Made by a program: the position numbers and the translations under genes. Below, one piece after another: positions 1 through 64,000 of a stretch of 64,000 nt of DNA. Numbering within the stretch: position 1 is the stretch's first letter; each line of letters begins with the position of its first letter. This stretch comes from Tubiluchus corallicola (Eukaryota > Priapulida > Priapulimorpha > Priapulimorphida > Tubiluchidae): positions 1-64,000 of the forward strand of contig JAQGDQ010000036.1 of assembly GCA_030141605.1 (NCBI GenBank). Reading direction: 5' to 3'. The notes beneath the pieces are model-generated. The model saw only the letters and a list, made by a program, of their open reading frames with translations, did no database searches and was not told the DNA's origin.

Positions 1-1353
1 AGACGGAGATGCAGAGCATCAAAATGTGAGTGCATGGAAATTAAGAATTGCTTACAGATTTACACAGCTCACCACAAACTTAAAAATAAATAAAATTTTT
101 ACATACAGAATTTATATATTTTTTCAATTCGAAGTACAAGAAAATTTGGTTCAGTTTCGGTCCAACGTAACGATTTAACTTGAAATTTTGTTCCGAATTC
201 AGTGCAGTAGCACGGTCAACATTACTGTCATTAGGCTTAAGTTTTCGGTTTGGTGTCACTCAAGTATAAAAAATCACTTTAAGATAAAATTACAAATAAA
301 AGAGACACATTTTAAGCGTATCTTACAGCATTTGCCATCCTTAACTGTTTTGGTTCAAAAGCTATCACATAGCACATCTTAAGTACCATCTGAACAAATT
401 GTAAAGGTGTCTGAGACAATTCTGTATTTCATTTGCGGTTGATGCAAGTAAGTTGTAAAATCATGTGGCAGGGTTTGTTCAATCATCGAACAAAGAGTTT
501 ATGAATATGATCAAGTAAATCAAAAGAATTTCCCAAATTGCAACATTACAATTAGAGAATGTAGTACAGTTTTTGCGTTACATTTGCGTTATATTATAGA
601 AAAATATAGCTGGTAGGCAAATTCTGCATAATCCATACTGCTATTTTATTTTTTTCTAAATGCTTAGGCGTAACACATTGGTTGTTTCTATACAGCGGAG
701 AAATTAGCTGAAACACCAAAATGTGGATGGTATAAATTTCATTCGAGTATAGACCGCTTTTGCAGATTTGATTGTTTTGCCTGTAAATTAGCATACCATG
801 TTTGGTTAGCAATTATCATTATAAATAAAACTGTAGTAAGATTTGTAGAGCTTGAAAATACTACAAAATTGAATAAATTTTGTGTATTTAGCATGTATTC
901 AAAAAAGGGCACAAACATTTAAAAAGTTGGACATTTTTACATAGTCATTAGAGAAATCCATATTTTTTCGTGCCTAGTTTCTGACTGGTTAAATTGGTAC
1001 TACATACCTGGTCACAAACTGTATAATCAACCAGCTCGTAGGTAGCTGTATATGAGACATAACAACAACTGTTAATGAAGTTAACATGCTTGATACAAAT
1101 TTATGTATTGTTCAGGCAGTTAGAAATTGCAATGTTATATTCTAAAATTTTGACAAAATCTTGCATAGTAATATGTTTATAGCAGTCTTATGGGTCGTAA
1201 GAATCTGTTAATATGACTAATATGACTAAAAGTTGAAATGTAACAGTTTCTTTATTTTGGTGGGCATCTTTTACATTTTGCAATGTATGTTATGTGAAAG
1301 CATGTGTTTGCCTAGTATTTGTCTGCAAATGATTATGAGCATGATTTGATTTT
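1..1353. repeat. Left arm of large inverted repeat around the F-box gene
   Basis: Read as reverse complement this stretch matches 8776-10127 almost base for base. Position 1 pairs with 10127 and position 1353 with 8776; I noticed a single 1-base indel (an extra A near position 90). Pairing stops where this arm goes on with CATGTATGG and the other arm goes into the polypyrimidine tract of a splice acceptor. The window begins inside or at the edge of this arm, so its true outer end may lie further left. No convincing gene is seen in it; the small open frames occur identically in both arms. Confidence 0.95.
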
Positions 1354-2198
1354 CATGTATGGAAAATGACATCCCGAAGACCATTGACCTCAAGGCAATT
1401 ATTCTGCAAAGAAATTTCGCAAATGTTTCTGTTCAACACTTTATTAATAATAAGCACAGTAATTCATAATAAGTTCTTACTGTGATTTCATTTAAACTAA
1501 TTTTAATCTCAGTCTGAATGATTTTAGCTGCTTTGCCAATTAGGTATCATTTACCTGTTGGAGTGTTTGTGTTTTTCAAGGCTCATGTTATATTGTTTAC
1601 ACGTTTTTCATTGCTGTACAGCGTGTTTTTTAATGTTTAAACACCGATTTTATTGGCCATTTACATTTTTATTCCTGTGAATGGTGTACACTATAGGTAG
1701 GGCCTCCGGTGCATTGCTCTACCGTGGGGGTGGGGTGGGTGGGGGGAGTGGGGGCTTTCTTTCCCCTGTTTGCTTTAGTTCCAGGTTACTTAGGAGGTAC
1801 AAAATATTTTAGTTCGTTTAGACGTTTACCATGGCCTACTCTCGGACAGAAAAAGATTCTTAAATTTGTTCGTAACTTTACGCAAGGATTAGACTTATCA
1901 TTAGAGTAGGTGCAAGTTTGTAAGTTGTGCGCAGTTTATATCAAATTAAACGGCTATAGCTGGTGTTTTCGTTGAGGAGGAAAAGATTGATAATAAAGAC
2001 TTGATGCACAGATCACTTTTTCGCAACAGATTAGAATTAAACCTTTCGAATGAAATGGCGCGTTCAGACGTAGTGAGTTCTCTCGCAGCTTGTTGCACAA
2101 CTTCTCCTAGTACATCCTACGATAGTACACAATTTTTTCACAGCACCCGTGACGATTACCTATCCCAACATATAATATATTTATAATTATTTCTCTGA

Positions 2199-2275
2199 CC
2201 CCCCTCTCTCTTTCGCCTTCCTCGCTATCCCTTCCTTGTCTCTCTCTTTCAATGCCTCTCCCAATATCTCTTTCT
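2199..2275. repeat. Pyrimidine-rich (CT) low-complexity run
   Basis: Nearly uninterrupted C/T sequence with CTCTCT blocks on the plus strand. Similar CT runs occur at 34384-34440 and 38398-38425. Confidence 0.75.
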
Positions 2276-4689
2276 AAAAGTTAATTTATTTGGAAGTAGA
2301 TGTTTCCTAATTATATACGAATAACTAAACCCGGGGGAAAGATCTAAAAAGCCGCAGAACTGTCAGAAAATAACATGCACACGCAGCAATGTTTCCGAAA
2401 TTTTCCATTACAATTTTATTATGACAATTTTCTATAACAATCTGATCACCACACCGATCGTTACTAAAAATAAAAAAGTATAAACCATGTGTAAGACAAC
2501 AAATCCAATGCTAAGAAGGCACTGCGCAATTGTAAGCTCTGTGCAAGCATGGCCATAGCTGAAATTCAAACCTTCACACAGTTAACACAAATAAACTTCT
2601 ACGAGATATGATATACATATAATCCTATATAAAATAAATAAATTTCACAAGAATTTTCTGCACAAAAAATTTTGGAGCATACTATTCAAAGCCTATAATT
2701 TACATATCATTAACTTCTTTGACTAGCAATAAATAGTACAGGATATTAAAATATATTATGTTAGTAGTACAACATATTTTACGTTTAGAACATTTTTTTA
2801 TGATTTTATTTATGCAAGCTATTATGCAAACTGCAACGAGAAATTGTAAAAAAGACTTTGAACGATGTTTACTACCAAAAACCTGCTCAGAATCATTAGC
2901 CAAGCAATTAACAAAAATAAAATAAGTGTCTGTAAACTAATGTTTCAAATCATTAACACAAAATAGTTCTTGGCGGCAAGCATTAGAACAATTAATTGAA
3001 ATCCAAACAAAAATCTTTTAAGTAATGCTTTGCAACATTTGCGCACTATCTTTAAATGAAAAAAGAAATATCGAAAAAAATCATTTAATAAGAATTTTGT
3101 GGATTTATATTGTACAATTAGTAATTAAGCACTGATTGTCCAACAAAGAAAAAATATCATTAATACACAACAATCAAAGCATCAAGCTAGCCAAAGATGT
3201 GTTGATATACAATTTCTAACAAAATAGAATACTGGCTTTTAAAGCAAAATTTAGGCAAACTGTAGACTGCAGTGGGTCAAATACAGAAAATTGAATAATG
3301 AAACTGCTTGTAGCACATTTGCAAGTAGGTCAGATGTCAAATCAGAACAATTTGTAGTGAACCAGTAAGCAAGAAAAAAAAAGTTATGATTATAACTTAT
3401 ACTTATAGTTGTAGTTTATAATAAATAAGAAAAGTGCCCAAGATCTGCAGAGAGAAAAATATTTATGATATTTATCATGTCACTTAAACTAACAGATTTA
3501 TCAGAATTAAATTCAACAGTGTCACTTACTGAAATGGTGTTGAAAGAAACTGGCTTTAGCATTATTGAAATCAAAACTATGGCCAGTTTCCTTAACTTGG
3601 TATTTCTTTTCAGGTGTTCAATTTTTAACAATGACACAATTATTACGAACGTCTTTTTTCCGGGGAATTTTTTACTCAATAGATCAATCCAACTAAATGG
3701 ATCTATACTTAAAAATCGTTACATTGTGTAAGTTTCTTCTAAATTATAAATGGATCATATGACCACAGCCAACAATATGCATACTAAATTTTTACGAAAA
3801 AAATGAATTTAATGACAACAGTAAACACTTCCTGCAATTTTTTATGGAAAGTATTAAAGAAATGAGCAAGTAGGGTGGGCCAGGCGCACTAGTGCTTCCA
3901 TTCCTAGTTTCAGCAGGCTGTATCTCGGACTATCTCCTTTTGCAGTTTTTGAGCTGGGACTACAATTTTTGGGTTGTGGCGAAAATAGATAATTACCATG
4001 TGAATCTGTCTAAGGCAATAACAGAATTCTGTAGTAATGAAATTAACTTGTCCCTAAAATGATGAACAATAATAGAATTTCTGATGCGGTAGGATGAGAG
4101 CATGGATTTTTATGCTGCAAAGGGATTGAAAACTGAACATGCACAATAGTATCACATTGAAGAAGGGTAGAGCTGCTATAATTGCTACAGTGATTTATGT
4201 AATAGCAACATTTGGAAACTGAAAGAATTAGCTTATACATGTAAATTTGGAAAAACAGCTGAGAGTATAATAGGAGTTAACAGAGGAATTACTATTTGGT
4301 GAAAATTCAAGAGACTGTTTCGGTGCAGCATAACTGATGGACGGATGTAGCTCCACCTTTTGGGCAGTGCCAAACTGACATATGACTCTGCTATTGAAAT
4401 AGCTACGAAACTGCTATGGAAATGGCTGATGTTGGTGTTTCCAGTAGTTCTGCAACACTAGTGCATCAACTTGGATCACTGACTCTAAAATATAACCGAG
4501 AAACAACACAAATTTCAATCATCCAAAAATAAGCAGAAATACCGTCTTTTTGGTGTGCTGTAAGAATGGACCAGATACCCACAAATTTTATTCAGCTGCA
4601 TGCCATTACTGTGAAAAATTACACATAGAGGCCATAATTTGTTATGCCAAACAAGGACCCAACAAGTAAAAATTCTAGACGTGTGAGGG

Positions 4690-4760
4690 CGAGTTAGAAT
4701 GGGGGCCCCATAATTTCATTAGCCTAAGGGCTTCCCAGGGTCATGGTCCGGCCCTGCACA
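4690..4760 (-). mobile_element. Possible hAT-like element end
   Basis: Read on the minus strand this begins GCAGGGCCGGACCATG and runs into a G/C-rich stretch with GGGGCCCCC. That resembles the ends of hAT-type non-autonomous elements (CAGGGCCGG...). I could not pair it with an opposite end, so this is a weak call. Confidence 0.3.
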
Positions 4761-4968
4761 TGGCAGATTTCATTTAACAGCCAGAGACAGGCCTGCTATA
4801 TGTTAACGCTGACATTCTTTGTAAAAATTTACGATTAATTAACGTGTCGCCATTAATTAACAGTGTCACCACAAAAAGACCCAACACTTGGTGCATGTAT
4901 TGGTGTACTTACATATTCAATTTCTTCTTTTTCTTCTTTGTCAGAATTTTATTAGTCATTTCAAACAA

Positions 4969-5196
4969 TTACCAAATCCGTCCCATTTTTACAATTCCTC
5001 TTGCTTGTAAATAGGCTAATTTCTCTCCTACATTCTCCAACATCGATATATATTCATTATTGACATTGTAACTGAAGGGTTCAGTATTAACTATTCGCTT
5101 GTTAAACGGACATGACTGCATATGGTCAGCCAGGTGTGGTGTGTCATTGAAGCCCCATCGAGAAATCGGTGTAAACGAATTACTGAAGAACCATCT
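4969..5196 (-). CDS. FBXO30: FBXO30/40-like gene, terminal coding exon
   Basis: 76 codons including the TAA stop at 4971-4969, too short to stand out as an ORF. The acceptor is TGTTTCAG before 5196, phase 0. The translation starts RWFFSNSFTPISRW and contains LADHMQSCPFNKR, which matches the conserved C-terminus of FBXO30/40 (the W-F-S...W.F.D...L.DH...C.FN pattern). This exon completes the domain left open by exon 1 across a 659-base intron. Confidence 0.85.
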   Translation of the reverse strand, partial: RWFFSNSFTPISRWGFNDTPHLADHMQSCPFNKRIVNTEPFSYNVNNEYISMLENVGEKLAYLQARGIVKMGRIW

Positions 5197-8100
5197 CTGA
5201 AACAGTACAATTTATCAAATTAGGAATAGAAAAGAAGTATTCTAGAAATTTGAGAGAAAGTGCATAGTATTCAATTTTAAATAACTGTCTATGAAACAAA
5301 CAGCATGATTTGCAATTTGTGCTTCAAGCAAAGTAACAGTACATTTTTCTTGTGCCTGTTCTGTAACATCTGTATATGGTTCTGGCTCTGAGTAAATAAG
5401 TTCTGGCTGCAAGATGTCAGTTTCCAGTTCTGAATAGCTCACAAATTCTCAACAGCTTGATTTTGCAACAAACAGATTGTTAAATTAAATTAAATGAACC
5501 ATGATTTCAATGGCTGCTTTATCTATTTAATCAGACTAAGCTTCTGCAGTAAAGTGATAAACGTATCGCAGAGATAATTAAACAATAATATGAGAACAGA
5601 TACTTAACCACAATTCGCAGGCATGAAAAAGCTTTATTTTCAGTTAAGAAGAAAATACTTCTAGACAAGTTTGATGAACTGTAATCTCAGTGGTTAAATT
5701 AACTGATTTTTAATATAAACTGTCGATTCATTAATTCTGGCTTACAGTTATATTCTAGTTTGTTTAAGCGTCCTTAAGTATAATTTAAGCAAAAAATTTA
5801 ACTGCTGATATGCCATTCAAACTAACATAATTTCCTAAAGTATAATAATTTGTACCTTATAAGCTATCTGCCAAGTGGATCTTGATGGATATTGTCGCTT
5901 TTCCCATTCCAAAATCACAATTCCTTTTTCCTCAAGCAAAGAAGAACTGACGTCTCGCATAAGTCGACTAACAAGTGCAAGGTTGCTGAGACTAAAACTA
6001 TCTAACAGGCGAGCGACATGGCAAATGAGTTCAAAGGGCAAATGTGAGAACTTATCATCGGAACTTAAATCATAATTCTGCTCTTCTAGTGTGTCATCTT
6101 CTACTGAGCTTTTTGAATAAGCATTAGCAGCACAGTGAAGTCCAGAAACACCAGAACCATCCAACAATTCAGGAGTTACTACAGGTTTCCATCCAAAACA
6201 TTCTATAGCTTCATCATAAATAACTTCTGCACCCTTATGGTTCGGGTAAAGCCTGCGCACAGAATGCATGCAGCCTTGAGATGACAGAGGGCAGCGCTGT
6301 TCTAACCAGCCATTTAATGCACTATGTATATCACCGTGTATGTTTCTATAGTGCCAAGGATACTGATCCCGCCGAAAAGCTTGCGAACAAAGAAAGGTGT
6401 ACATGGCTCTTGGTTTTGGCTGATATCGTGTTACAAATTCTATTGTTAAATCAAGTCCAAGTGATTCATTTCGCAACATTGGCGTAGGGGGTGGAGGTGG
6501 GGGTGGAGGTGGAATGAAGATTCCCTCTTCGCTTAGGTATTCTTCGGGAATTGGATGAATATCTGGGGGTGCAGACTTAGCTCGCAAGTTATACATTAGC
6601 TGATCCCGAGTCACCGATACAGAATCTCGTGGCAGTGAAACAGCTTTATCAGAAAGACTCTGTTTCTCATTAACAGTGCTTGATTCAGAAACCTCAGTAT
6701 CCTTCCCAGAACCAACAAGAACAACATGTTGCAATGCTCGACAATCTAAACAAGTATCTGACATTTCTTCTCCAGCTTCCTCTTCTGTAGGATTCTCAGA
6801 ATTTGCTGTAAATGAGTCATCTTTTGAGGATATGTCAAATCCAAATGATGGTGAAGCACCAACTGCAGATTCTGAAGACAAACGTGCAATATCAGGATCT
6901 TCACTTGCATTTTCCAGAAAAGCTCTCACAGCAAATGCATTTGAATTACCAACACCCTGATCAATACTTTCTGAACTCCTTTTATCTACACTTAGACTAG
7001 ATATTTGTTTATTCTGCCCTGTATTTTTTACAGAAACCCCTTTACTACCTTTTCTATCACAAAACTGAAGTGCTTTATCTGAATCAAATCCATTACTAAA
7101 ACCAATACCTTGCCCTGTATTTGAAGATTTTTCACTAGCACATAATGCTAAACCTTTTTCACAGCATTCTGCCAATTTGTCAGCTGTTATTGGCACTGCC
7201 CAACCATTAAAAGCATTGGCACTACAATCTGGACTGAAAGCTTTTTCATTTTTTTGATGCTCAGTTTTCGTTTTGTTTTGCGACAGAGTAAAGTTTAAGT
7301 TATTAATGCAAAGTTCTTCATTTGAATTTTCACTTATTTTTGCAGTTGCCTCTTGAACTTCAGCTTTAGATATTTCATGAATTTTATCCACAGTTTCCTT
7401 TTCGTTGGACGAAATGTCACATTTTTTAGAATATGTTTGGGAGACACAATTTGCAAAGCGTTGATCATGTTGCTCATCATATTTTTTAAGTTCTTGGCGC
7501 AGCCCTTCATTAATTTCTATTAATTCTTGCTGTAACTCTTCTTTTACTATCATAGAAGCTTTGAAACATGGCTCCCTCAATTTCTGAATGGCTGCAGACT
7601 CCATGTCTAGACCAGTATTCGGATCAATGATTTGTGGGTGTGATACTTGAAGACCTGTAATGGGGTCAATTGATTCATGAAAATAGTTACCATTTACTAT
7701 TCTAGCATGCTTTACAGGATCAGTGATAAGGGATGTGGCAGCTTCTTCAGCTTCTGAGAGACGACTGTCAGTATTTACCATGTTTGCTTCATTACTACTG
7801 TCTCGCAATTCATAAATTCCATCAATCATTTCAGACACATGTGTAATAATATCATGACATCGCATTCCAAGGCCATTACTACAACTCACTTCCTCTTTTT
7901 CACATCTTTCTTCATTCTTTCCATTGACATAATCATTCATTCCATCATTTGATTGATCATTGCATGTCATATGATATTCTCCAGTGGTTGCTAGCCTTTC
8001 TAAGTCCAGCACCATTAAGGGTCTTTCACTTTTACTTGATATTCCAACAGCCATACAGTTTTCTAGATTGTCCTGTTCAGCAACTTTACTTGACTTCAAC

Positions 8101-8729
8101 AACCGCTTACATACGCTACTAGATAGACCAGGTGGTACAGAATGTAAACCCCAAGGAGTCTCATACTCATCATCTGATACTGTTTTTGATGTTGGCATAG
8201 ATTCACCTGTAGAATCAGACTCAATCGAAACAGCTCGAACATGTGAGAGAGGCATTGCTGGAAATCGACGAGTAAGAGGAGTTGCCAGAGCCTTCCTTGT
8301 ACGTGAACTAACTTTCATTGCAGCATTCAAAACACGTTGATCTCTAAAGGCCAAAGCAACGTCCAACTGTCCTTCTCTGATGTTGGGATTGGTATGTCGA
8401 AAAGGCACGCTCTTCAGTCGTTCTTCCGTGTAAAGTGGCCAACGATTCCATTCCATTGTGCAGAATATCACACTTGCTGGACATGTTTCTAAGTGACTTC
8501 CTCTTTTCGATCGCTGTAGTACAAATGGGCAGCCATTAACTGCATTGATGCATGGTACTTTTTCATTCGGACACAACAGCTTGTGTTCAGATGACTTGCA
8601 AGCATGAAATCGTGCACCGCACAGTAATTCACAGTTAATTATGTGGCAAGTAATACCCTCTGCAAGGCGCTGGCTGCAGTTGTATGAGCGATAACATGTT
8701 GCACAGTGTGAATGGCTCGTTACTGTCAT
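4969..8729 (-). CDS. FBXO30: FBXO30/FBXO40-type F-box protein (two coding exons)
   Basis: Coding exons on the minus strand are 8729-5856 and 5196-4969, 1033 residues in all. In vertebrates FBXO30 and FBXO40 are substrate adaptors of SCF (SKP1-CUL1-F-box) ubiquitin ligases, studied mainly in muscle. Seen here: an N-terminal Cys/His-rich TRAF-type zinc finger (about residues 7-95, ending near a CTMEWNRWP motif diagnostic of this family); a long acidic Ser/Glu-rich middle with little recognisable order; a run of nine prolines near 740-748; the family's second conserved block (RYQPKPRAMYTF, HGDIHSALNGW, about 760-850); an F-box from about 894 (LPFELICHVARLL, LVSRLMRDV); and the family's C-terminal tail in exon 2. 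It is longer than the roughly 710-745-residue human paralogs, mostly in the middle. An acceptor at 8770 shows that a 5' UTR exon lies upstream, and the preceding intron enters the inverted-repeat arm. Invertebrates usually have one gene for both paralogs, so 30 versus 40 cannot be decided. Confidence 0.93.
5856..8729 (-). CDS. FBXO30: FBXO30/40-like gene, coding exon 1 (zinc finger through F-box)
   Basis: 958 codons from the ATG at 8729-8727. The open frame runs a few codons past 5856, but AAG|GTACAA is a good donor there and the conserved F-box tail resumes in phase 0 in the next exon. The frame is intact throughout. Confidence 0.9.
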
Positions 8730-8770
8730 TTTAGCATTTAGGCTATTAAATTTACAATTCCTCTTTCACC
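8730..8770 (-). other. 5' UTR piece and splice acceptor of the F-box gene
   Basis: On the minus strand TTTTTTCTAG precedes 8770, followed by 41 bases of leader and then the ATG. The polypyrimidine tract coincides with the inner end of the right inverted-repeat arm (8776), so the first intron, and perhaps the promoter, lie inside the arm. Confidence 0.7.
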
Positions 8771-8775
8771 TAGAA

Positions 8776-10127
8776 AAAATCAAATCATGCTCATAATCAT
8801 TTGCAGACAAATACTAGGCAAACACATGCTTTCACATAACATACATTGCAAAATGTAAAAGATGCCCACCAAAATAAAGAAACTGTTACATTTCAACTTT
8901 TAGTCATATTAGTCATATTAACAGATTCTTACGACCCATAAGACTGCTATAAACATATTACTATGCAAGATTTTGTCAAAATTTTAGAATATAACATTGC
9001 AATTTCTAACTGCCTGAACAATACATAAATTTGTATCAAGCATGTTAACTTCATTAACAGTTGTTGTTATGTCTCATATACAGCTACCTACGAGCTGGTT
9101 GATTATACAGTTTGTGACCAGGTATGTAGTACCAATTTAACCAGTCAGAAACTAGGCACGAAAAAATATGGATTTCTCTAATGACTATGTAAAAATGTCC
9201 AACTTTTTAAATGTTTGTGCCCTTTTTTGAATACATGCTAAATACACAAAATTTATTCAATTTTGTAGTATTTTCAAGCTCTACAAATCTTACTACAGTT
9301 TTATTTATAATGATAATTGCTAACCAAACATGGTATGCTAATTTACAGGCAAAACAATCAAATCTGCAAAAGCGGTCTATACTCGAATGAAATTTATACC
9401 ATCCACATTTTGGTGTTTCAGCTAATTTCTCCGCTGTATAGAAACAACCAATGTGTTACGCCTAAGCATTTAGAAAAAAATAAAATAGCAGTATGGATTA
9501 TGCAGAATTTGCCTACCAGCTATATTTTTCTATAATATAACGCAAATGTAACGCAAAAACTGTACTACATTCTCTAATTGTAATGTTGCAATTTGGGAAA
9601 TTCTTTTGATTTACTTGATCATATTCATAAACTCTTTGTTCGATGATTGAACAAACCCTGCCACATGATTTTACAACTTACTTGCATCAACCGCAAATGA
9701 AATACAGAATTGTCTCAGACACCTTTACAATTTGTTCAGATGGTACTTAAGATGTGCTATGTGATAGCTTTTGAACCAAAACAGTTAAGGATGGCAAATG
9801 CTGTAAGATACGCTTAAAATGTGTCTCTTTTATTTGTAATTTTATCTTAAAGTGATTTTTTATACTTGAGTGACACCAAACCGAAAACTTAAGCCTAATG
9901 ACAGTAATGTTGACCGTGCTACTGCACTGAATTCGGAACAAAATTTCAAGTTAAATCGTTACGTTGGACCGAAACTGAACCAAATTTTCTTGTACTTCGA
10001 ATTGAAAAAATATATAAATTCTGTATGTAAAAATTTTATTATTTTTAAGTTTGTGGTGAGCTGTGTAAATCTGTAAGCAATTCTTAATTTCCATGCACTC
10101 ACATTTTGATGCTCTGCATCTCCGTCT
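8776..10127. repeat. Right arm of large inverted repeat (upstream region of the F-box gene)
   Basis: Reverse complement of 1-1353 with one visible 1-base indel. It lies directly upstream of the F-box gene, so the duplicated sequence is the gene's 5' intron and possibly its promoter. After 10127 the sequence cannot be compared because the left copy starts at the window edge. Confidence 0.95.
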
Positions 10128-11107
10128 GTTTTTGGATAAAGTCGTAAAGCCGTAAGTTGCAATACGGGGTATTTTCCCCCCAAGCTGATTCAGTTTATTT
10201 TCGTTTTCTTGAAAAAATGCAAGGGCCATTATGATCTCTATGATCATTGGACGAGTACCAGTATCTATAGTCTATACCATTAAATCAGTACCATTGAATA
10301 TTATATAGTACCATCATTCAAAATCTTATGTGCATATACCAAAGAGAACACAATATATAGACATCCATTGCATCCATCATGGGATGAGGCATTTCCATTT
10401 CTTCTCTAAGCGTATTTGCAAAAAGCACCATGGCTCTTTACCACCAAATCGTCCTGTTGTTACTAATTTGTTTGTTTAGAAACGCTAAAAAGTTTGTTTA
10501 GAGATTGAGTGTATGATATAACCCGTTTTGGGTTCCTTACACAATGGCTACCAAAATTAAAACCACAAAATAGCCAAAATAATGGGGATAGCGGCAAAGG
10601 TGAGTTTAATTTACTTTAAAATGCGTGGACTATTTTTTATTTTACCTCGTATCGATGCTTTTATCAATTTTATTAAATTTTAATCTAAAATTGTCCTAGA
10701 TAACATTTGTTTGGAGGGGGAAGGGTGTCAAACTTAAGTGCTGCCCTAGGCACCACAAGCTCCAGCTACACCACTGATGTTTTATATTAGGCATTGCATC
10801 GAGAAAAATGACGAAAAACTCACATTCTAGTTGGCAGTTTTTAGTAACAATATCTTAACAGGAATTCAAAACCTGTTTAAAACTAGACTCTAAATAATGA
10901 TTACAAATCATTCAGTTTTCATGTTGGCTGTAAAAAGAGAAACTATGTCACCTGCTAAATGCCGATGCCAATTCTGTTTTCGTTTGTCGTTTACTGATAG
11001 TGCGTAGCCGGATGTATAGCCACATATATGTGCAGCGCGCATTATACTGGATGCGCACTAGCACTAACATGATAATACAACTTCTGTAAACACTTGTACA
11101 ATGTAAA
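10128..11107. other. Intergenic stretch, no gene recognised
   Basis: About 1 kb of AT-rich sequence. A repeat-like end may sit at 10770-10785, where the minus strand reads CAGTGGTGTAGCTGGAG, reminiscent of hAT-type termini. Nothing else is supported. Confidence 0.5.
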
Positions 11108-11395
11108 ATGCATAGCTGTAAAACACCAAAAACAGGATCTAATAAATGCAATAAGTTAAAATTTACACTCATGTTTTTCATTCATATTTTATTAAAAAAA
11201 CACTCTACAAACTGACAGATAAATACATCTCATTAAATACACGCATGCAGCGTATGAAGCTGTGAAAACATCTAATGTAGTATACATAACATGTCTACAT
11301 TGGCCTTTTCATTCTATCCATGATTTTGTGAACTCAGCTATTTGCATGGCTATAGATGTAAAACACCAAACAATAAGATCCAGTAAATGTAATAA
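11108..11395. repeat. Diverged repeat pair plus an old copy of the BBS4 3'-end unit
   Basis: 11108-11160 and 11345-11395 are diverged direct copies sharing TGTAAAACACCAAA and AATAA-rich sequence. Between them, about 11180-11265 resembles the polyadenylation-signal part of the 506-base units at 12349-13866 (shared CACTCTACAAA..GAC.GATAAATA and TACAC.CATG), but with many substitutions. Confidence 0.6.
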
Positions 11396-12348
11396 TTGGG
11401 ATTAACGCCGCAAAAAATTTTGGGATAAACCCATAGTGGCAATATCACACTATCTACACTACACCTCCCACATCAATCACATCTTACCACACTCACCACT
11501 ACACCATACATACCCACCACAACAACAACTTACAGTACACTCACTGTACCCACTACACCATACCATTCCACACCAAAGCCACCACATTACACAATGATAA
11601 TGATTATGATGATGACACCTGCAACATAAAAACACAAAAGAGTAAGAAACACAAAAACGTATTGTACAAAGTTGACACTGTGTGTTATGAAAAATACTAT
11701 TAGACCCATCTACCAATGAAAAATAATACACAAACATTCTAGATAGTTTTAGCTTACTGATTCTCAGATGGTAACAGATACAACTTACATTACAGAATCA
11801 ATAACACCATAGAGTGGCAGGTGATGACAATGCCTGGAATAGCTGCATAATTTTTAAACTCAAAGACAATGGGTGTTCCAACTAGCGTTGAAAAACGAAG
11901 TTGAAAAAGAACTTCGAAATACATCCTTCCCGTTTTGTCTAGTGAACATCTCTCCTAATGAAGCCCTAATATCTTGTAGACTGTTTCCGCCTCTTTCCGC
12001 AAATGTTTATATTTTGTCCCAACACTCCCAAACAGTTTTGAACAAATTTTTTTTCTGGAGGTATTTCGTGCAGTTTCCTGCAAAATTTGGGTGGATGGGT
12101 CCGGGAAAATGCCAGTTGCAGACAACATGGGCCTGCTGTACGCTAAAGATAAGAGGTGTAAGTTTTGCAAAAGGTTCTTTCCAGTAGACCCAATTCGAAA
12201 AATAAACCATAAATGAGAAGACACTGGATCAAAACCTTTTATTTGATGTAAGGATCGCTGATAATTATGGTGGCATCGTTGGAGCCACAGCCTCAAATCT
12301 TGTATATAAAAATTTAAAATACCATATACCAATGAAATTAATATGTAC
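11396..12348. other. Region downstream of the BBS4 3' repeats, no gene recognised
   Basis: Two open frames of 104 and 125 codons overlap on opposite strands (11873-12187 plus, 11955-12332 minus). Neither resembles a known family or has clear splice or leader context, so I call neither a gene. 11450-11600 is rich in CACCAC/ACACCA trinucleotides. Confidence 0.45.
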
Positions 12349-12521
12349 GATTTTCACTCAGTTGTCAGGATTTTTATTAAAAAGCACTCTACAAATGGAC
12401 GGATAATTATATCACATTAAATACACACACATGTAGAGTATGAAGCTGGGACAGAATTTTTACTTAAGCCTAAAATACATCATTTAAAGACACCAAATAT
12501 AGAAGCAATTACCAACATGAT

Positions 12522-12849
12522 TTATACATTTTCACTCGGTCCACAATTCCGCAAGCTCAGTAATCTTTGTGTGGCTACTTTTTGGCCAACAAATTGCTTC
12601 TCATTCGGGTCAAAATTAGGTGGATCAGGTGCTGAAGAAATCAATGCACCCGGGTAGGTGTCTGCCTGGTTGACCTGTGGTGGAGATCCATCCGATGTGT
12701 TAGAAATATCCCTAGGAGACTGCACTAACCCTTTAGGTGTCTTTAGCGGTGGAAGCTGTTGCTGCTTTGATAATTCTCCATGACAACTGCAGCTGGAGTT
12801 TGTTTATTAAAATCAGTGGTATTCCAAACTTGACTTTCACTGACTCGCG
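12522..12849 (-). pseudogene. Outermost partial copy of the BBS4 terminal exon
   Basis: It reads as the C-terminal BBS4 exon but lacks the acceptor and the first residues, and has the 1-base deletion near 12778 relative to the functional exon. It would lie in the 3' UTR or downstream of BBS4. Its end has NCGPSENV instead of the WTE-stop ending because of a second frame change near the end. Confidence 0.8.
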
Positions 12850-13027
12850 AGGCAGATTTTCACTCAGTTTTCAACATTTTTATTAAAAAACACTCTACAA
12901 ATGGACGGATAAATATATCACATTAAATACACACACATGTAGAGTATGAAACTGGGACAGAATTTTTACTTAAGCCTAAAACACATCATTTAAAGACACC
13001 AAATATAGAAGCAATTACCAACACGAT

Positions 13028-13356
13028 TTATGCATTTTCACTCGGTCCACAATTCCGCAAGCTCAGTAATATTTGTGTGGCACTTTTTGGCCAACAAATT
13101 GCTTCTCATTCGGGTCAAAATTAGGTGGATCAGGTGCTGAAGAAATCAATGCACCCGGGTAGGTGTCTGCCTGGTTGACCTGTGGTGGAGATCCATCCGA
13201 TGTGTTAGAAATATCCCTAGGAGACTGCACTAACCCTTTAGGTGTCTTTAGCGGTGGAAGCTGTTGCTGCTTTGATAATTCTCCATGACAACTGCAGCTG
13301 GAGTTTGTTTATTAAAATCAGTGGTATTCCAAACTTGACTTTCACTGACTCGCAAG
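13028..13356 (-). pseudogene. Middle partial copy of the BBS4 terminal exon
   Basis: Same structure as the outermost copy: no acceptor, the same 1-base deletion near 13284, and a further small deletion near 13080 (GGCACTTTTTGG against GGCTACTTTTTGG). Not expected to be translated. Confidence 0.8.
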
Positions 13357-13542
13357 GCAGATTTTCACTCAGTTTTCAACATTTTTATTAAAAAACACTC
13401 TACAAATGGACGGATAAATATATCACATTATATACACACACATGTAGAGTATGAAGCTGGGACAGAATTTTTACTTAAGCCTAAAACACATCATTTAAAG
13501 ACACCAAATATAGAAGCAATTACCAACACGATTTATACATTT

Positions 13543-13896
13543 TCACTCGGTCCACAATTCCGCAAGCTCAGGAATCTTTGTGTGGCTACTTTTTTGGTCA
13601 ACAAATTGCTTCTCATTCGGGTCAAAATGAGGTGGATCAGGTGCTGAAGAAATCAATGCACCCGGGTAGGTGTCTACCTGGTTGACCTGTGGTGGAGATC
13701 CATCCGATGTGTTAGAAATATCCCTAGGAGATTGCACTAACCCTTTAGGTGTCTTTAGCGGTGGAAGCTGTTGCTGCTTTGATAAGTTCTCCATGACAAC
13801 AGCAGCTGGAGTTTGTTTATTAAAATCAGTGGTATTCCAAACTTGACTTTCACTGACTCGCAAAGCAGGACCAATCTTATCAGCAACATCTAGCAA
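13543..13896 (-). CDS. BBS4: BBS4 terminal coding exon (functional copy)
   Basis: 117 codons plus TGA. It opens with [14 protein letters not shown], matching the family's end-of-body helix, then gives a Pro/Ser-rich tail ending LAELWTE. The TTTTTTCTAG acceptor is present only here, not in the two downstream copies. Confidence 0.9.
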   Translation of the reverse strand: MLDVADKIGPALRVSESQVWNTTDFNKQTPAAVVMENLSKQQQLPPLKTPKGLVQSPRDISNTSDGSPPQVNQVDTYPGALISSAPDPPHFDPNEKQFVDQKSSHTKIPELAELWTE

Positions 13897-16800
13897 CTAG
13901 AAAAAATAAATTATGCTGAAGAACTCAGCAGAGTAGTAATATTCATATCTTTTCGGGCAATTGCCATTTTTTGCAAAAATTCTAATTATCTTGAATAAGC
14001 ACTTGCTACAAAAAAATCTATAAAGTTTACTTATTTTAAATCTTCTAATTAAAATCGTAACACAGTGATTTCTGAAATTAAAAACACCAAAACATATTAT
14101 AAAGAATTAAAAAAATAAAATATTAATAAAAATTAATTAATTAAAAATCTTAAGTGTAGATTGTTATGAATGATGTTACAAACCAATAAAAAAATAATTT
14201 TCGGTAACCGTACTTGAAAGACAGGAAATGCAAAAAAGTTGAAATGTGCAGCCAATACATGCCATAAACGACTAACCAACTACATTCCCCAGTCCTAAAT
14301 TCAACCTTTGTAGTCATGGCTCCTTCAAAAGTCAGGTCAGGAAGGCACATGACTTGCTTGCGTCACAACCCAGCTGTCCGCCATTTTTAGGGTAGTTGTA
14401 GTGGTAATCCCAAAGAACTCATTGACAAACAGATATATAAGACATAGTCCTCATTTGTTAAAGTCAAAGGTCTTTTGCACCTTTCAAAGTCTGTGTTGGA
14501 TATTGCAGCAACTACCGAGGCAGTATTTGGATTGACATTTGTTCAGGACTCAACTCGTAATGAAATTTTGGACACAACTTGCAAAGCAACTTCAACAAAA
14601 ATTAGTGATTCTGAAGTTTCGAAGTTTCGTGATATTTTGTGCAAAATTGTTTCCAAAATATATTCACCTGCGGCTCCATATTCAAGCAAAATCTTTAATA
14701 AGCAAACATTCGCGAAAAGATACGGCCAGTAAAAGTGCTGCTCAGCGGTAAAGTAATTTAATAATCTCAATTATAATGTTTACGTATAATGATAATTTAA
14801 TCCAACAATCACATAATCATATTTCTCGCTTGTAAAAAAAATGTTTGTTTAATGCAATGCTCCATTATTAAACATGCAGTTTATTTTTCTTACTAAATGT
14901 TTTATTATTTAAAACACTAAGTAATAATTTTGGAATTATTGAATTTTTTGAATTTTAGAACTTTGGAAGTTCTATGTAATAAAGAAAAGTTTTTAATTAA
15001 TGTAATGTTTCATTATTACACATGTATGTATTTTTCTAAAAATATATTATGTTTTATGCACTCAAAATTAAAAAAAATATTGTCTTTGAAACCTTATAAT
15101 CTTTGCGCTTGCGATGTTTGACTTGACTGAGTTTCGCAAAGTGTAACACATAGAAAAAGTGAACATTATGAAAAATAACATACATGTGACTGAAACAAGC
15201 TTTTCTATTCTTATAAATTATTTAGACACGATGGGAGGAAATAATAATAATTATGATTATTAGACAAGGTTAGCTTCATTTAGTACTGAACACAGTGATC
15301 AGAACGCATCAGACAAGATGTAATAAGCCCAAAAATGGCGGACAGCTGGGTTGTGACGCAAGCACGTCAAGTGCCTTCCCAACCTGTCTTTTGAAAAGGC
15401 CTTGCTTGTATTTGGCCAATGACATTCAACAGTACCATTGTTAGATTACTCACACAAGAACACACTTAAAATCCAGGCTGCATTCCAACATTTTCTGTCT
15501 TTCAAGTCTGGGTTTCAAAATTTAATTAATTGTGAGTTTGTAACATCAAAGTAAATTAATCTTTTAAAAAATCAATTTTTCATTGGAAAAACTCAAAACA
15601 AAGAAGCTGATAAAGTGCATAGAATAAATCTGTAATGGCTAAATATTGTCCCAAATGAAAATATGCAAAATGGAATAGAATGTAAAGGTATTTACAAGTT
15701 TTAGAATTTTTCACATTTACCTCCTTGTCGATTTCCACATTCTGTTGTTCCTGTTTTAAGGTATTTGTTCGAAATTCAAATTCCTTTAGCTGTTTTAAAG
15801 CGAGCTTCCGTTCTCCATTGTTGTAACAAAATACACAGTAGTTCAATGGAATTGACGGGTCTTTGCTAAATAACAAGAAATGAAAAAGATCATAGTGAAC
15901 AAAAAAGATGGGAATTAATTTACAATAGAAAGAATATAACAAATAATTCTTAACCATAATAACCATAATCCAAACTAGTAAAAAAATCTAAAATACCTAC
16001 AATAAAGAAATTACAAAACAATTTTACAGTACACATCTGCAAAGGCGTACAAATAACTGCCTGGCACACATTAATAATATATTTCTGCTATGCTGGACCA
16101 TGCTACGTGTTCAACTGAAAAATCAAAATTTGCATTTTGCGACTGTTTTTCATACAGACATTTTATTTCAGATCTCGTTCAAAGAAAAATGTCACTGTTA
16201 TGTTGTTATTTTTGTTCACTCATAATCATCATCATCATCATTGTGAAATCATGCAGTGGTATTAGTAGTATTATAATCATTAATATCATATTACTGCAGA
16301 AATGGCATGAAATAATAAATTAAAAATTCTGAGCCTAACATAAAAAAGCTTACTTGTCCAACAGCAGAGCCTTCTCATATGCTTGTTTAGCATTTTCAGT
16401 ATCCTCCAGCTGATTAAGTGAAACTAGAAGAAAAAAGCACTAATATGTAAAAACATACTAATTCCAATATACTTCATGCACTGCTCAAATACTGTCTCTA
16501 AACTTTGAGTTTTTAAAATACTCTTGGCTTCATATTAATTTTTACTGATCTGGCAAATGTGGAAAATGTTAGCATACATTTTACAGCTGCATTTCTAACA
16601 ATACTTTAGGTAACCTGAAAAGCAAATGACGATGCACACATTCCATAAAAACAAGATGGTAAACAATACTGACAAGCTTCAGGAAATGCTCATGACTGAA
16701 ACATTCGAGCAAACACAGTTAGAAAACCTCTGGATAAAACATACTGCAAAAATAGTAGAGCTTCTAAACTTGAATATCAAGACCTAAGTGTTTAGAAATT

Positions 16801-19800
16801 TCTTCCAGGTATGCTTGTTCGAAAAAGATTCTCTATAATATTCAAATACATGGGTTTAAATACCATGTGTGCTACATTCTTTCGAATGTTATTATGTTAC
16901 ACAAGGTGAAAAGTGTGCACATCATTAACTATTGTTGGGTAGGTAGCATTGGTCATTGAAAGCACCCAATACTAAAATTTCTTGCTTCAGACTTGTTCTA
17001 GTTTAAATTCTTTACAGAAGATGAGGTTTAGCAAAGCTCACAGAATTAAATCATAAGTAGGTAATTTAGGCATAAAATTAAGGCAGTGTGTGCTTTTAAC
17101 CACTAATGTTATTACAGAATTACAGTCAATGAAACACACAATTTCACCACATAGTGGTACAATATTTTTAAAACAGCTTCGAACACAGTTTCGCATACAT
17201 GACAAAGTTTTCAAACAACCTTCATAGCCAGAAACTAAACCCAAGGAAGTGGCGGCATCTATCAACACTAGGTTCGCACCAATTCCCTAAGCATCATGTG
17301 ATCCGTAATTCATATTTTAACACTTATTTATAATTCAATGCGAAATAAGCAACAGAGCTGCTTCCCACGAATGAGAGAAAACTACAAACTAAGAAGCATC
17401 CAAATCAGTAGTAATTTGGTGACTCACACACAAACAAATCACGTCAGTTAGAAATAATAAGCAAAGGCTGCACAACAATAAAAACAACAAAATTTTTAGA
17501 GCATATACTTACTTGCCATGAGCATATACAATTGTGCATTTGATGGCATATAATTAATAGCTGCACTAAGGAAATGAAATGCTGAAGCATATTGTTGCAT
17601 GGTAAGATGGACCAACCCTAAATTGTACAAAATTTGCCATTCAAAGGGAGCCAAGTAGTTTGCTCTTTTCAAACAGCTAATAGCCTGGAATAAAATGACA
17701 GAGAAAAACTTTAACTAACAGATTAGTCTAGCAAATATATAGGTAACAAATCCTACTTCTGAAAATAGGGACAGTTAAAATGGACAAACTTAATGCGAAT
17801 TTCTCATCTATTTGTTGTCTGTAGTCAAGCACCGAACAACACGTAATATCGTATCTTATAAACTGTTCATCAAAATGTTGATAAAGTTGCAGAAAACATA
17901 AAAAATAATATTCAGTACTTACAGCAACATATTTTTTCTTGCCAAAAAAGCACATTCCTATGTTATTCCAGAGAGGCGCACTTTCTGGTATTTCATTTGC
18001 TGCGATTCTGTATTTAGTAAGAGCAACATCAAAATCTTTATGTGTCTGCATCATACAACCTAAAATGTTACAATGCATTTCAATATGCAATACAGTGCAC
18101 CACCAATATTGACTATGACAATATTGTCATGCAGGCATATGGCTTTGGAAATTGTCGAGGAAAACCGTCTAGCAATCAAGCCGACATTTTTGAAATTTAC
18201 AACCAAAATGAATCAATTTGGATGCGGGTAAATGAAATTATGCAAAATCTAGCCTAAACAAATGTTTGCACAGTAAACTTTCCAGAACAGTTAGAATGTT
18301 AAGTATGATCTTTTAGCCTTTCAAGCTTGTTTAAAAATTTTGTTTTTTTTATTTTGCTTCGGCAATTTGCAGAACTCTGTAGCATACTTAGCTCAACTAT
18401 CAGAGGAACATCGAGTTTTGCAACTTGGTTAACTTATCTTGATGATTTAGAATGACTTTAATTAAACCCGCTCTGTGATGAAATGTATAGCTACATTCTA
18501 AAAATCCAAAAAAAATCATTTAAAGCTGCCACTGAAAGCTCAAAATGTAGTTTCAAAGCACAATATTATGCTTTTGGTATTAAAACTCCCAATAACATGT
18601 TTCATTACTAAACTGCAATTATGACATAAAAACCAAGCATCAATACAGAAAAATCTAATAAATGTTCAATTATTGACATCATTTTCAGATTACAAAATAC
18701 TGAAGTTATGTAAGTCACTGGCTCACTAAACCACATTTGCAAGTCTGGGACAAGTCTGCTCCACACTCTTCCCAGTACCTCCCTCCTCAACACACATGGC
18801 TATCCCAGGGGTGTCAGGTAAAATCACTTTCACAATGTGGACACCCTAACCAAAGTGAAGCAGTATAAAAAAAAGAAAACAGAAAAGCCTGGCTTTGAAG
18901 CTAAAAAAGTTTCTCTATAATGTTAACATTTATGTATACGCTAATAAAATAATTGTCCAACAAAAAAGAGAGGAAAAAAGGACAAGAGTACACTTGAATT
19001 ATATTTAATATGTATCCACGTTAAAAGAATATATAAAATGCAGAGGCAGAGTTCATAAAGCTACATAGAAATTTATTAACTTACCCGCAGCTAGAATACC
19101 ATCAAAGTAAGCTGGATTGTATGCTAAAGCATTTCCAAGATGCTCAAATGATTTCTGATAAGCCCGTGCTTGCAAATACAAAAGGCCCAACGTCGTAAGT
19201 AATTCTGGATTTTCCGGTGAAAATCTAAAAGGGAAAATTGCAATAACACATTAACATAATGATTTTAATTAAGGAGCTAGCCGAAAAAAGTATTTGGCTT
19301 TCCAAACATCACTTAGAGATTTGTTTTATTATAATGTATACATACATGAAGTTTTCCATTTAGAATTTTCACAGTTATGGCATAAACATATGTCCTCATA
19401 ATCTTTGATTATTATCTAGCAATAATTAAATAATCTTATTTTTGAAAGATTATATTATTAATTATTATAAATTATATAGGACTATAAGATTATTCCTCTG
19501 ATTGTGTTGTGCACATAGATGAAGTGAACTTATTCCATCAACAGATGGCGAAACTATCTCTCAACAAAATCACGGGCCTGACGGTTGCATGCAGCAATAT
19601 GCTGCATTACAAGAGTGTAATTACAGTCATCATGTTGGGAGCGGAATAGGCCACTAGCCGAAGTAGGTCAATTGGCGTACATTAGCAAGCCCAAGTAGGA
19701 TGTGTCGTACACATGGGTTAGCTCACCTAGGACGCGTCGTACATGGGCTGCCCAAATAAGACACTAGAGACAGGCCACGAATTGAGTCGTTAACCGTAAT

Positions 19801-22800
19801 GGCAGCGTGCATTGTCCTTATTTATTTAGTAATAATAACTGAAAACGTCAAAACACGTTGAATAATTAATGATACATTTGATAAAATAAAAGAATCTTAT
19901 TCTGAGCTAGTAGAACGGCCAATATTACTATATAATATAAAATTTGGCTTCGATACTAATCTTTTGAAGCGAAATAAGCCTGCTTTTTAGGCGATTCCAA
20001 CATTTGCTTAAGGTATATCATTTTTTTGTTTTGTCTTGCTTCACAGACAGGTGATCTGTTTCACTACTTCTTAAGCAAATAATTGTTTTCTACTAAGTAA
20101 ACGGGCTAGCAAGCTATGTGTTCTACATAGTTTCCCTCTTTAAAGCATTGGATACAGTTTAATGTCATGATGATGTTAATGGAGCTAATAATAATGATGA
20201 TATTATTGCAAAAAAAATACATTTGTAAATTGTCAAGGACTATCTATCATTATAATAACGTTACTTTTTTTCTAAAACAAATTTAGTTTTATTTTTTGTT
20301 ATAAACCATAATTCTCGACTCTCGACAGTGCCCTACTTGGGCTGAATATGTACGACACCGCTTTTCCGCAAATTTAGCACATGCGCTTTAACGGAAGAGT
20401 CCTACTTCGGCTACTGGCGTACACCACGCCCTACAATTATTATTCTATCGTTATCTGTAAACTACGGGGTTCACGTGTTGATAAATTATAATGTTACTGT
20501 TCTAAGCCATTAGGTAGCTATGTACTTAATTCACAGCCAACGTGACTGTGCATAATCTTAATATGGCGTTAAGTAAAATATACAAGATCTACATTGGCTG
20601 GTATGTGTTGTGCAATTTATTATTTATATGACTCTGTTATGAGGCTGATACACTTGCAGTTTAGGTGGTTCTTCTCATACAATACTACCTTCCTATATCA
20701 GTCCCACTGCCGACACTCTACCCCTTTCCCACTTCAAACCTCCCGCTCCATCGCCAAGAGTGCCAAGCTGTCCAACCCAACCTGCCACACCGCAAACTCG
20801 TCTAATTGATTGATTAACTGACTAGCTTAGCTAGCTAACTAATTAACAATGTTCGTACAGTCACCTTTTTTGTATGGTACGAAGTCTGAAATGTATGTAT
20901 GTTCCAATATTACTTATTTTATTGTATAAACCGCAACCAAGCTTTGATGGTTGCGCTTCATTTCAAAAGTGAAACAAAAGTTACAAAACAAAGCCGGTAG
21001 AGTTCCTCACTTACTGCCACACACAGACACTGCAAAGTGGTGCACATTGAGAAAATATGCGTGAAGCTTTTTTTAACGTTTCAGTAAGTTTACACTTCTT
21101 TTTTGTGAAGCTCTGTGAAGAGATTTCTTAGGCTGTGGGCGCACAGTAGTAGGTAAAGTGTATCACTTTCTGCTAACTTCCGAATGAAAATATTTCATGA
21201 AATCGCTCAATCTTAGTCCATTCTCGCGATGCTAACAGTAAGTTTTTTTGAAATTTAGGAGGTATGTTTCAACTTTTCTTTACATCAGTGTGCAGATAAA
21301 GGACGCACCTTTTTACTGTAGCCCTGCTTTCAGCAATATTTCTGATTTACGCAATTTGAGAGTGCCTTAAAAAAGAACCACCTAAGCCGCAAACTACCTC
21401 GATACGGTTATGACTTACGATAAGCCATTTTCTAGTTCTAAACTATTTGTGGTTTCAGTATTTGTAAACGTAAAGCAGACAGTTAGCTCTATTGTGTTGT
21501 CTGTTGTTAAATGCTAAAACTGCAGAACTGTTTTTGTACAAATTATATACAACACTTTTACTCTAGATCACTTAAAATTATTCTGAAAACCTCAGCCAAC
21601 AGATCACCTAAAATTGCATTTTTGTATGTTTCCAAAATTAAATTGTACTTTTTAGTATTGTACTGAACAGAATTAACAGTCTCCGTTTGTTTCAGGGCAA
21701 TTATTATTACCACAGGAATAGCTGGTTTTATTGCCACTAAAAATCAAGTAAATAATAACAGATACGAGAGAATGAAAATACGCCAACGCATAAAAAATTC
21801 TAATGTGGGAGACTATGAACCAAGTAGCCGAAGATTCTAAAAGATCAATCTTGCTACAGAGATAATCCCAAGATGGCTTCTTTAAATGTAGTTGAACTCT
21901 TGAACTACACACTGTTGATAAGCTAATACTGAGAGAAAAAATTGTACAGCATCGGCAGGATGCCAAAAAGTACACAGTATGAAAAAAGAATAACTGCAAT
22001 CGTTACTGCAGAGCTTTAACAAGTGGTAAATTGTAATAATATACCATATTATGATGTAAACACCAATGAGTCAATGACGCATAATATGAGGACCAGTGCC
22101 GGGTAGTAGCACAGCTGAGATTTGACAGCCTACTCAGTCTTTTTCATTAGCATTAGTTAACTGTTTTTTTATGAGTGGTGACCGAAAAGTAACATTAGAA
22201 CACATTATGGGCTAGTAGCTCCCGCTACATTACTTAATGAGCTTTCTTATAATATCCTGTGTTAAATGACTTACTTAATATTTTAACTTCTGAATATAGA
22301 TACTAAACTTTAAATGCAATAACTAAACTTCAAAGTTGAATTATTGTGATTCGCTTTGTCCACAAAGAGAAGTGTGTTGTAACAGGAAATAAGGGAACTA
22401 CTGGAAATGCTGCAAAAGCAATAGCTTTCCAAGGCATATCACGTGAAACAATAATAATTTTTCATTTTTGTATTCTCCTGTAATGTGGGCTAGAATAAGC
22501 AGTGTTGGGTTCAGCATAGTGATAAGCAACTCACTACTGCAGTTTGTTATATTTTCTTGGAGCAGTAAGTTAGCGAGCTACAATTTTTAAAGAATAAAAA
22601 ACAGCTTGTAGCATATTAAGATTATTAATAAGTAATATTAGCATATTACCATTAAATTAAAAGGCATGTAATGTTACAGTAACAATGGTACTTTATATAT
22701 TTTGAAAGTTTGCTTATTCAACACTTTCAAGCATAAAATGCATCATCTAACAGCTAATGTTGTTCATTTTACAAAAGTGGCACACCCTAAGTCATAAAAA

Positions 22801-25800
22801 AATGGGCTCCTCCACATTGATCACATGAATATTGTTCAGAATACTGCTATGGGATGCTCGTTGTACATATGTGACAAAATCAGCAATTAGGCCAGCTGTT
22901 CAGTTATCAGTAGAAGCTGAAGCTGGGTCAGTTGCTACTGCATCAGCTGACTCACACAATAAATCAGCTAGCTCGGTTGATTCAGCTGAGTTGGCTTAAA
23001 GAAAAAAATTGGCTAGTCAGCTAAAGCTAAGAATTTTTGTTAACTAGATAAATGATAAATTGAAGGTTAACTGTTAAATTATGGAGACAAATTTAAATAA
23101 TTAGTGTTGCTTTTACACTGAAAAAAGTGTGCAAATTCAAATAATGCATTAGACTTCAATTTTTTAATATTATAACAAAGCAATGACTTACTGCAAATAT
23201 AATTTAGTTCGAACACTTGGCAAGGCTTATCTTGATTATCGACGAATCAATACCAAAACACCAAATACACGTGACTAACGTTGCCTATTTGTGTATTTAC
23301 CAACTTTGTCATTCAAAAATTACTAGCACGTGCTGACTGTAAATCCGCAATACATTTGTCGTTTTTCAACCAGTGATTTGCAGTGTCAAGTGATTATTGC
23401 AAGAGCGAAAATCTTCACAGCCAGCATTTATGTTTATATTTATGCCAGCTATCAGCTAGCTCGACTCTCTCTGCCAGCCACTGAATGGCTGGCATGATTA
23501 AAGCTGGAGTTATAAGCCTCTAAACTGCAGGACCATTTCTTGACCTTTGTTTTGTGTTAGTCTCTGGATTTATGTGAAAAAAGTCGTAAGTAGATTCTCA
23601 CATTCTGAGAAACAATTGCTTCTCCTGCTTTTTTTAAATTAATGTTTTTTCTGTTTTTTCAGGTTATTAAGGTTTAGCTAAAGGTAGCAGATCAATCAGA
23701 AGATTTTTTTGCATTTAATGAAATATTAGTTATTTTTAATTTAACAGTTTGGTAAGGTAAAATGTAGCTGTTAGCTACAAGCTACCTACTTTTTAACAGC
23801 AGCTTATACCGAGATTAAGGACGATGAAATGGAGTGACAACTTTAATTAGTTTGCAGCCTTCTTCTATTTTTTTAATTTACCAGCTCTGTGCATTCCAAA
23901 ATATTTTGTCCATGTTTACCAGTTAACAGCAAACATGAAAAGTTTTAGCATACATGTACAATACTGGGCACGATAATAAATAGCTTTGTCGATAATTTTA
24001 CTTTGTCAGTAACTTTATACAAATACATATGTATATATATATATATATATGTATGTATATGTGTATGTATATATATGTATATATGTGTATATATATAGTT
24101 AACAACTTTGTCAATGTAAGTGACATGTTAAATTATCTTTAGAACAGCAATAATACATTGTAAGTTTGTGTCAACAGCAATTGTTATGACACTAATTTTT
24201 AAAACATAACAAAAACTGGAATCAGTTTGTTCATAAGCAAAATGCGATTATATAAAATTCATGTGATTGCATAAAATTCCAATGCATATGGTTACATTCT
24301 AGATTCATTCTTCTTGTGAAACTGCGAAAAAATTAGCAATACTTACTCTACGGCTCTTCTGTAAACATCTATTGCCATATTGACATCTGCCTCTTGAAGA
24401 AATACTTTACCAAGCATTACATAAGATTGTTCATTTCGATGCAATTGCAGCGATCTTTTGAAACACTCCTTGGCCTAAAAAGAAGTATCAGAAATGAGCT
24501 CGACATCAGAGACAGAAAATCTTACAAATGTCCTAAGTATTATAAGTTGACATCATAGTGAACTTAGCCCAGAGACAATAATAGAAGCATCTAGGATCAA
24601 GGTATAGTTGTGTATGTGTGGGTGGTCAGCAAAATTCGAAAAGTTGGACATATAATGTCAGTTTTATTAGAGTTTTAATGTACTTTCTAATACTATTGCT
24701 ATCTTCAAACATTATTTCAGTTATTGTTACACACTCGCTCACGGTATTAATTAGTAGTTTATATACACACCCAAGCATACATAAAGTTAAGTGATTTAAA
24801 ACTGTGATGATAATTTTAGCAAGATTATTTACCTTACGTTATTTATTATTCCGAAAAATTTCTTACAAACAGACTAAAAAAGGAGGCTTAATATTAAAAA
24901 CAATCAATCTGCAAAAAATCTCACCCATCTTGTCTGAAGTTGCTCCGTTACTGAAGGAAGTATTTTTGAGTATCATAAAATCTTTAAACCGTGAAGTTTT
25001 TAAGATATTTAGCACATAACATTTACTGGTTGGTGACTCGGTGGCAAGGCCAGTTGCTGAGGTAACTATGACAGTATATTTTGTTACAGCATACTTTGAG
25101 TGTACCATGGACTACATCCATTGGTATGCAAAGATTTTCCAGCCCTGCTTGACATTAAAGTATTTTAAAAATAAAAATTAGACTACATGGCGAAACTTTT
25201 TCGCTAGTATCATGAATGCCAAGTTCAAAATTTTAGGTAAAAAATGGCACTTGAGTTAATAAAAGCTGCACAGTTTAGGAAACTTACCTTAGATAAATCC
25301 TTTTGGTAGATATAACATACTCCCTGATTGTGGTACATTTTCTGTAAATTTGAAAGAAAGTGGGTTACCAGTTATGCACATTTTACATTGAAGCAAGTAA
25401 ATTGGAAAACATGTTCTCTACAACTTAAACAGTGCAGTAACCTGACAGAAATTAAGTAGCTTTACAGCACATCATTACTGTAGATGCTTTCCCTAGATAT
25501 TTAGCGTCTAGGATTTCTAATGTAATATTATATTCCTCACTGAGCAGGAAAGCTGTTGGGACACAAGTAACTCCTGCCTTGGTAATATATTTTTCTAGCA
25601 TTTTCCCAGTATGAATATTGAGTTTCGGTTGGCCTGTCTGTTAGTATTTGCCCAAAAATTTTCTCATCCATTGCCTTACAAAATATTATAGTTACCGTCC
25701 AGCTTGATTAGTGACTGTTTTATGTGTTTATTAAATTTTTGTGAAATTGTTGAAATGCCTAGTTGTTTGTTGACTGTAATATTGTAAACTTTCATAAACA

Positions 25801-28800
25801 CGAAAGTCCACTATAATGAACAGAAACGTGTGGATTGACTTCAGGGCCGGATTAACACATAAGCAGATTAAGCACATGCTTAGCACATCAAAGCTGAGAG
25901 GGCAGCAAACTGGCAAAAACAAATTGAAAACATATAAAATATTAATAAAGTATGTTAAAGACCATAAAAGTCTTTTCTAATTCAAAATGTGAGGGAGAGG
26001 GTAAACGAGAATAAGGCACCTTGGCTGGGTTGGTTTTCATAGTAGGGTCTTCAGTCTCTTCACCTGTTATCAACATGTTTATACCTATTACCATGGCAAG
26101 TTTGCAACACTGTAACCACAACATCTGCAGCAGCCAATAACTAAGGTCCTACAGCAGGAAGTTTCATGACCAATGGCTCATGCAGTGGGGTCGTACTAAC
26201 TTCCTGTTTAACACCATTCAGGTCAGCAAAGGTCAAATATGATAAAGATTTACAACTTTACAAGTTCTTGAATTTTTTTATTGAAGATTTCACAGCAGTG
26301 ACAGCACCATACAATCTTTGGTCCATCACAGAGCTGTGCATCGAGTTTTTGATGTCAATAAAGAATTCAAGTGCATAAATCCTACAAAGAGCAATAGGTT
26401 TTGTTTTATATATGTTGCATAATTTGTATCACATAATATGTATGCTTGGAGCCATGAAACGTGCACACGGTAATGCGAGACAAAGGAAAGAACCGGGGCA
26501 CCAGGTGCTGGGTGTGCTTAAGGCACCAACACACTTTAATTTGTCCCACCTTCAAAGACCATCAAACTTATATCATACCATCATACTTCCAGGCAATAAT
26601 TATGTAATTACACCACAATAAAGTGTACATTGTTTTTACTTTCTGAGCTTTATAAGAAGCCTATTTTAAATACATTTTATTCCTAGTCATTCCACTAATT
26701 ACACGTTTAAGTGTGGGGGTGGGAATGCATATTTATTCCATAATACCCACACGAGGAAGTAGATAGCACTGTTGTTAGCGCTGACTAGCTTTTTACTCAT
26801 TGTAGTTAGGATTGGTGGTGATGAAAGAAAATATTGATGTTGCACATATTATAGCATTTCTGTCATTGTAAAATTCTTGTTACTGTCTTATAAGTGGCGA
26901 TGGCAGTTGCTGTAATCACTATAATAGTGGTCGTTATCATGGTGGGAATGGTGGTGGTGATGTTGCTTATTGTCACTGCTAAAGTTACAGCTTGCTGCTG
27001 GTGACAAAAATAATAGTAGCTGCTTTTGTTTATGATTAAAACATTGATTTCTGTTACTCACCCAGTCTTCTTCAAGTTTTAAAGCCTCGTTATAAACTTC
27101 TATAGCTGCTTTGTGTCTGGCCAGCAAATATCTTTAAAAAAACAAAAGATGCAACACAATGTAAACCTAAATAAACTCAATTTCCTTTTCAAGTGGAAAA
27201 CTTCTGAAGTTCAAAATGAAATGATAAATTAAGGTCAGAAAATTTCGTTACGAATTACTATTTTTTGCATTTAGGCCCTTTACAAATCATTCATCATAAT
27301 GCTTTTCAACAATTGAAACAAACTAGTACATTTATTTATTGTTTCTTGCACAATAAGAGCTGCATTTAGTGCCAAACTGCAAAAAATTTTCTGGAGATTT
27401 AGAAAGTTGAATAATGCCATAATTAAGATTATGTTTTACAGTCAGGTCCTTTTGAAATTCGAAGCGAGCTTGACAATGTCTACTGAACTCTGTATTATCA
27501 CGTAATAACAAACTATTCAAAATTTGGACTTGTGAAACTTAATCTCTTTACTTGCTAGGCTGGATTTTTCGAAAATAATTTTCTCACATAAACTGCAGTG
27601 AAAGTTTGAGTACTATTAATCAGCACTGAACTTCTTTGATAGAAAATCGACAATATATATTTAAACTAATATTTTGATTCTGGCCTTGAAGCTTTACAGC
27701 CAGATTTTGCATCTCCAGTATATCTTATTATGCCAAAGAATAAATAACACTTACAATGATCTTGCAACTTGTTTAAGATATTCCACATTTTTTGTGTTTA
27801 TAATGGAACACGTCTGAAATGCTTCAAGCGATTCTTGAATGTTTCCTTCGCTCCTTTTAATTAACCCTGCAATAAGTTCAGATGCTAAAATTTTGTACTG
27901 AAAGTGCAAAGTATGTTTTTTCATGACTTGAATAATTTGCACATGCATTTTTATACAATTTATTAATTGCTACAGTATCGTGCAACTATACATAAAACAT
28001 TACTCCCTTCAGGCTGCACTTTTTTGGATTAGCAACTAAACGCAAGTTTAGTACAAAACAAATGTCAAAGGAATTCCAGAAATTAAAAAGCAAAACTTAA
28101 AACAAAACAACACATGGCAATTTTTCAGATCATATCTCTTTTTGTTTGCTGTCTGAAATACACGCTTTATTTTCAAAATGCTTCTGATAATTAAATTTAG
28201 CTTAGACTTTTAATGACGATTGGAGAACACAACTAGCAGTATCGTTGCTCCTGGACAAAATTTTCGTAAGGCAGAAACCTTCTGCAAACATTCTGTACAG
28301 TTATGAAAGCAAAAATTATTAATGAAATGTACAGTACTATGCTAAAGATGTGTTAATAGTGTGTCAGTGCACTAGCTGTTCTGTAACAAAAGCTAGGCAA
28401 ATTTTAAGTTCATTATTTCAAATGAGATATGACGAGAATATGCTGATGTTGTGATTGTGTTCTACTGGTCTGGTACGGTGCCTCTTTGTGCAATCCAGTT
28501 TCAAAAAGCAGATAGCCAGACACTGTTGCCTTTCTGGTATGCATGATCGGGATATACAACAATGAATAATTGACAAATCAAGCTCTGAAGTGAAGTAATA
28601 ATTCTTAAAAGTAAATCAGTCTTAAAAACATCTTCCCTCTCAAAATTTTGAACTACGGCCTGAAATTGGGTACGTTTTTCCTTAAAATAGAAGCTTGTCC
28701 ACATTTTAGAAACCTTATAGGTATTTTATAGCTCATAAATGTATTTTGTTAAGTTTCTAAGAGTTTCACTAGGAAGTGCATCCTACTGCTGTTAACTTTT

Positions 28801-30958
28801 TCAATAATAATAATAATAATATTAATGATAACTGTATTAAGTAGTAGTAACGATAAATATTGCAATTAAATTGAATTAATAATAAGTGATGCAAAAAAAT
28901 AAGTGATAAAAAATAAGCACTGCACTACCTTGAACATACAAGGCATATTCGCACATTCCATTTGTTTCTGCTAATTGTTCCTTAATTAGAGACTTGGCAG
29001 CATCGTATTCTTTACGGACATAGTGTAAATGTATCAGCCAATTCCTCCTTTCTATGACTGGTAATTCAGGAACTAGAAAAACATTGAGCAACTTGTAAGT
29101 AAACGTTAATACATTTTTTAAACAATAAGTTTACATTAAAAGTACACAGAAAGACAGATTTTTTCTTATTCTACATTCCTACTTGTATGCAATACTGTGT
29201 ACACTGCCTGAAGATCTGTTTGCCCACTCAAAAAAGCCACTTAAGCAGATTTAAAGATTTTTAATACATAATTTGACATGTCAGAGATGAGCGTGTGCTC
29301 CACTTGTATATATTATGCAGCTTTGCAGGCTACCTGATTAGCATTTGCTTTTTCCAGTAAGCCGACTTGACCTTCTACCCACCATTTAAAGGTCACTAAC
29401 TGCTTCCTAAAATGTGGCCCTATCTGATTAATAGTTTCTGACTTGTGTAAGCTCCTTTCAGATATATTCACATAGCACTTCCACCTTTTCCTTTGAGCAA
29501 GTTCTGCTGTTTGTGTTTACTAACATTTACTGCTTGGAAACCAGTTAGAAAATTACTAGGAAAGTCCTGCTTCTATTAATTCAACAATAATTTTTGTTGC
29601 GAGAAATGCCATTGGTGTAATTGCATAAGGACATATCATTTATTGACAAGAAGAACATTACAAGCTAGTGCCCTTCAAGGCTTCTATCAGTTTGATCTCG
29701 ATTTAGGTTGGATTAACATTACAACACCATGTCTGAATTCAATTTGTTGGTTGTGAGTTTGGGTGTGAGTTGAGCACTATTCATATTATTGATTTCTAAG
29801 TATGCAAGTGATTAGGGACTTTAAAGTCACAGCTCACTGTGACAGTAAATGGCCACTACTCTCAGGTGCCCACAGTAAGTCTTGCTTAATGTCTTACTGT
29901 TAGCGATGATGAAACTTTGCCAAGTTTAATGTCAAAATTAGTTTCTGACTGTTTAGTATGCCTCATTTAGCATACAGTATCACATCATAGTAAATATTAT
30001 GTCATGTGAGACCCTTTCAAACAATCTTTGCTTTTTTGCTGAATAATTACGCTATACCATTGTTTTAAATATCAAGTATCTATTAGCTTAATTTAAAGCG
30101 CTCAACTTGCCTGCCACTAAGCCAGTTCAAAAATTTGAATCAAAGACTGTAAGTGAATCTGCTACAGTCAATTTAATATTCTCTGTGACGAAAGTAAGTT
30201 CAAACCTTTAACATTTTTTACAACAGGTGGTGGTGGAGCTGATGCAACTGAACCTTTCTCATTCAAATTATCAGTTTCGTAATTAAGTTCCTGCAAAAGA
30301 ACAGGCATCATTTGCAAATGATTGAACATAGGTTTACCTTATCAATATATACTATTATAATATACAAAACAGTAATTAACAACAACTATTGATTTTCCTA
30401 TATAAATAAGACAGGAGGTGGAGCAAAAACAATAGTGAACTAGTAGAGGATAATTTGTTTTCTGCCCGGTAAGTGACTTGGAACATAATCCAAAACAAAA
30501 CTAAATATGACAGTTTCAATAGGCAAGGTTGTATTAACTCAAGCCATGCCAATGTAGCACCTACTTAATTGCATTCTAAAAATTCTAACTCAATCTCTGT
30601 AAACAAGGTGTAGGTTAGGTTAACATCTAGCTGTTTTGTAACCAGCAAATAAGAATATTCAAAGCATATTGCATGGAATTTGCAGTGTAACCCATTTGCA
30701 AAATTTAACTATTAAGAACTAATTTAAACTAGATTTCTTTGATTAAACATTGCTGCTAACACACACATGGCAGTAATGTAGAACTTTGACAATATTGTAC
30801 CTTATTTTTGCTAGCTGATAGTGGACAGTTTTATGAAAAAAGGCAATTTTAAAACTTGGTGTTTAAAATTCCTAGAACCAATTACATGCTTAGGAGCACA
30901 AAGATAATTAGACAATATGTACCTGTAGTATTTTATCTTCCACATTTGTTTCAGTCAT
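13543..30958 (-). CDS. BBS4: BBS4, Bardet-Biedl syndrome 4 protein homolog (13 coding exons)
   Basis: BBS4 is a tetratricopeptide-repeat (TPR) subunit of the BBSome, the coat that moves membrane proteins into and out of cilia; it also works at centriolar satellites. Coding exons on the minus strand: 30958-30923, 30290-30206, 29072-28929, 27884-27755, 27131-27062, 25341-25288, 24474-24347, 19224-19085, 18059-17923, 17684-17513, 16423-16354, 15865-15721, 13896-13543. All have AG/GT borders, all phases fit, and the sum is 1665 bases (554 residues plus stop; human is about 519). Unmistakable BBS4 stretches are [72 protein letters not shown] and [20 protein letters not shown]. The frame is intact and no key region is missing. 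The last exon encodes a poorly conserved tail and is triplicated downstream. The 5.1 kb intron after exon 7 and the last intron hold TIR elements. Confidence 0.95.
14318..15401. mobile_element. 1.1 kb TIR element in the last BBS4 intron
   Basis: Arms 14318-14389 and 15331-15401 are inverted copies of about 70 bases. Outer ends read GGC(CT)..TTCAAAAG; the inner part of each arm contains CAGCTGTCCGCCATTTTT or its complement. The ~940-base interior has an 85-codon open frame (14475-14732, plus) that I do not recognise and that shows no transposase motif. Most likely a non-autonomous DNA transposon. I could not settle a target-site duplication. Confidence 0.75.
15721..15865 (-). CDS. BBS4: BBS4 exon 12
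   Basis: 145 bases. [18 protein letters not shown] corresponds to the last TPR of the family; a Gln/Glu-rich helix follows. Acceptor GTTATTTAG, donor GGAG|GTAAAT, phase 0. Confidence 0.88.
16226..16241. repeat. Short ATC microsatellite
   Basis: Four to five ATC repeats on the plus strand in BBS4 intron sequence. Confidence 0.6.
16354..16423 (-). CDS. BBS4: BBS4 exon 11
   Basis: 70 bases encoding [20 protein letters not shown], the family's [14 protein letters not shown] helix pair. Acceptor CTTCTAG, donor ACAA|GTAAGC, phase 2. Confidence 0.92.
17513..17684 (-). CDS. BBS4: BBS4 exon 10
   Basis: 172 bases encoding [20 protein letters not shown] and the following TPR. Acceptor TATTCCAG, donor GCAA|GTAAGT, phase 1. 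Confidence 0.94.
17923..18059 (-). CDS. BBS4: BBS4 exon 9
   Basis: 137 bases encoding [16 protein letters not shown] and [18 protein letters not shown], the most conserved part of the family. ATTTTAG acceptor, GCT|GTAAGT donor, phase 0. Confidence 0.95.
19085..19224 (-). CDS. BBS4: BBS4 exon 8
   Basis: 140 bases with [18 protein letters not shown] and [20 protein letters not shown], nearly identical in pattern to vertebrate BBS4. Donor GCGG|GTAAGT, phase 1. Confidence 0.94.
19634..20434. mobile_element. TIR element family 1, copy A (in BBS4 intron)
   Basis: The core terminal repeat is CACTAGCCGAAGTAGG at the left end and CCTACTTCGGCTACTGG at the right. The match is weaker further out: GTTGGGAGCGGAATAGG against the complement of GCGTACACCACGCCCTAC. 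Subterminal copies of the same motif (CCCAAGTAGGA, ACCTAGGAC, CCCAAATAAGAC) recur inside. No transposase frame, so non-autonomous. Copies B (36925-37624) and C (46264-47010) align over most of the length. Confidence 0.85.
20655..21405. mobile_element. Possible TIR element
   Basis: GCAGTTTAGGTGGTTCTT near 20655 recurs inverted near 21381-21403 (AAGAACCACCTAAGCCGC). About 740 bases lie between, with no recognisable coding. The arms are short (~20 bases), so this could be a chance or fragmentary pair. Confidence 0.4.
22497..23820. other. Repeat-like intron sequence, possibly a hAT-type remnant
   Basis: It begins with CAGTGTTGGGTTCAGC, a start typical of hAT-like elements, and AGCTTGTAGC near 22610 recurs inverted as GCTACAAGCT near 23778. 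22885-23045 is rich in CAGCTGA/TCAGCTA motifs. No coding content; the boundaries are uncertain. Confidence 0.35.
24024..24098. repeat. (TA)n/(TATG)n microsatellite in BBS4 intron
   Basis: An uninterrupted run of alternating TA with TG and GTA variants, about 75 bases. Confidence 0.95.
24347..24474 (-). CDS. BBS4: BBS4 exon 7
   Basis: 128 bases encoding a full TPR ([20 protein letters not shown] and on to [10 protein letters not shown]). Donor TAGA|GTAAGT, phase 2; followed by the longest BBS4 intron (5.1 kb). Confidence 0.92.
25288..25341 (-). CDS. BBS4: BBS4 exon 6 (54 bases)
   Basis: A small exon of 18 codons, [18 protein letters not shown], matching the family's HNLGVCYIYL helix. TTTACAG acceptor and AAG|GTAAGT donor, phase 0 on both sides. 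Confidence 0.88.
25843..26560. mobile_element. Possible degenerate hAT-like element in BBS4 intron
   Basis: The left side starts CAGGGCCGGATTAACACA, a form common at hAT ends, followed by AAGCACATGCTTAGCACA. Near 26500-26545 similar wording appears (GGTGTGCTTAAGGCACC). I found no clean inverted terminus and no intact transposase frame. Confidence 0.35.
27062..27131 (-). CDS. BBS4: BBS4 exon 5
   Basis: 70 bases encoding [20 protein letters not shown], which matches the family's [16 protein letters not shown] region. Donor GACTGG|GTGAGT, phase 0. Confidence 0.9.
27755..27884 (-). CDS. BBS4: BBS4 exon 4
   Basis: Acceptor AAAATTTTAG, donor CATT|GTAAGT. It encodes the TPR with [15 protein letters not shown] and [11 protein letters not shown] nearer upstream TTTCAG would put a stop in frame, so the TTTTAG acceptor is preferred. 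Confidence 0.9.
28929..29072 (-). CDS. BBS4: BBS4 exon 3
   Basis: Acceptor TTTTTCTAG, donor CAAG|GTAGTG, phase 1 to phase 1. It encodes the conserved start of the TPR body, including [20 protein letters not shown] and the CEYALYVQ motif. Confidence 0.92.
30206..30290 (-). CDS. BBS4: BBS4 exon 2
   Basis: 85 bases after TTTTGCAG, ending AAAG|GTTTGA in phase 1. It encodes an acidic linker with a short proline run ([12 protein letters not shown]) before the conserved body. Confidence 0.75.
30923..30958 (-). CDS. BBS4: BBS4 exon 1 (start codon)
   Basis: 12 codons, [12 protein letters not shown], ending CAG|GTACAT in phase 0. Chosen as the start because it is the only ATG joining exon 2 in phase with a good donor; the human N-terminus is likewise short and unconserved. 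Confidence 0.7.
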
Positions 30959-32329
30959 GTTGTCCTCAGTCTTCAAGACAATGATGATTTAGCCCATACT
31001 GTTACATTATAACCTTTCAAGTTAGTGTAAATAAAACAATACAGTTTTCAAAAATACAATGTCGAACAGCCAGTGGAGTCCAAGTTAAGAAATAAAATCG
31101 GGGAACAGCAGTTGTGGGATACCAGCTATGGTACAAATCACATAACAGTATTACAGTACATAGAAAAATGTTGACTTTAATGACATAATCAAGATTAAAA
31201 CTGACTCTCAACAAAGTTACAGTGTGCAAAGGCAGCTAAAGTTATCAAATTTTAAAGGAAAACTTTTGGAGTATAAAAGTACATTAAATACAAACGATAG
31301 TTCATTAACGCAACTGTACATTTGCAGCCTCACTGCAAAATAATTCTGTTGGCCCGTAGCATTCAGTGGTAAAAATTTTTGGCTATGGCGTCAGGTAAAC
31401 TTTTGATGCCATTGGCAGCTCTTCCTAAAGGCATCTCTTAACCAAGGGTCTCCTCTAACACATAGGTCAGCTGCAATTGCAGTACCTGAGGGTAGTTAAG
31501 CCACTGCAATGGTTTAAAAAAGTGGCTGGTAGTGTGGTATAACACAAGCAGAGTAAATTCATGAATAAAATATGGTTCATAACTTGAACTCCCTCCATAT
31601 AACACCAATTCTTTACAACTTACATTAGTTGCTTCTTTTAAGTAATTCAAAATTCAAGTAATTACTTTTCTGTATGGAACTTTTTTTGTACTGGGTGCAA
31701 AATATTGTATGGAAAATGTGCTACCTATTTACACAATCTCTCTGATTTTCATGCAGAAATACTTATGACAGAGTTGCAAGTTGTAACCATAAGGTAGTAG
31801 TGTATCGAGAGCCAGATACAAACAAGAAACTTATGGGTGTTGGGCTTCTGCTGTTATTGCACTTAGCGTTGTGCATTATCCAAACAAAAATCATTACTGA
31901 GCAGAATCCGTATTTTTTTCAATTTTCCAAAATGAAACAAGCCAAAACCACAGTAGGCCTAATTCTACAAGCACAATCAAGCAACTTTGTTCAAGTTTCG
32001 AGTCGGCTCCAATAGGGCTAAGCAAGCAAAAGGGTTAATTTACAATTTTAGCTTAGAGTATAATGCAAAGAGAATCTTAGCAACAGCAAATTATTAAAGA
32101 AAACTTGACTTTGTCAATACAACAGGTTATTTGAAAGGCCTCTTGTTAAAATAATTTCGTGTAACCATACACAAATGTGTTACTAAAACTAGTAAAAGAT
32201 GGAGATCATCATCCAATGAATCATACGTCCAGTGACATGATTCTGCTCACTTCCCTATGCCAGGACTCCCTGCTTGCCACAATGCCCCAAGTACATTTAT
32301 TTCTAAAGATCAATGCTGAAGTGTTTAAT
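30959..32329. other. Upstream region of BBS4, no gene recognised
   Basis: It must include the BBS4 leader and probably its promoter. Nothing else is supported: the open frames are short and show no family features. Confidence 0.5.
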
Positions 32330-32460
32330 CTTTCTGTGCAAAAGCTAAATATGTTAACATTTGTCCTCCTGCAGGTTTTTTAGTTGGTTCCATGGCTTGT
32401 TGAAGAGCTATCTTCACTGGAATATCATCAGGCAGTCTAAGCATATTATATAAGTAAAAT
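32330..32460 (-). mobile_element. LINE 3'-end coding fragment
   Basis: The minus strand encodes LRLPDDIPVKIALQQAMEPT followed by a Gly/Lys-rich stretch. It has the form of the far C-terminus of RTE-like reverse-transcriptase proteins (LRMPDDR.P..AL...). The same sequence wording recurs at 45840-45890, so the two are copies of one family. Confidence 0.6.
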
Positions 32461-32669
32461 AAATTATAATGACAAAGACCTCTGCTTAGAAACGATGATA
32501 GACGTGTACGGTGTAGAGACAAATAAACCAAGATTCGATATTTCACGAAATTTATGTAAAGAACTTCTATGTAGTTGAAAAGCACAGAAGTTTTTGAACA
32601 AGGACGTGTTTGTCAGGCCACAATCTTCGTGTGTGTAGTAGGTAATCTAAGCATATTATATAAGTAAAA
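32436..32669. repeat. 24-base perfect direct repeat flanking 186 bases
   Basis: TCTAAGCATATTATATAAGT plus AAAA occurs at 32436-32459 and 32646-32669; a few more bases to the left also agree with two mismatches. The first copy belongs to the LINE fragment, so the 210-base block looks either inserted with a long target duplication or produced by a local duplication. Confidence 0.8.
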
Positions 32670-32952
32670 GATTCAGAGTTATCAATTGATTGAAATATAC
32701 AAGACGGGATATCCTGACTAAACTAATTACATCACCACCGTACATGCAAAGAATATCAACCACAGAAAGTAGGGGAACGCATACTGCGCAGTAGTTCGCG
32801 CAGTTAGTGTCGCCCTAGCGGCAGACCATTACGGACTGTTGTTGTCAGGTACGCTACAGCGCAGCTGTTCGCTGTAGGCACACCGGTGTGTAGTGTAGCA
32901 GATGAATTGATGAGACCACCAAAGGCAGGTTAGTCGACAGGCGCTCACAAAT

Positions 32953-33016
32953 TGCTCAGCAGTGAGTTGCAAAAACATAAATAAAATCTTGTTAAATTTC
33001 TCGAGGATGCAGCCAG
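32953..33016 (+). pseudogene. Degraded THAP-domain first exon, left palindrome arm
   Basis: The frame encodes CSAVSCKN, then a shortened stretch and LLNFSRMQP before a CCAG|GTAATT donor. Compared with the right-arm copy it has lost bases in the middle, removing part of the NTNENARISF segment. The C-x4-C pattern at the start is kept. Confidence 0.55.
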
Positions 33017-34383
33017 GTAATTATAACAAAATGCTAATTATAACACTGTTTTGTAACTTTTGTTACAAGTTAAATATATGTACACTAGGCAAAGAATGCA
33101 AGGCCTACACCTGTCTTTGGCGATTTATAGCAGCTGTTATATTTTTGAATATTATTTAAAGCAAGCATATGGCCCTAAGAATAATTAGTAGTTAAAAAAA
33201 ACTATTATATTCGTATCTCATGAAAATTAATATGCTTATTTGCAAAAGAAGTTAAAAAAAGTTGAACATAAAGAAAATTTGCAAATACCTGGCTCAATTT
33301 TTCTAAAAAAACATTCCTATGTAATATGTTTTTATCAGGAAATATAACTTGAAGAAACATTAGGACTGACTTTCGTATGTAATACCTTCCATAGAAACAA
33401 ATCGATTTTTTCAGTAGAGCAAATTTTTCCAGAACAAAACTTAATCTAAGCGTCTACATGTTTTGTTAATTCCAAGTTAAAAGATGTTTAAAAAGCATAT
33501 AATCACACATTGGCCCTTGTTATGAGTTGGAGTTGGTTATAAAATCACGTTGAACAAACGGAGATGCATTTTGAACATTACTCCTTTTTTTATTATAAGT
33601 GAACAAAAAATAGCAAAACGAAACATCAGAGCTGTCATCCTAAGCAGTCGGCATTACTTCCACCTCTATAACAACCAACTAACTAGGTCAAAATCAAGTT
33701 ACGGAGTTCAGGTGAGAAGCCAACCTGGCGTATAAATTAGAATCGGCAGGCGTGTCATAACACTTTATATATCATGTGTAGACGTCACTTGTATTTAGCC
33801 TATTTTTTAAGATTCAGTTAGGCTTACGTCAAAATAAGTGTTCATTAAATGCAGTTTGTTTACGTGTAAAAAATGCACTTGTATAAGCGTACTAATAAAA
33901 CACCTGCGGCTAAATCCACTGACAAGTCTTGATAAACATTATTTATTGATGGGCTTAAATTAATTGATTTTATACAGGCCTAGTTGATAAAGGCAATCAT
34001 TTTACATAGTTAAATACATATATAGGCTCAGCTTCATAGAATCCTTGTATGTAATAATGCATACATCATACATGCATGTGAGTGTGTGTGCAGGGGTGTA
34101 TCAAGACGTTACAACGCCCTAGGCTAGCAGTTCAGTCCTACTCATCTCCTACTGTAATGATTATTTATATATGAAGCACCGTATGCAATTACTTGTTGTT
34201 TGCGTGCGTGCATGTGCTAATTATTTATATACAAACCTACAATATAATATGTGTGTAATTATATAGAATAATTGCAGGGCACGTAAATGCGTGCAATTTT
34301 TAATGTGCCAATCCGCCACCTTGCATTGGAGTGAAACGACCAAGAAACAAATGGCAGAACCTTCAACAAAAGGAAAAGAAGGA

Positions 34384-34458
34384 TCTCTCTCTTTCTCTCT
34401 CTCCCCCTCTTTCTCTCACTCCCTCCCTCTCTTTCCCTCAAAAAGAGGGAAGGAGAGA
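34384..34458. repeat. CT-rich tract in the inner palindrome arm
   Basis: CTCTCT/CCCTC-rich run; its counterpart GAGAGA-rich run is at 35310-35385 in the opposite arm. Confidence 0.85.
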
Positions 34459-36660
34459 AAATCAAATAAATCAATAAAAAATGCATTACTTTTTTACAAC
34501 GTAGGCAGCCCATCACGCAGTCAACTAGCCTCTTTCCTCAGGAAGAACAATAAAGTTTTACTTACAAGAAAACTGGAGAAGTATTTGCAAGTACATAATA
34601 CAAACTTATTGCTACAACTGTTTTTCGTTTTCATGATGTGTTTTTAGTTTTATAAAACTAATAATTGCTTTTATTTGAAATATTCTTCTTTTATTAAAAG
34701 CGCAAAAGTGACTTATCAAAATAGCATGTTAATGCGCCGCTCAAAATTTTTTAATGATTCGCCGTTTGATGCCGCCAGCATAGCCGCTAATCGCAAAAAC
34801 GAAATACGTAACAATAGTCTTCGTCATTCCTCTTATACACTTTGGTACATGAATGTAACCTATATCAATGTGTAAAAAAATAAGAAGTAACCAAATTCTA
34901 TTGCTACGATTTCGTTTTTACGATTAGCGGCTATGCTGGCGGCATCAAACGGCGGATGATTAAAAAATTTTGAGCAGCGCATTGACTGTAATTATATTCT
35001 TAAGTTCACCAATAATGTTGGCATACGCGCAATTTCGATAAGCCAAAATCACTTTTGTGATTTTAATAAAAGAAGAATATCTCAATTAAAAGCAATTGAT
35101 AGTTTGAAAAAACTGAAAACATTTCATGAAAAGGAAAAAAAATGTAGCAATAAGTTTGTATTATGTATTTGCAAATACTTCTCTAGTTTTCTTGTAAGTA
35201 AAATTTTATTGTTCTTCCTGACGAAAGAGGCTAGCTGACTGCGTGATGGGCTGCCTACTATGTAAAAAATAATGCCTTTTTTAATGATTTATTGATTTTT
35301 CTCTCCCTGCCTCTCATGGAGAGAAAGATATGGAGGGAGAGAGAAAGAGAGACAGTGAAAGGGAGGGAAAGAGAGAGAAAGAGCGATCACGTTAACAAAT
35401 GATTAGTATAAGCTCCTTACCCATTTTGTGCCTATGCGAAATAAGGAAAAGCAAATCCTGTTTATCTTGTTCAGCGATTACTGCAAGTCCAAAGCGCAGA
35501 CCACTTCAAAAAATGAGCCATGCTTCATCTTTGTTTAGGTAACTTAAAGCATATCACAAGCTAGACTTATGCAAAAAATCCGAGAATCCTCAAACGAACT
35601 CTCGGGTCTCTCCACAACAATAATTTTATTTGTCGTGTATCCACATTATTATAACATGTATATAATTATGTTATGTAAGTCCAATTATTCAGTATAAATT
35701 ATTACAATAAATTTTTCTTTAACTTTGTCACTGTTTTTGAGTTAGCTGACATGATGATCTGATAGGTGTTTCGCTACCCTTTCTCTTGCGCCCACTTATA
35801 TAATCACTTCTTCACATATATTTCCTTCCTTTTGCTTTTGTGTAAATTTTACGTGTTTAGTAGTTGTAATTTTATGTAAATCTGCTTTAAGAGAGATTAA
35901 TAAACATGTCTATATCTGCCTAGACGTTATTAGTATTTCAGTTTTTTTATTTTGTCAACATAGTCTTATACTAACTTGTATTTTTACCAATTGCTTTTGC
36001 CATAACATTATTTTGTGTATATGCTTTTGGATGTAGAATTGCCAATGTACACTGCAGTTAAAGTATTTGTGCAATAAAAATGAAATGAAATGAATTATTA
36101 CTATGCCATGAACGATATAGTACTAAGCCTGGCTGTAGGAACCAGAGACGTGGAAAAGATATCTTCCCATATCTCTGGTGAGTGGCAGGAACTGTGGCCT
36201 CTGCTGTGATACCTGCTCCTGAAATATAAGTGTTACATGCTCCTGAAAAAAATTGTTTTTTTATGAAAGGTATATTACACATGACAGTCGGGCCTGATAT
36301 TTTTCAAGATATATTTTCTAGGAAAAACTTGAAATGGGAATGTTTTCTGGAAAAAGCATTTCTCCTTAAACAGAATATTACGTGAGCCGGGTTATCTGCA
36401 AACTTTCTCTATGATGAACTTTCTTAACTTATTTTGTAAATAAGCCTATTACTTTTTACGAGATATGAATACAATAATTTAATTTTAACTAATAGTTGTT
36501 CTTAGTGCCTTATTCTTGCTTTAAAAATATCACAGCTGCTATAAATCGCCAAAGACAGAAGTAGGTCTTGCTGTGTTTGCTTAGTGTACAAAAATTTAAT
36601 ATTTTAATTTGTAACAAAAGTTACAAAACTGTGTTATAGTTAAAATTTTGAAATAATTAC

Positions 36661-36787
36661 CTGGCATGCTCCTCGGGAAATTTAAAAAAGATATTCTAGC
36701 GTTTTCATTTGTGTTTTTGCAATACACTGCTGCGCAGTAATGAGCGCATGCCGACCGGCCTAGGTTTGGTGCAAGCATTTCATGCAT
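36661..36787 (-). pseudogene. THAP-domain first exon, right palindrome arm
   Basis: The minus-strand frame includes CAAVYCKNTNENARISFLNF, then PRSMP, ending at a CCAG|GTAATT donor. The C-x4-C-K-N...SF..FP pattern is the start of the THAP zinc finger, a DNA-binding domain used by P-element transposases and THAP proteins. The remaining ligands (C-x2-H) would lie in later exons, which I could not find, so this is a fragment. Confidence 0.65.
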
Positions 36788-36924
36788 TCGTCTGCTAGAT
36801 ACCGGTGCGCGAACAGCTAGGCGATAGCGTACCTGACGACAACAATCGTCAACCTTATTTCTGTCCCGTTAGGGCGACATTAACTGCGCAGGACCCCATA
36901 CTTTCGGCGGTGCGTTGCGGCTTT

Positions 36925-37624
36925 GTCGGGAGCAAAGTAGGACACTAGCCAAAGTAGGACAATTGCCGTACAGGGGCTAGCCCAAGTAGTTCGTGTCAAC
37001 ACGAGCTGCCCAGGTAGGACAAACAGCAGGTCACGACAAATTGAGTAGTTGACCCTAGTGGCAGCCCTTGTCCTTGTTTATTTAGTAATAATAATTGAAA
37101 TTATAATCATAAATTATGATTTATCTGATAAAATAAAAGAATTTTATACTGAGCTAGTCCAGCGAGCAATATTAAATTTGGCTTGGAGATTAATCTTTTT
37201 AAGTGAAATAAGCTCCCTTCGTTTTTGATGATTCCAACCTTTAGTTAAGATATGTCATTTTTTTATTTTGTCTCGCTTCACAGACAGGCGATCTGTTTCA
37301 CTACGTGAATAAAGCGAGCAAGATACGTGCTTTTCATCTTGCATACTGGCACTTTTCATTGATGTCAGTTTGTTCGCCGATTTGGTGAAGATCGTGTGTA
37401 TCCACGGGTATGACGGCAACGATCAGCCAACAAGCACAATTTTTAATAAAATGAAGAAACTTTCACAGAATTTTTAAAAATTTGGCTAAATTCTCGATGT
37501 AAAGTTAAAAAGAGTGAAAGAAATCGCCAGTGTGCTACTTGGGTTACCCATGTACGACACCGGTTTCCCGCAAGTAAGCGCATGTTTTAACATGCGTGTC
37601 CTACTTCGGCTAGTGGCCCCCTAC
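36925..37624. mobile_element. TIR element family 1, copy B
   Basis: Left core CACTAGCCAAAGTAGGAC, right core GTCCTACTTCGGCTAGTGG. The interior shares with copies A and C the TAATAATAATTGAAA segment and the CGCTTCACAGACAGG..GATCTGTTTC segment. It begins about 15 bases beyond the right end of the giant palindrome. It has an extra segment near 37320-37520 and a shorter right half. Non-autonomous. Confidence 0.85.
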
Positions 37625-38549
37625 AATACATAGGATTGGGTTGTAGTAAAGTTGCTTGCTGCGTGGAACAATCATTTTCATTTCTGATTTTTGATAATTA
37701 CCGTACTTTTCCAGATTTTGTTTTTGTGTGTATTGTGTAAGACTGTTGTGTTACTAGTGAACAGTTACTAAAAGCCAAAGATTGCAAGAAAAGTATGAAG
37801 CCAGTACAATAAACAGTAATACAGTAGGCGCCGTTTATTCGACTCACGGTTGATAATCAGTCGCCTAATTAAGTCAAAAACGTCTGGTACGGACCGGTTC
37901 TATTCAAATGTATATAAAAACTGCCGATAATAGACTGAGATAACACTGCTTAATTGACTAAATATGTCTGCTTCACGTGCTCCAAAAAGACGGTTGTGTG
38001 ACCATTAAGCTTATGACATTTGTGTCATCTTAATTCGCTAAGTTTTAGTAGGTAGCCCAAAAAAACAGTCGTGATAATTAGCTAATAATAACTTTCAATA
38101 AAGATCAATTATTAGAGATTAGCAAATTTCAGCAGGATAATTTATAGCATACTAACTAGTAATATTAATTACTAACTTGACAGCATAGACAGATAATTTT
38201 AATTGTTACAATTACTAACTTAAGGTTTTTGTTTTTGACTAAACTTATGAGTCACGCTACTGGTGAAAGGTATGCAGCAGTAGCTAATAAGCAGGGCCTA
38301 TTTCAAGGGGGGGAAGTGGGGATACTTCCCCGGTTCCTCACCCTCCAGGGGGGCCTCGCGCCAAGGTAACATTTTTTTGCTTTATGCGAACATACTGCCT
38401 CCTCTCTCTCCCTCTTTCTCTCTTGTCGCACGTGCACCATTTGCCAGTATTGACAAGTATTAAGGACTGGTCTTGAGAATAAAAATCAGTTTTTCTTTCA
38501 ATTGTTCTTTCCTTTAACAACTGTATAACTCCATATTTTCTCTTTGAAA

Positions 38550-38771
38550 ATGCTTCTCGGTGAGAATTGTAGATACAAGCAGGTGAAGTTTGGAGAAATG
38601 ATCACTGTGTGCAGGTACTTCAGTGAAGGTAGGCAATGCCCATTTGGAGGCAAATGTAGGTTTAGACATGACAAAGAAAGTGTAGATCGAGAGAGAAGAA
38701 ATAAAGTAAACAGAGAAATACGGGAAACAGAAAGGAATGGTCAAAATACTGAGTGGGAGAGAGACTTTTGA
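38550..38771 (+). pseudogene. LINE copy 1 N-terminal CCCH zinc-finger frame
   Basis: It encodes VCRYFSEGRQCPFGGKCRFR followed by H, a perfect C-x8-C-x5-C-x3-H finger, then a very basic Arg/Asn/Glu-rich helix. CCCH fingers usually bind RNA. The position directly ahead of the endonuclease domain suggests it is the start of the retrotransposon protein rather than a host gene. Confidence 0.7.
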
Positions 38772-41268
38772 ATGAGAGGATATGACCGTGAAAATAATAG
38801 TAACATGAACTGGTCAAGAGAGCTAAGAGAAAGGAGATGAACAAATGAAAGGTATGAAACAGCAATTACACTTTTTAGGCGAACAAGTGCAAAGGATGGT
38901 ATTCCGAATGAATCAGAGGTGGTAAAAATAAAAAACGAAACAAAGAGCTAAGATGAAAAGTAAGAAGGGGAAATAGTAATAAAAATTTGTACAGAAATTT
39001 TAAAATATGTCACATAAACTGCAGGGGTTTAAAAAAGAAAGAAGAAAGTGTTAAATTGATATTAGAAGAAAAAGATCTAGAAATTGTTGGTGTATTCTTG
39101 AAACTTTTAAATGATGGAGAGGAAGAAATGAAGAATTGAATTTTAAAACAAAACGTAGTGAATACAACAAAGTAGTTAATAATCGAAATGGCGAAAAAGG
39201 AGGAATCATGATTTTATTAGAAAAAGAACTAGCTATTAGCTAGAGTAACTTATGTATTAGAAAAAGTAAATGAAAATTATGAAGGGATTTGGATAATAAT
39301 CAACAATTGTAGTATCATAGTGAGAATTGGCTGTACATATTGACCGCAGGAGGGAAGGACAAAAGTTCAATAATTAAAACTGATGTATAAGCATGTAGAA
39401 GAACATTTAAAAGAAGCTGAAAGAGAAGGTGAAAAAATTATGTTTATTGTTGATTTCAATTGCAAGGTAGGAAGTATGATACAAGGAAATAGAGAAAAAG
39501 TTACCCCAGCTGGAAAATTGTTGATTAATTTAATCAATAGGAACAATTTGGAAATAATAAATGCTGCTAATAACTGCTCAGGGCTATGGACCAGGGTGGA
39601 AAATGAATCTAAATCAATAATTGATTATGCAGTAATAAAGAAAAATGATGCACACATTGTCGAAGGAATGATTATTAAGGAAGCAAAGATATGGGGTGTG
39701 TATAGAACAGCTTGTGAGAGAGGTGAAGGTGAAGTGTTATATTCTGACCATAACACAATATTAGTAACATTAAATTGCAGAGAAAATGAAAGAGATGCTG
39801 ATAAAAGAAAAGCAAAGTACAAATTAAAGGAAAAAGACGCAAAAACTTAACAGAAGTAGGGGGATTAGCAAAAATTTGGCATGGAGAAGAGAGTTGTCAA
39901 GAAAAATATAACCTTTTTAACCGAGAGGTATTAAAAGTAAAGGAGAGTCTAATTAAAAATGTCAAGAAAAAGAAAGGTAAGTCAAAAATGATAAGAATAT
40001 TATCAAGAATTAGAAAATACTTGAAATTAAAACAAACACAAAATTATCAAGGCATCAGTGAATCTCAGAAATGTCAATTGGCTGAAAAAATAAAGTTAGT
40101 GACTGAACATATTATAGACCAAGAAAAAAATGATCAAGCAAGGAGACTAAAAAAGCATTAGAATGCTTATGTGTGGAAGGAACAATGAGATCTAAGCTTT
40201 TCTGGGATTTTAGAAGGAATGACGGGTAGTTAAAAAGAGGAAAGATGTGTGACTAAAGAAAATGATGGCAGGGTGATCAGTGACAGTGAACAAATTAAAG
40301 AGAAGTATATGAAATATTACGAAGAACTATCGCAATAGAGGAAGCAGAATCTGAAGTAGAAGGAAAAGTCAATAAAATTTTCAACCAAATTATAGAGATA
40401 GGCAAAAGGAGAAAAACAAGGGAAATAAGTGTAGAAGAGGTGGATGAAGTAATAGGAGATTTAAAAAAACGAAAGGCGGGTGACTTTCAGGGCTGGACCA
40501 ATGAAATGATAATATATGCAGGCAAAGATTTAAAAGAAAGCATAGTAAGAATGTTGAACCAAGTTAAGGAATTTGAAATTCCTGATAAGTTGAAACAAAT
40601 GAAAATAAAATCAAAAAAGAGGAGTTAACAGACATGATATCACCATTAGAAGAGGAATATTTTAACAAATATACTGATGAGATTATACGAAAGGATATTA
40701 TTGGAAAGAAATGGAGAACTTTTAGAAAATGAGATTACAGAAAGTCAGTGCGGTGGGAGGCGAAAAAGAGGAACTTCTGACCATATCTTTACAATTCACC
40801 AAATAATTGAATATTACAGATGGGTAGGCCAAGAGCTAAAAATAGTTTTCCTTGACGCAGAGAAATGTTTCGATAAACTGTGGTTAAAAGATTGTTTAGA
40901 ACTGGTTAGAACTTGGTGAAATAGTGTATCAAGGAACATTATGGGTCCTAGAATGTGCAGTGTAGTAACTGACAGAGTTAAGAGTGTTGGAAGGAGTCTA
41001 GAAGTTGCAGTAGGACCTAACTTAAGAATAAATGCAAGAGTATATGCAGATGACATTGCAGGTATGGGCAATGATGAGCAACTACATAATGTGGTGCATA
41101 ATTGTGGGTTTTTTGAAAGAACAAAAAATGATTTTTAGCACAAAAAAAATCACAGCTGCTAAGAATAGGAAACGAAAAAAGAAGCCAAACTACTCAATAT
41201 AATACTGGAGTAAGAGCTAAAAAAGGTCAGATTGATGAAACCACATGGTATAAATATCTAGGAGATTA

Positions 41269-41723
41269 CCGTATTTTCCCGTGTATAAGAGACCCTTGTG
41301 TATAAGAGACCCCTTCAATTTTTAGGCAAAAATTCTGGAAAAAAGTTTTTTCAGACGGACATTTTTAGAGGGTAAAGTACAACTTTTTTCAACTCAGTGC
41401 GGTACTGAAAACAAAATAAAACCAGTTAATGTGTTGTAGAAAAAGAGTACTGGTATATATTAAAGTGCGTACCTGCAAACCTGTAACAGGAAAAGAGAAA
41501 ACGAGGAGATAATGCCTGTGTCACGATGCTTGTATTGCTTACAACCGCTTCATAGTCGAACGCGACACGCAAAACAGTTGTAGAGCACTTATTTCTTTAA
41601 AATCATTAGTGTCACAATTTATGCATCTTATTGAAAAGACTTACTCCCATGTATAAGAGACCCCCTATTTTTAAAGTGAAAATTCTGAGCAAAAAAGGGT
41701 CTCTTATACACGGGAAAATACGG
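41269..41723. mobile_element. 455-base MITE inserted in LINE copy 1, TA target duplication
   Basis: Left end CCGTATTTTCCCGTGTATAA, right end the exact complement, about 27 bases long. TA flanks both sides (41267-41268, 41724-41725). The LINE reading frame stops at YKYLGD on the left and resumes with IQENGKKDVN on the right. TA duplication points to the Tc1/mariner superfamily, including pogo-type elements. The motif TGTATAAGAGACCCC also recurs just inside each end. Confidence 0.92.
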
Positions 41724-43385
41724 TATATACAAGAGAATGGGAAAAAAGATGTAAATATTTCTAAAAGAGAAGAAAAAGTGGGATGTATGGTGAGGGATGT
41801 CTTAAATTGGAGTGATATAAACAAAGTTGGTAGAATTGCAATGCAGGTAAGGTTGAACCTCTTAGAGTCAACTATTATACCCGGATTTATAATACACTAA
41901 CATGGAGTGGAGTAACAAAAGTAGAAATGGACAGGATGGAAAAAATTCAGACGGATATGTTACAAAAACTATTATCACAGAAGGTGTCAACTAATTAATG
42001 AGGTATGCTAGTAGAAATAGGTGTGTGGCCGATTGAGCAAAGAATAGATTACAAGAGACTGATGCTTTTACATAATCTAGTAAATTTGAGTGAGTCCAAA
42101 GATGCACGAAAGATGATGGAAAGTGTGTGGAGCAAAGAAATAGAAGGAAGTTGGACAGAAGAAGTTAGAGGTCTTAGTGAGAAATATGATATATGTATAC
42201 AGTTTGGGCATATAAAGACTATTAAAAAGTCAGTCTGGAAGAAGCATGTAAAAGAAAACATAAGAAAATTTATTAAAGTTACTGCACATCACCATATATA
42301 CTCAAAAACTAAGTTAAGGTTGTTAACTTATGAGCAACCCCAACGTAAACCCAAGCCAGTATATAACTGAGTTAACACCAGAACAGACAAAAAGGGTTTT
42401 AGAGATAAAGCTTAAAATGCTACCTCTAAAATGTAATTATAGAAGTAAGTTTAAAGGAGATTTACGGTGCCCACTTGGTGGTAACGAAGAAGATACGACA
42501 GAGCATCTTTTCAAATGTACAGTGATGTGCTACCAAATACAAAAGTTTATTTCCAAAATCTGATTGAGTCAGAAGATCCAAAAATAGCAAAGCAGTTGAT
42601 GGAATTTGTTGAAATAGCGATGGAAACAAGAAACGGTGTCGTGATGGAAATTTAGCCGAAATAACAATAGTCATAAGCGATTTATAAAGTATCGAGGTTG
42701 ATCACGTTACTTGTGTCTCACACGGTGATATTCATTTGTGCCTATCTAACCAGATAGAGTGGACACCAAGGAAACAACGGAAACAACTTTTGTACTCTAA
42801 TATATGTAGAAACAATCATGTTAAGTACCATTTTATTTGTAAGCAGGAACGTTTATCATGCTCTAATATGCTAACCCAGCAGTTTTGCTTTGACATGCGC
42901 CTCCACTGCAATTAACCTCGTTACCCAAGAATTTCTGGAAGCTAAACATGCAATCAGTTTTCTACTGGTTTTCTTTTGAGTTGTTATTGTGCCAGGGATG
43001 CTAGTACAGTATAAAGTGCAGCAAAGTTGCCAGTAGAAACAAAACTAAAGACAAAGCCACTTTTGGGTAAACACGGGGACCACGAACTGCAGTTCAAGCA
43101 TCTCAAGCACTATTTTACGAGAATATGTGCATCATACAGCAACAGATTTTCAACATTTTTATCATTACGAGAACTTTGCTACCCAACTTCTTCGCAGAAA
43201 AATAAAGTAGCCGACTTTGAACAAATTTTTGTAAATAAACAGACTTGTGTGATTTCAAAAAAATAAACTTTTTCAATCTCTTTTTTATTAATTTACTTTA
43301 TACATTAATATTTTAAAATAACTGCATAAGAATTTAGGCATTACTTCATTTCTAAAATTCATTTAAAGAATTTTAGCATATGTAA

Positions 43386-44443
43386 GTCTCCAATGTCCAC
43401 ATGTGGTGGAAAAGACTAAGACGGCATTGCTTGATATTGGTAGTCACTGGAATTGGTTACTTGCTTTTCAATATAATTTCGTGTCAAAGTGAAACTAGCA
43501 GACACAAAATAAGATGCACATGCGACTTTAGTGGAAGGAATCCGGCCACCAGAGCCGCACCAGTGGAAATAGTCCATATCTCACTACCATACATCACACA
43601 GCTGCCCAGTAGATGGAGTTTGGTCATTGAGCAGATACATGGACCAAACCAAGCTTTAGAATTGGCATATCAAATACTAAAATATTCCAAAAGCCTATTA
43701 AGCACTTAAAGATATGGATATAAATAAGCTTATTAAGAAAAAGTGAAAAGTTATTCAAAAATCAACAATCTGTAATATTTCAAATATTTAAATTAGTCGG
43801 CAAAACAAAGCCACAAGATAAGTGGTCTAGTGTTTAAAGGAAAGCGGTGATTTTTCACATTCTCATGAAGTCCAGTGAGTAATGACGTCATAACTGAACA
43901 TAATTTTCAACAGCACAAGTATGTGTGTGAAATCGTGTGAGTGAATTGAAGTACAGTACTATTATATAATATTCAGTGTGATCTCTGGTTTACCACCAGG
44001 TTTCAGGTTTACCACCATGCTCACACATGAACTCTCGAATATGAGTGCCACATCTAAACCACATTTGAACTGAGAGATAACAGCGCCTGCTTTTTGTGTA
44101 CCGTGTGTCCGAGATACAGGTACTAGTGCCCATCTAACTAGGGAGTGAGGAAATATTTGTAACAGTAAAGATTTAGCTGTGCGAATGCAAAATTAGGTTT
44201 CTGTGGTAAAAATTTTTTCCACATAATTCATTCTTTGCAAGATAGTATGTTTCTTTCAATATTTTGTAGGGTAAATTCTTTTGAGCTATAGTTTAACATG
44301 TGTCCGGTTTTCCTCTAAACACTATTAAAGGGATTTACTGAAATGAGTTCTTTCTAAGCTGTTGTTTCTAATATGATATATTAGTATATTATCAAGGAAG
44401 CTTATGGAAAGTTACCTAAAAATTTCTAATTTTCTCTTTCCAG
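43386..44443. other. Region upstream of MRPL36, no gene recognised
   Basis: It includes a 102-codon open frame (43401-43709, plus) with one hydrophobic segment near its start but no family resemblance, and probably the MRPL36 promoter and leader exon. A short GGTTTACCACCA direct repeat lies at 43986-44020. Confidence 0.45.
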
Positions 44444-44464
44444 GTATTTGAAAAGCAGCCACAA
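44444..44464 (+). other. MRPL36 leader after splice acceptor
   Basis: TTTTCTCTTTCCAG precedes 44444, then 21 bases of 5' UTR to the ATG. This supports a spliced 5' UTR; I could not place the first exon. Confidence 0.65.
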
Positions 44465-44869
44465 ATGTTATTTCAGTGCAGAATGGTATCATCTATTTTT
44501 AATGTATTTAGAAGCCATATGTGTTTTCGTCAGTTTACACCGTCCTTTCTGTGTCAAATGAAACATACCAATGTTTTTGGAAATGTGGGCACTGAGTCAA
44601 GAATTCTGCAGCCACTTGCTGCAAGCACTGTGCCGTTACTTATGCAGACTTGCGGACTTAAGCAAAAGACTGTGTTGAAACTTCGCTGCAAACATTGTTT
44701 TTTTGTGAAGAGAAGAGGCCAGTGGTTTGTTGACTGTAAAGAAAAGCCGAGACATAAGCAAAAACAAATAATGGATTTGCAAAAAATTACTCCACATTTT
44801 AGGGATATCAAATATCTTGAAGGACCACATTTGAGGCAGTTTCGAATATGGAAAAAGATACCTTTTTGA
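44465..44869 (+). CDS. MRPL36: Mitochondrial ribosomal protein bL36m (MRPL36)
   Basis: A 134-residue single coding exon. bL36m is a small zinc-binding protein of the large mitochondrial ribosomal subunit. The core is at residues 70-101: LKLRCKHCFFVKRRGQWFVD followed by CKEKPRHKQKQ. The Cys75-x2-Cys78-x12-Cys91-x5-His97 pattern matches the bL36 zinc site. The N-terminal 69 residues are hydrophobic and basic with few acidic residues, fitting a mitochondrial targeting sequence. The start could also be the second ATG at 44483. A good acceptor (TTCTCTTTCCAG before 44444) shows an upstream leader exon. Odd: the family normally ends at about RHKQRQM, but here 33 more residues follow. Confidence 0.92.
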   Translation: MLFQCRMVSSIFNVFRSHMCFRQFTPSFLCQMKHTNVFGNVGTESRILQPLAASTVPLLMQTCGLKQKTVLKLRCKHCFFVKRRGQWFVDCKEKPRHKQKQIMDLQKITPHFRDIKYLEGPHLRQFRIWKKIPF

Positions 44870-44980
44870 GATACATCCTGACTTGTTAAAATATGTAGCT
44901 TTGCTGACTAATGATATCTGTTGCATTTAGTTGCACATAACCGAAGTAAAAACTTTATGCATACTGTTGTCCATTTAAAG

Positions 44981-45409
44981 CAGTGGTTCTCTGCATCATA
45001 TCGCGACCCCACGTAGAACATAATGACATGTTATACTATTATACAACATTATCGTTCGCATTTATTAATTTAACTGTTATTGAACAATGAGTGATTGTTT
45101 CATTGATTCATTCATGCTATGGTTGTACCTTTTTCCGATGTAAAATGAATAGCGGCACGCTTTCAGGCGATGTACCCTGTACAAAACAACATGCAGTTTC
45201 ATTTCCCCGAAAAATCAACCGCTGGTATACCTCACTTAGAATGGGAAAACCCTGTTTCACTTTCCAGAACAAAATGATGTAATGAGAGACTGAGGAAACT
45301 AGACCTACTTACATACTTTTCATGAAAACAGTATTTTTTAAAAATAGTTTTAGGACTAGCCCACGAGCCCGCGAAAAGTGCTTCGCGACTCCAAGGTTGG
45401 AAACCCATG
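44981..45409. mobile_element. hAT-like MITE downstream of MRPL36
   Basis: Left end CAGTGGTTCTCTGCATCATA then TCGCGACCCC; the right end read inverted is CATGGGTTTCCAACCTTGGA then GTCGCGAAGC. Both have the CAGYGGTTCYC...CGCGACCCC layout widely seen at hAT-type non-autonomous ends. Flanks ATTTAAAG and ACTTAAAC are a possible worn 8-base target duplication. Confidence 0.6.
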
Positions 45410-45844
45410 ACTTAAACCATTCAGTGTAGTTTCTTTCATTTTTTTCGGTTTTTGCATTGCAGTTTAAAGTAGAAAATCTAGTGTGGTTGATTAGGAGTAC
45501 AGAAATTTAAAGCTGTGTATGCCGTACAAAGCATACTGCATTGCACAAAATTGCCTTTTTTATTTGGCAACATGGTTTTCAAAATGTATATGCATTGTGA
45601 TCATTTTCAAAAAAGTGAACTCCTGTTTTCTATTTATGTCTATTACATTAGTTTGCACTTGGAATGGTGTTGAGGAAACAACTGAATCTGTAGAATGGCT
45701 TAAATAACTATCTAAGTTTTGTTACCAGTTCAATGTTTAAATTACTAAAAATCATGGTAGACGGTTTCAATATGATGCTAAAGAGTGTGGCCGGTTATTT
45801 TTAAGTAAAACCTGTAACAGTGGTTTTCAAAAAAGGAGCTATCT

Positions 45845-46245
45845 TCACTGAATCATCATCAGGTAGTCTAAACAAATGCCCAATCCATCTTTAAGTGGCG
45901 TCATCTTATTTTTCTTGTTCAAGGTTCTCCTTTTATTTTTTCATATAGATCTTTATTCGAGATTGTCTTTAGCCATCTGATTCCCAAAATGTTTCTGTAA
46001 TTTCGCCCTTGAAACGCATCGATTTCAGCTTGATTATTTGCTTATAATGTCCAGAGCTCAGAGTTGCACACTATTACAGTTTCAACTAAGGCTGAGAATA
46101 TTCTAATTTTTGTTTCCAAATAAATCTTCCTATTCTCAAAAACTTTTGTAGGTACTTGCATTTCTGTCATTAATTCATTTTTTGTGTGCACATTACACAG
46201 TATCTGTAGCAGTGTGTCTACAATAAAGCCAAACTGAAGCACGTT
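45845..46245 (-). mobile_element. LINE (RTE-like) 3'-coding fragment
   Basis: The minus strand encodes ETKIRIFSALVETVIVCNSE then LWTL, and further on FQGRNYRNILGIRW, ISNKDLYEKIK and RKIR.RHLKMDWAF. This is the order seen in the C-terminal part of RTE-type LINE proteins (TKLRIF...LYGSETW, RNILGI.W...ISN.DLY, RR..WIGH). Stops interrupt it. It shares wording with 32330-32460 and 57685-57990. Confidence 0.75.
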
Positions 46246-46263
46246 ACTTCATATCTGTGTAAC

Positions 46264-47010
46264 TGTTGGGAGTCGAGTAGGGCACTAGCCGAAGTAGAAC
46301 AATGGCGTACATCAGCTAGCCCAGGTAGGACGCGTCGTACATGGGCTGCCCAAGTAGGACACTGAAAGACAGGTCACGAAATGAGTTAACCGTAATGGCA
46401 GCGTCCGTTGTACTTGTTTATTTAATAATAATAATTGAAAACGTCAATACACGTTGAATAATTTATTATACATCTGATAAAATAAAAGAATTTTATTCTG
46501 AGCTAGCAAAGCGGCCAATATTAAATTTGGCTTCGATGTTAATCTTTTTGAAGTGAAATAAGCCTGCCTTTAGGCGATTCCAACATTTGCTTAAGGTATA
46601 TCATTTTTTTGTTCTGTCTCGCTTCACAGACAGGTGATCTGTTCCGCTATCTCTTGGACAAATAATTACTCTACTAAGTAAACGTGCTAGCGAGCTATGT
46701 GTCCTGCATAGTTTCTCTCTTTAAAAGCATTAGATACTTAGCTTAACGTTTGATGATATTAAAGGAGGTAATAATAATGATGATATTATTGTAAAAATAC
46801 ATTTGTAAATTGTTTAGGACTATGCATCATTATTATAAAATTACTTTTTTCTAAAACAAATTTAGTTTCATGTTTCATGTCATAATCTCGACAGAAATCG
46901 CCAGTGCCGTGCTTGGACTGCCCATGTACGACACTGCTTTTCCGCAAATTTGGCACGTGCGCTTTAGCGGAAGTGTCCTACTTCGGCTAGTGGCGTACTC
47001 TGCGCGCTAT
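46264..47010. mobile_element. TIR element family 1, copy C
   Basis: Left core GGCACTAGCCGAAGTAG, right core GTCCTACTTCGGCTAGTGGC. The interior aligns with copy A over nearly the whole length (ACGTTGAATAATT, GATTCCAACATTTGCTTAAG, GATGATATTATTG) and is closer to A than to B. Subterminal repeats CCCAGGTAGGACG and CCCAAGTAGGACAC are kept. No coding capacity. Confidence 0.88.
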
Positions 47011-47369
47011 ATAACTAATAGATTAGCATCGTGAGAGCAGTTTTTTACGTTAGAGTTCTGCCTGCCCAGTGTCTGCAATACAACGGGCGTTTGATATATT
47101 CTTCTTGTGGTCTTCCAGTGCAAAAGCTCAGTATAACGCTATAGATACGCATTAAATGTGAAAGCACTGCGGACCGTTACAGAGGTATTCCAAATTTGCA
47201 TATTCCATCTCTTCAACGTACGGTACTTTACGTAAAGTCCTATTTTGTTCTTAATGAACTTATTTATATTTGCAGCTTGTGGCAGTTTATCATGATTTAA
47301 GATTAGAATATAGTAGTGAACATGAACTGAATGAGAATGTAGAAAATATAATATAAAGAACAAGAAAAA

Positions 47370-49830
47370 GACAAAAATGACACTTTCAGCTTAACCGAGC
47401 AGAGACTAGGTCACTAGAACAATTTAGGCAAAAAAACACACAAAAGTGAGCTAACAAAAATATGGGAGACAAGTGATACAATTTTTGAAGTGCAGTTTAG
47501 CAAGTGACAACAGGTGATAACACTCTCACTCGTCATTGAAGATTATTTTAGAACTAAAAACAAGAACAAACCATGTAAGCAGGCAAAGGTTAGTAGAATA
47601 CTGATGAAATAAAAAAGAGAGGTTAGAGATGAACTAAAAAGCACTAATGATAAAACCAAATGTAAAATATTACAAATAATGGAGAAGAGATTGGAAGAAG
47701 TGTTATATCATCACAATCAAAATGTATTATAATCGAATAAACATGATAAAAAGGTAGTCAGGCTTAAATGCAAGTGCATTTTGAGAATTTAAAAAGAAAC
47801 TGAAGAGCAGAAAAGGGAAAGATATGATAGATATGTATTATAAACATGACAAATTAAAAGAAGATATAGACGACATTTAACAATTTTTGAGAAATACTAT
47901 GAAAGGTTGTTGAGACTAAATGAGGCAACAACTTTAAGAGAAAAAATGACCGAAATTAGTGAAAATGAGAGTATTAGAATGCTGGGAGAATTGGAAAAGA
48001 GTAAGAGTAAAAAAATCACAGAGCAAGAGATTAGAGCTAAAATATAAGAATTCAAAAAAACGGAAATCTCAGAATAGACATTATTGGAGAAATGTTAGTG
48101 AAGGAGGAGATAACTTAATGAAGTGCTTGACATTAATGTTTAATAGCTTACATGAAACAAGCTGTATTCCTGAAGAATCGAAGAAAATGACAAATCGATA
48201 TACAAAGGGGGAGGGTCAAAAGGACAAACGAAAAGTAGAAGAGGAGTATGCATAACTAGTGTAATAAATAAAGTGCATGAAAAGGTAGTAATGAGGAGAT
48301 GTTAAAAAATTATGGACAGTAATATTAGCAACTTACAGTGTGGTGGAAGAAAAAATGGAAGCCGAGCAAATCACCTATTTGTAGTGAGAGCAATATTAGA
48401 TTATAACAGGTACATAAACATAAACAATGATGTATACTTAGTCTTAGGTGATTTAGAAAAATGCTTTGCTAAGCTATGGTTGCAAGACTGTAGAGATGAG
48501 CTGTGAAAATCGGGACTAAATGAAAATGATTGTTTGAATATCTTTTACCCGAATAAAGAAGTAGAGACGATCATTAATACACCAGTAGGAAATACAAAAG
48601 AAATACATATTAGAGAGTCTGTTAGATAAGGTACATGATTTTGGCCCATATTGTGCAGTGTGGCTGTTAACAAAATTATAAACTTGCTAAATCATCCTTA
48701 ATTCCCCATCCTTTACTTGAACCTTTATTTCATTTTTGGATTTTTTCTTGTCATTCTCATGATTAAAAACTTGGTTTTCTCTATATTAAATCTTATTTTC
48801 TTTTGTTCTTCAAATTCTCTAAATTTCCTACTACTTGTTCTGCAGTATTTTTGGATCCCATTCTTAAGATATATCACTGACATACAAAAGTATTCCTACC
48901 TCCAAATCAGGACCAAAAATGTAAATATCTGGGTGATTGGTTGAGTAGTACACGGAAGTATAATGTAATGATAGAAGAGTGGAAGAACCAAACGGAATTC
49001 GTGATTTTGGATATTTTAAATATAGGAATGGATGAAAGTTTGGGATGCAAGTCATTGGAGGTTAGATTATTATTGTATGAGGCAATGGTAATCCCTGCAA
49101 TAATTAATAACAGTGAAACCTGGACAAGTATAACAAAAGGAGAATGGAATTGATAGAATAATGTACAGAATAAAGTATTAAAAAGAATCTTAAAGCAAAG
49201 GAAAACTACATCATATTCGGGTATGATGGGAGAAACAGGAATATAGCCAATGGTAAACAGAGTTGAATATAGAAAACTAATGTTTTACATAGTTTAGCTA
49301 ATGCCGATGATGAAAGAATGGCAAGAAAAGTGTTAATGGTGCAGAAAGAATGAGATTACGAAAAATGTTGGTATGGAAAAGTTAAGAAAATAATGATGAA
49401 GTACAATATTGATTATGATATAGAACAAATACAAGGACTAAAAGGTCAACTTGGAAAAGAAAATAAAGAAAGAATTTTAAACGAGTTTAAAACTAAGGTT
49501 CAAACGATGACTAAATTAAGATTTCTAAAGAGGACGACATTTGGAATATATATATATAGAAAGATGTGGAATTCAAGAGGGAAGTCTAATTTCGAAAGTT
49601 AGTCTAAATATGCTGCTAGAATTGAAAAGTAATTATAAAAGTACAAATAAGGATATTGACAAGTATAGGAGATCGACACAACTGAGCATTTATTTGCCTG
49701 CTAATGCTTTTCACATTTAAAATGAAAAAGGAGTTCATGCTGAAGATGTAATCGCAACAAATGTACAGGTGGTAAAAAGAATTAAGGAAGTGGCGATGGT
49801 CATGATTGAATACTGGAAGCAGTAGACAAC
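47370..49830 (+). mobile_element. Degenerate LINE copy 2 with an internal inversion
   Basis: Plus-strand fragments in order: Lys-rich linker (47380-47960), LQCGGRKNGSRANHLFVVRA (48330-48390), LGDLEKCFAKLWLQDC (48444-48491), ILCSVAVNK near 48650, KYLGDWLSST near 48925-48955, and a C-terminal EIDTTEHLFAC (about 49668-49700). It shares the CGGR..., EKCF.KLWL.DC and DTTEHLF.C motifs with LINE copy 1, so the families are related. Many stops and shifts. 48690-48915 reads as LINE only on the opposite strand. Confidence 0.8.
48690..48915 (-). mobile_element. Inverted segment inside LINE copy 2 (RT palm and thumb)
   Basis: The minus strand encodes FGPDLEVGILLYVSDIS, matching LINE copy 1's VGPNLRINARVYADDIA, then in shifted frames NLENLKNKRKIRF, EKTKFLIMRMTRKN and EIKVQVKDGELRM. 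These belong between ILCSVAVNK and KYLGDWLSS of the flanking plus-strand LINE, so this block has been flipped in place. Confidence 0.78.
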
Positions 49831-51030
49831 AAAAACTATAGTATTTTGTGCCTTGCACCTTAAGAGTGCCTACCATGTAGTATGGAGGGCACTGCGAAAT
49901 CACCACAGACAGAGTATCCAGGGATAATCTATAGTGACAAAAGAGCGTACTGTTTGGTGGCAGGATGGTGTAATGTTCTTGGACGAGTGATAACACGTCA
50001 TAATTATTGCATGACAATTTTTATGTATGATGTGGTGAAGAAGGCCACCTCAAGTTCGTTTGAAATTCGATGTCCAGTAGGCATAGAATGCAAGATAGAC
50101 TATAGTTACAATTTTTAAGTAACAATTGCAGTAAAATGTTGTGAGAGCGCTGTGGCTTCAGTTGTGCCGGTACTCCTTCTACAATATTGGTTACATCTTA
50201 CTTGTGATGTAGGCATTACTATTTACTGTTAATGTCTGTCTAATCAGGCCTTCCCTGTTCGAGTCAGCTGCGAAGTTACCATCTTAAGCTGTCAAGTCTG
50301 CTGCTATAAAGCTTGAATGTGGGTAAAAATGGCACAGGAAAAATTGCGTAAATGGAAAACTAGGTAAAAATGGGACAGGAACAAATGGCTCATGAAAAAA
50401 TGGCACGAATGGAAAAGTCGGTAAAAATGACACACTTAGTATGGGATTAGAGTTATAGTGGTGGATAATTGTTTTAGTTATTTTTACCTCTACCAAGCAA
50501 GTTATGCTTTAACACAGTTTGTTTGTTTGCTTGGTTGTTTTTTTACTGTAAGACTATTACACAAAAACTATTTAACAGATTGCCAAGAAACTGTGAATAA
50601 AGGCAGGTGTAGTGTGCCAAAGTATAAATTGTATATATTTGTCAGTCTATTACCATCGCCCATGTTAATGGTTAAAAAGGTAGATAAACACTATGTGGAA
50701 CATTGTGCATTACTGATTATAAATCTATTTTATTAACAAATAGTTTATGAATCTTTTGCTAGTCTATGTGCTATTATCAGGTTACCATAATAGTTATTTA
50801 CCTTATCTGGGTCAAAGCTGGTTAAGTAGGCCCCTATTAGATAATTAGCACTGTAAATTCCTTTTATAATATCGTATATGATCTCAAAGCTTCAGTACAT
50901 GTCAATGTACTTTTACTTAATCATATAACTTGTACGTCATCTCACTTATAGTGACTTTTTTAGTCCACAGAGATACGAATTAAGCATGGTTGGTTGTGTG
51001 GTCTAATTTTCTTACATGTTGTTTTTCCAG
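49831..51030. other. Region upstream of ELP6
   Basis: It must include the ELP6 leader exon and promoter. Open frames at 49882-50118 and 50458-50736 resemble nothing known. A degenerate minisatellite lies at 50321-50437. Confidence 0.45.
50321..50437. repeat. Degenerate minisatellite upstream of ELP6
   Basis: GTAAAAATGG(C/G)ACAGGAA-type units recur three times with GGAAAA and AAATGGC variants between. On the minus strand it reads as a Phe/Pro-rich pattern. Confidence 0.65.
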
Positions 51031-51035
51031 CTGAC

Positions 51036-51725
51036 ATGTTTGCTGAGTTAAACAACCTTATGGGATATGGAATTTCTTCATTACCTGGTGGGCAGTTCAT
51101 CTTGATAAGTGATGATCTGGTAGACGGCAGTTTTATCATTTCACATTTTTTGTCAATGTACTTAAAGAATGGCAGCTCAGTTTATATGCTGGGCATGGCT
51201 CAGTCTTCCAATCATTATAACAGCGTGTGTTCGAAGTTTGGAATTAACTGCAACCAGCTTAAAAGCAAAGGGAACTTTATTTTCATTGAAATGCTGACAT
51301 TGTTGAAGCAGAAGTCTATAGTAGCAGCAAAATCAGAAAGTGAACGAATATTAAACCAGAAAGTGCAAAACATATTGACCGCCCGTGAAAAATCTGTGAA
51401 TGATTTGATTTTATGTTTCACTGAATATTGTGACATTATTGCCTCATGTGACAGTAACTTATTGTTTCTTATTGATGACTTGTCACTTCTTTTGGCTCTT
51501 GGTTTTACACCAGCACAAGTGGCAGATTTTATCCATTATATTATGGTCAAACTGAATATTCCTAGTCAGCAATCAGGTAACTTACTAGTGGCAATGGTCC
51601 ATTGTGATAGTGATATAGATGATAAACACGATGACTTTTTGTGGACTTACCTGATGCACAAATGTACACTTATGCTGGAGTTGCAAGGTTTAAAAACCGG
51701 TCACAGTAAAGACATTGATGGACAG
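51036..51725 (+). CDS. ELP6: ELP6 coding exon 1
   Basis: 230 codons from ATG to GGACAG|GTAAAC in phase 0. The exon itself starts at 51031 after TTTTTCCAG, with a 5-base leader. It encodes the whole RecA-like fold. Confidence 0.9.
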
Positions 51726-53795
51726 GTAAACTTATCTATTTATTACAAACTTGAAAATTAAAAAAAATTAACTGAGCTTTTCTTGTCAAGCAAATGCATA
51801 ACAACTTCTAAAGTTGTACTTTAGTTTCGTTTCCTCCAAGTCGTCTTTTTATTTCTAAAGTTTATTTGAATTTTACTAAAACTAAAAGAAGAATTATACA
51901 TTCATTGAACTATTACTAGCAAAGAGTAAAGTGAAGTTCAGTAGCATTGAAAATTTATATACAAATCTTTTAGAACAACCACATGTGGATTAACTGAGTT
52001 TCAGTAAACTAAGCTGCAGTAGGAGTTCAGTGAGTAAACTAAAATAATGTGATAATGACAGTGATGGTAATAATGAAACCAAATTATTATTATTAGTAGT
52101 AGTAGTATCATTGAAATTATGGACTGCTACTTATTTCTTTTAACATTAATAAAGGTTTCTCTTTTCTTGTTTGTGTATCTTTTTGATCATTATATAAAAA
52201 TTGTTGTTACCATTATTTTAAGCCAAAATACTAACTGTTGCCGGAAACTGGGCTAGCATTTCTCTCCAGAAACCAAAACTCAAACCGCGGATTGGCATTC
52301 TGAACTATACTACGTTGTTCATTTCTGAAAATAATAATAAGTTTCGAATAAAAATTGTATAAAATGGCACTATGGCAGCATTAAACATGAAGACTTTTTA
52401 AAATTAAATGTACTGCAGAATTATGCATTACATTTAATTTCTGGCTATTCCCATCAAAAGTCAAACACAGTCAGCAACAATTTTTAGGTCATTAATGAAA
52501 ATACCGATAACTAGAAGCACACAGAGACTACAACACACTATTATTCCTGTACAAATATGTTAAAGGTATTAATGTCCCCTTCCCTGACCATAAGCTTTTG
52601 CTATTACCTGACAGGCAATTAAACACCAGAACCTATGTTTTAAAACAAATACCTACAACTAACAAATATGGTAGCAACTCAATTTCCAAATAAGCAATAT
52701 ATCTATGGAATAAACCTACTGAAAATATAAAAGAATGTGATACATTAAAGGCATTTAAAAATAAACTTAAAAATCATGTGTTAATCGGACATACTCAGCC
52801 ATCGTAGGCCACAGATAACAACTACGCTCACCCAAACACATCTTACATCTGTGTATATATTTTTTAGCTTGACTTGAAATTTTATAGGGTACGTGCATCT
52901 GCAGCACAGATATAACGTTGGTAACCAGCAGCGTGAGCATTTTCTACAAGTAGCAAAGTTGAATCGAATTTGTAACTTTCGAATTCATTCGAGTCAAACC
53001 GAGTTTCAGCATTTTCGAATTCGAGTTTAGTTTTAAACAGTGTTGTCCGATAGACTGGTTGCCGATTTTCATGAAAAATGCAGGATCAGTATCGGATCGC
53101 TGCCGGCTTCAAGGAAAATCAGTATCACTTCAGATCGGTTTTTGCTGGTTCGGTACAACACTGGTTTTAAAGAAATTAGAATAAATTTTCAAATCACTAA
53201 TAAAAAGCTGTCTTGCAAAAATAATTACTTGATTTTGTCCTGCAATGAAAACACTAATAATTTGCGTAAAATTGGTCACAGAAAGTACAGCTAAATTGTG
53301 CTGATTGCAAGCTGTTTCAAGGCTTTTCAGTGATAAGAACTTGTAATTGAAGTGGCGAATTATTCAAATTTACGATTTTAGATTCAAATCAAATTTGAAT
53401 AAATTGAACGTGCAACGCTCACCCCTAGTAAACAGTAGTCAACCTCTCTGTGTCACCCTTGACTCTATGTGCATCTCAGGAATTACAGCCCAGCTATGTC
53501 TAGACATTAAAACTACATGTAAAAATATTTTTCCTGAACTAGGAGATGCACAGAGAAAATTTGGGAAAATGACACGTAAAAATGTACGATGTGTAATGCA
53601 TGTAACATTGCAATGCTTGATTATAAATATATAGGTAGCATTATTGTATTTATCTTAAATTTACATTTCTTGTAGTTACACATACAATGGAAAGACGATG
53701 ATTATAACATCACCCGTGAAGAAAAGAGACAATATAAAGTTGAAGAAAAAACGTTGAAATTATTTGCATGTGGAATGTCAGTTGCAGTTATGTGA
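51036..53795 (+). CDS. ELP6: ELP6, Elongator complex subunit 6 homolog (two coding exons)
   Basis: Coding exons 51036-51725 and 53676-53795, 269 residues (human about 266). ELP6 forms the Elp4-Elp5-Elp6 RecA-like ring of Elongator, which modifies wobble uridines of tRNA in the cytoplasm. Seen: MFAELNNL at the N-terminus, FILISDDLVDGSFIISHFLS (residues 21-40) where a true RecA would have a Walker A loop (none here, as in the family), LLFLIDDLSLLLALG (142-156) at the Walker-B-like strand, DFIHYI (164-169), and a C-terminal tail QYKVEEKTLKLFACGMS, matching the family's YKI.DK.V.FFAKGMS. The ATG 5 bases after the TTTTTCCAG acceptor fits the known N-terminus; the preceding in-frame codons are intronic. 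The 1950-base intron contains no recognisable gene but includes a hAT-like MITE pair. Confidence 0.92.
52925..53429. mobile_element. hAT-like MITE family 2, copy 1 (in ELP6 intron)
   Basis: It aligns in the same orientation with 56236-56568: CGAAT-rich left part, AAAAGC.GTCTTGCAAA, TTTGT.CTGCA.TGAA, and the end GCTCACCCCTAGT. Left end about GTGAGCATTTT. Rich in TTCGAATTCGA motifs. Interrupted by the 126-base MITE at 53038-53163. Confidence 0.65.
53038..53163. mobile_element. 126-base hAT MITE with perfect 8-base target duplication
   Basis: Left end CAGTGTTGTCCGA, right end TCGGTACAACACTG (inverted match apart from one base). Flanked on both sides by GTTTTAAA (53030-53037 and 53164-53171). 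Eight-base duplications and CAGTG ends are the hAT signature. Nested in MITE family 2 copy 1. Confidence 0.93.
53676..53795 (+). CDS. ELP6: ELP6 terminal coding exon
   Basis: Acceptor TTTCTTGTAG, then 39 codons and TGA. It starts LHIQWKDDDYNITREEKRQY and ends FACGMSVAVM; the F-x-x-G-M-S ending is typical of the family. Confidence 0.88.
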   Translation, partial: LHIQWKDDDYNITREEKRQYKVEEKTLKLFACGMSVAVM

Positions 53796-56235
53796 TTCAC
53801 TACGAAGTCTGCATGCTATGGTGCTCTAGCCTGCCCCATTTTGTTTCATCTTACTAAAAAATTGTAGACTATTGCATGTACTCCACCGTAATTCGTCTTA
53901 CAATGCAAGTGTTTATTCAGTGGAGCTAATTATCAGTTTTTGCTTACTTGCTTCCAATTCACGCTTGTTTACGTGCTATCATTTGAGTTAATCCTATGAT
54001 TAATACCAATTATGTTTTTGGTCGAGAGCTTGACCCAAATTACTACTGTTTTGGATGTTGTTGTAGTTTTTCTTGTTGTTGGGGGATGACCATTTTAATA
54101 AAGTCACTGAAGCATTGTCAGGAAACTTTAGATGAATGTACTAGTGTGAATTCCACATTAACTGACTGATGTGGATTGAATTCATGATGTGGCACAAACA
54201 TGGTTTTCATAAAAAGCCTAAGGTTCCGCCAGTTTGCTTTGGATCATCATGAAACTGTAGGAATATCCTAGAACGAATTCCGCATGGACTGACGTAGTCG
54301 GATTTTCGGTCAGCCATTTCAATATGGCTACGAGGACACTATATTCAAGAAAAAGCCTAAGGCTTTACAATTTTGCAATGGACCATCTTGAAATTTATAA
54401 AAAAAAATGTGCTAGAGCAAATTCCGCATACACTGGTAGAGCTGGATTTTCGATTTAGATTCTTAAATTCGAGATGATACCATTGATCTCATTTCTCCTA
54501 GACGATCTTAAATCGAACTTGCTTTAATTATTTACCATTAACTTGTATATAAGATGAAATGGCATCCAATTTTCTGTATGTTATATTAAACAGAAATTTT
54601 AGTGTATTTCTTTAATAAGTAAGATTAAAACGTGGAGTATAGATGAATAAATAGTGATTTGAATACTTTCTTTTCAAAATTTTCTGATAAGGCATGACCG
54701 AGTTATGTAACCTAAGTTTTGTGTTGTGGATATTTAAATAAGTGGACAATTTATTATAATATAAATTTTACTAATTTAAATTTTTGGTTTCACTTGATGA
54801 TTAACTTTGCCAACTTAATTGACATTGTCAAGACCTTGGTAAAATCACATAGGGAATTTAATTAACAAGTCATGGGATTAAAAACATAAGCGTGTGAGGC
54901 AGGAGGTCAGTGGGAGGTCCCGTTAATTGCTAATTTACATTATATGTAAAAATACGTGTAATTGATAATACGAAACTGGCTTAATATGAAAAAATATTTT
55001 GGCCCTGTGAAAATCGTATTGAATACTGCAAGTTATGGTCACTTTCCATAGTTTGTTAACGATACCTTTCAAAGCATACAGTTTTTTGGATTGCAAAATA
55101 TATGCGAATAGCCATGCATCATTTAAAACGTCATCATTCAACATTACTTTGCATAATGATTTTTTGTAGAAGTTTAAAGATATCGTATTAAATGTGTTCT
55201 AAAATTTGCTTCAAAGAATGCAAAGGAGTATTGTTTGTTCATTTGTGAATTTTATCATTTGGTATACGGTTTAATGTTTTGATATGTCTGTTTTGAGAAT
55301 GACGTGCGGTTTGAAATGCAAAAGTAGTTCCAATCTGTAATATTATATGTGATATACTCTCTAGTTTAACCAAAGGTGAGACATATACGTGTTATAAGTT
55401 TAAATGAGTATATCTCTCTTTTTTATTGAATATTAAAATATTTTGTTATACTGTTTGTACAATACTTATACTAAGTGTGTTGTATTAAATGCGTAATTTG
55501 GCATATAGCTCATTTTACATAAATATTGTTTTTGAACTAGCGAGCTCGATCATTTTTACATGGCATTTAACGGGGTAATAATTCCCTGTTAAAGAAACCT
55601 TTTTCCGCCATTATTGCATATCGGTGCGATGTACACTTTTTTGGTGAAAATTTTGGGACAAAATTTAGGTGGGCCATATAACTGACCGAGGCCTGTAGTA
55701 TAAATATTTTGACTTTGACCCTCTTTCATATTGACTGGGGTTTCTCTTCGTACATACTCGCTTGGGATGTTCAAAAGCACTGTTTTCGACAGTGCGTTAC
55801 TCGTTTTGAGATGTTAACCATTTTAGCAAATGCCACTTTTTGCTGCAGTCTTTGCGTAGCACTGACAAAGCAAGTGCGCACATTACGAATTTTTTGCTAT
55901 TTGACATCAATTGCTGAAATTACTACAATTTTCCTTTAGCAACCAGTATTGATATAGCGATTAAAGAGGTTTTTATACTTGTTCATTATAAAGAATAATA
56001 AATAATGTAAATCATTATATTTTACATGAACTTTGTCGTCGTTCTGTTAAATGTGTAAATCTTAATTGTTTCTTGCAAGTAGGCCATGACAATTATAGGA
56101 TGAACCCCTCTCTGGACGAAATTACGATTTTTATAAGTTAAAATCCACAAATTCCATTAGAATTCTCCCTCAGCTAGTATGCAATAAAACGACGCATAGA
56201 CATGCAGTTTTCAGACGTGGTGTACGTGCTTATTA
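53796..56235. other. Downstream of ELP6, no gene recognised
   Basis: It includes the ELP6 3' UTR. Only a diverged tandem repeat (54190-54475) stands out. ORFs at 54935, 55589 and 55709 show no family features. Confidence 0.5.
54190..54475. repeat. Two diverged tandem units of ~133-145 bases
   Basis: Shared wording in order: AAAAAGCCTAAGG, TTTGC, TGGA.CATC.TGAAA, AATTCCGCAT, CTGGATTTTCG / TCGGATTTTCGG. First unit about 54206-54325, second about 54350-54475. Confidence 0.65.
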
Positions 56236-56568
56236 TGGGTGACAGTTCTCTACCAAAAAGCGAATTCGAATCGAATGGAATTTGTGACTTTCGAATGCGA
56301 TCCGAACTTCAGTATTTTTAGGCAGAATTGAGTTTGAAAGTTTTGCAAATAAGTTTTCCTGCCTCCAGTAAAAAGCGGTCTTGCAAAGATCATGCGTATT
56401 ATTCGACTTTGTTCTGCAGTGAAGCCACTAAAAGTTTTGGGCAGAAATCGCACCAATGCTGTGCTAATTGTATGGTGTTTCAAACGTTTTAATGATACGG
56501 AACTAATTTGGTTAAAAGTGCTGAATTTTTCGAATCTATAGTATTAGGTGCAAATGCTCACCCCTAGT
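56236..56568. mobile_element. hAT-like MITE family 2, copy 2
   Basis: Direct-orientation partner of 52925-53429 without the nested insertion. It ends GCTCACCCCTAGT; its left end is about GGGTGACAGTTCTC, a worn complement of the right end. Confidence 0.62.
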
Positions 56569-57684
56569 GCTTATCAGAACCGGTATCATTTTGTAAGAGC
56601 AAATAATGTAAATACTTTAAACAAACTTGATGGAGAGCACCGCATGAGTTTGCTTGCAAGTGGTGTTTGCAAACTGTGCACCAATCAGGACCTTGTTGTA
56701 AGCGAGCTTTGCTCAATGAAGTTATCATGGATGAATATCTTACCTTATATAATAATGACAGTAGTGGACCCTCTCTCAAATTTTTGTCGCTTCAAGAACT
56801 TTATGTAATAGGAAAAAAGATTTTTAAACTAGTCTTAGTACATGTCCAAGCCAATGCTCAGTCCAATCCAACTTTGCTTTTTGCTTGTTAGTGCTGAGAA
56901 TTTTGACTTGTTGTACGTGACTATATGGGCGTTGTGATGGTCGCAGGAAAACAATTTTGTAGTGGTACAGAGCGGTCAACGATAGTGCACATTGCTAATA
57001 AAAAGCTGAAATTGACGCGTTTCAAAGAGGGCCTCCCTGTTTTGGTGAACTTGCTTTGGTCTTGATGAACGTAATTTTGAACGCGATGGACGTAATTTTC
57101 AGCGTCCTTTCGCTAAACTGATGAACGCATTCCGATGGGCGTCCGTTCACTACTTCGATGTACTTGTTGGACGTAAGTTGAACGCCTGTTTACTAAACTA
57201 ATGCAGCAATGGGCCTTTCTCATCTTGGAGTTGGAGGTAACTTCGAATATCCATTCACTAAATTGAAGACTGTTTTGATGGACGTGATTTACTATGTGTA
57301 TTTGAAGGCGATGAATGCAATTTCCAGCGTTCATTCACAAAATAATTTAAAGTAAATTGCTGAACCTACGTAATTGTTGACGTAGTGGGTTTAATGTTTA
57401 GCGCTATGTGGATGTTAGCTTAAACGCGATGGACTCCATATCACGTTTTGACTAACGGTTTGACTACGTGCAGATCAATTTGACTAACCTTTTGCCACGT
57501 GATTTTTATTTTAACTACGTTCATTAATTAGTGAGTAGATGTCCAACTTGCGTCCATATTATTACATTCATCATGTACACTCATTTAGTATTTGCCCTTC
57601 GAAGGCGAGTATTACAAAAATATATTGGGTATCAGTTAGCCAGAGAAAATTTCAAATAAAGATCTGTAATATATGAAAAAAGAC
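56569..57684. other. Intergenic stretch with a degenerate tandem repeat
   Basis: No gene recognised. 57060-57350 repeats GATG(A/G)ACGTAATTTT..AACG and TTCACTAAA(C/T)T motifs with irregular spacing. Confidence 0.5.
57060..57350. repeat. Irregular tandem repeat of GATGGACG.../TTCACTAAA motifs
   Basis: At least five units of about 36-65 bases share a GATG.ACGTAATTT start and a GCGT.C.TTCACTAAA end, with substitutions. Several units contain short inverted ACGT motifs. Confidence 0.6.
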
Positions 57685-57990
57685 GAACCTTGAACAAGAA
57701 GAATAAAATGGCAACGTTTAAGATGGATTGGGCGTATGCTTAGTCTATCTAATGATAATCGATTGAATATCTGTTAAACAAGCAATAGAACCAGCCTTCC
57801 CCGAACACGAGCTGGAGGACTGGTGTTAAATATTTAGGTTTTACACAGAAAGACTTAAACACTTCAGCTCTCATCCTTAGAGATAGAAGTACTTGGTCCA
57901 TTTCATCAAGTAGGGAGTCCTCACACAGAAAAATGAACAGACTTGTATGCAGGACTCAATAGTCGACGCACTGATGACACGTCAAGCTAC
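57685..57990 (+). mobile_element. LINE (RTE-like) 3'-end fragment
   Basis: The plus strand encodes KWQRLRWIGRMLSLSNDNRL, then NRTSLPRTRAGG and further on DLNTSALILRDRSTW. This is the typical C-terminal order of RTE-like proteins (W.RLRWIGHVLRM..DR). One in-frame stop interrupts it. Confidence 0.65.
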
Positions 57991-58860
57991 TGACGTAGCA
58001 GTGTCTAGTTTTTTCTTGCTGGATTACTGCACTGTTTTCCTGTCTTGAGGGCAGATTTCTTTTATTTTAGAATCCTGCCTACCGAATGTCTATAATACTG
58101 AGAGTGATCCTCCAGCATGTGTGACAAACAGCAAATGACAGCACGGGAATTTGGAGCTGTAATCTCAGTATTCCACAGTTGTGCAATGCAATGTGTTCAA
58201 CCTCACATTAATAGTCACTGCTTGATATTAGGTTACATGCTTAGACTGCTGAACAACTAGACCATGGTCAAGATTCTAACTGCTAGTTTCATGAAACAGC
58301 TAAGCATTGCCGTTACAGTTTAGAAAATAGTAGGTGATTTCTTTTTTACTTATTTATATATATGTTGTACATAATTATGTACTGCATCAATCAACAATAA
58401 TTATGTAATTCAGATTCTTTGTTAACATTTCTTATCAAAGGAAACATAAACAGGCTTAGCTAGATATTTATGTACTTATTGCAGCTTAAATGAATAAGCT
58501 AGCAGATTTTCTTTTTTTTCTAAATTATGGATCTCGAATATGGTAATAATAGAACGTTCATGAAAATTGAAGGAAGTTTGGCTTAAAGATGAAAATTAGA
58601 CCACAAGTAAACACATTCGTGTACTTTGTGGTGTAAAAATTTCAATGGCTTCAGCAGTTGCCCACATGGTGAAACATCTGTTGGACTGCAAGCCATTTTC
58701 CGTCATTAATTTTTAATTGCTCATCTGTGCAGGTACTGAACTACAAATGTAGCAGTTCAGTAAGTGTCACTTGGATAACACATGACTGTAATATAAAACC
58801 AAGCAGCTTCTTTTTTTCTGTGCTCTTTTATTATTTAAAAAAATAATAACTGCAAAACTA

Positions 58861-58940
58861 GAAGGAGTTGTGCTCTAAAATTGTGCGTGTGTTCATCACT
58901 AAAAGGAGTTAGGCTCTAAAATTGTGCATGTGTTCGTCAC
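58861..58940. repeat. Two tandem 41-base units
   Basis: GGAGTTGTGCTCTAAAATTG and GGAGTTAGGCTCTAAAATTG, each followed by TGC(G/A)TGTGTTC(A/G)TCAC. Confidence 0.9.
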
Positions 58941-59070
58941 AGGTACTGAGGTATTTTTGTGAATTTTTTTCAAACAAATCTGAGATGGTCACCTGGGAAG
59001 TTTTTAAAAATCTAGTGAGTTGACACTGAATGACCATATGAATTCACATTGCTGTTATTTTTTTTCAGAG

Positions 59071-59232
59071 ATGGCTGTAAGAAAGCTCAGCGCTGGTAAT
59101 AAGTATTATAAATATTGTGACGTCAATTATGAACAACTCAAATCTGAGGCAAGAAAAAAGAAACTGGAATGTGAAGCTAAACTACAACATGTTGAAAAGA
59201 TTCATCAGGCACACAACTTACATAAAGAACAA
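59071..59232 (+). CDS. CCDC148: CCDC148-like exon 1 (start codon)
   Basis: 54 codons, phase 0, donor GAACAA|GTATAT. Acceptor TTTTTTTTTCAG before 59069. Begins MAVRKLSAGNKYYKYCDVNY. Confidence 0.75.
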
Positions 59233-62200
59233 GTATATTAGTCTATGCATTATACCTGACTAAATCTTTAATGAATAAGATTTTTATTGCACTACTTCAT
59301 AAAAATGAATGATTAATTTTTAACTCTTGCAAAATCTTCAGCTATATCACCAAGTGTATACTACTGCAAACTTGTAATTTTTATTTATTGTTTCTTTGCA
59401 CTGCATTCATCATTTCAGCCCGAATCTGTAACTATTTTGTCAAATTTATTTGCTGCATGGGTGTTTTGTAAAAAATATTGCCATGCTCATTCTAAACAAA
59501 TCAGTTAAATGAAAATTAATTTTACATTTTTTAAATAGGTATTATTAACAAGTCATCAATTCCACTGGAAAGAGAAGCAGACACATCTTGAGCACACAGC
59601 CATTCAGCTTCAATCTGATCTTCAGCAACAGCTTCGAGATGATATCATTATTTTAGCTCCAAATGAAAGTCAGAACTCTCCTGTTGATGTTGAAGCTGAG
59701 TTGAGTACTGCATTTGATGTGCACATAGTTCAAAATACTTGCAAACTGAGGTGAGTGGGTCTTCTGTATTTTGGTTCCAATTTTCTTTAAGGAAGAATAT
59801 TTAAGACAACAAATTATTGTGACTGTAAGCGCCTTTAATGAACATAACAACTTTTGCACCACAAACTTGCTTAAAAAATTGAATTATTGTTGCATACTTT
59901 GTCATAGGTGCTTTTATTATTGCTACTTAATGTACCTCATTGCAGCAAAAACAGCAAATATTAAATTTTGATACCATTGTTAGTAAAGCACTGCTGTCAT
60001 TATTGATATAAAAGAGAATATTTTTAATTTCATATACCGATACATTGTTAAGCAATAGAGCAAATAACAAACTGTTTTACGCAAAACAGGTCAGTATGTT
60101 CTATAGCTTTATACAGTAGGTGCCGTTTATTAAATTAATAGACTCAGTCGCTTAATTGACTCAAAAACATTTGGAACTGGCCGCTCTTATCTAAATGTGT
60201 ATAAAAACTGACGGTAGTTGCATCAAATAACTCCGCATAATTGACTCAATATTTACTTAATTTACTTCACGTACTTAAAATAACATACTTGTGTGTACCC
60301 AAAGAGCTTTTGCTGCTTTCACATGTTTGCATCAATTTTGTGCACTATAATATACGTAGAAACAGTCATGTTGAATACAGCTTTGTTTTTAGGCAGGTGC
60401 AGTACATTTATCATATGCGCTAATATGTTAGTGTAGTGGTTTTGCTTTGAATCTGTCACCCACTTATCCACTGCAATTAACCTCGCTGTTTTTGGAAGCT
60501 AAACATTTAATATATGCCCAGCAGTTTGGTTTTGAAGCTCCTGTTGCTTTTCACAAGATCATCACCAATTGCAGCTCAAGCGCTAGGTGACTAGGTGTTT
60601 TGCATATGCTGCATGAATATGTGCAGCATACAGCAACAGATTTTCAATGTAAAGTGTGAATCTTTTAGTGAAGAAATGAAGCAAATGACCTTGCATGAAC
60701 TTTTGTAATTTTTAATGATAATAATCTGCAATTTTTTTTATTAATTGACTTATATAAATTATGCTTATTAAATAATTGCATATAGCTATTTTGACATTAA
60801 TTCGTTTCTAATATTCATTTAAAGCCTTTGCAAATGATTACTAAGACGATGAGTGATGACTCAAACTTGTGTATTAGTTATATGCTAAACCTGTTGGCTA
60901 ATTGACTCAGTCGGTTAATTGGATCAAGGTACTTCCGTCCCAAAGTGAGTCTATTAGGTGGCGCTTTCTATAATATAGATATTCAAGAATTTTGTTTAGA
61001 TGTAACCCATTTGTTTTTATCTTTTTTTAAAATACTTTTTCACGTGCAGGGAAGCATTGAAAGAATGGGTAAGGGAAGTCAAGTTAGAAAATATAAGTCA
61101 AGAGCAGCTACTGTCTAGAAAAGAACTGTTGTTATTGGCTATTGGTAAGATGCATCAACTTTGGAGTGACAGCATGCTGTTACTCAATGATGAACTGAAG
61201 AATTTGAAAGAAAATATAGGTTAATTTATTTTTCTTTACATTCTTGTATCTTTTATGTACTTGCACTAATTTGTCTTTTGATTTTTTCATTTACTAAAAA
61301 TGCATACTACTGTTATTGATTCACTGATTAAGTCACATCTTCTTAAGTTTGTACAAGACTTGCAAATTATGGTTACAGTTCCTCATCCAAAATTGTAACT
61401 TACATAAAATTTGAATCACAATGTGGTTGTTGTTATAATATTTTTATTTAAATTATTATTAAGGGGAGTTAAGTTCAGTATCATAGAAATTTTGTCATAT
61501 CGTGTATTGCATGATTAGCTTTTTTTTACAAAGATGACATCAAGTAAGACAGCATGCTACTCTCGGTAATTCATTGCAAAATAAAACGAATAATGAACAT
61601 CACAACAAACTCATCCATCAAGCTTACGTATTTAACTGAGGATCTGCATGACCTTGATCTTACCTAATTTTTGTGAGCAGTGCAAATTTCTCGTCTTGTA
61701 TCATGGTAAAAAATTTTCATCTCTTGGACCCTTACGTTTTATTGAAAACATAGTGTAATGGTTGAAGCTTAAGTTATAAAATGTTATTTACTAAAAGGCA
61801 TTTCACAGTAACAGCACTATAACATTTAGTAGGTCACGGAGAGAAAGCCGTAATTGGTGGAATACCAGAAGAAGCATTTAATCTGGAATGTCCAAATGAG
61901 AACTTGAAAAAGGAAATACTGCATGAATTTATATTAACTGATGAGCAGTTTAAAGAAAAACTTGCTGCACTAAACAGCAAACATGCTGATGTTTTGAGGT
62001 ATGTTGACTTGTAAAGATTAATATGTAGATAAGAATTTGTTGATAAAAATCACATAATACTTGCATGTTATATAAAATGTAATTTATTGTGTGGTATTTA
62101 TCAGTAAACTTTTATCTTATCTTAATATTAATCTTAATCAGTTTGTAAGTTGATAAGATAATGGAAAAATTATGTGTACCAATTAAAATAGTTCTGCTAA

Positions 62201-64000
62201 TAAATTTTCCACGCCAGTTTGCATGTAATCTATTATTATTCAAACCTACAGACGGCATTCAATGAATAAGACTTCCTTGTAAACTAATCTTTTTTAGTTT
62301 ATAGCATTCTTATTTTCCATTTCTTTAGGTTTTCTTGGTTCCTAAATATATTTTTATTGCTTCTTGTGACTTGGTTAGAATTGCTGTATTACAGCTACTA
62401 ATTAGCTGGATTTTGTATCCTTTTATGATGATACAACATAATGTTTAGATATCGTGTTTCTGAACTGCGACATAATCTTGCTTCATTTCGTGTTTTATAA
62501 CAGTATTTTTATATGTTTAACCAATTTATAAAATTTGTCAAGTTTCAGTGAGAATGGAAGTTGGTGCAAAGAAGATCATGATAAATTTATGCTTGCACTT
62601 GACATATATGGATCAAAAGACATGAGCAACAAAAGGGCATACTATTTGGACATGATGAAAAGAATTTTGCCTCATAAATCCTATGTTGATCTTGTAAGTA
62701 CCGTTGATTTAAAAGCCTTATTTGATGATTTTACTTAGAGTCATCACTACTTCTTGTTAAAGATAATAATTAATACAGCATCTAAATTAGACCTTCTGGC
62801 AGAATGAACATGGTATACTTTTACTCACTGATGAATATCATGGGTATATGCAGTCACAAATGACATGTTACTTCCCTCAATAAGTAAATGATATTACAGT
62901 GTAAATGATGTAAATGAATTAAGCATAATACTTACCTACTTTTCAGTTAACATAAACATAAATACTTAACAGTTTACTGTGTTGCTATTTCCAGTGCGAT
63001 GTAAATAACTCAGCTCCAGTGGCATAACGGGAGGGGGCAGTCCGCCCTGCACGTCACTTTGATCAAGTTCACTGAAAAAATTGATTCTGTCAGAATGGTA
63101 GAACAAATGTGTTACAAAATTTATATAACATGCGTACTGTAGGCAACTATTGTTGTCTAATTTGCGCTTTGATAATTGTTGTAGGCCTAGTGACGTATGG
63201 TTTGTCTACCATAATTGTGCGTCTGTTTTTATAGGCATTATGGTGTTTGCGTTCATTATTTTGGAGTTCGTTTAAGCTTTCACATATGCTTTTGGATTCC
63301 AGTGTGTGATTTGCTTAACATTAATTTGTAATTGAAACATTTAAACATTGTTTGGCGTGTTTGTATATTCTAACTAACAGACGACAAAATGTGTGGCAAT
63401 ATAATATTCCACGAAAACAATGCTTGTAGCACTAACTGTTGAAAGCTTGCAGTAAAGGAAGATGATAATGACTAGTGATTTAATATTTTTGTAATATTCG
63501 CATAGTTTTTCTTTTCTTTCATATAAAAATATTTGCACAGTACCAAAACTGTGCCTTCGGTACTTTAAACTCCCGACTCCGACTCCGACTTTACAGTTTT
63601 AGGAGCCCCAACTCCGACACTGACTCCTGTCTTTAAATAATAGTGTGTAGTACTCTCAATTTTTAGGAGCTTTGCTGCAGTGGCATGAATCACCACCTCT
63701 TATGCTCAAGTTCTCTAAAAGATATTTGCAAAATTGAAAACACAATGTAAATATTTTTAAGAACAACAGGTACTAACAACACGCTGTAATTGCTCAGGGT
63801 AAGAACAATGAACGGACTAAGTCATAACAATCTTTAGTTTACTTTTCCTGATATAATTAACTTAACATGACCTAATATACATTAGTTTTAGGTGCAATTG
63901 TTTTCAAAGAAACTGGAGTCGGAGTTTGTCTGTTTTTACCAACTCCAACACGGACTTCTCTAACAATAAATGTACTCTTGGGTCCCGATTCCCACTCCAA
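59071..64000 (+). CDS. CCDC148: CCDC148-like coiled-coil protein, first five coding exons (runs off the window)
   Basis: Exons 59071-59232, 59539-59750, 61050-61219, 61830-61998 and 62549-62693 join in phase to 286 codons without a stop, and the last donor (CTT|GTAAGT) points beyond the window. Seen: a basic start with NYEQLKSEARKKKLE, long Glu/Lys/Gln-rich helices likely to form coiled coils, and a WCKEDHDKFMLALDIY...KRAYYLDMMKRILPHKSYVDL block. The last block (W..EDH..F...Y......R..YLDM..R.LPHKS) is what I remember of CCDC148, a poorly characterised metazoan protein; CCDC112 is a related alternative. The start ATG lies 2 bases after a strong TTTTTTTTTCAG acceptor, so a non-coding leader exon lies upstream. 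No function is inferred beyond a likely cytoskeletal or ciliary coiled-coil role. Confidence 0.7.
59539..59750 (+). CDS. CCDC148: CCDC148-like exon 2
   Basis: 212 bases, VLLTSHQFHWKEKQTHLEHT onward, donor CTGAG|GTGAGT in phase 2. Followed by a 1.3 kb intron that holds a pogo-like element. Confidence 0.78.
60114..60970. mobile_element. pogo/Tigger-like element, copy 2 (in CCDC148 intron)
   Basis: Left end CAGTAGGTGCCGTTTATT, right end inverted GAAAGCGCCACCTAATAGAC, with TA at both flanks. Interior repeats of the wording (A)TTGACTCA and GGCTAATTGACTCAGTCGG near each end. Full length about 857 bases, no intact frame; homologous to the split copy at 37822-43385. Confidence 0.7.
61050..61219 (+). 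CDS. CCDC148: CCDC148-like exon 3
   Basis: 170 bases, EALKEWVREVKLENISQEQL and KMHQLWSDSMLLLNDELKNL. Acceptor CACGTGCAG; the donor ATAG|GTTAAT is weaker than the others but keeps the phase. Confidence 0.75.
61830..61998 (+). CDS. CCDC148: CCDC148-like exon 4 (tandem acceptor)
   Basis: GEKAVIGGIPEEAFNLECPN onward to NSKHADVL, donor TTGAG|GTATGT, phase 2. The acceptor is TTTAGTAG, a NAGNAG pair; using the second AG would start the exon at 61833 and drop one residue. Confidence 0.75.
62549..62693 (+). CDS. CCDC148: CCDC148-like exon 5
   Basis: 145 bases, SENGSWCKEDHDKFMLALDI and KRAYYLDMMKRILPHKSY. Acceptor AAGTTTCAG, donor CTT|GTAAGT in phase 0. The most family-specific exon seen. Confidence 0.82.
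63017..63060 (+). mobile_element. Possible hAT-like element start
   Basis: CAGTGGCATAACGGGAGGGG then GGCAGTCCGCCCTG resembles a very common hAT-like end. No opposite end was found. Confidence 0.4.
63555..64000. repeat. GGAGTCGGAG-type dispersed repeat
   Basis: CCGACTCCGACTCCGAC at 63573-63589 and the inverted GGAGTCGGAGT at 63914-63924, with further degenerate ACTCC(A/G)AC motifs up to the window end. Looks like a repeat with inverted ends; the right end may lie outside the window. Confidence 0.6.

Follow-up and report, generated by a model that had tools for sequence, protein, structure and literature searches.

Several described transposons resemble the elements reported here. Galileo of Drosophila is like our family in its THAP plus RNaseH transposase with a GTP-binding insertion domain, in its many internally deleted copies, and in its target site duplications (TSDs) of 7 bp and occasionally 8 bp (PMC4168063), but it has long foldback-like terminal inverted repeats (TIRs) within one element, whereas the TIRs here are about 13 bp and the palindrome is attributed to two elements. 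Pdre2 and the other zebrafish P-like elements, which are relatives of THAP9, share the short 13-bp TIRs and have internally deleted relatives (PMC10983969; PMC7776569), although Pdre2 has 8-bp TSDs and ends reading CATACCTGTCAAC, compared to mostly 7 bp and CAAAG(A/T)(A/G)TA here. The 7-base TSDs are typical of Galileo, not of P itself or of zebrafish Pdre2 (8 bases). The P-related MITEs of Anopheles gambiae are likewise non-autonomous, keep 5' and 3' parts of P, and occur in many copies (PMC1562414), but they have 8-bp TSDs; our units are 2.1 to 2.8 kb long, have 7-bp TSDs, and retain a transposase exon and intron.

The window analyzed here is a stretch of 64,000 nucleotides of contig C2214 from the 343.5-Mb genome of Tubiluchus corallicola. 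The apparent giant palindrome that it contains is almost certainly a pair of ordinary insertions, namely, two non-autonomous copies, tail to tail, of a single P-superfamily transposon family, both with internal deletions. A P-superfamily family of this genome now has defined ends, TSDs, an exon structure, and transposase-bearing partner copies.

Layout of the two units

The inverted arms reported in an earlier note on this DNA are real. Self-comparison recovered nested inverted repeats far above the chance level: the outer arms (32798-33417 and 36240-36889) are 71% identical over 682 columns including gaps (E about 1e-92), the inner palindrome (34384-35378) is 77% identical (E of 0), and complementarity in most of the ungapped arm blocks is 76-94%. 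The two intervening segments, 33418-34383 and 35379-36239, which separate the outer from the inner arm on each side, have no mutual homology. Each unit contributes its 5' end, with THAP exon 1, to the outer arms and its 3' end to the inner arms; the true outer limits, 32747 and 36925, lie slightly beyond those given in the note. The parts are as follows.

32740..32746, unstranded: left TSD copy of the left unit, GTACATG, 7/7 identical to the 7-mer at 34845-34851
32747..34844, + strand: left unit, a non-autonomous P-superfamily element of 2098 bp, CAAAGAATATCAA...TTATACACTTTG, with boundaries from 14 copies
32953..33014, + strand: decayed THAP exon 1 of the left unit (CSAVSCKN...LLNFSRMQP), donor CCAG/GTAATT, from alignment with other copies
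34281..34385, + strand: THAP exon 2 remnant of the left unit (start only), fused to exon 3 (NPPPCIGVKRPRNKWQNLQQKEKKD) by an internal deletion shared in the family
34845..34851, unstranded: right TSD copy of the left unit, GTACATG
34866..36925, - strand: right unit, a more diverged second copy in opposite orientation
34866 and 36925, - strand: right unit termini, the 3' end (CAATGTG...) at 34866 and the 5' end (...GGCTTTG) at 36925
36661..36787, - strand: right-unit THAP exon 1, with an open frame from ATG, MHEMLAPNLGRSACAHYCAAVYCKNTNENARISFLNFPRSMP, donor CCAG/GTAATT
35387..35634, - strand: 3' part of the parent element kept only in the right unit, 90-94% identical to copies at C474, C2155, C1616, and C266
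35635..36239, unstranded: right-unit internal sequence not common to other units, including a dispersed repeat at 35743-35917

A 21-bp spacer (34845-34865) separates the units, and the right unit starts 14 bases past the second GTACATG. The segment at 35387-35634 is missing from the left unit. Within 35635-36239, further genomic matches occur only at about 35743-35917, a separate dispersed repeat with copies of 73-83% identity elsewhere. A CT-rich tract in the 3' end of both units (34384-34440 and 35319-35386) is present too in transposase-bearing copies and apparently belongs to the element itself.

No TSD of the right unit was found, including beyond the neighboring repeat (36924 to about 37620). 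Because no TSD is recognizable and the outer end abuts a different repeat family, which starts at 36924, the insertion of the right unit is not directly demonstrable; the neighboring repeat appears to have disturbed its flank. This neighbor is a dispersed repeat with inverted ends of its own (GGGAG..AGTAGGACACTAGCC.. / ..TGTCCTACTTCGGCTAGTGGC) and has three copies in the window, at 19633-20418, 36924-37620 (abutting the right unit), and 46264-46994.

The repeat family and its transposase

The further genomic copies that the earlier note had proposed looking for are plentiful. When one outer arm was searched against the same genome, at least 40 copies were recovered, 79-93% identical to it, and about as many were recovered with the inner piece. 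On many contigs the two occur as a single pair, about 1.2 kb apart. The 3' end, searched as a 25-base pattern with two mismatches allowed, has 104 matches genome-wide and 0 in a reversed control. Thirteen loci were read, and both ends were located for 14 copies. The unit is non-palindromic, 2.1 to 2.8 kb long, and runs from CAAAG(A/T)AT... to ...TACACTTTG; the majority of the copies read are solitary and bounded by short CAAAG...CTTTG terminal repeats. These TIRs, of about 13 bp, are imperfect; in the compared copies the two ends match at 9/13 to 11/13 positions. By eye, CTAGCGGC / GCCGCTAA could form a subterminal inverted repeat, but so short a match is expected by chance and was left uncounted. 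The end motifs served to place the unit ends, and the flanking TSDs gave an independent confirmation: among the 14 copies, nine have 7/7 matches, two have 6/7, and one has 8/8, compared to a best of 5/7 in a control of 182 cross-pairings of ends. The deleted units that retain the region have a common junction within exon 2, GGGTGCA/ATTTTTAATG (one base is changed in the window copy), and therefore most likely descend from a single deleted founder.

The earlier note had recognized in each arm a THAP-domain exon with the common CCAG/GTAATT donor, and profile searches bear this out once the exon is joined to its downstream partners. Only the right-unit exon is ATG-initiated and open (MHEMLAPNLGRSACAHYCAAVYCKN...NFPRSMP); the left-unit exon has in-frame stops upstream and, compared to its right-unit counterpart, a small internal deletion. 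The C-terminal piece of right exon 1 alone scored 14.4 bits against PF05485, below the cut-off of 23.9. Joined to exon 2 of the copy at C1950 it scored 47.2 bits, and with exons 2 and 3 of that copy it scored 52 bits over profile positions 1-87, a full-length THAP domain. All 8 of 8 invariant residues (C2CH plus P, W, F, P) are present in this joined reading, in which the splice is a predicted one. The C1950 copy has an intact exon 2 (ARKWVQNVRR...CSEHFEDSEF, 28.4 bits to THAP), followed by a third exon that includes AVPTIF, a portion of the transposase, and the same 3' end as the units. Exons 1, 2, and 3 would be spliced together; a point against this reading is that the phase between exons 1 and 2 fits in C1950 only with the acceptor GCAGAG/CT, where the deleted units have GCAGGGCA.

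At C266, matches to PF21787 (85 bits), PF21788 (58.8 bits), and PF21789 (33.3 bits), all above cut-off, lie upstream of the 3' end common to the units; they correspond to the N-terminal RNaseH part, the GTP-binding insertion, and the C-terminal RNaseH part of a P-type transposase. The best PDB match of this copy is the Drosophila P transposase (6p5a/6pe2, E 3.4e-8). With the domains of C266 and C1950 lying upstream of the same 3' end, the exons in the arms are those of a P-element-type transposase, as the note had supposed; its alternative of a THAP gene whose first exon had been captured is rejected. The transposase-bearing relative that the note had proposed searching for exists at both loci, each copy being incomplete: C266 is broken by a stop within the search match and has no 5' arm within the 10 kb searched upstream, and C1950 is missing its 5' end as well as the RNaseH N part. 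Because none of the copies read joins a full 5' arm to a full transposase, the parent element is argued from the common segments.

The RNaseH-like transposase split by a GTP-binding insertion domain (in C266), the N-terminal THAP zinc finger (52 bits in the joined exons, given the predicted splice), the CAAAG...CTTTG TIRs, and the TSDs of 7-8 bp are those of the P superfamily, within which this is a new family. Long inverted repeats in one unit within one TSD, as in foldback elements and Galileo, were found neither in the solitary units nor in the composites. Kolobok elements also bear THAP domains and have TTAA as their TSD; they were rejected as a placement, the TSDs here being 7-8 bp and of varied sequence.

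Origin of the tail-to-tail arrangement

Trees and pairwise identities separate the two halves of the palindrome. The nearest relative of the left unit is the left unit at C2230, with 96% identity in the 5' arm (compared to 81% to the right arm in the window) and 94% in the 3' end (compared to 88% to the right unit in the window). Between the right unit and other copies, identity is 78-84% for the 5' arm and 87-91% for the 3' end. The two units belong to different subfamilies, and their 5' arms are about 19% apart.

C2230 is itself a second tail-to-tail pair. Its unit 1 has the TSD ATCACGA and its unit 2 the TSD CACATCGT, and its 11-base spacer, ATCACGATGTG, holds both, overlapping. The TSDs differ and overlap, and the locus is therefore the product of two successive insertions into an original target site, GATCACGATGTG.

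The parent element would have encoded a THAP domain across three exons followed by a P-type transposase with RNaseH domains and a GTP-binding insertion, and this transposase would have moved the deleted copies in trans, by cut and paste, as is known for P elements (PMC7776569). At the window, the second copy probably inserted next to the first, as at C2230 and also at C1741 and C1866, where the copies are head to tail, and the sequence common to both units would then have produced the nested palindrome. The order of the two insertions in the window is likewise a reconstruction.

The only modestly interesting point is this clustering of copies end to end. Five end-to-end junctions were confirmed (the window, C2230, C1741 twice, and C1866, the last three being head to tail), compared to roughly 0.002 junctions per orientation expected, by our own estimate, from random placement of 104 copies. 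The excess is consistent with insertion beside existing copies or with local hopping, which is described for P elements (PMC7776569). P elements that land in resident P elements serve as a comparison, an exact point on which our literature search found no open paper. A hairpin transcript from the window palindrome is conceivable. We consider it improbable, however, that the family has a preference for inserting into its own TSDs and that the resulting tail-to-tail dimers, much like an accidental small-RNA source, silence the family through hairpin transcripts of the transposase 5' exon.

Less probable still, and in our judgment very unlikely, is a single foldback-type, Galileo-like element with very long TIRs and a duplicated THAP exon, mobile as one 4.2-kb unit; a foldback-type element was one of the two readings offered by the earlier note. 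The nested palindrome itself and the second full tail-to-tail arrangement at C2230 would agree with it, and Galileo is a P-superfamily precedent for foldback-like TIRs (PMC4168063). Nevertheless, neither composite has an outer TSD (GTACATG versus TCGGGAG in the window and ATCACGA versus ACGATGTG at C2230), and the units bear their own. Both halves are complete transposons, each ending in short TIRs of its own. Most of the copies read are single and without long TIRs, self-comparison of the solitary units having given no long inverted self-match. Furthermore, the arms of the composite are not sisters, the halves being separately inserted members of different subfamilies.

A local inverted duplication, through an error of replication or repair that made one element palindromic, would account for the tail-to-tail layout and the short 21-bp spacer, but the left unit's own TSD sits in that spacer and the halves, from different subfamilies, retain different internal segments of the parent, which makes such an event extremely improbable. 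There is an equally slight chance of a mirror-image assembly artifact, since such mirrors would have near-identical arms, whereas those in the window reach 71-81% identity and the halves have separate relatives elsewhere, even though at least one contig of the assembly (C118) has inverted copies with equal match scores that are maybe artifactual.

Other inverted and P-type repeats

The C118 structure (4426-14086, with L060 at its center) is a 9.7-kb inverted duplication of the family described above, around a roughly 52-bp tandem repeat. Match scores are identical on both arms, and the structure may represent either a recent duplication or a mirror introduced by assembly.

A second P-type family is represented by L048 (C2301), L049 (C1472), and L051 (C1740), which have single-exon THAP-transposase frames about 94-98% alike. 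This family was considered as the partner of the deleted units and rejected: it has no DNA in common with them, and its TIRs, which begin CAAGGACTACTATAC, differ. Its TSDs are 8 bp (GTATAAAG and CTTCATTC). Of the three copies read, two have frames open over 877-881 amino acids; the family looks recently mobile.
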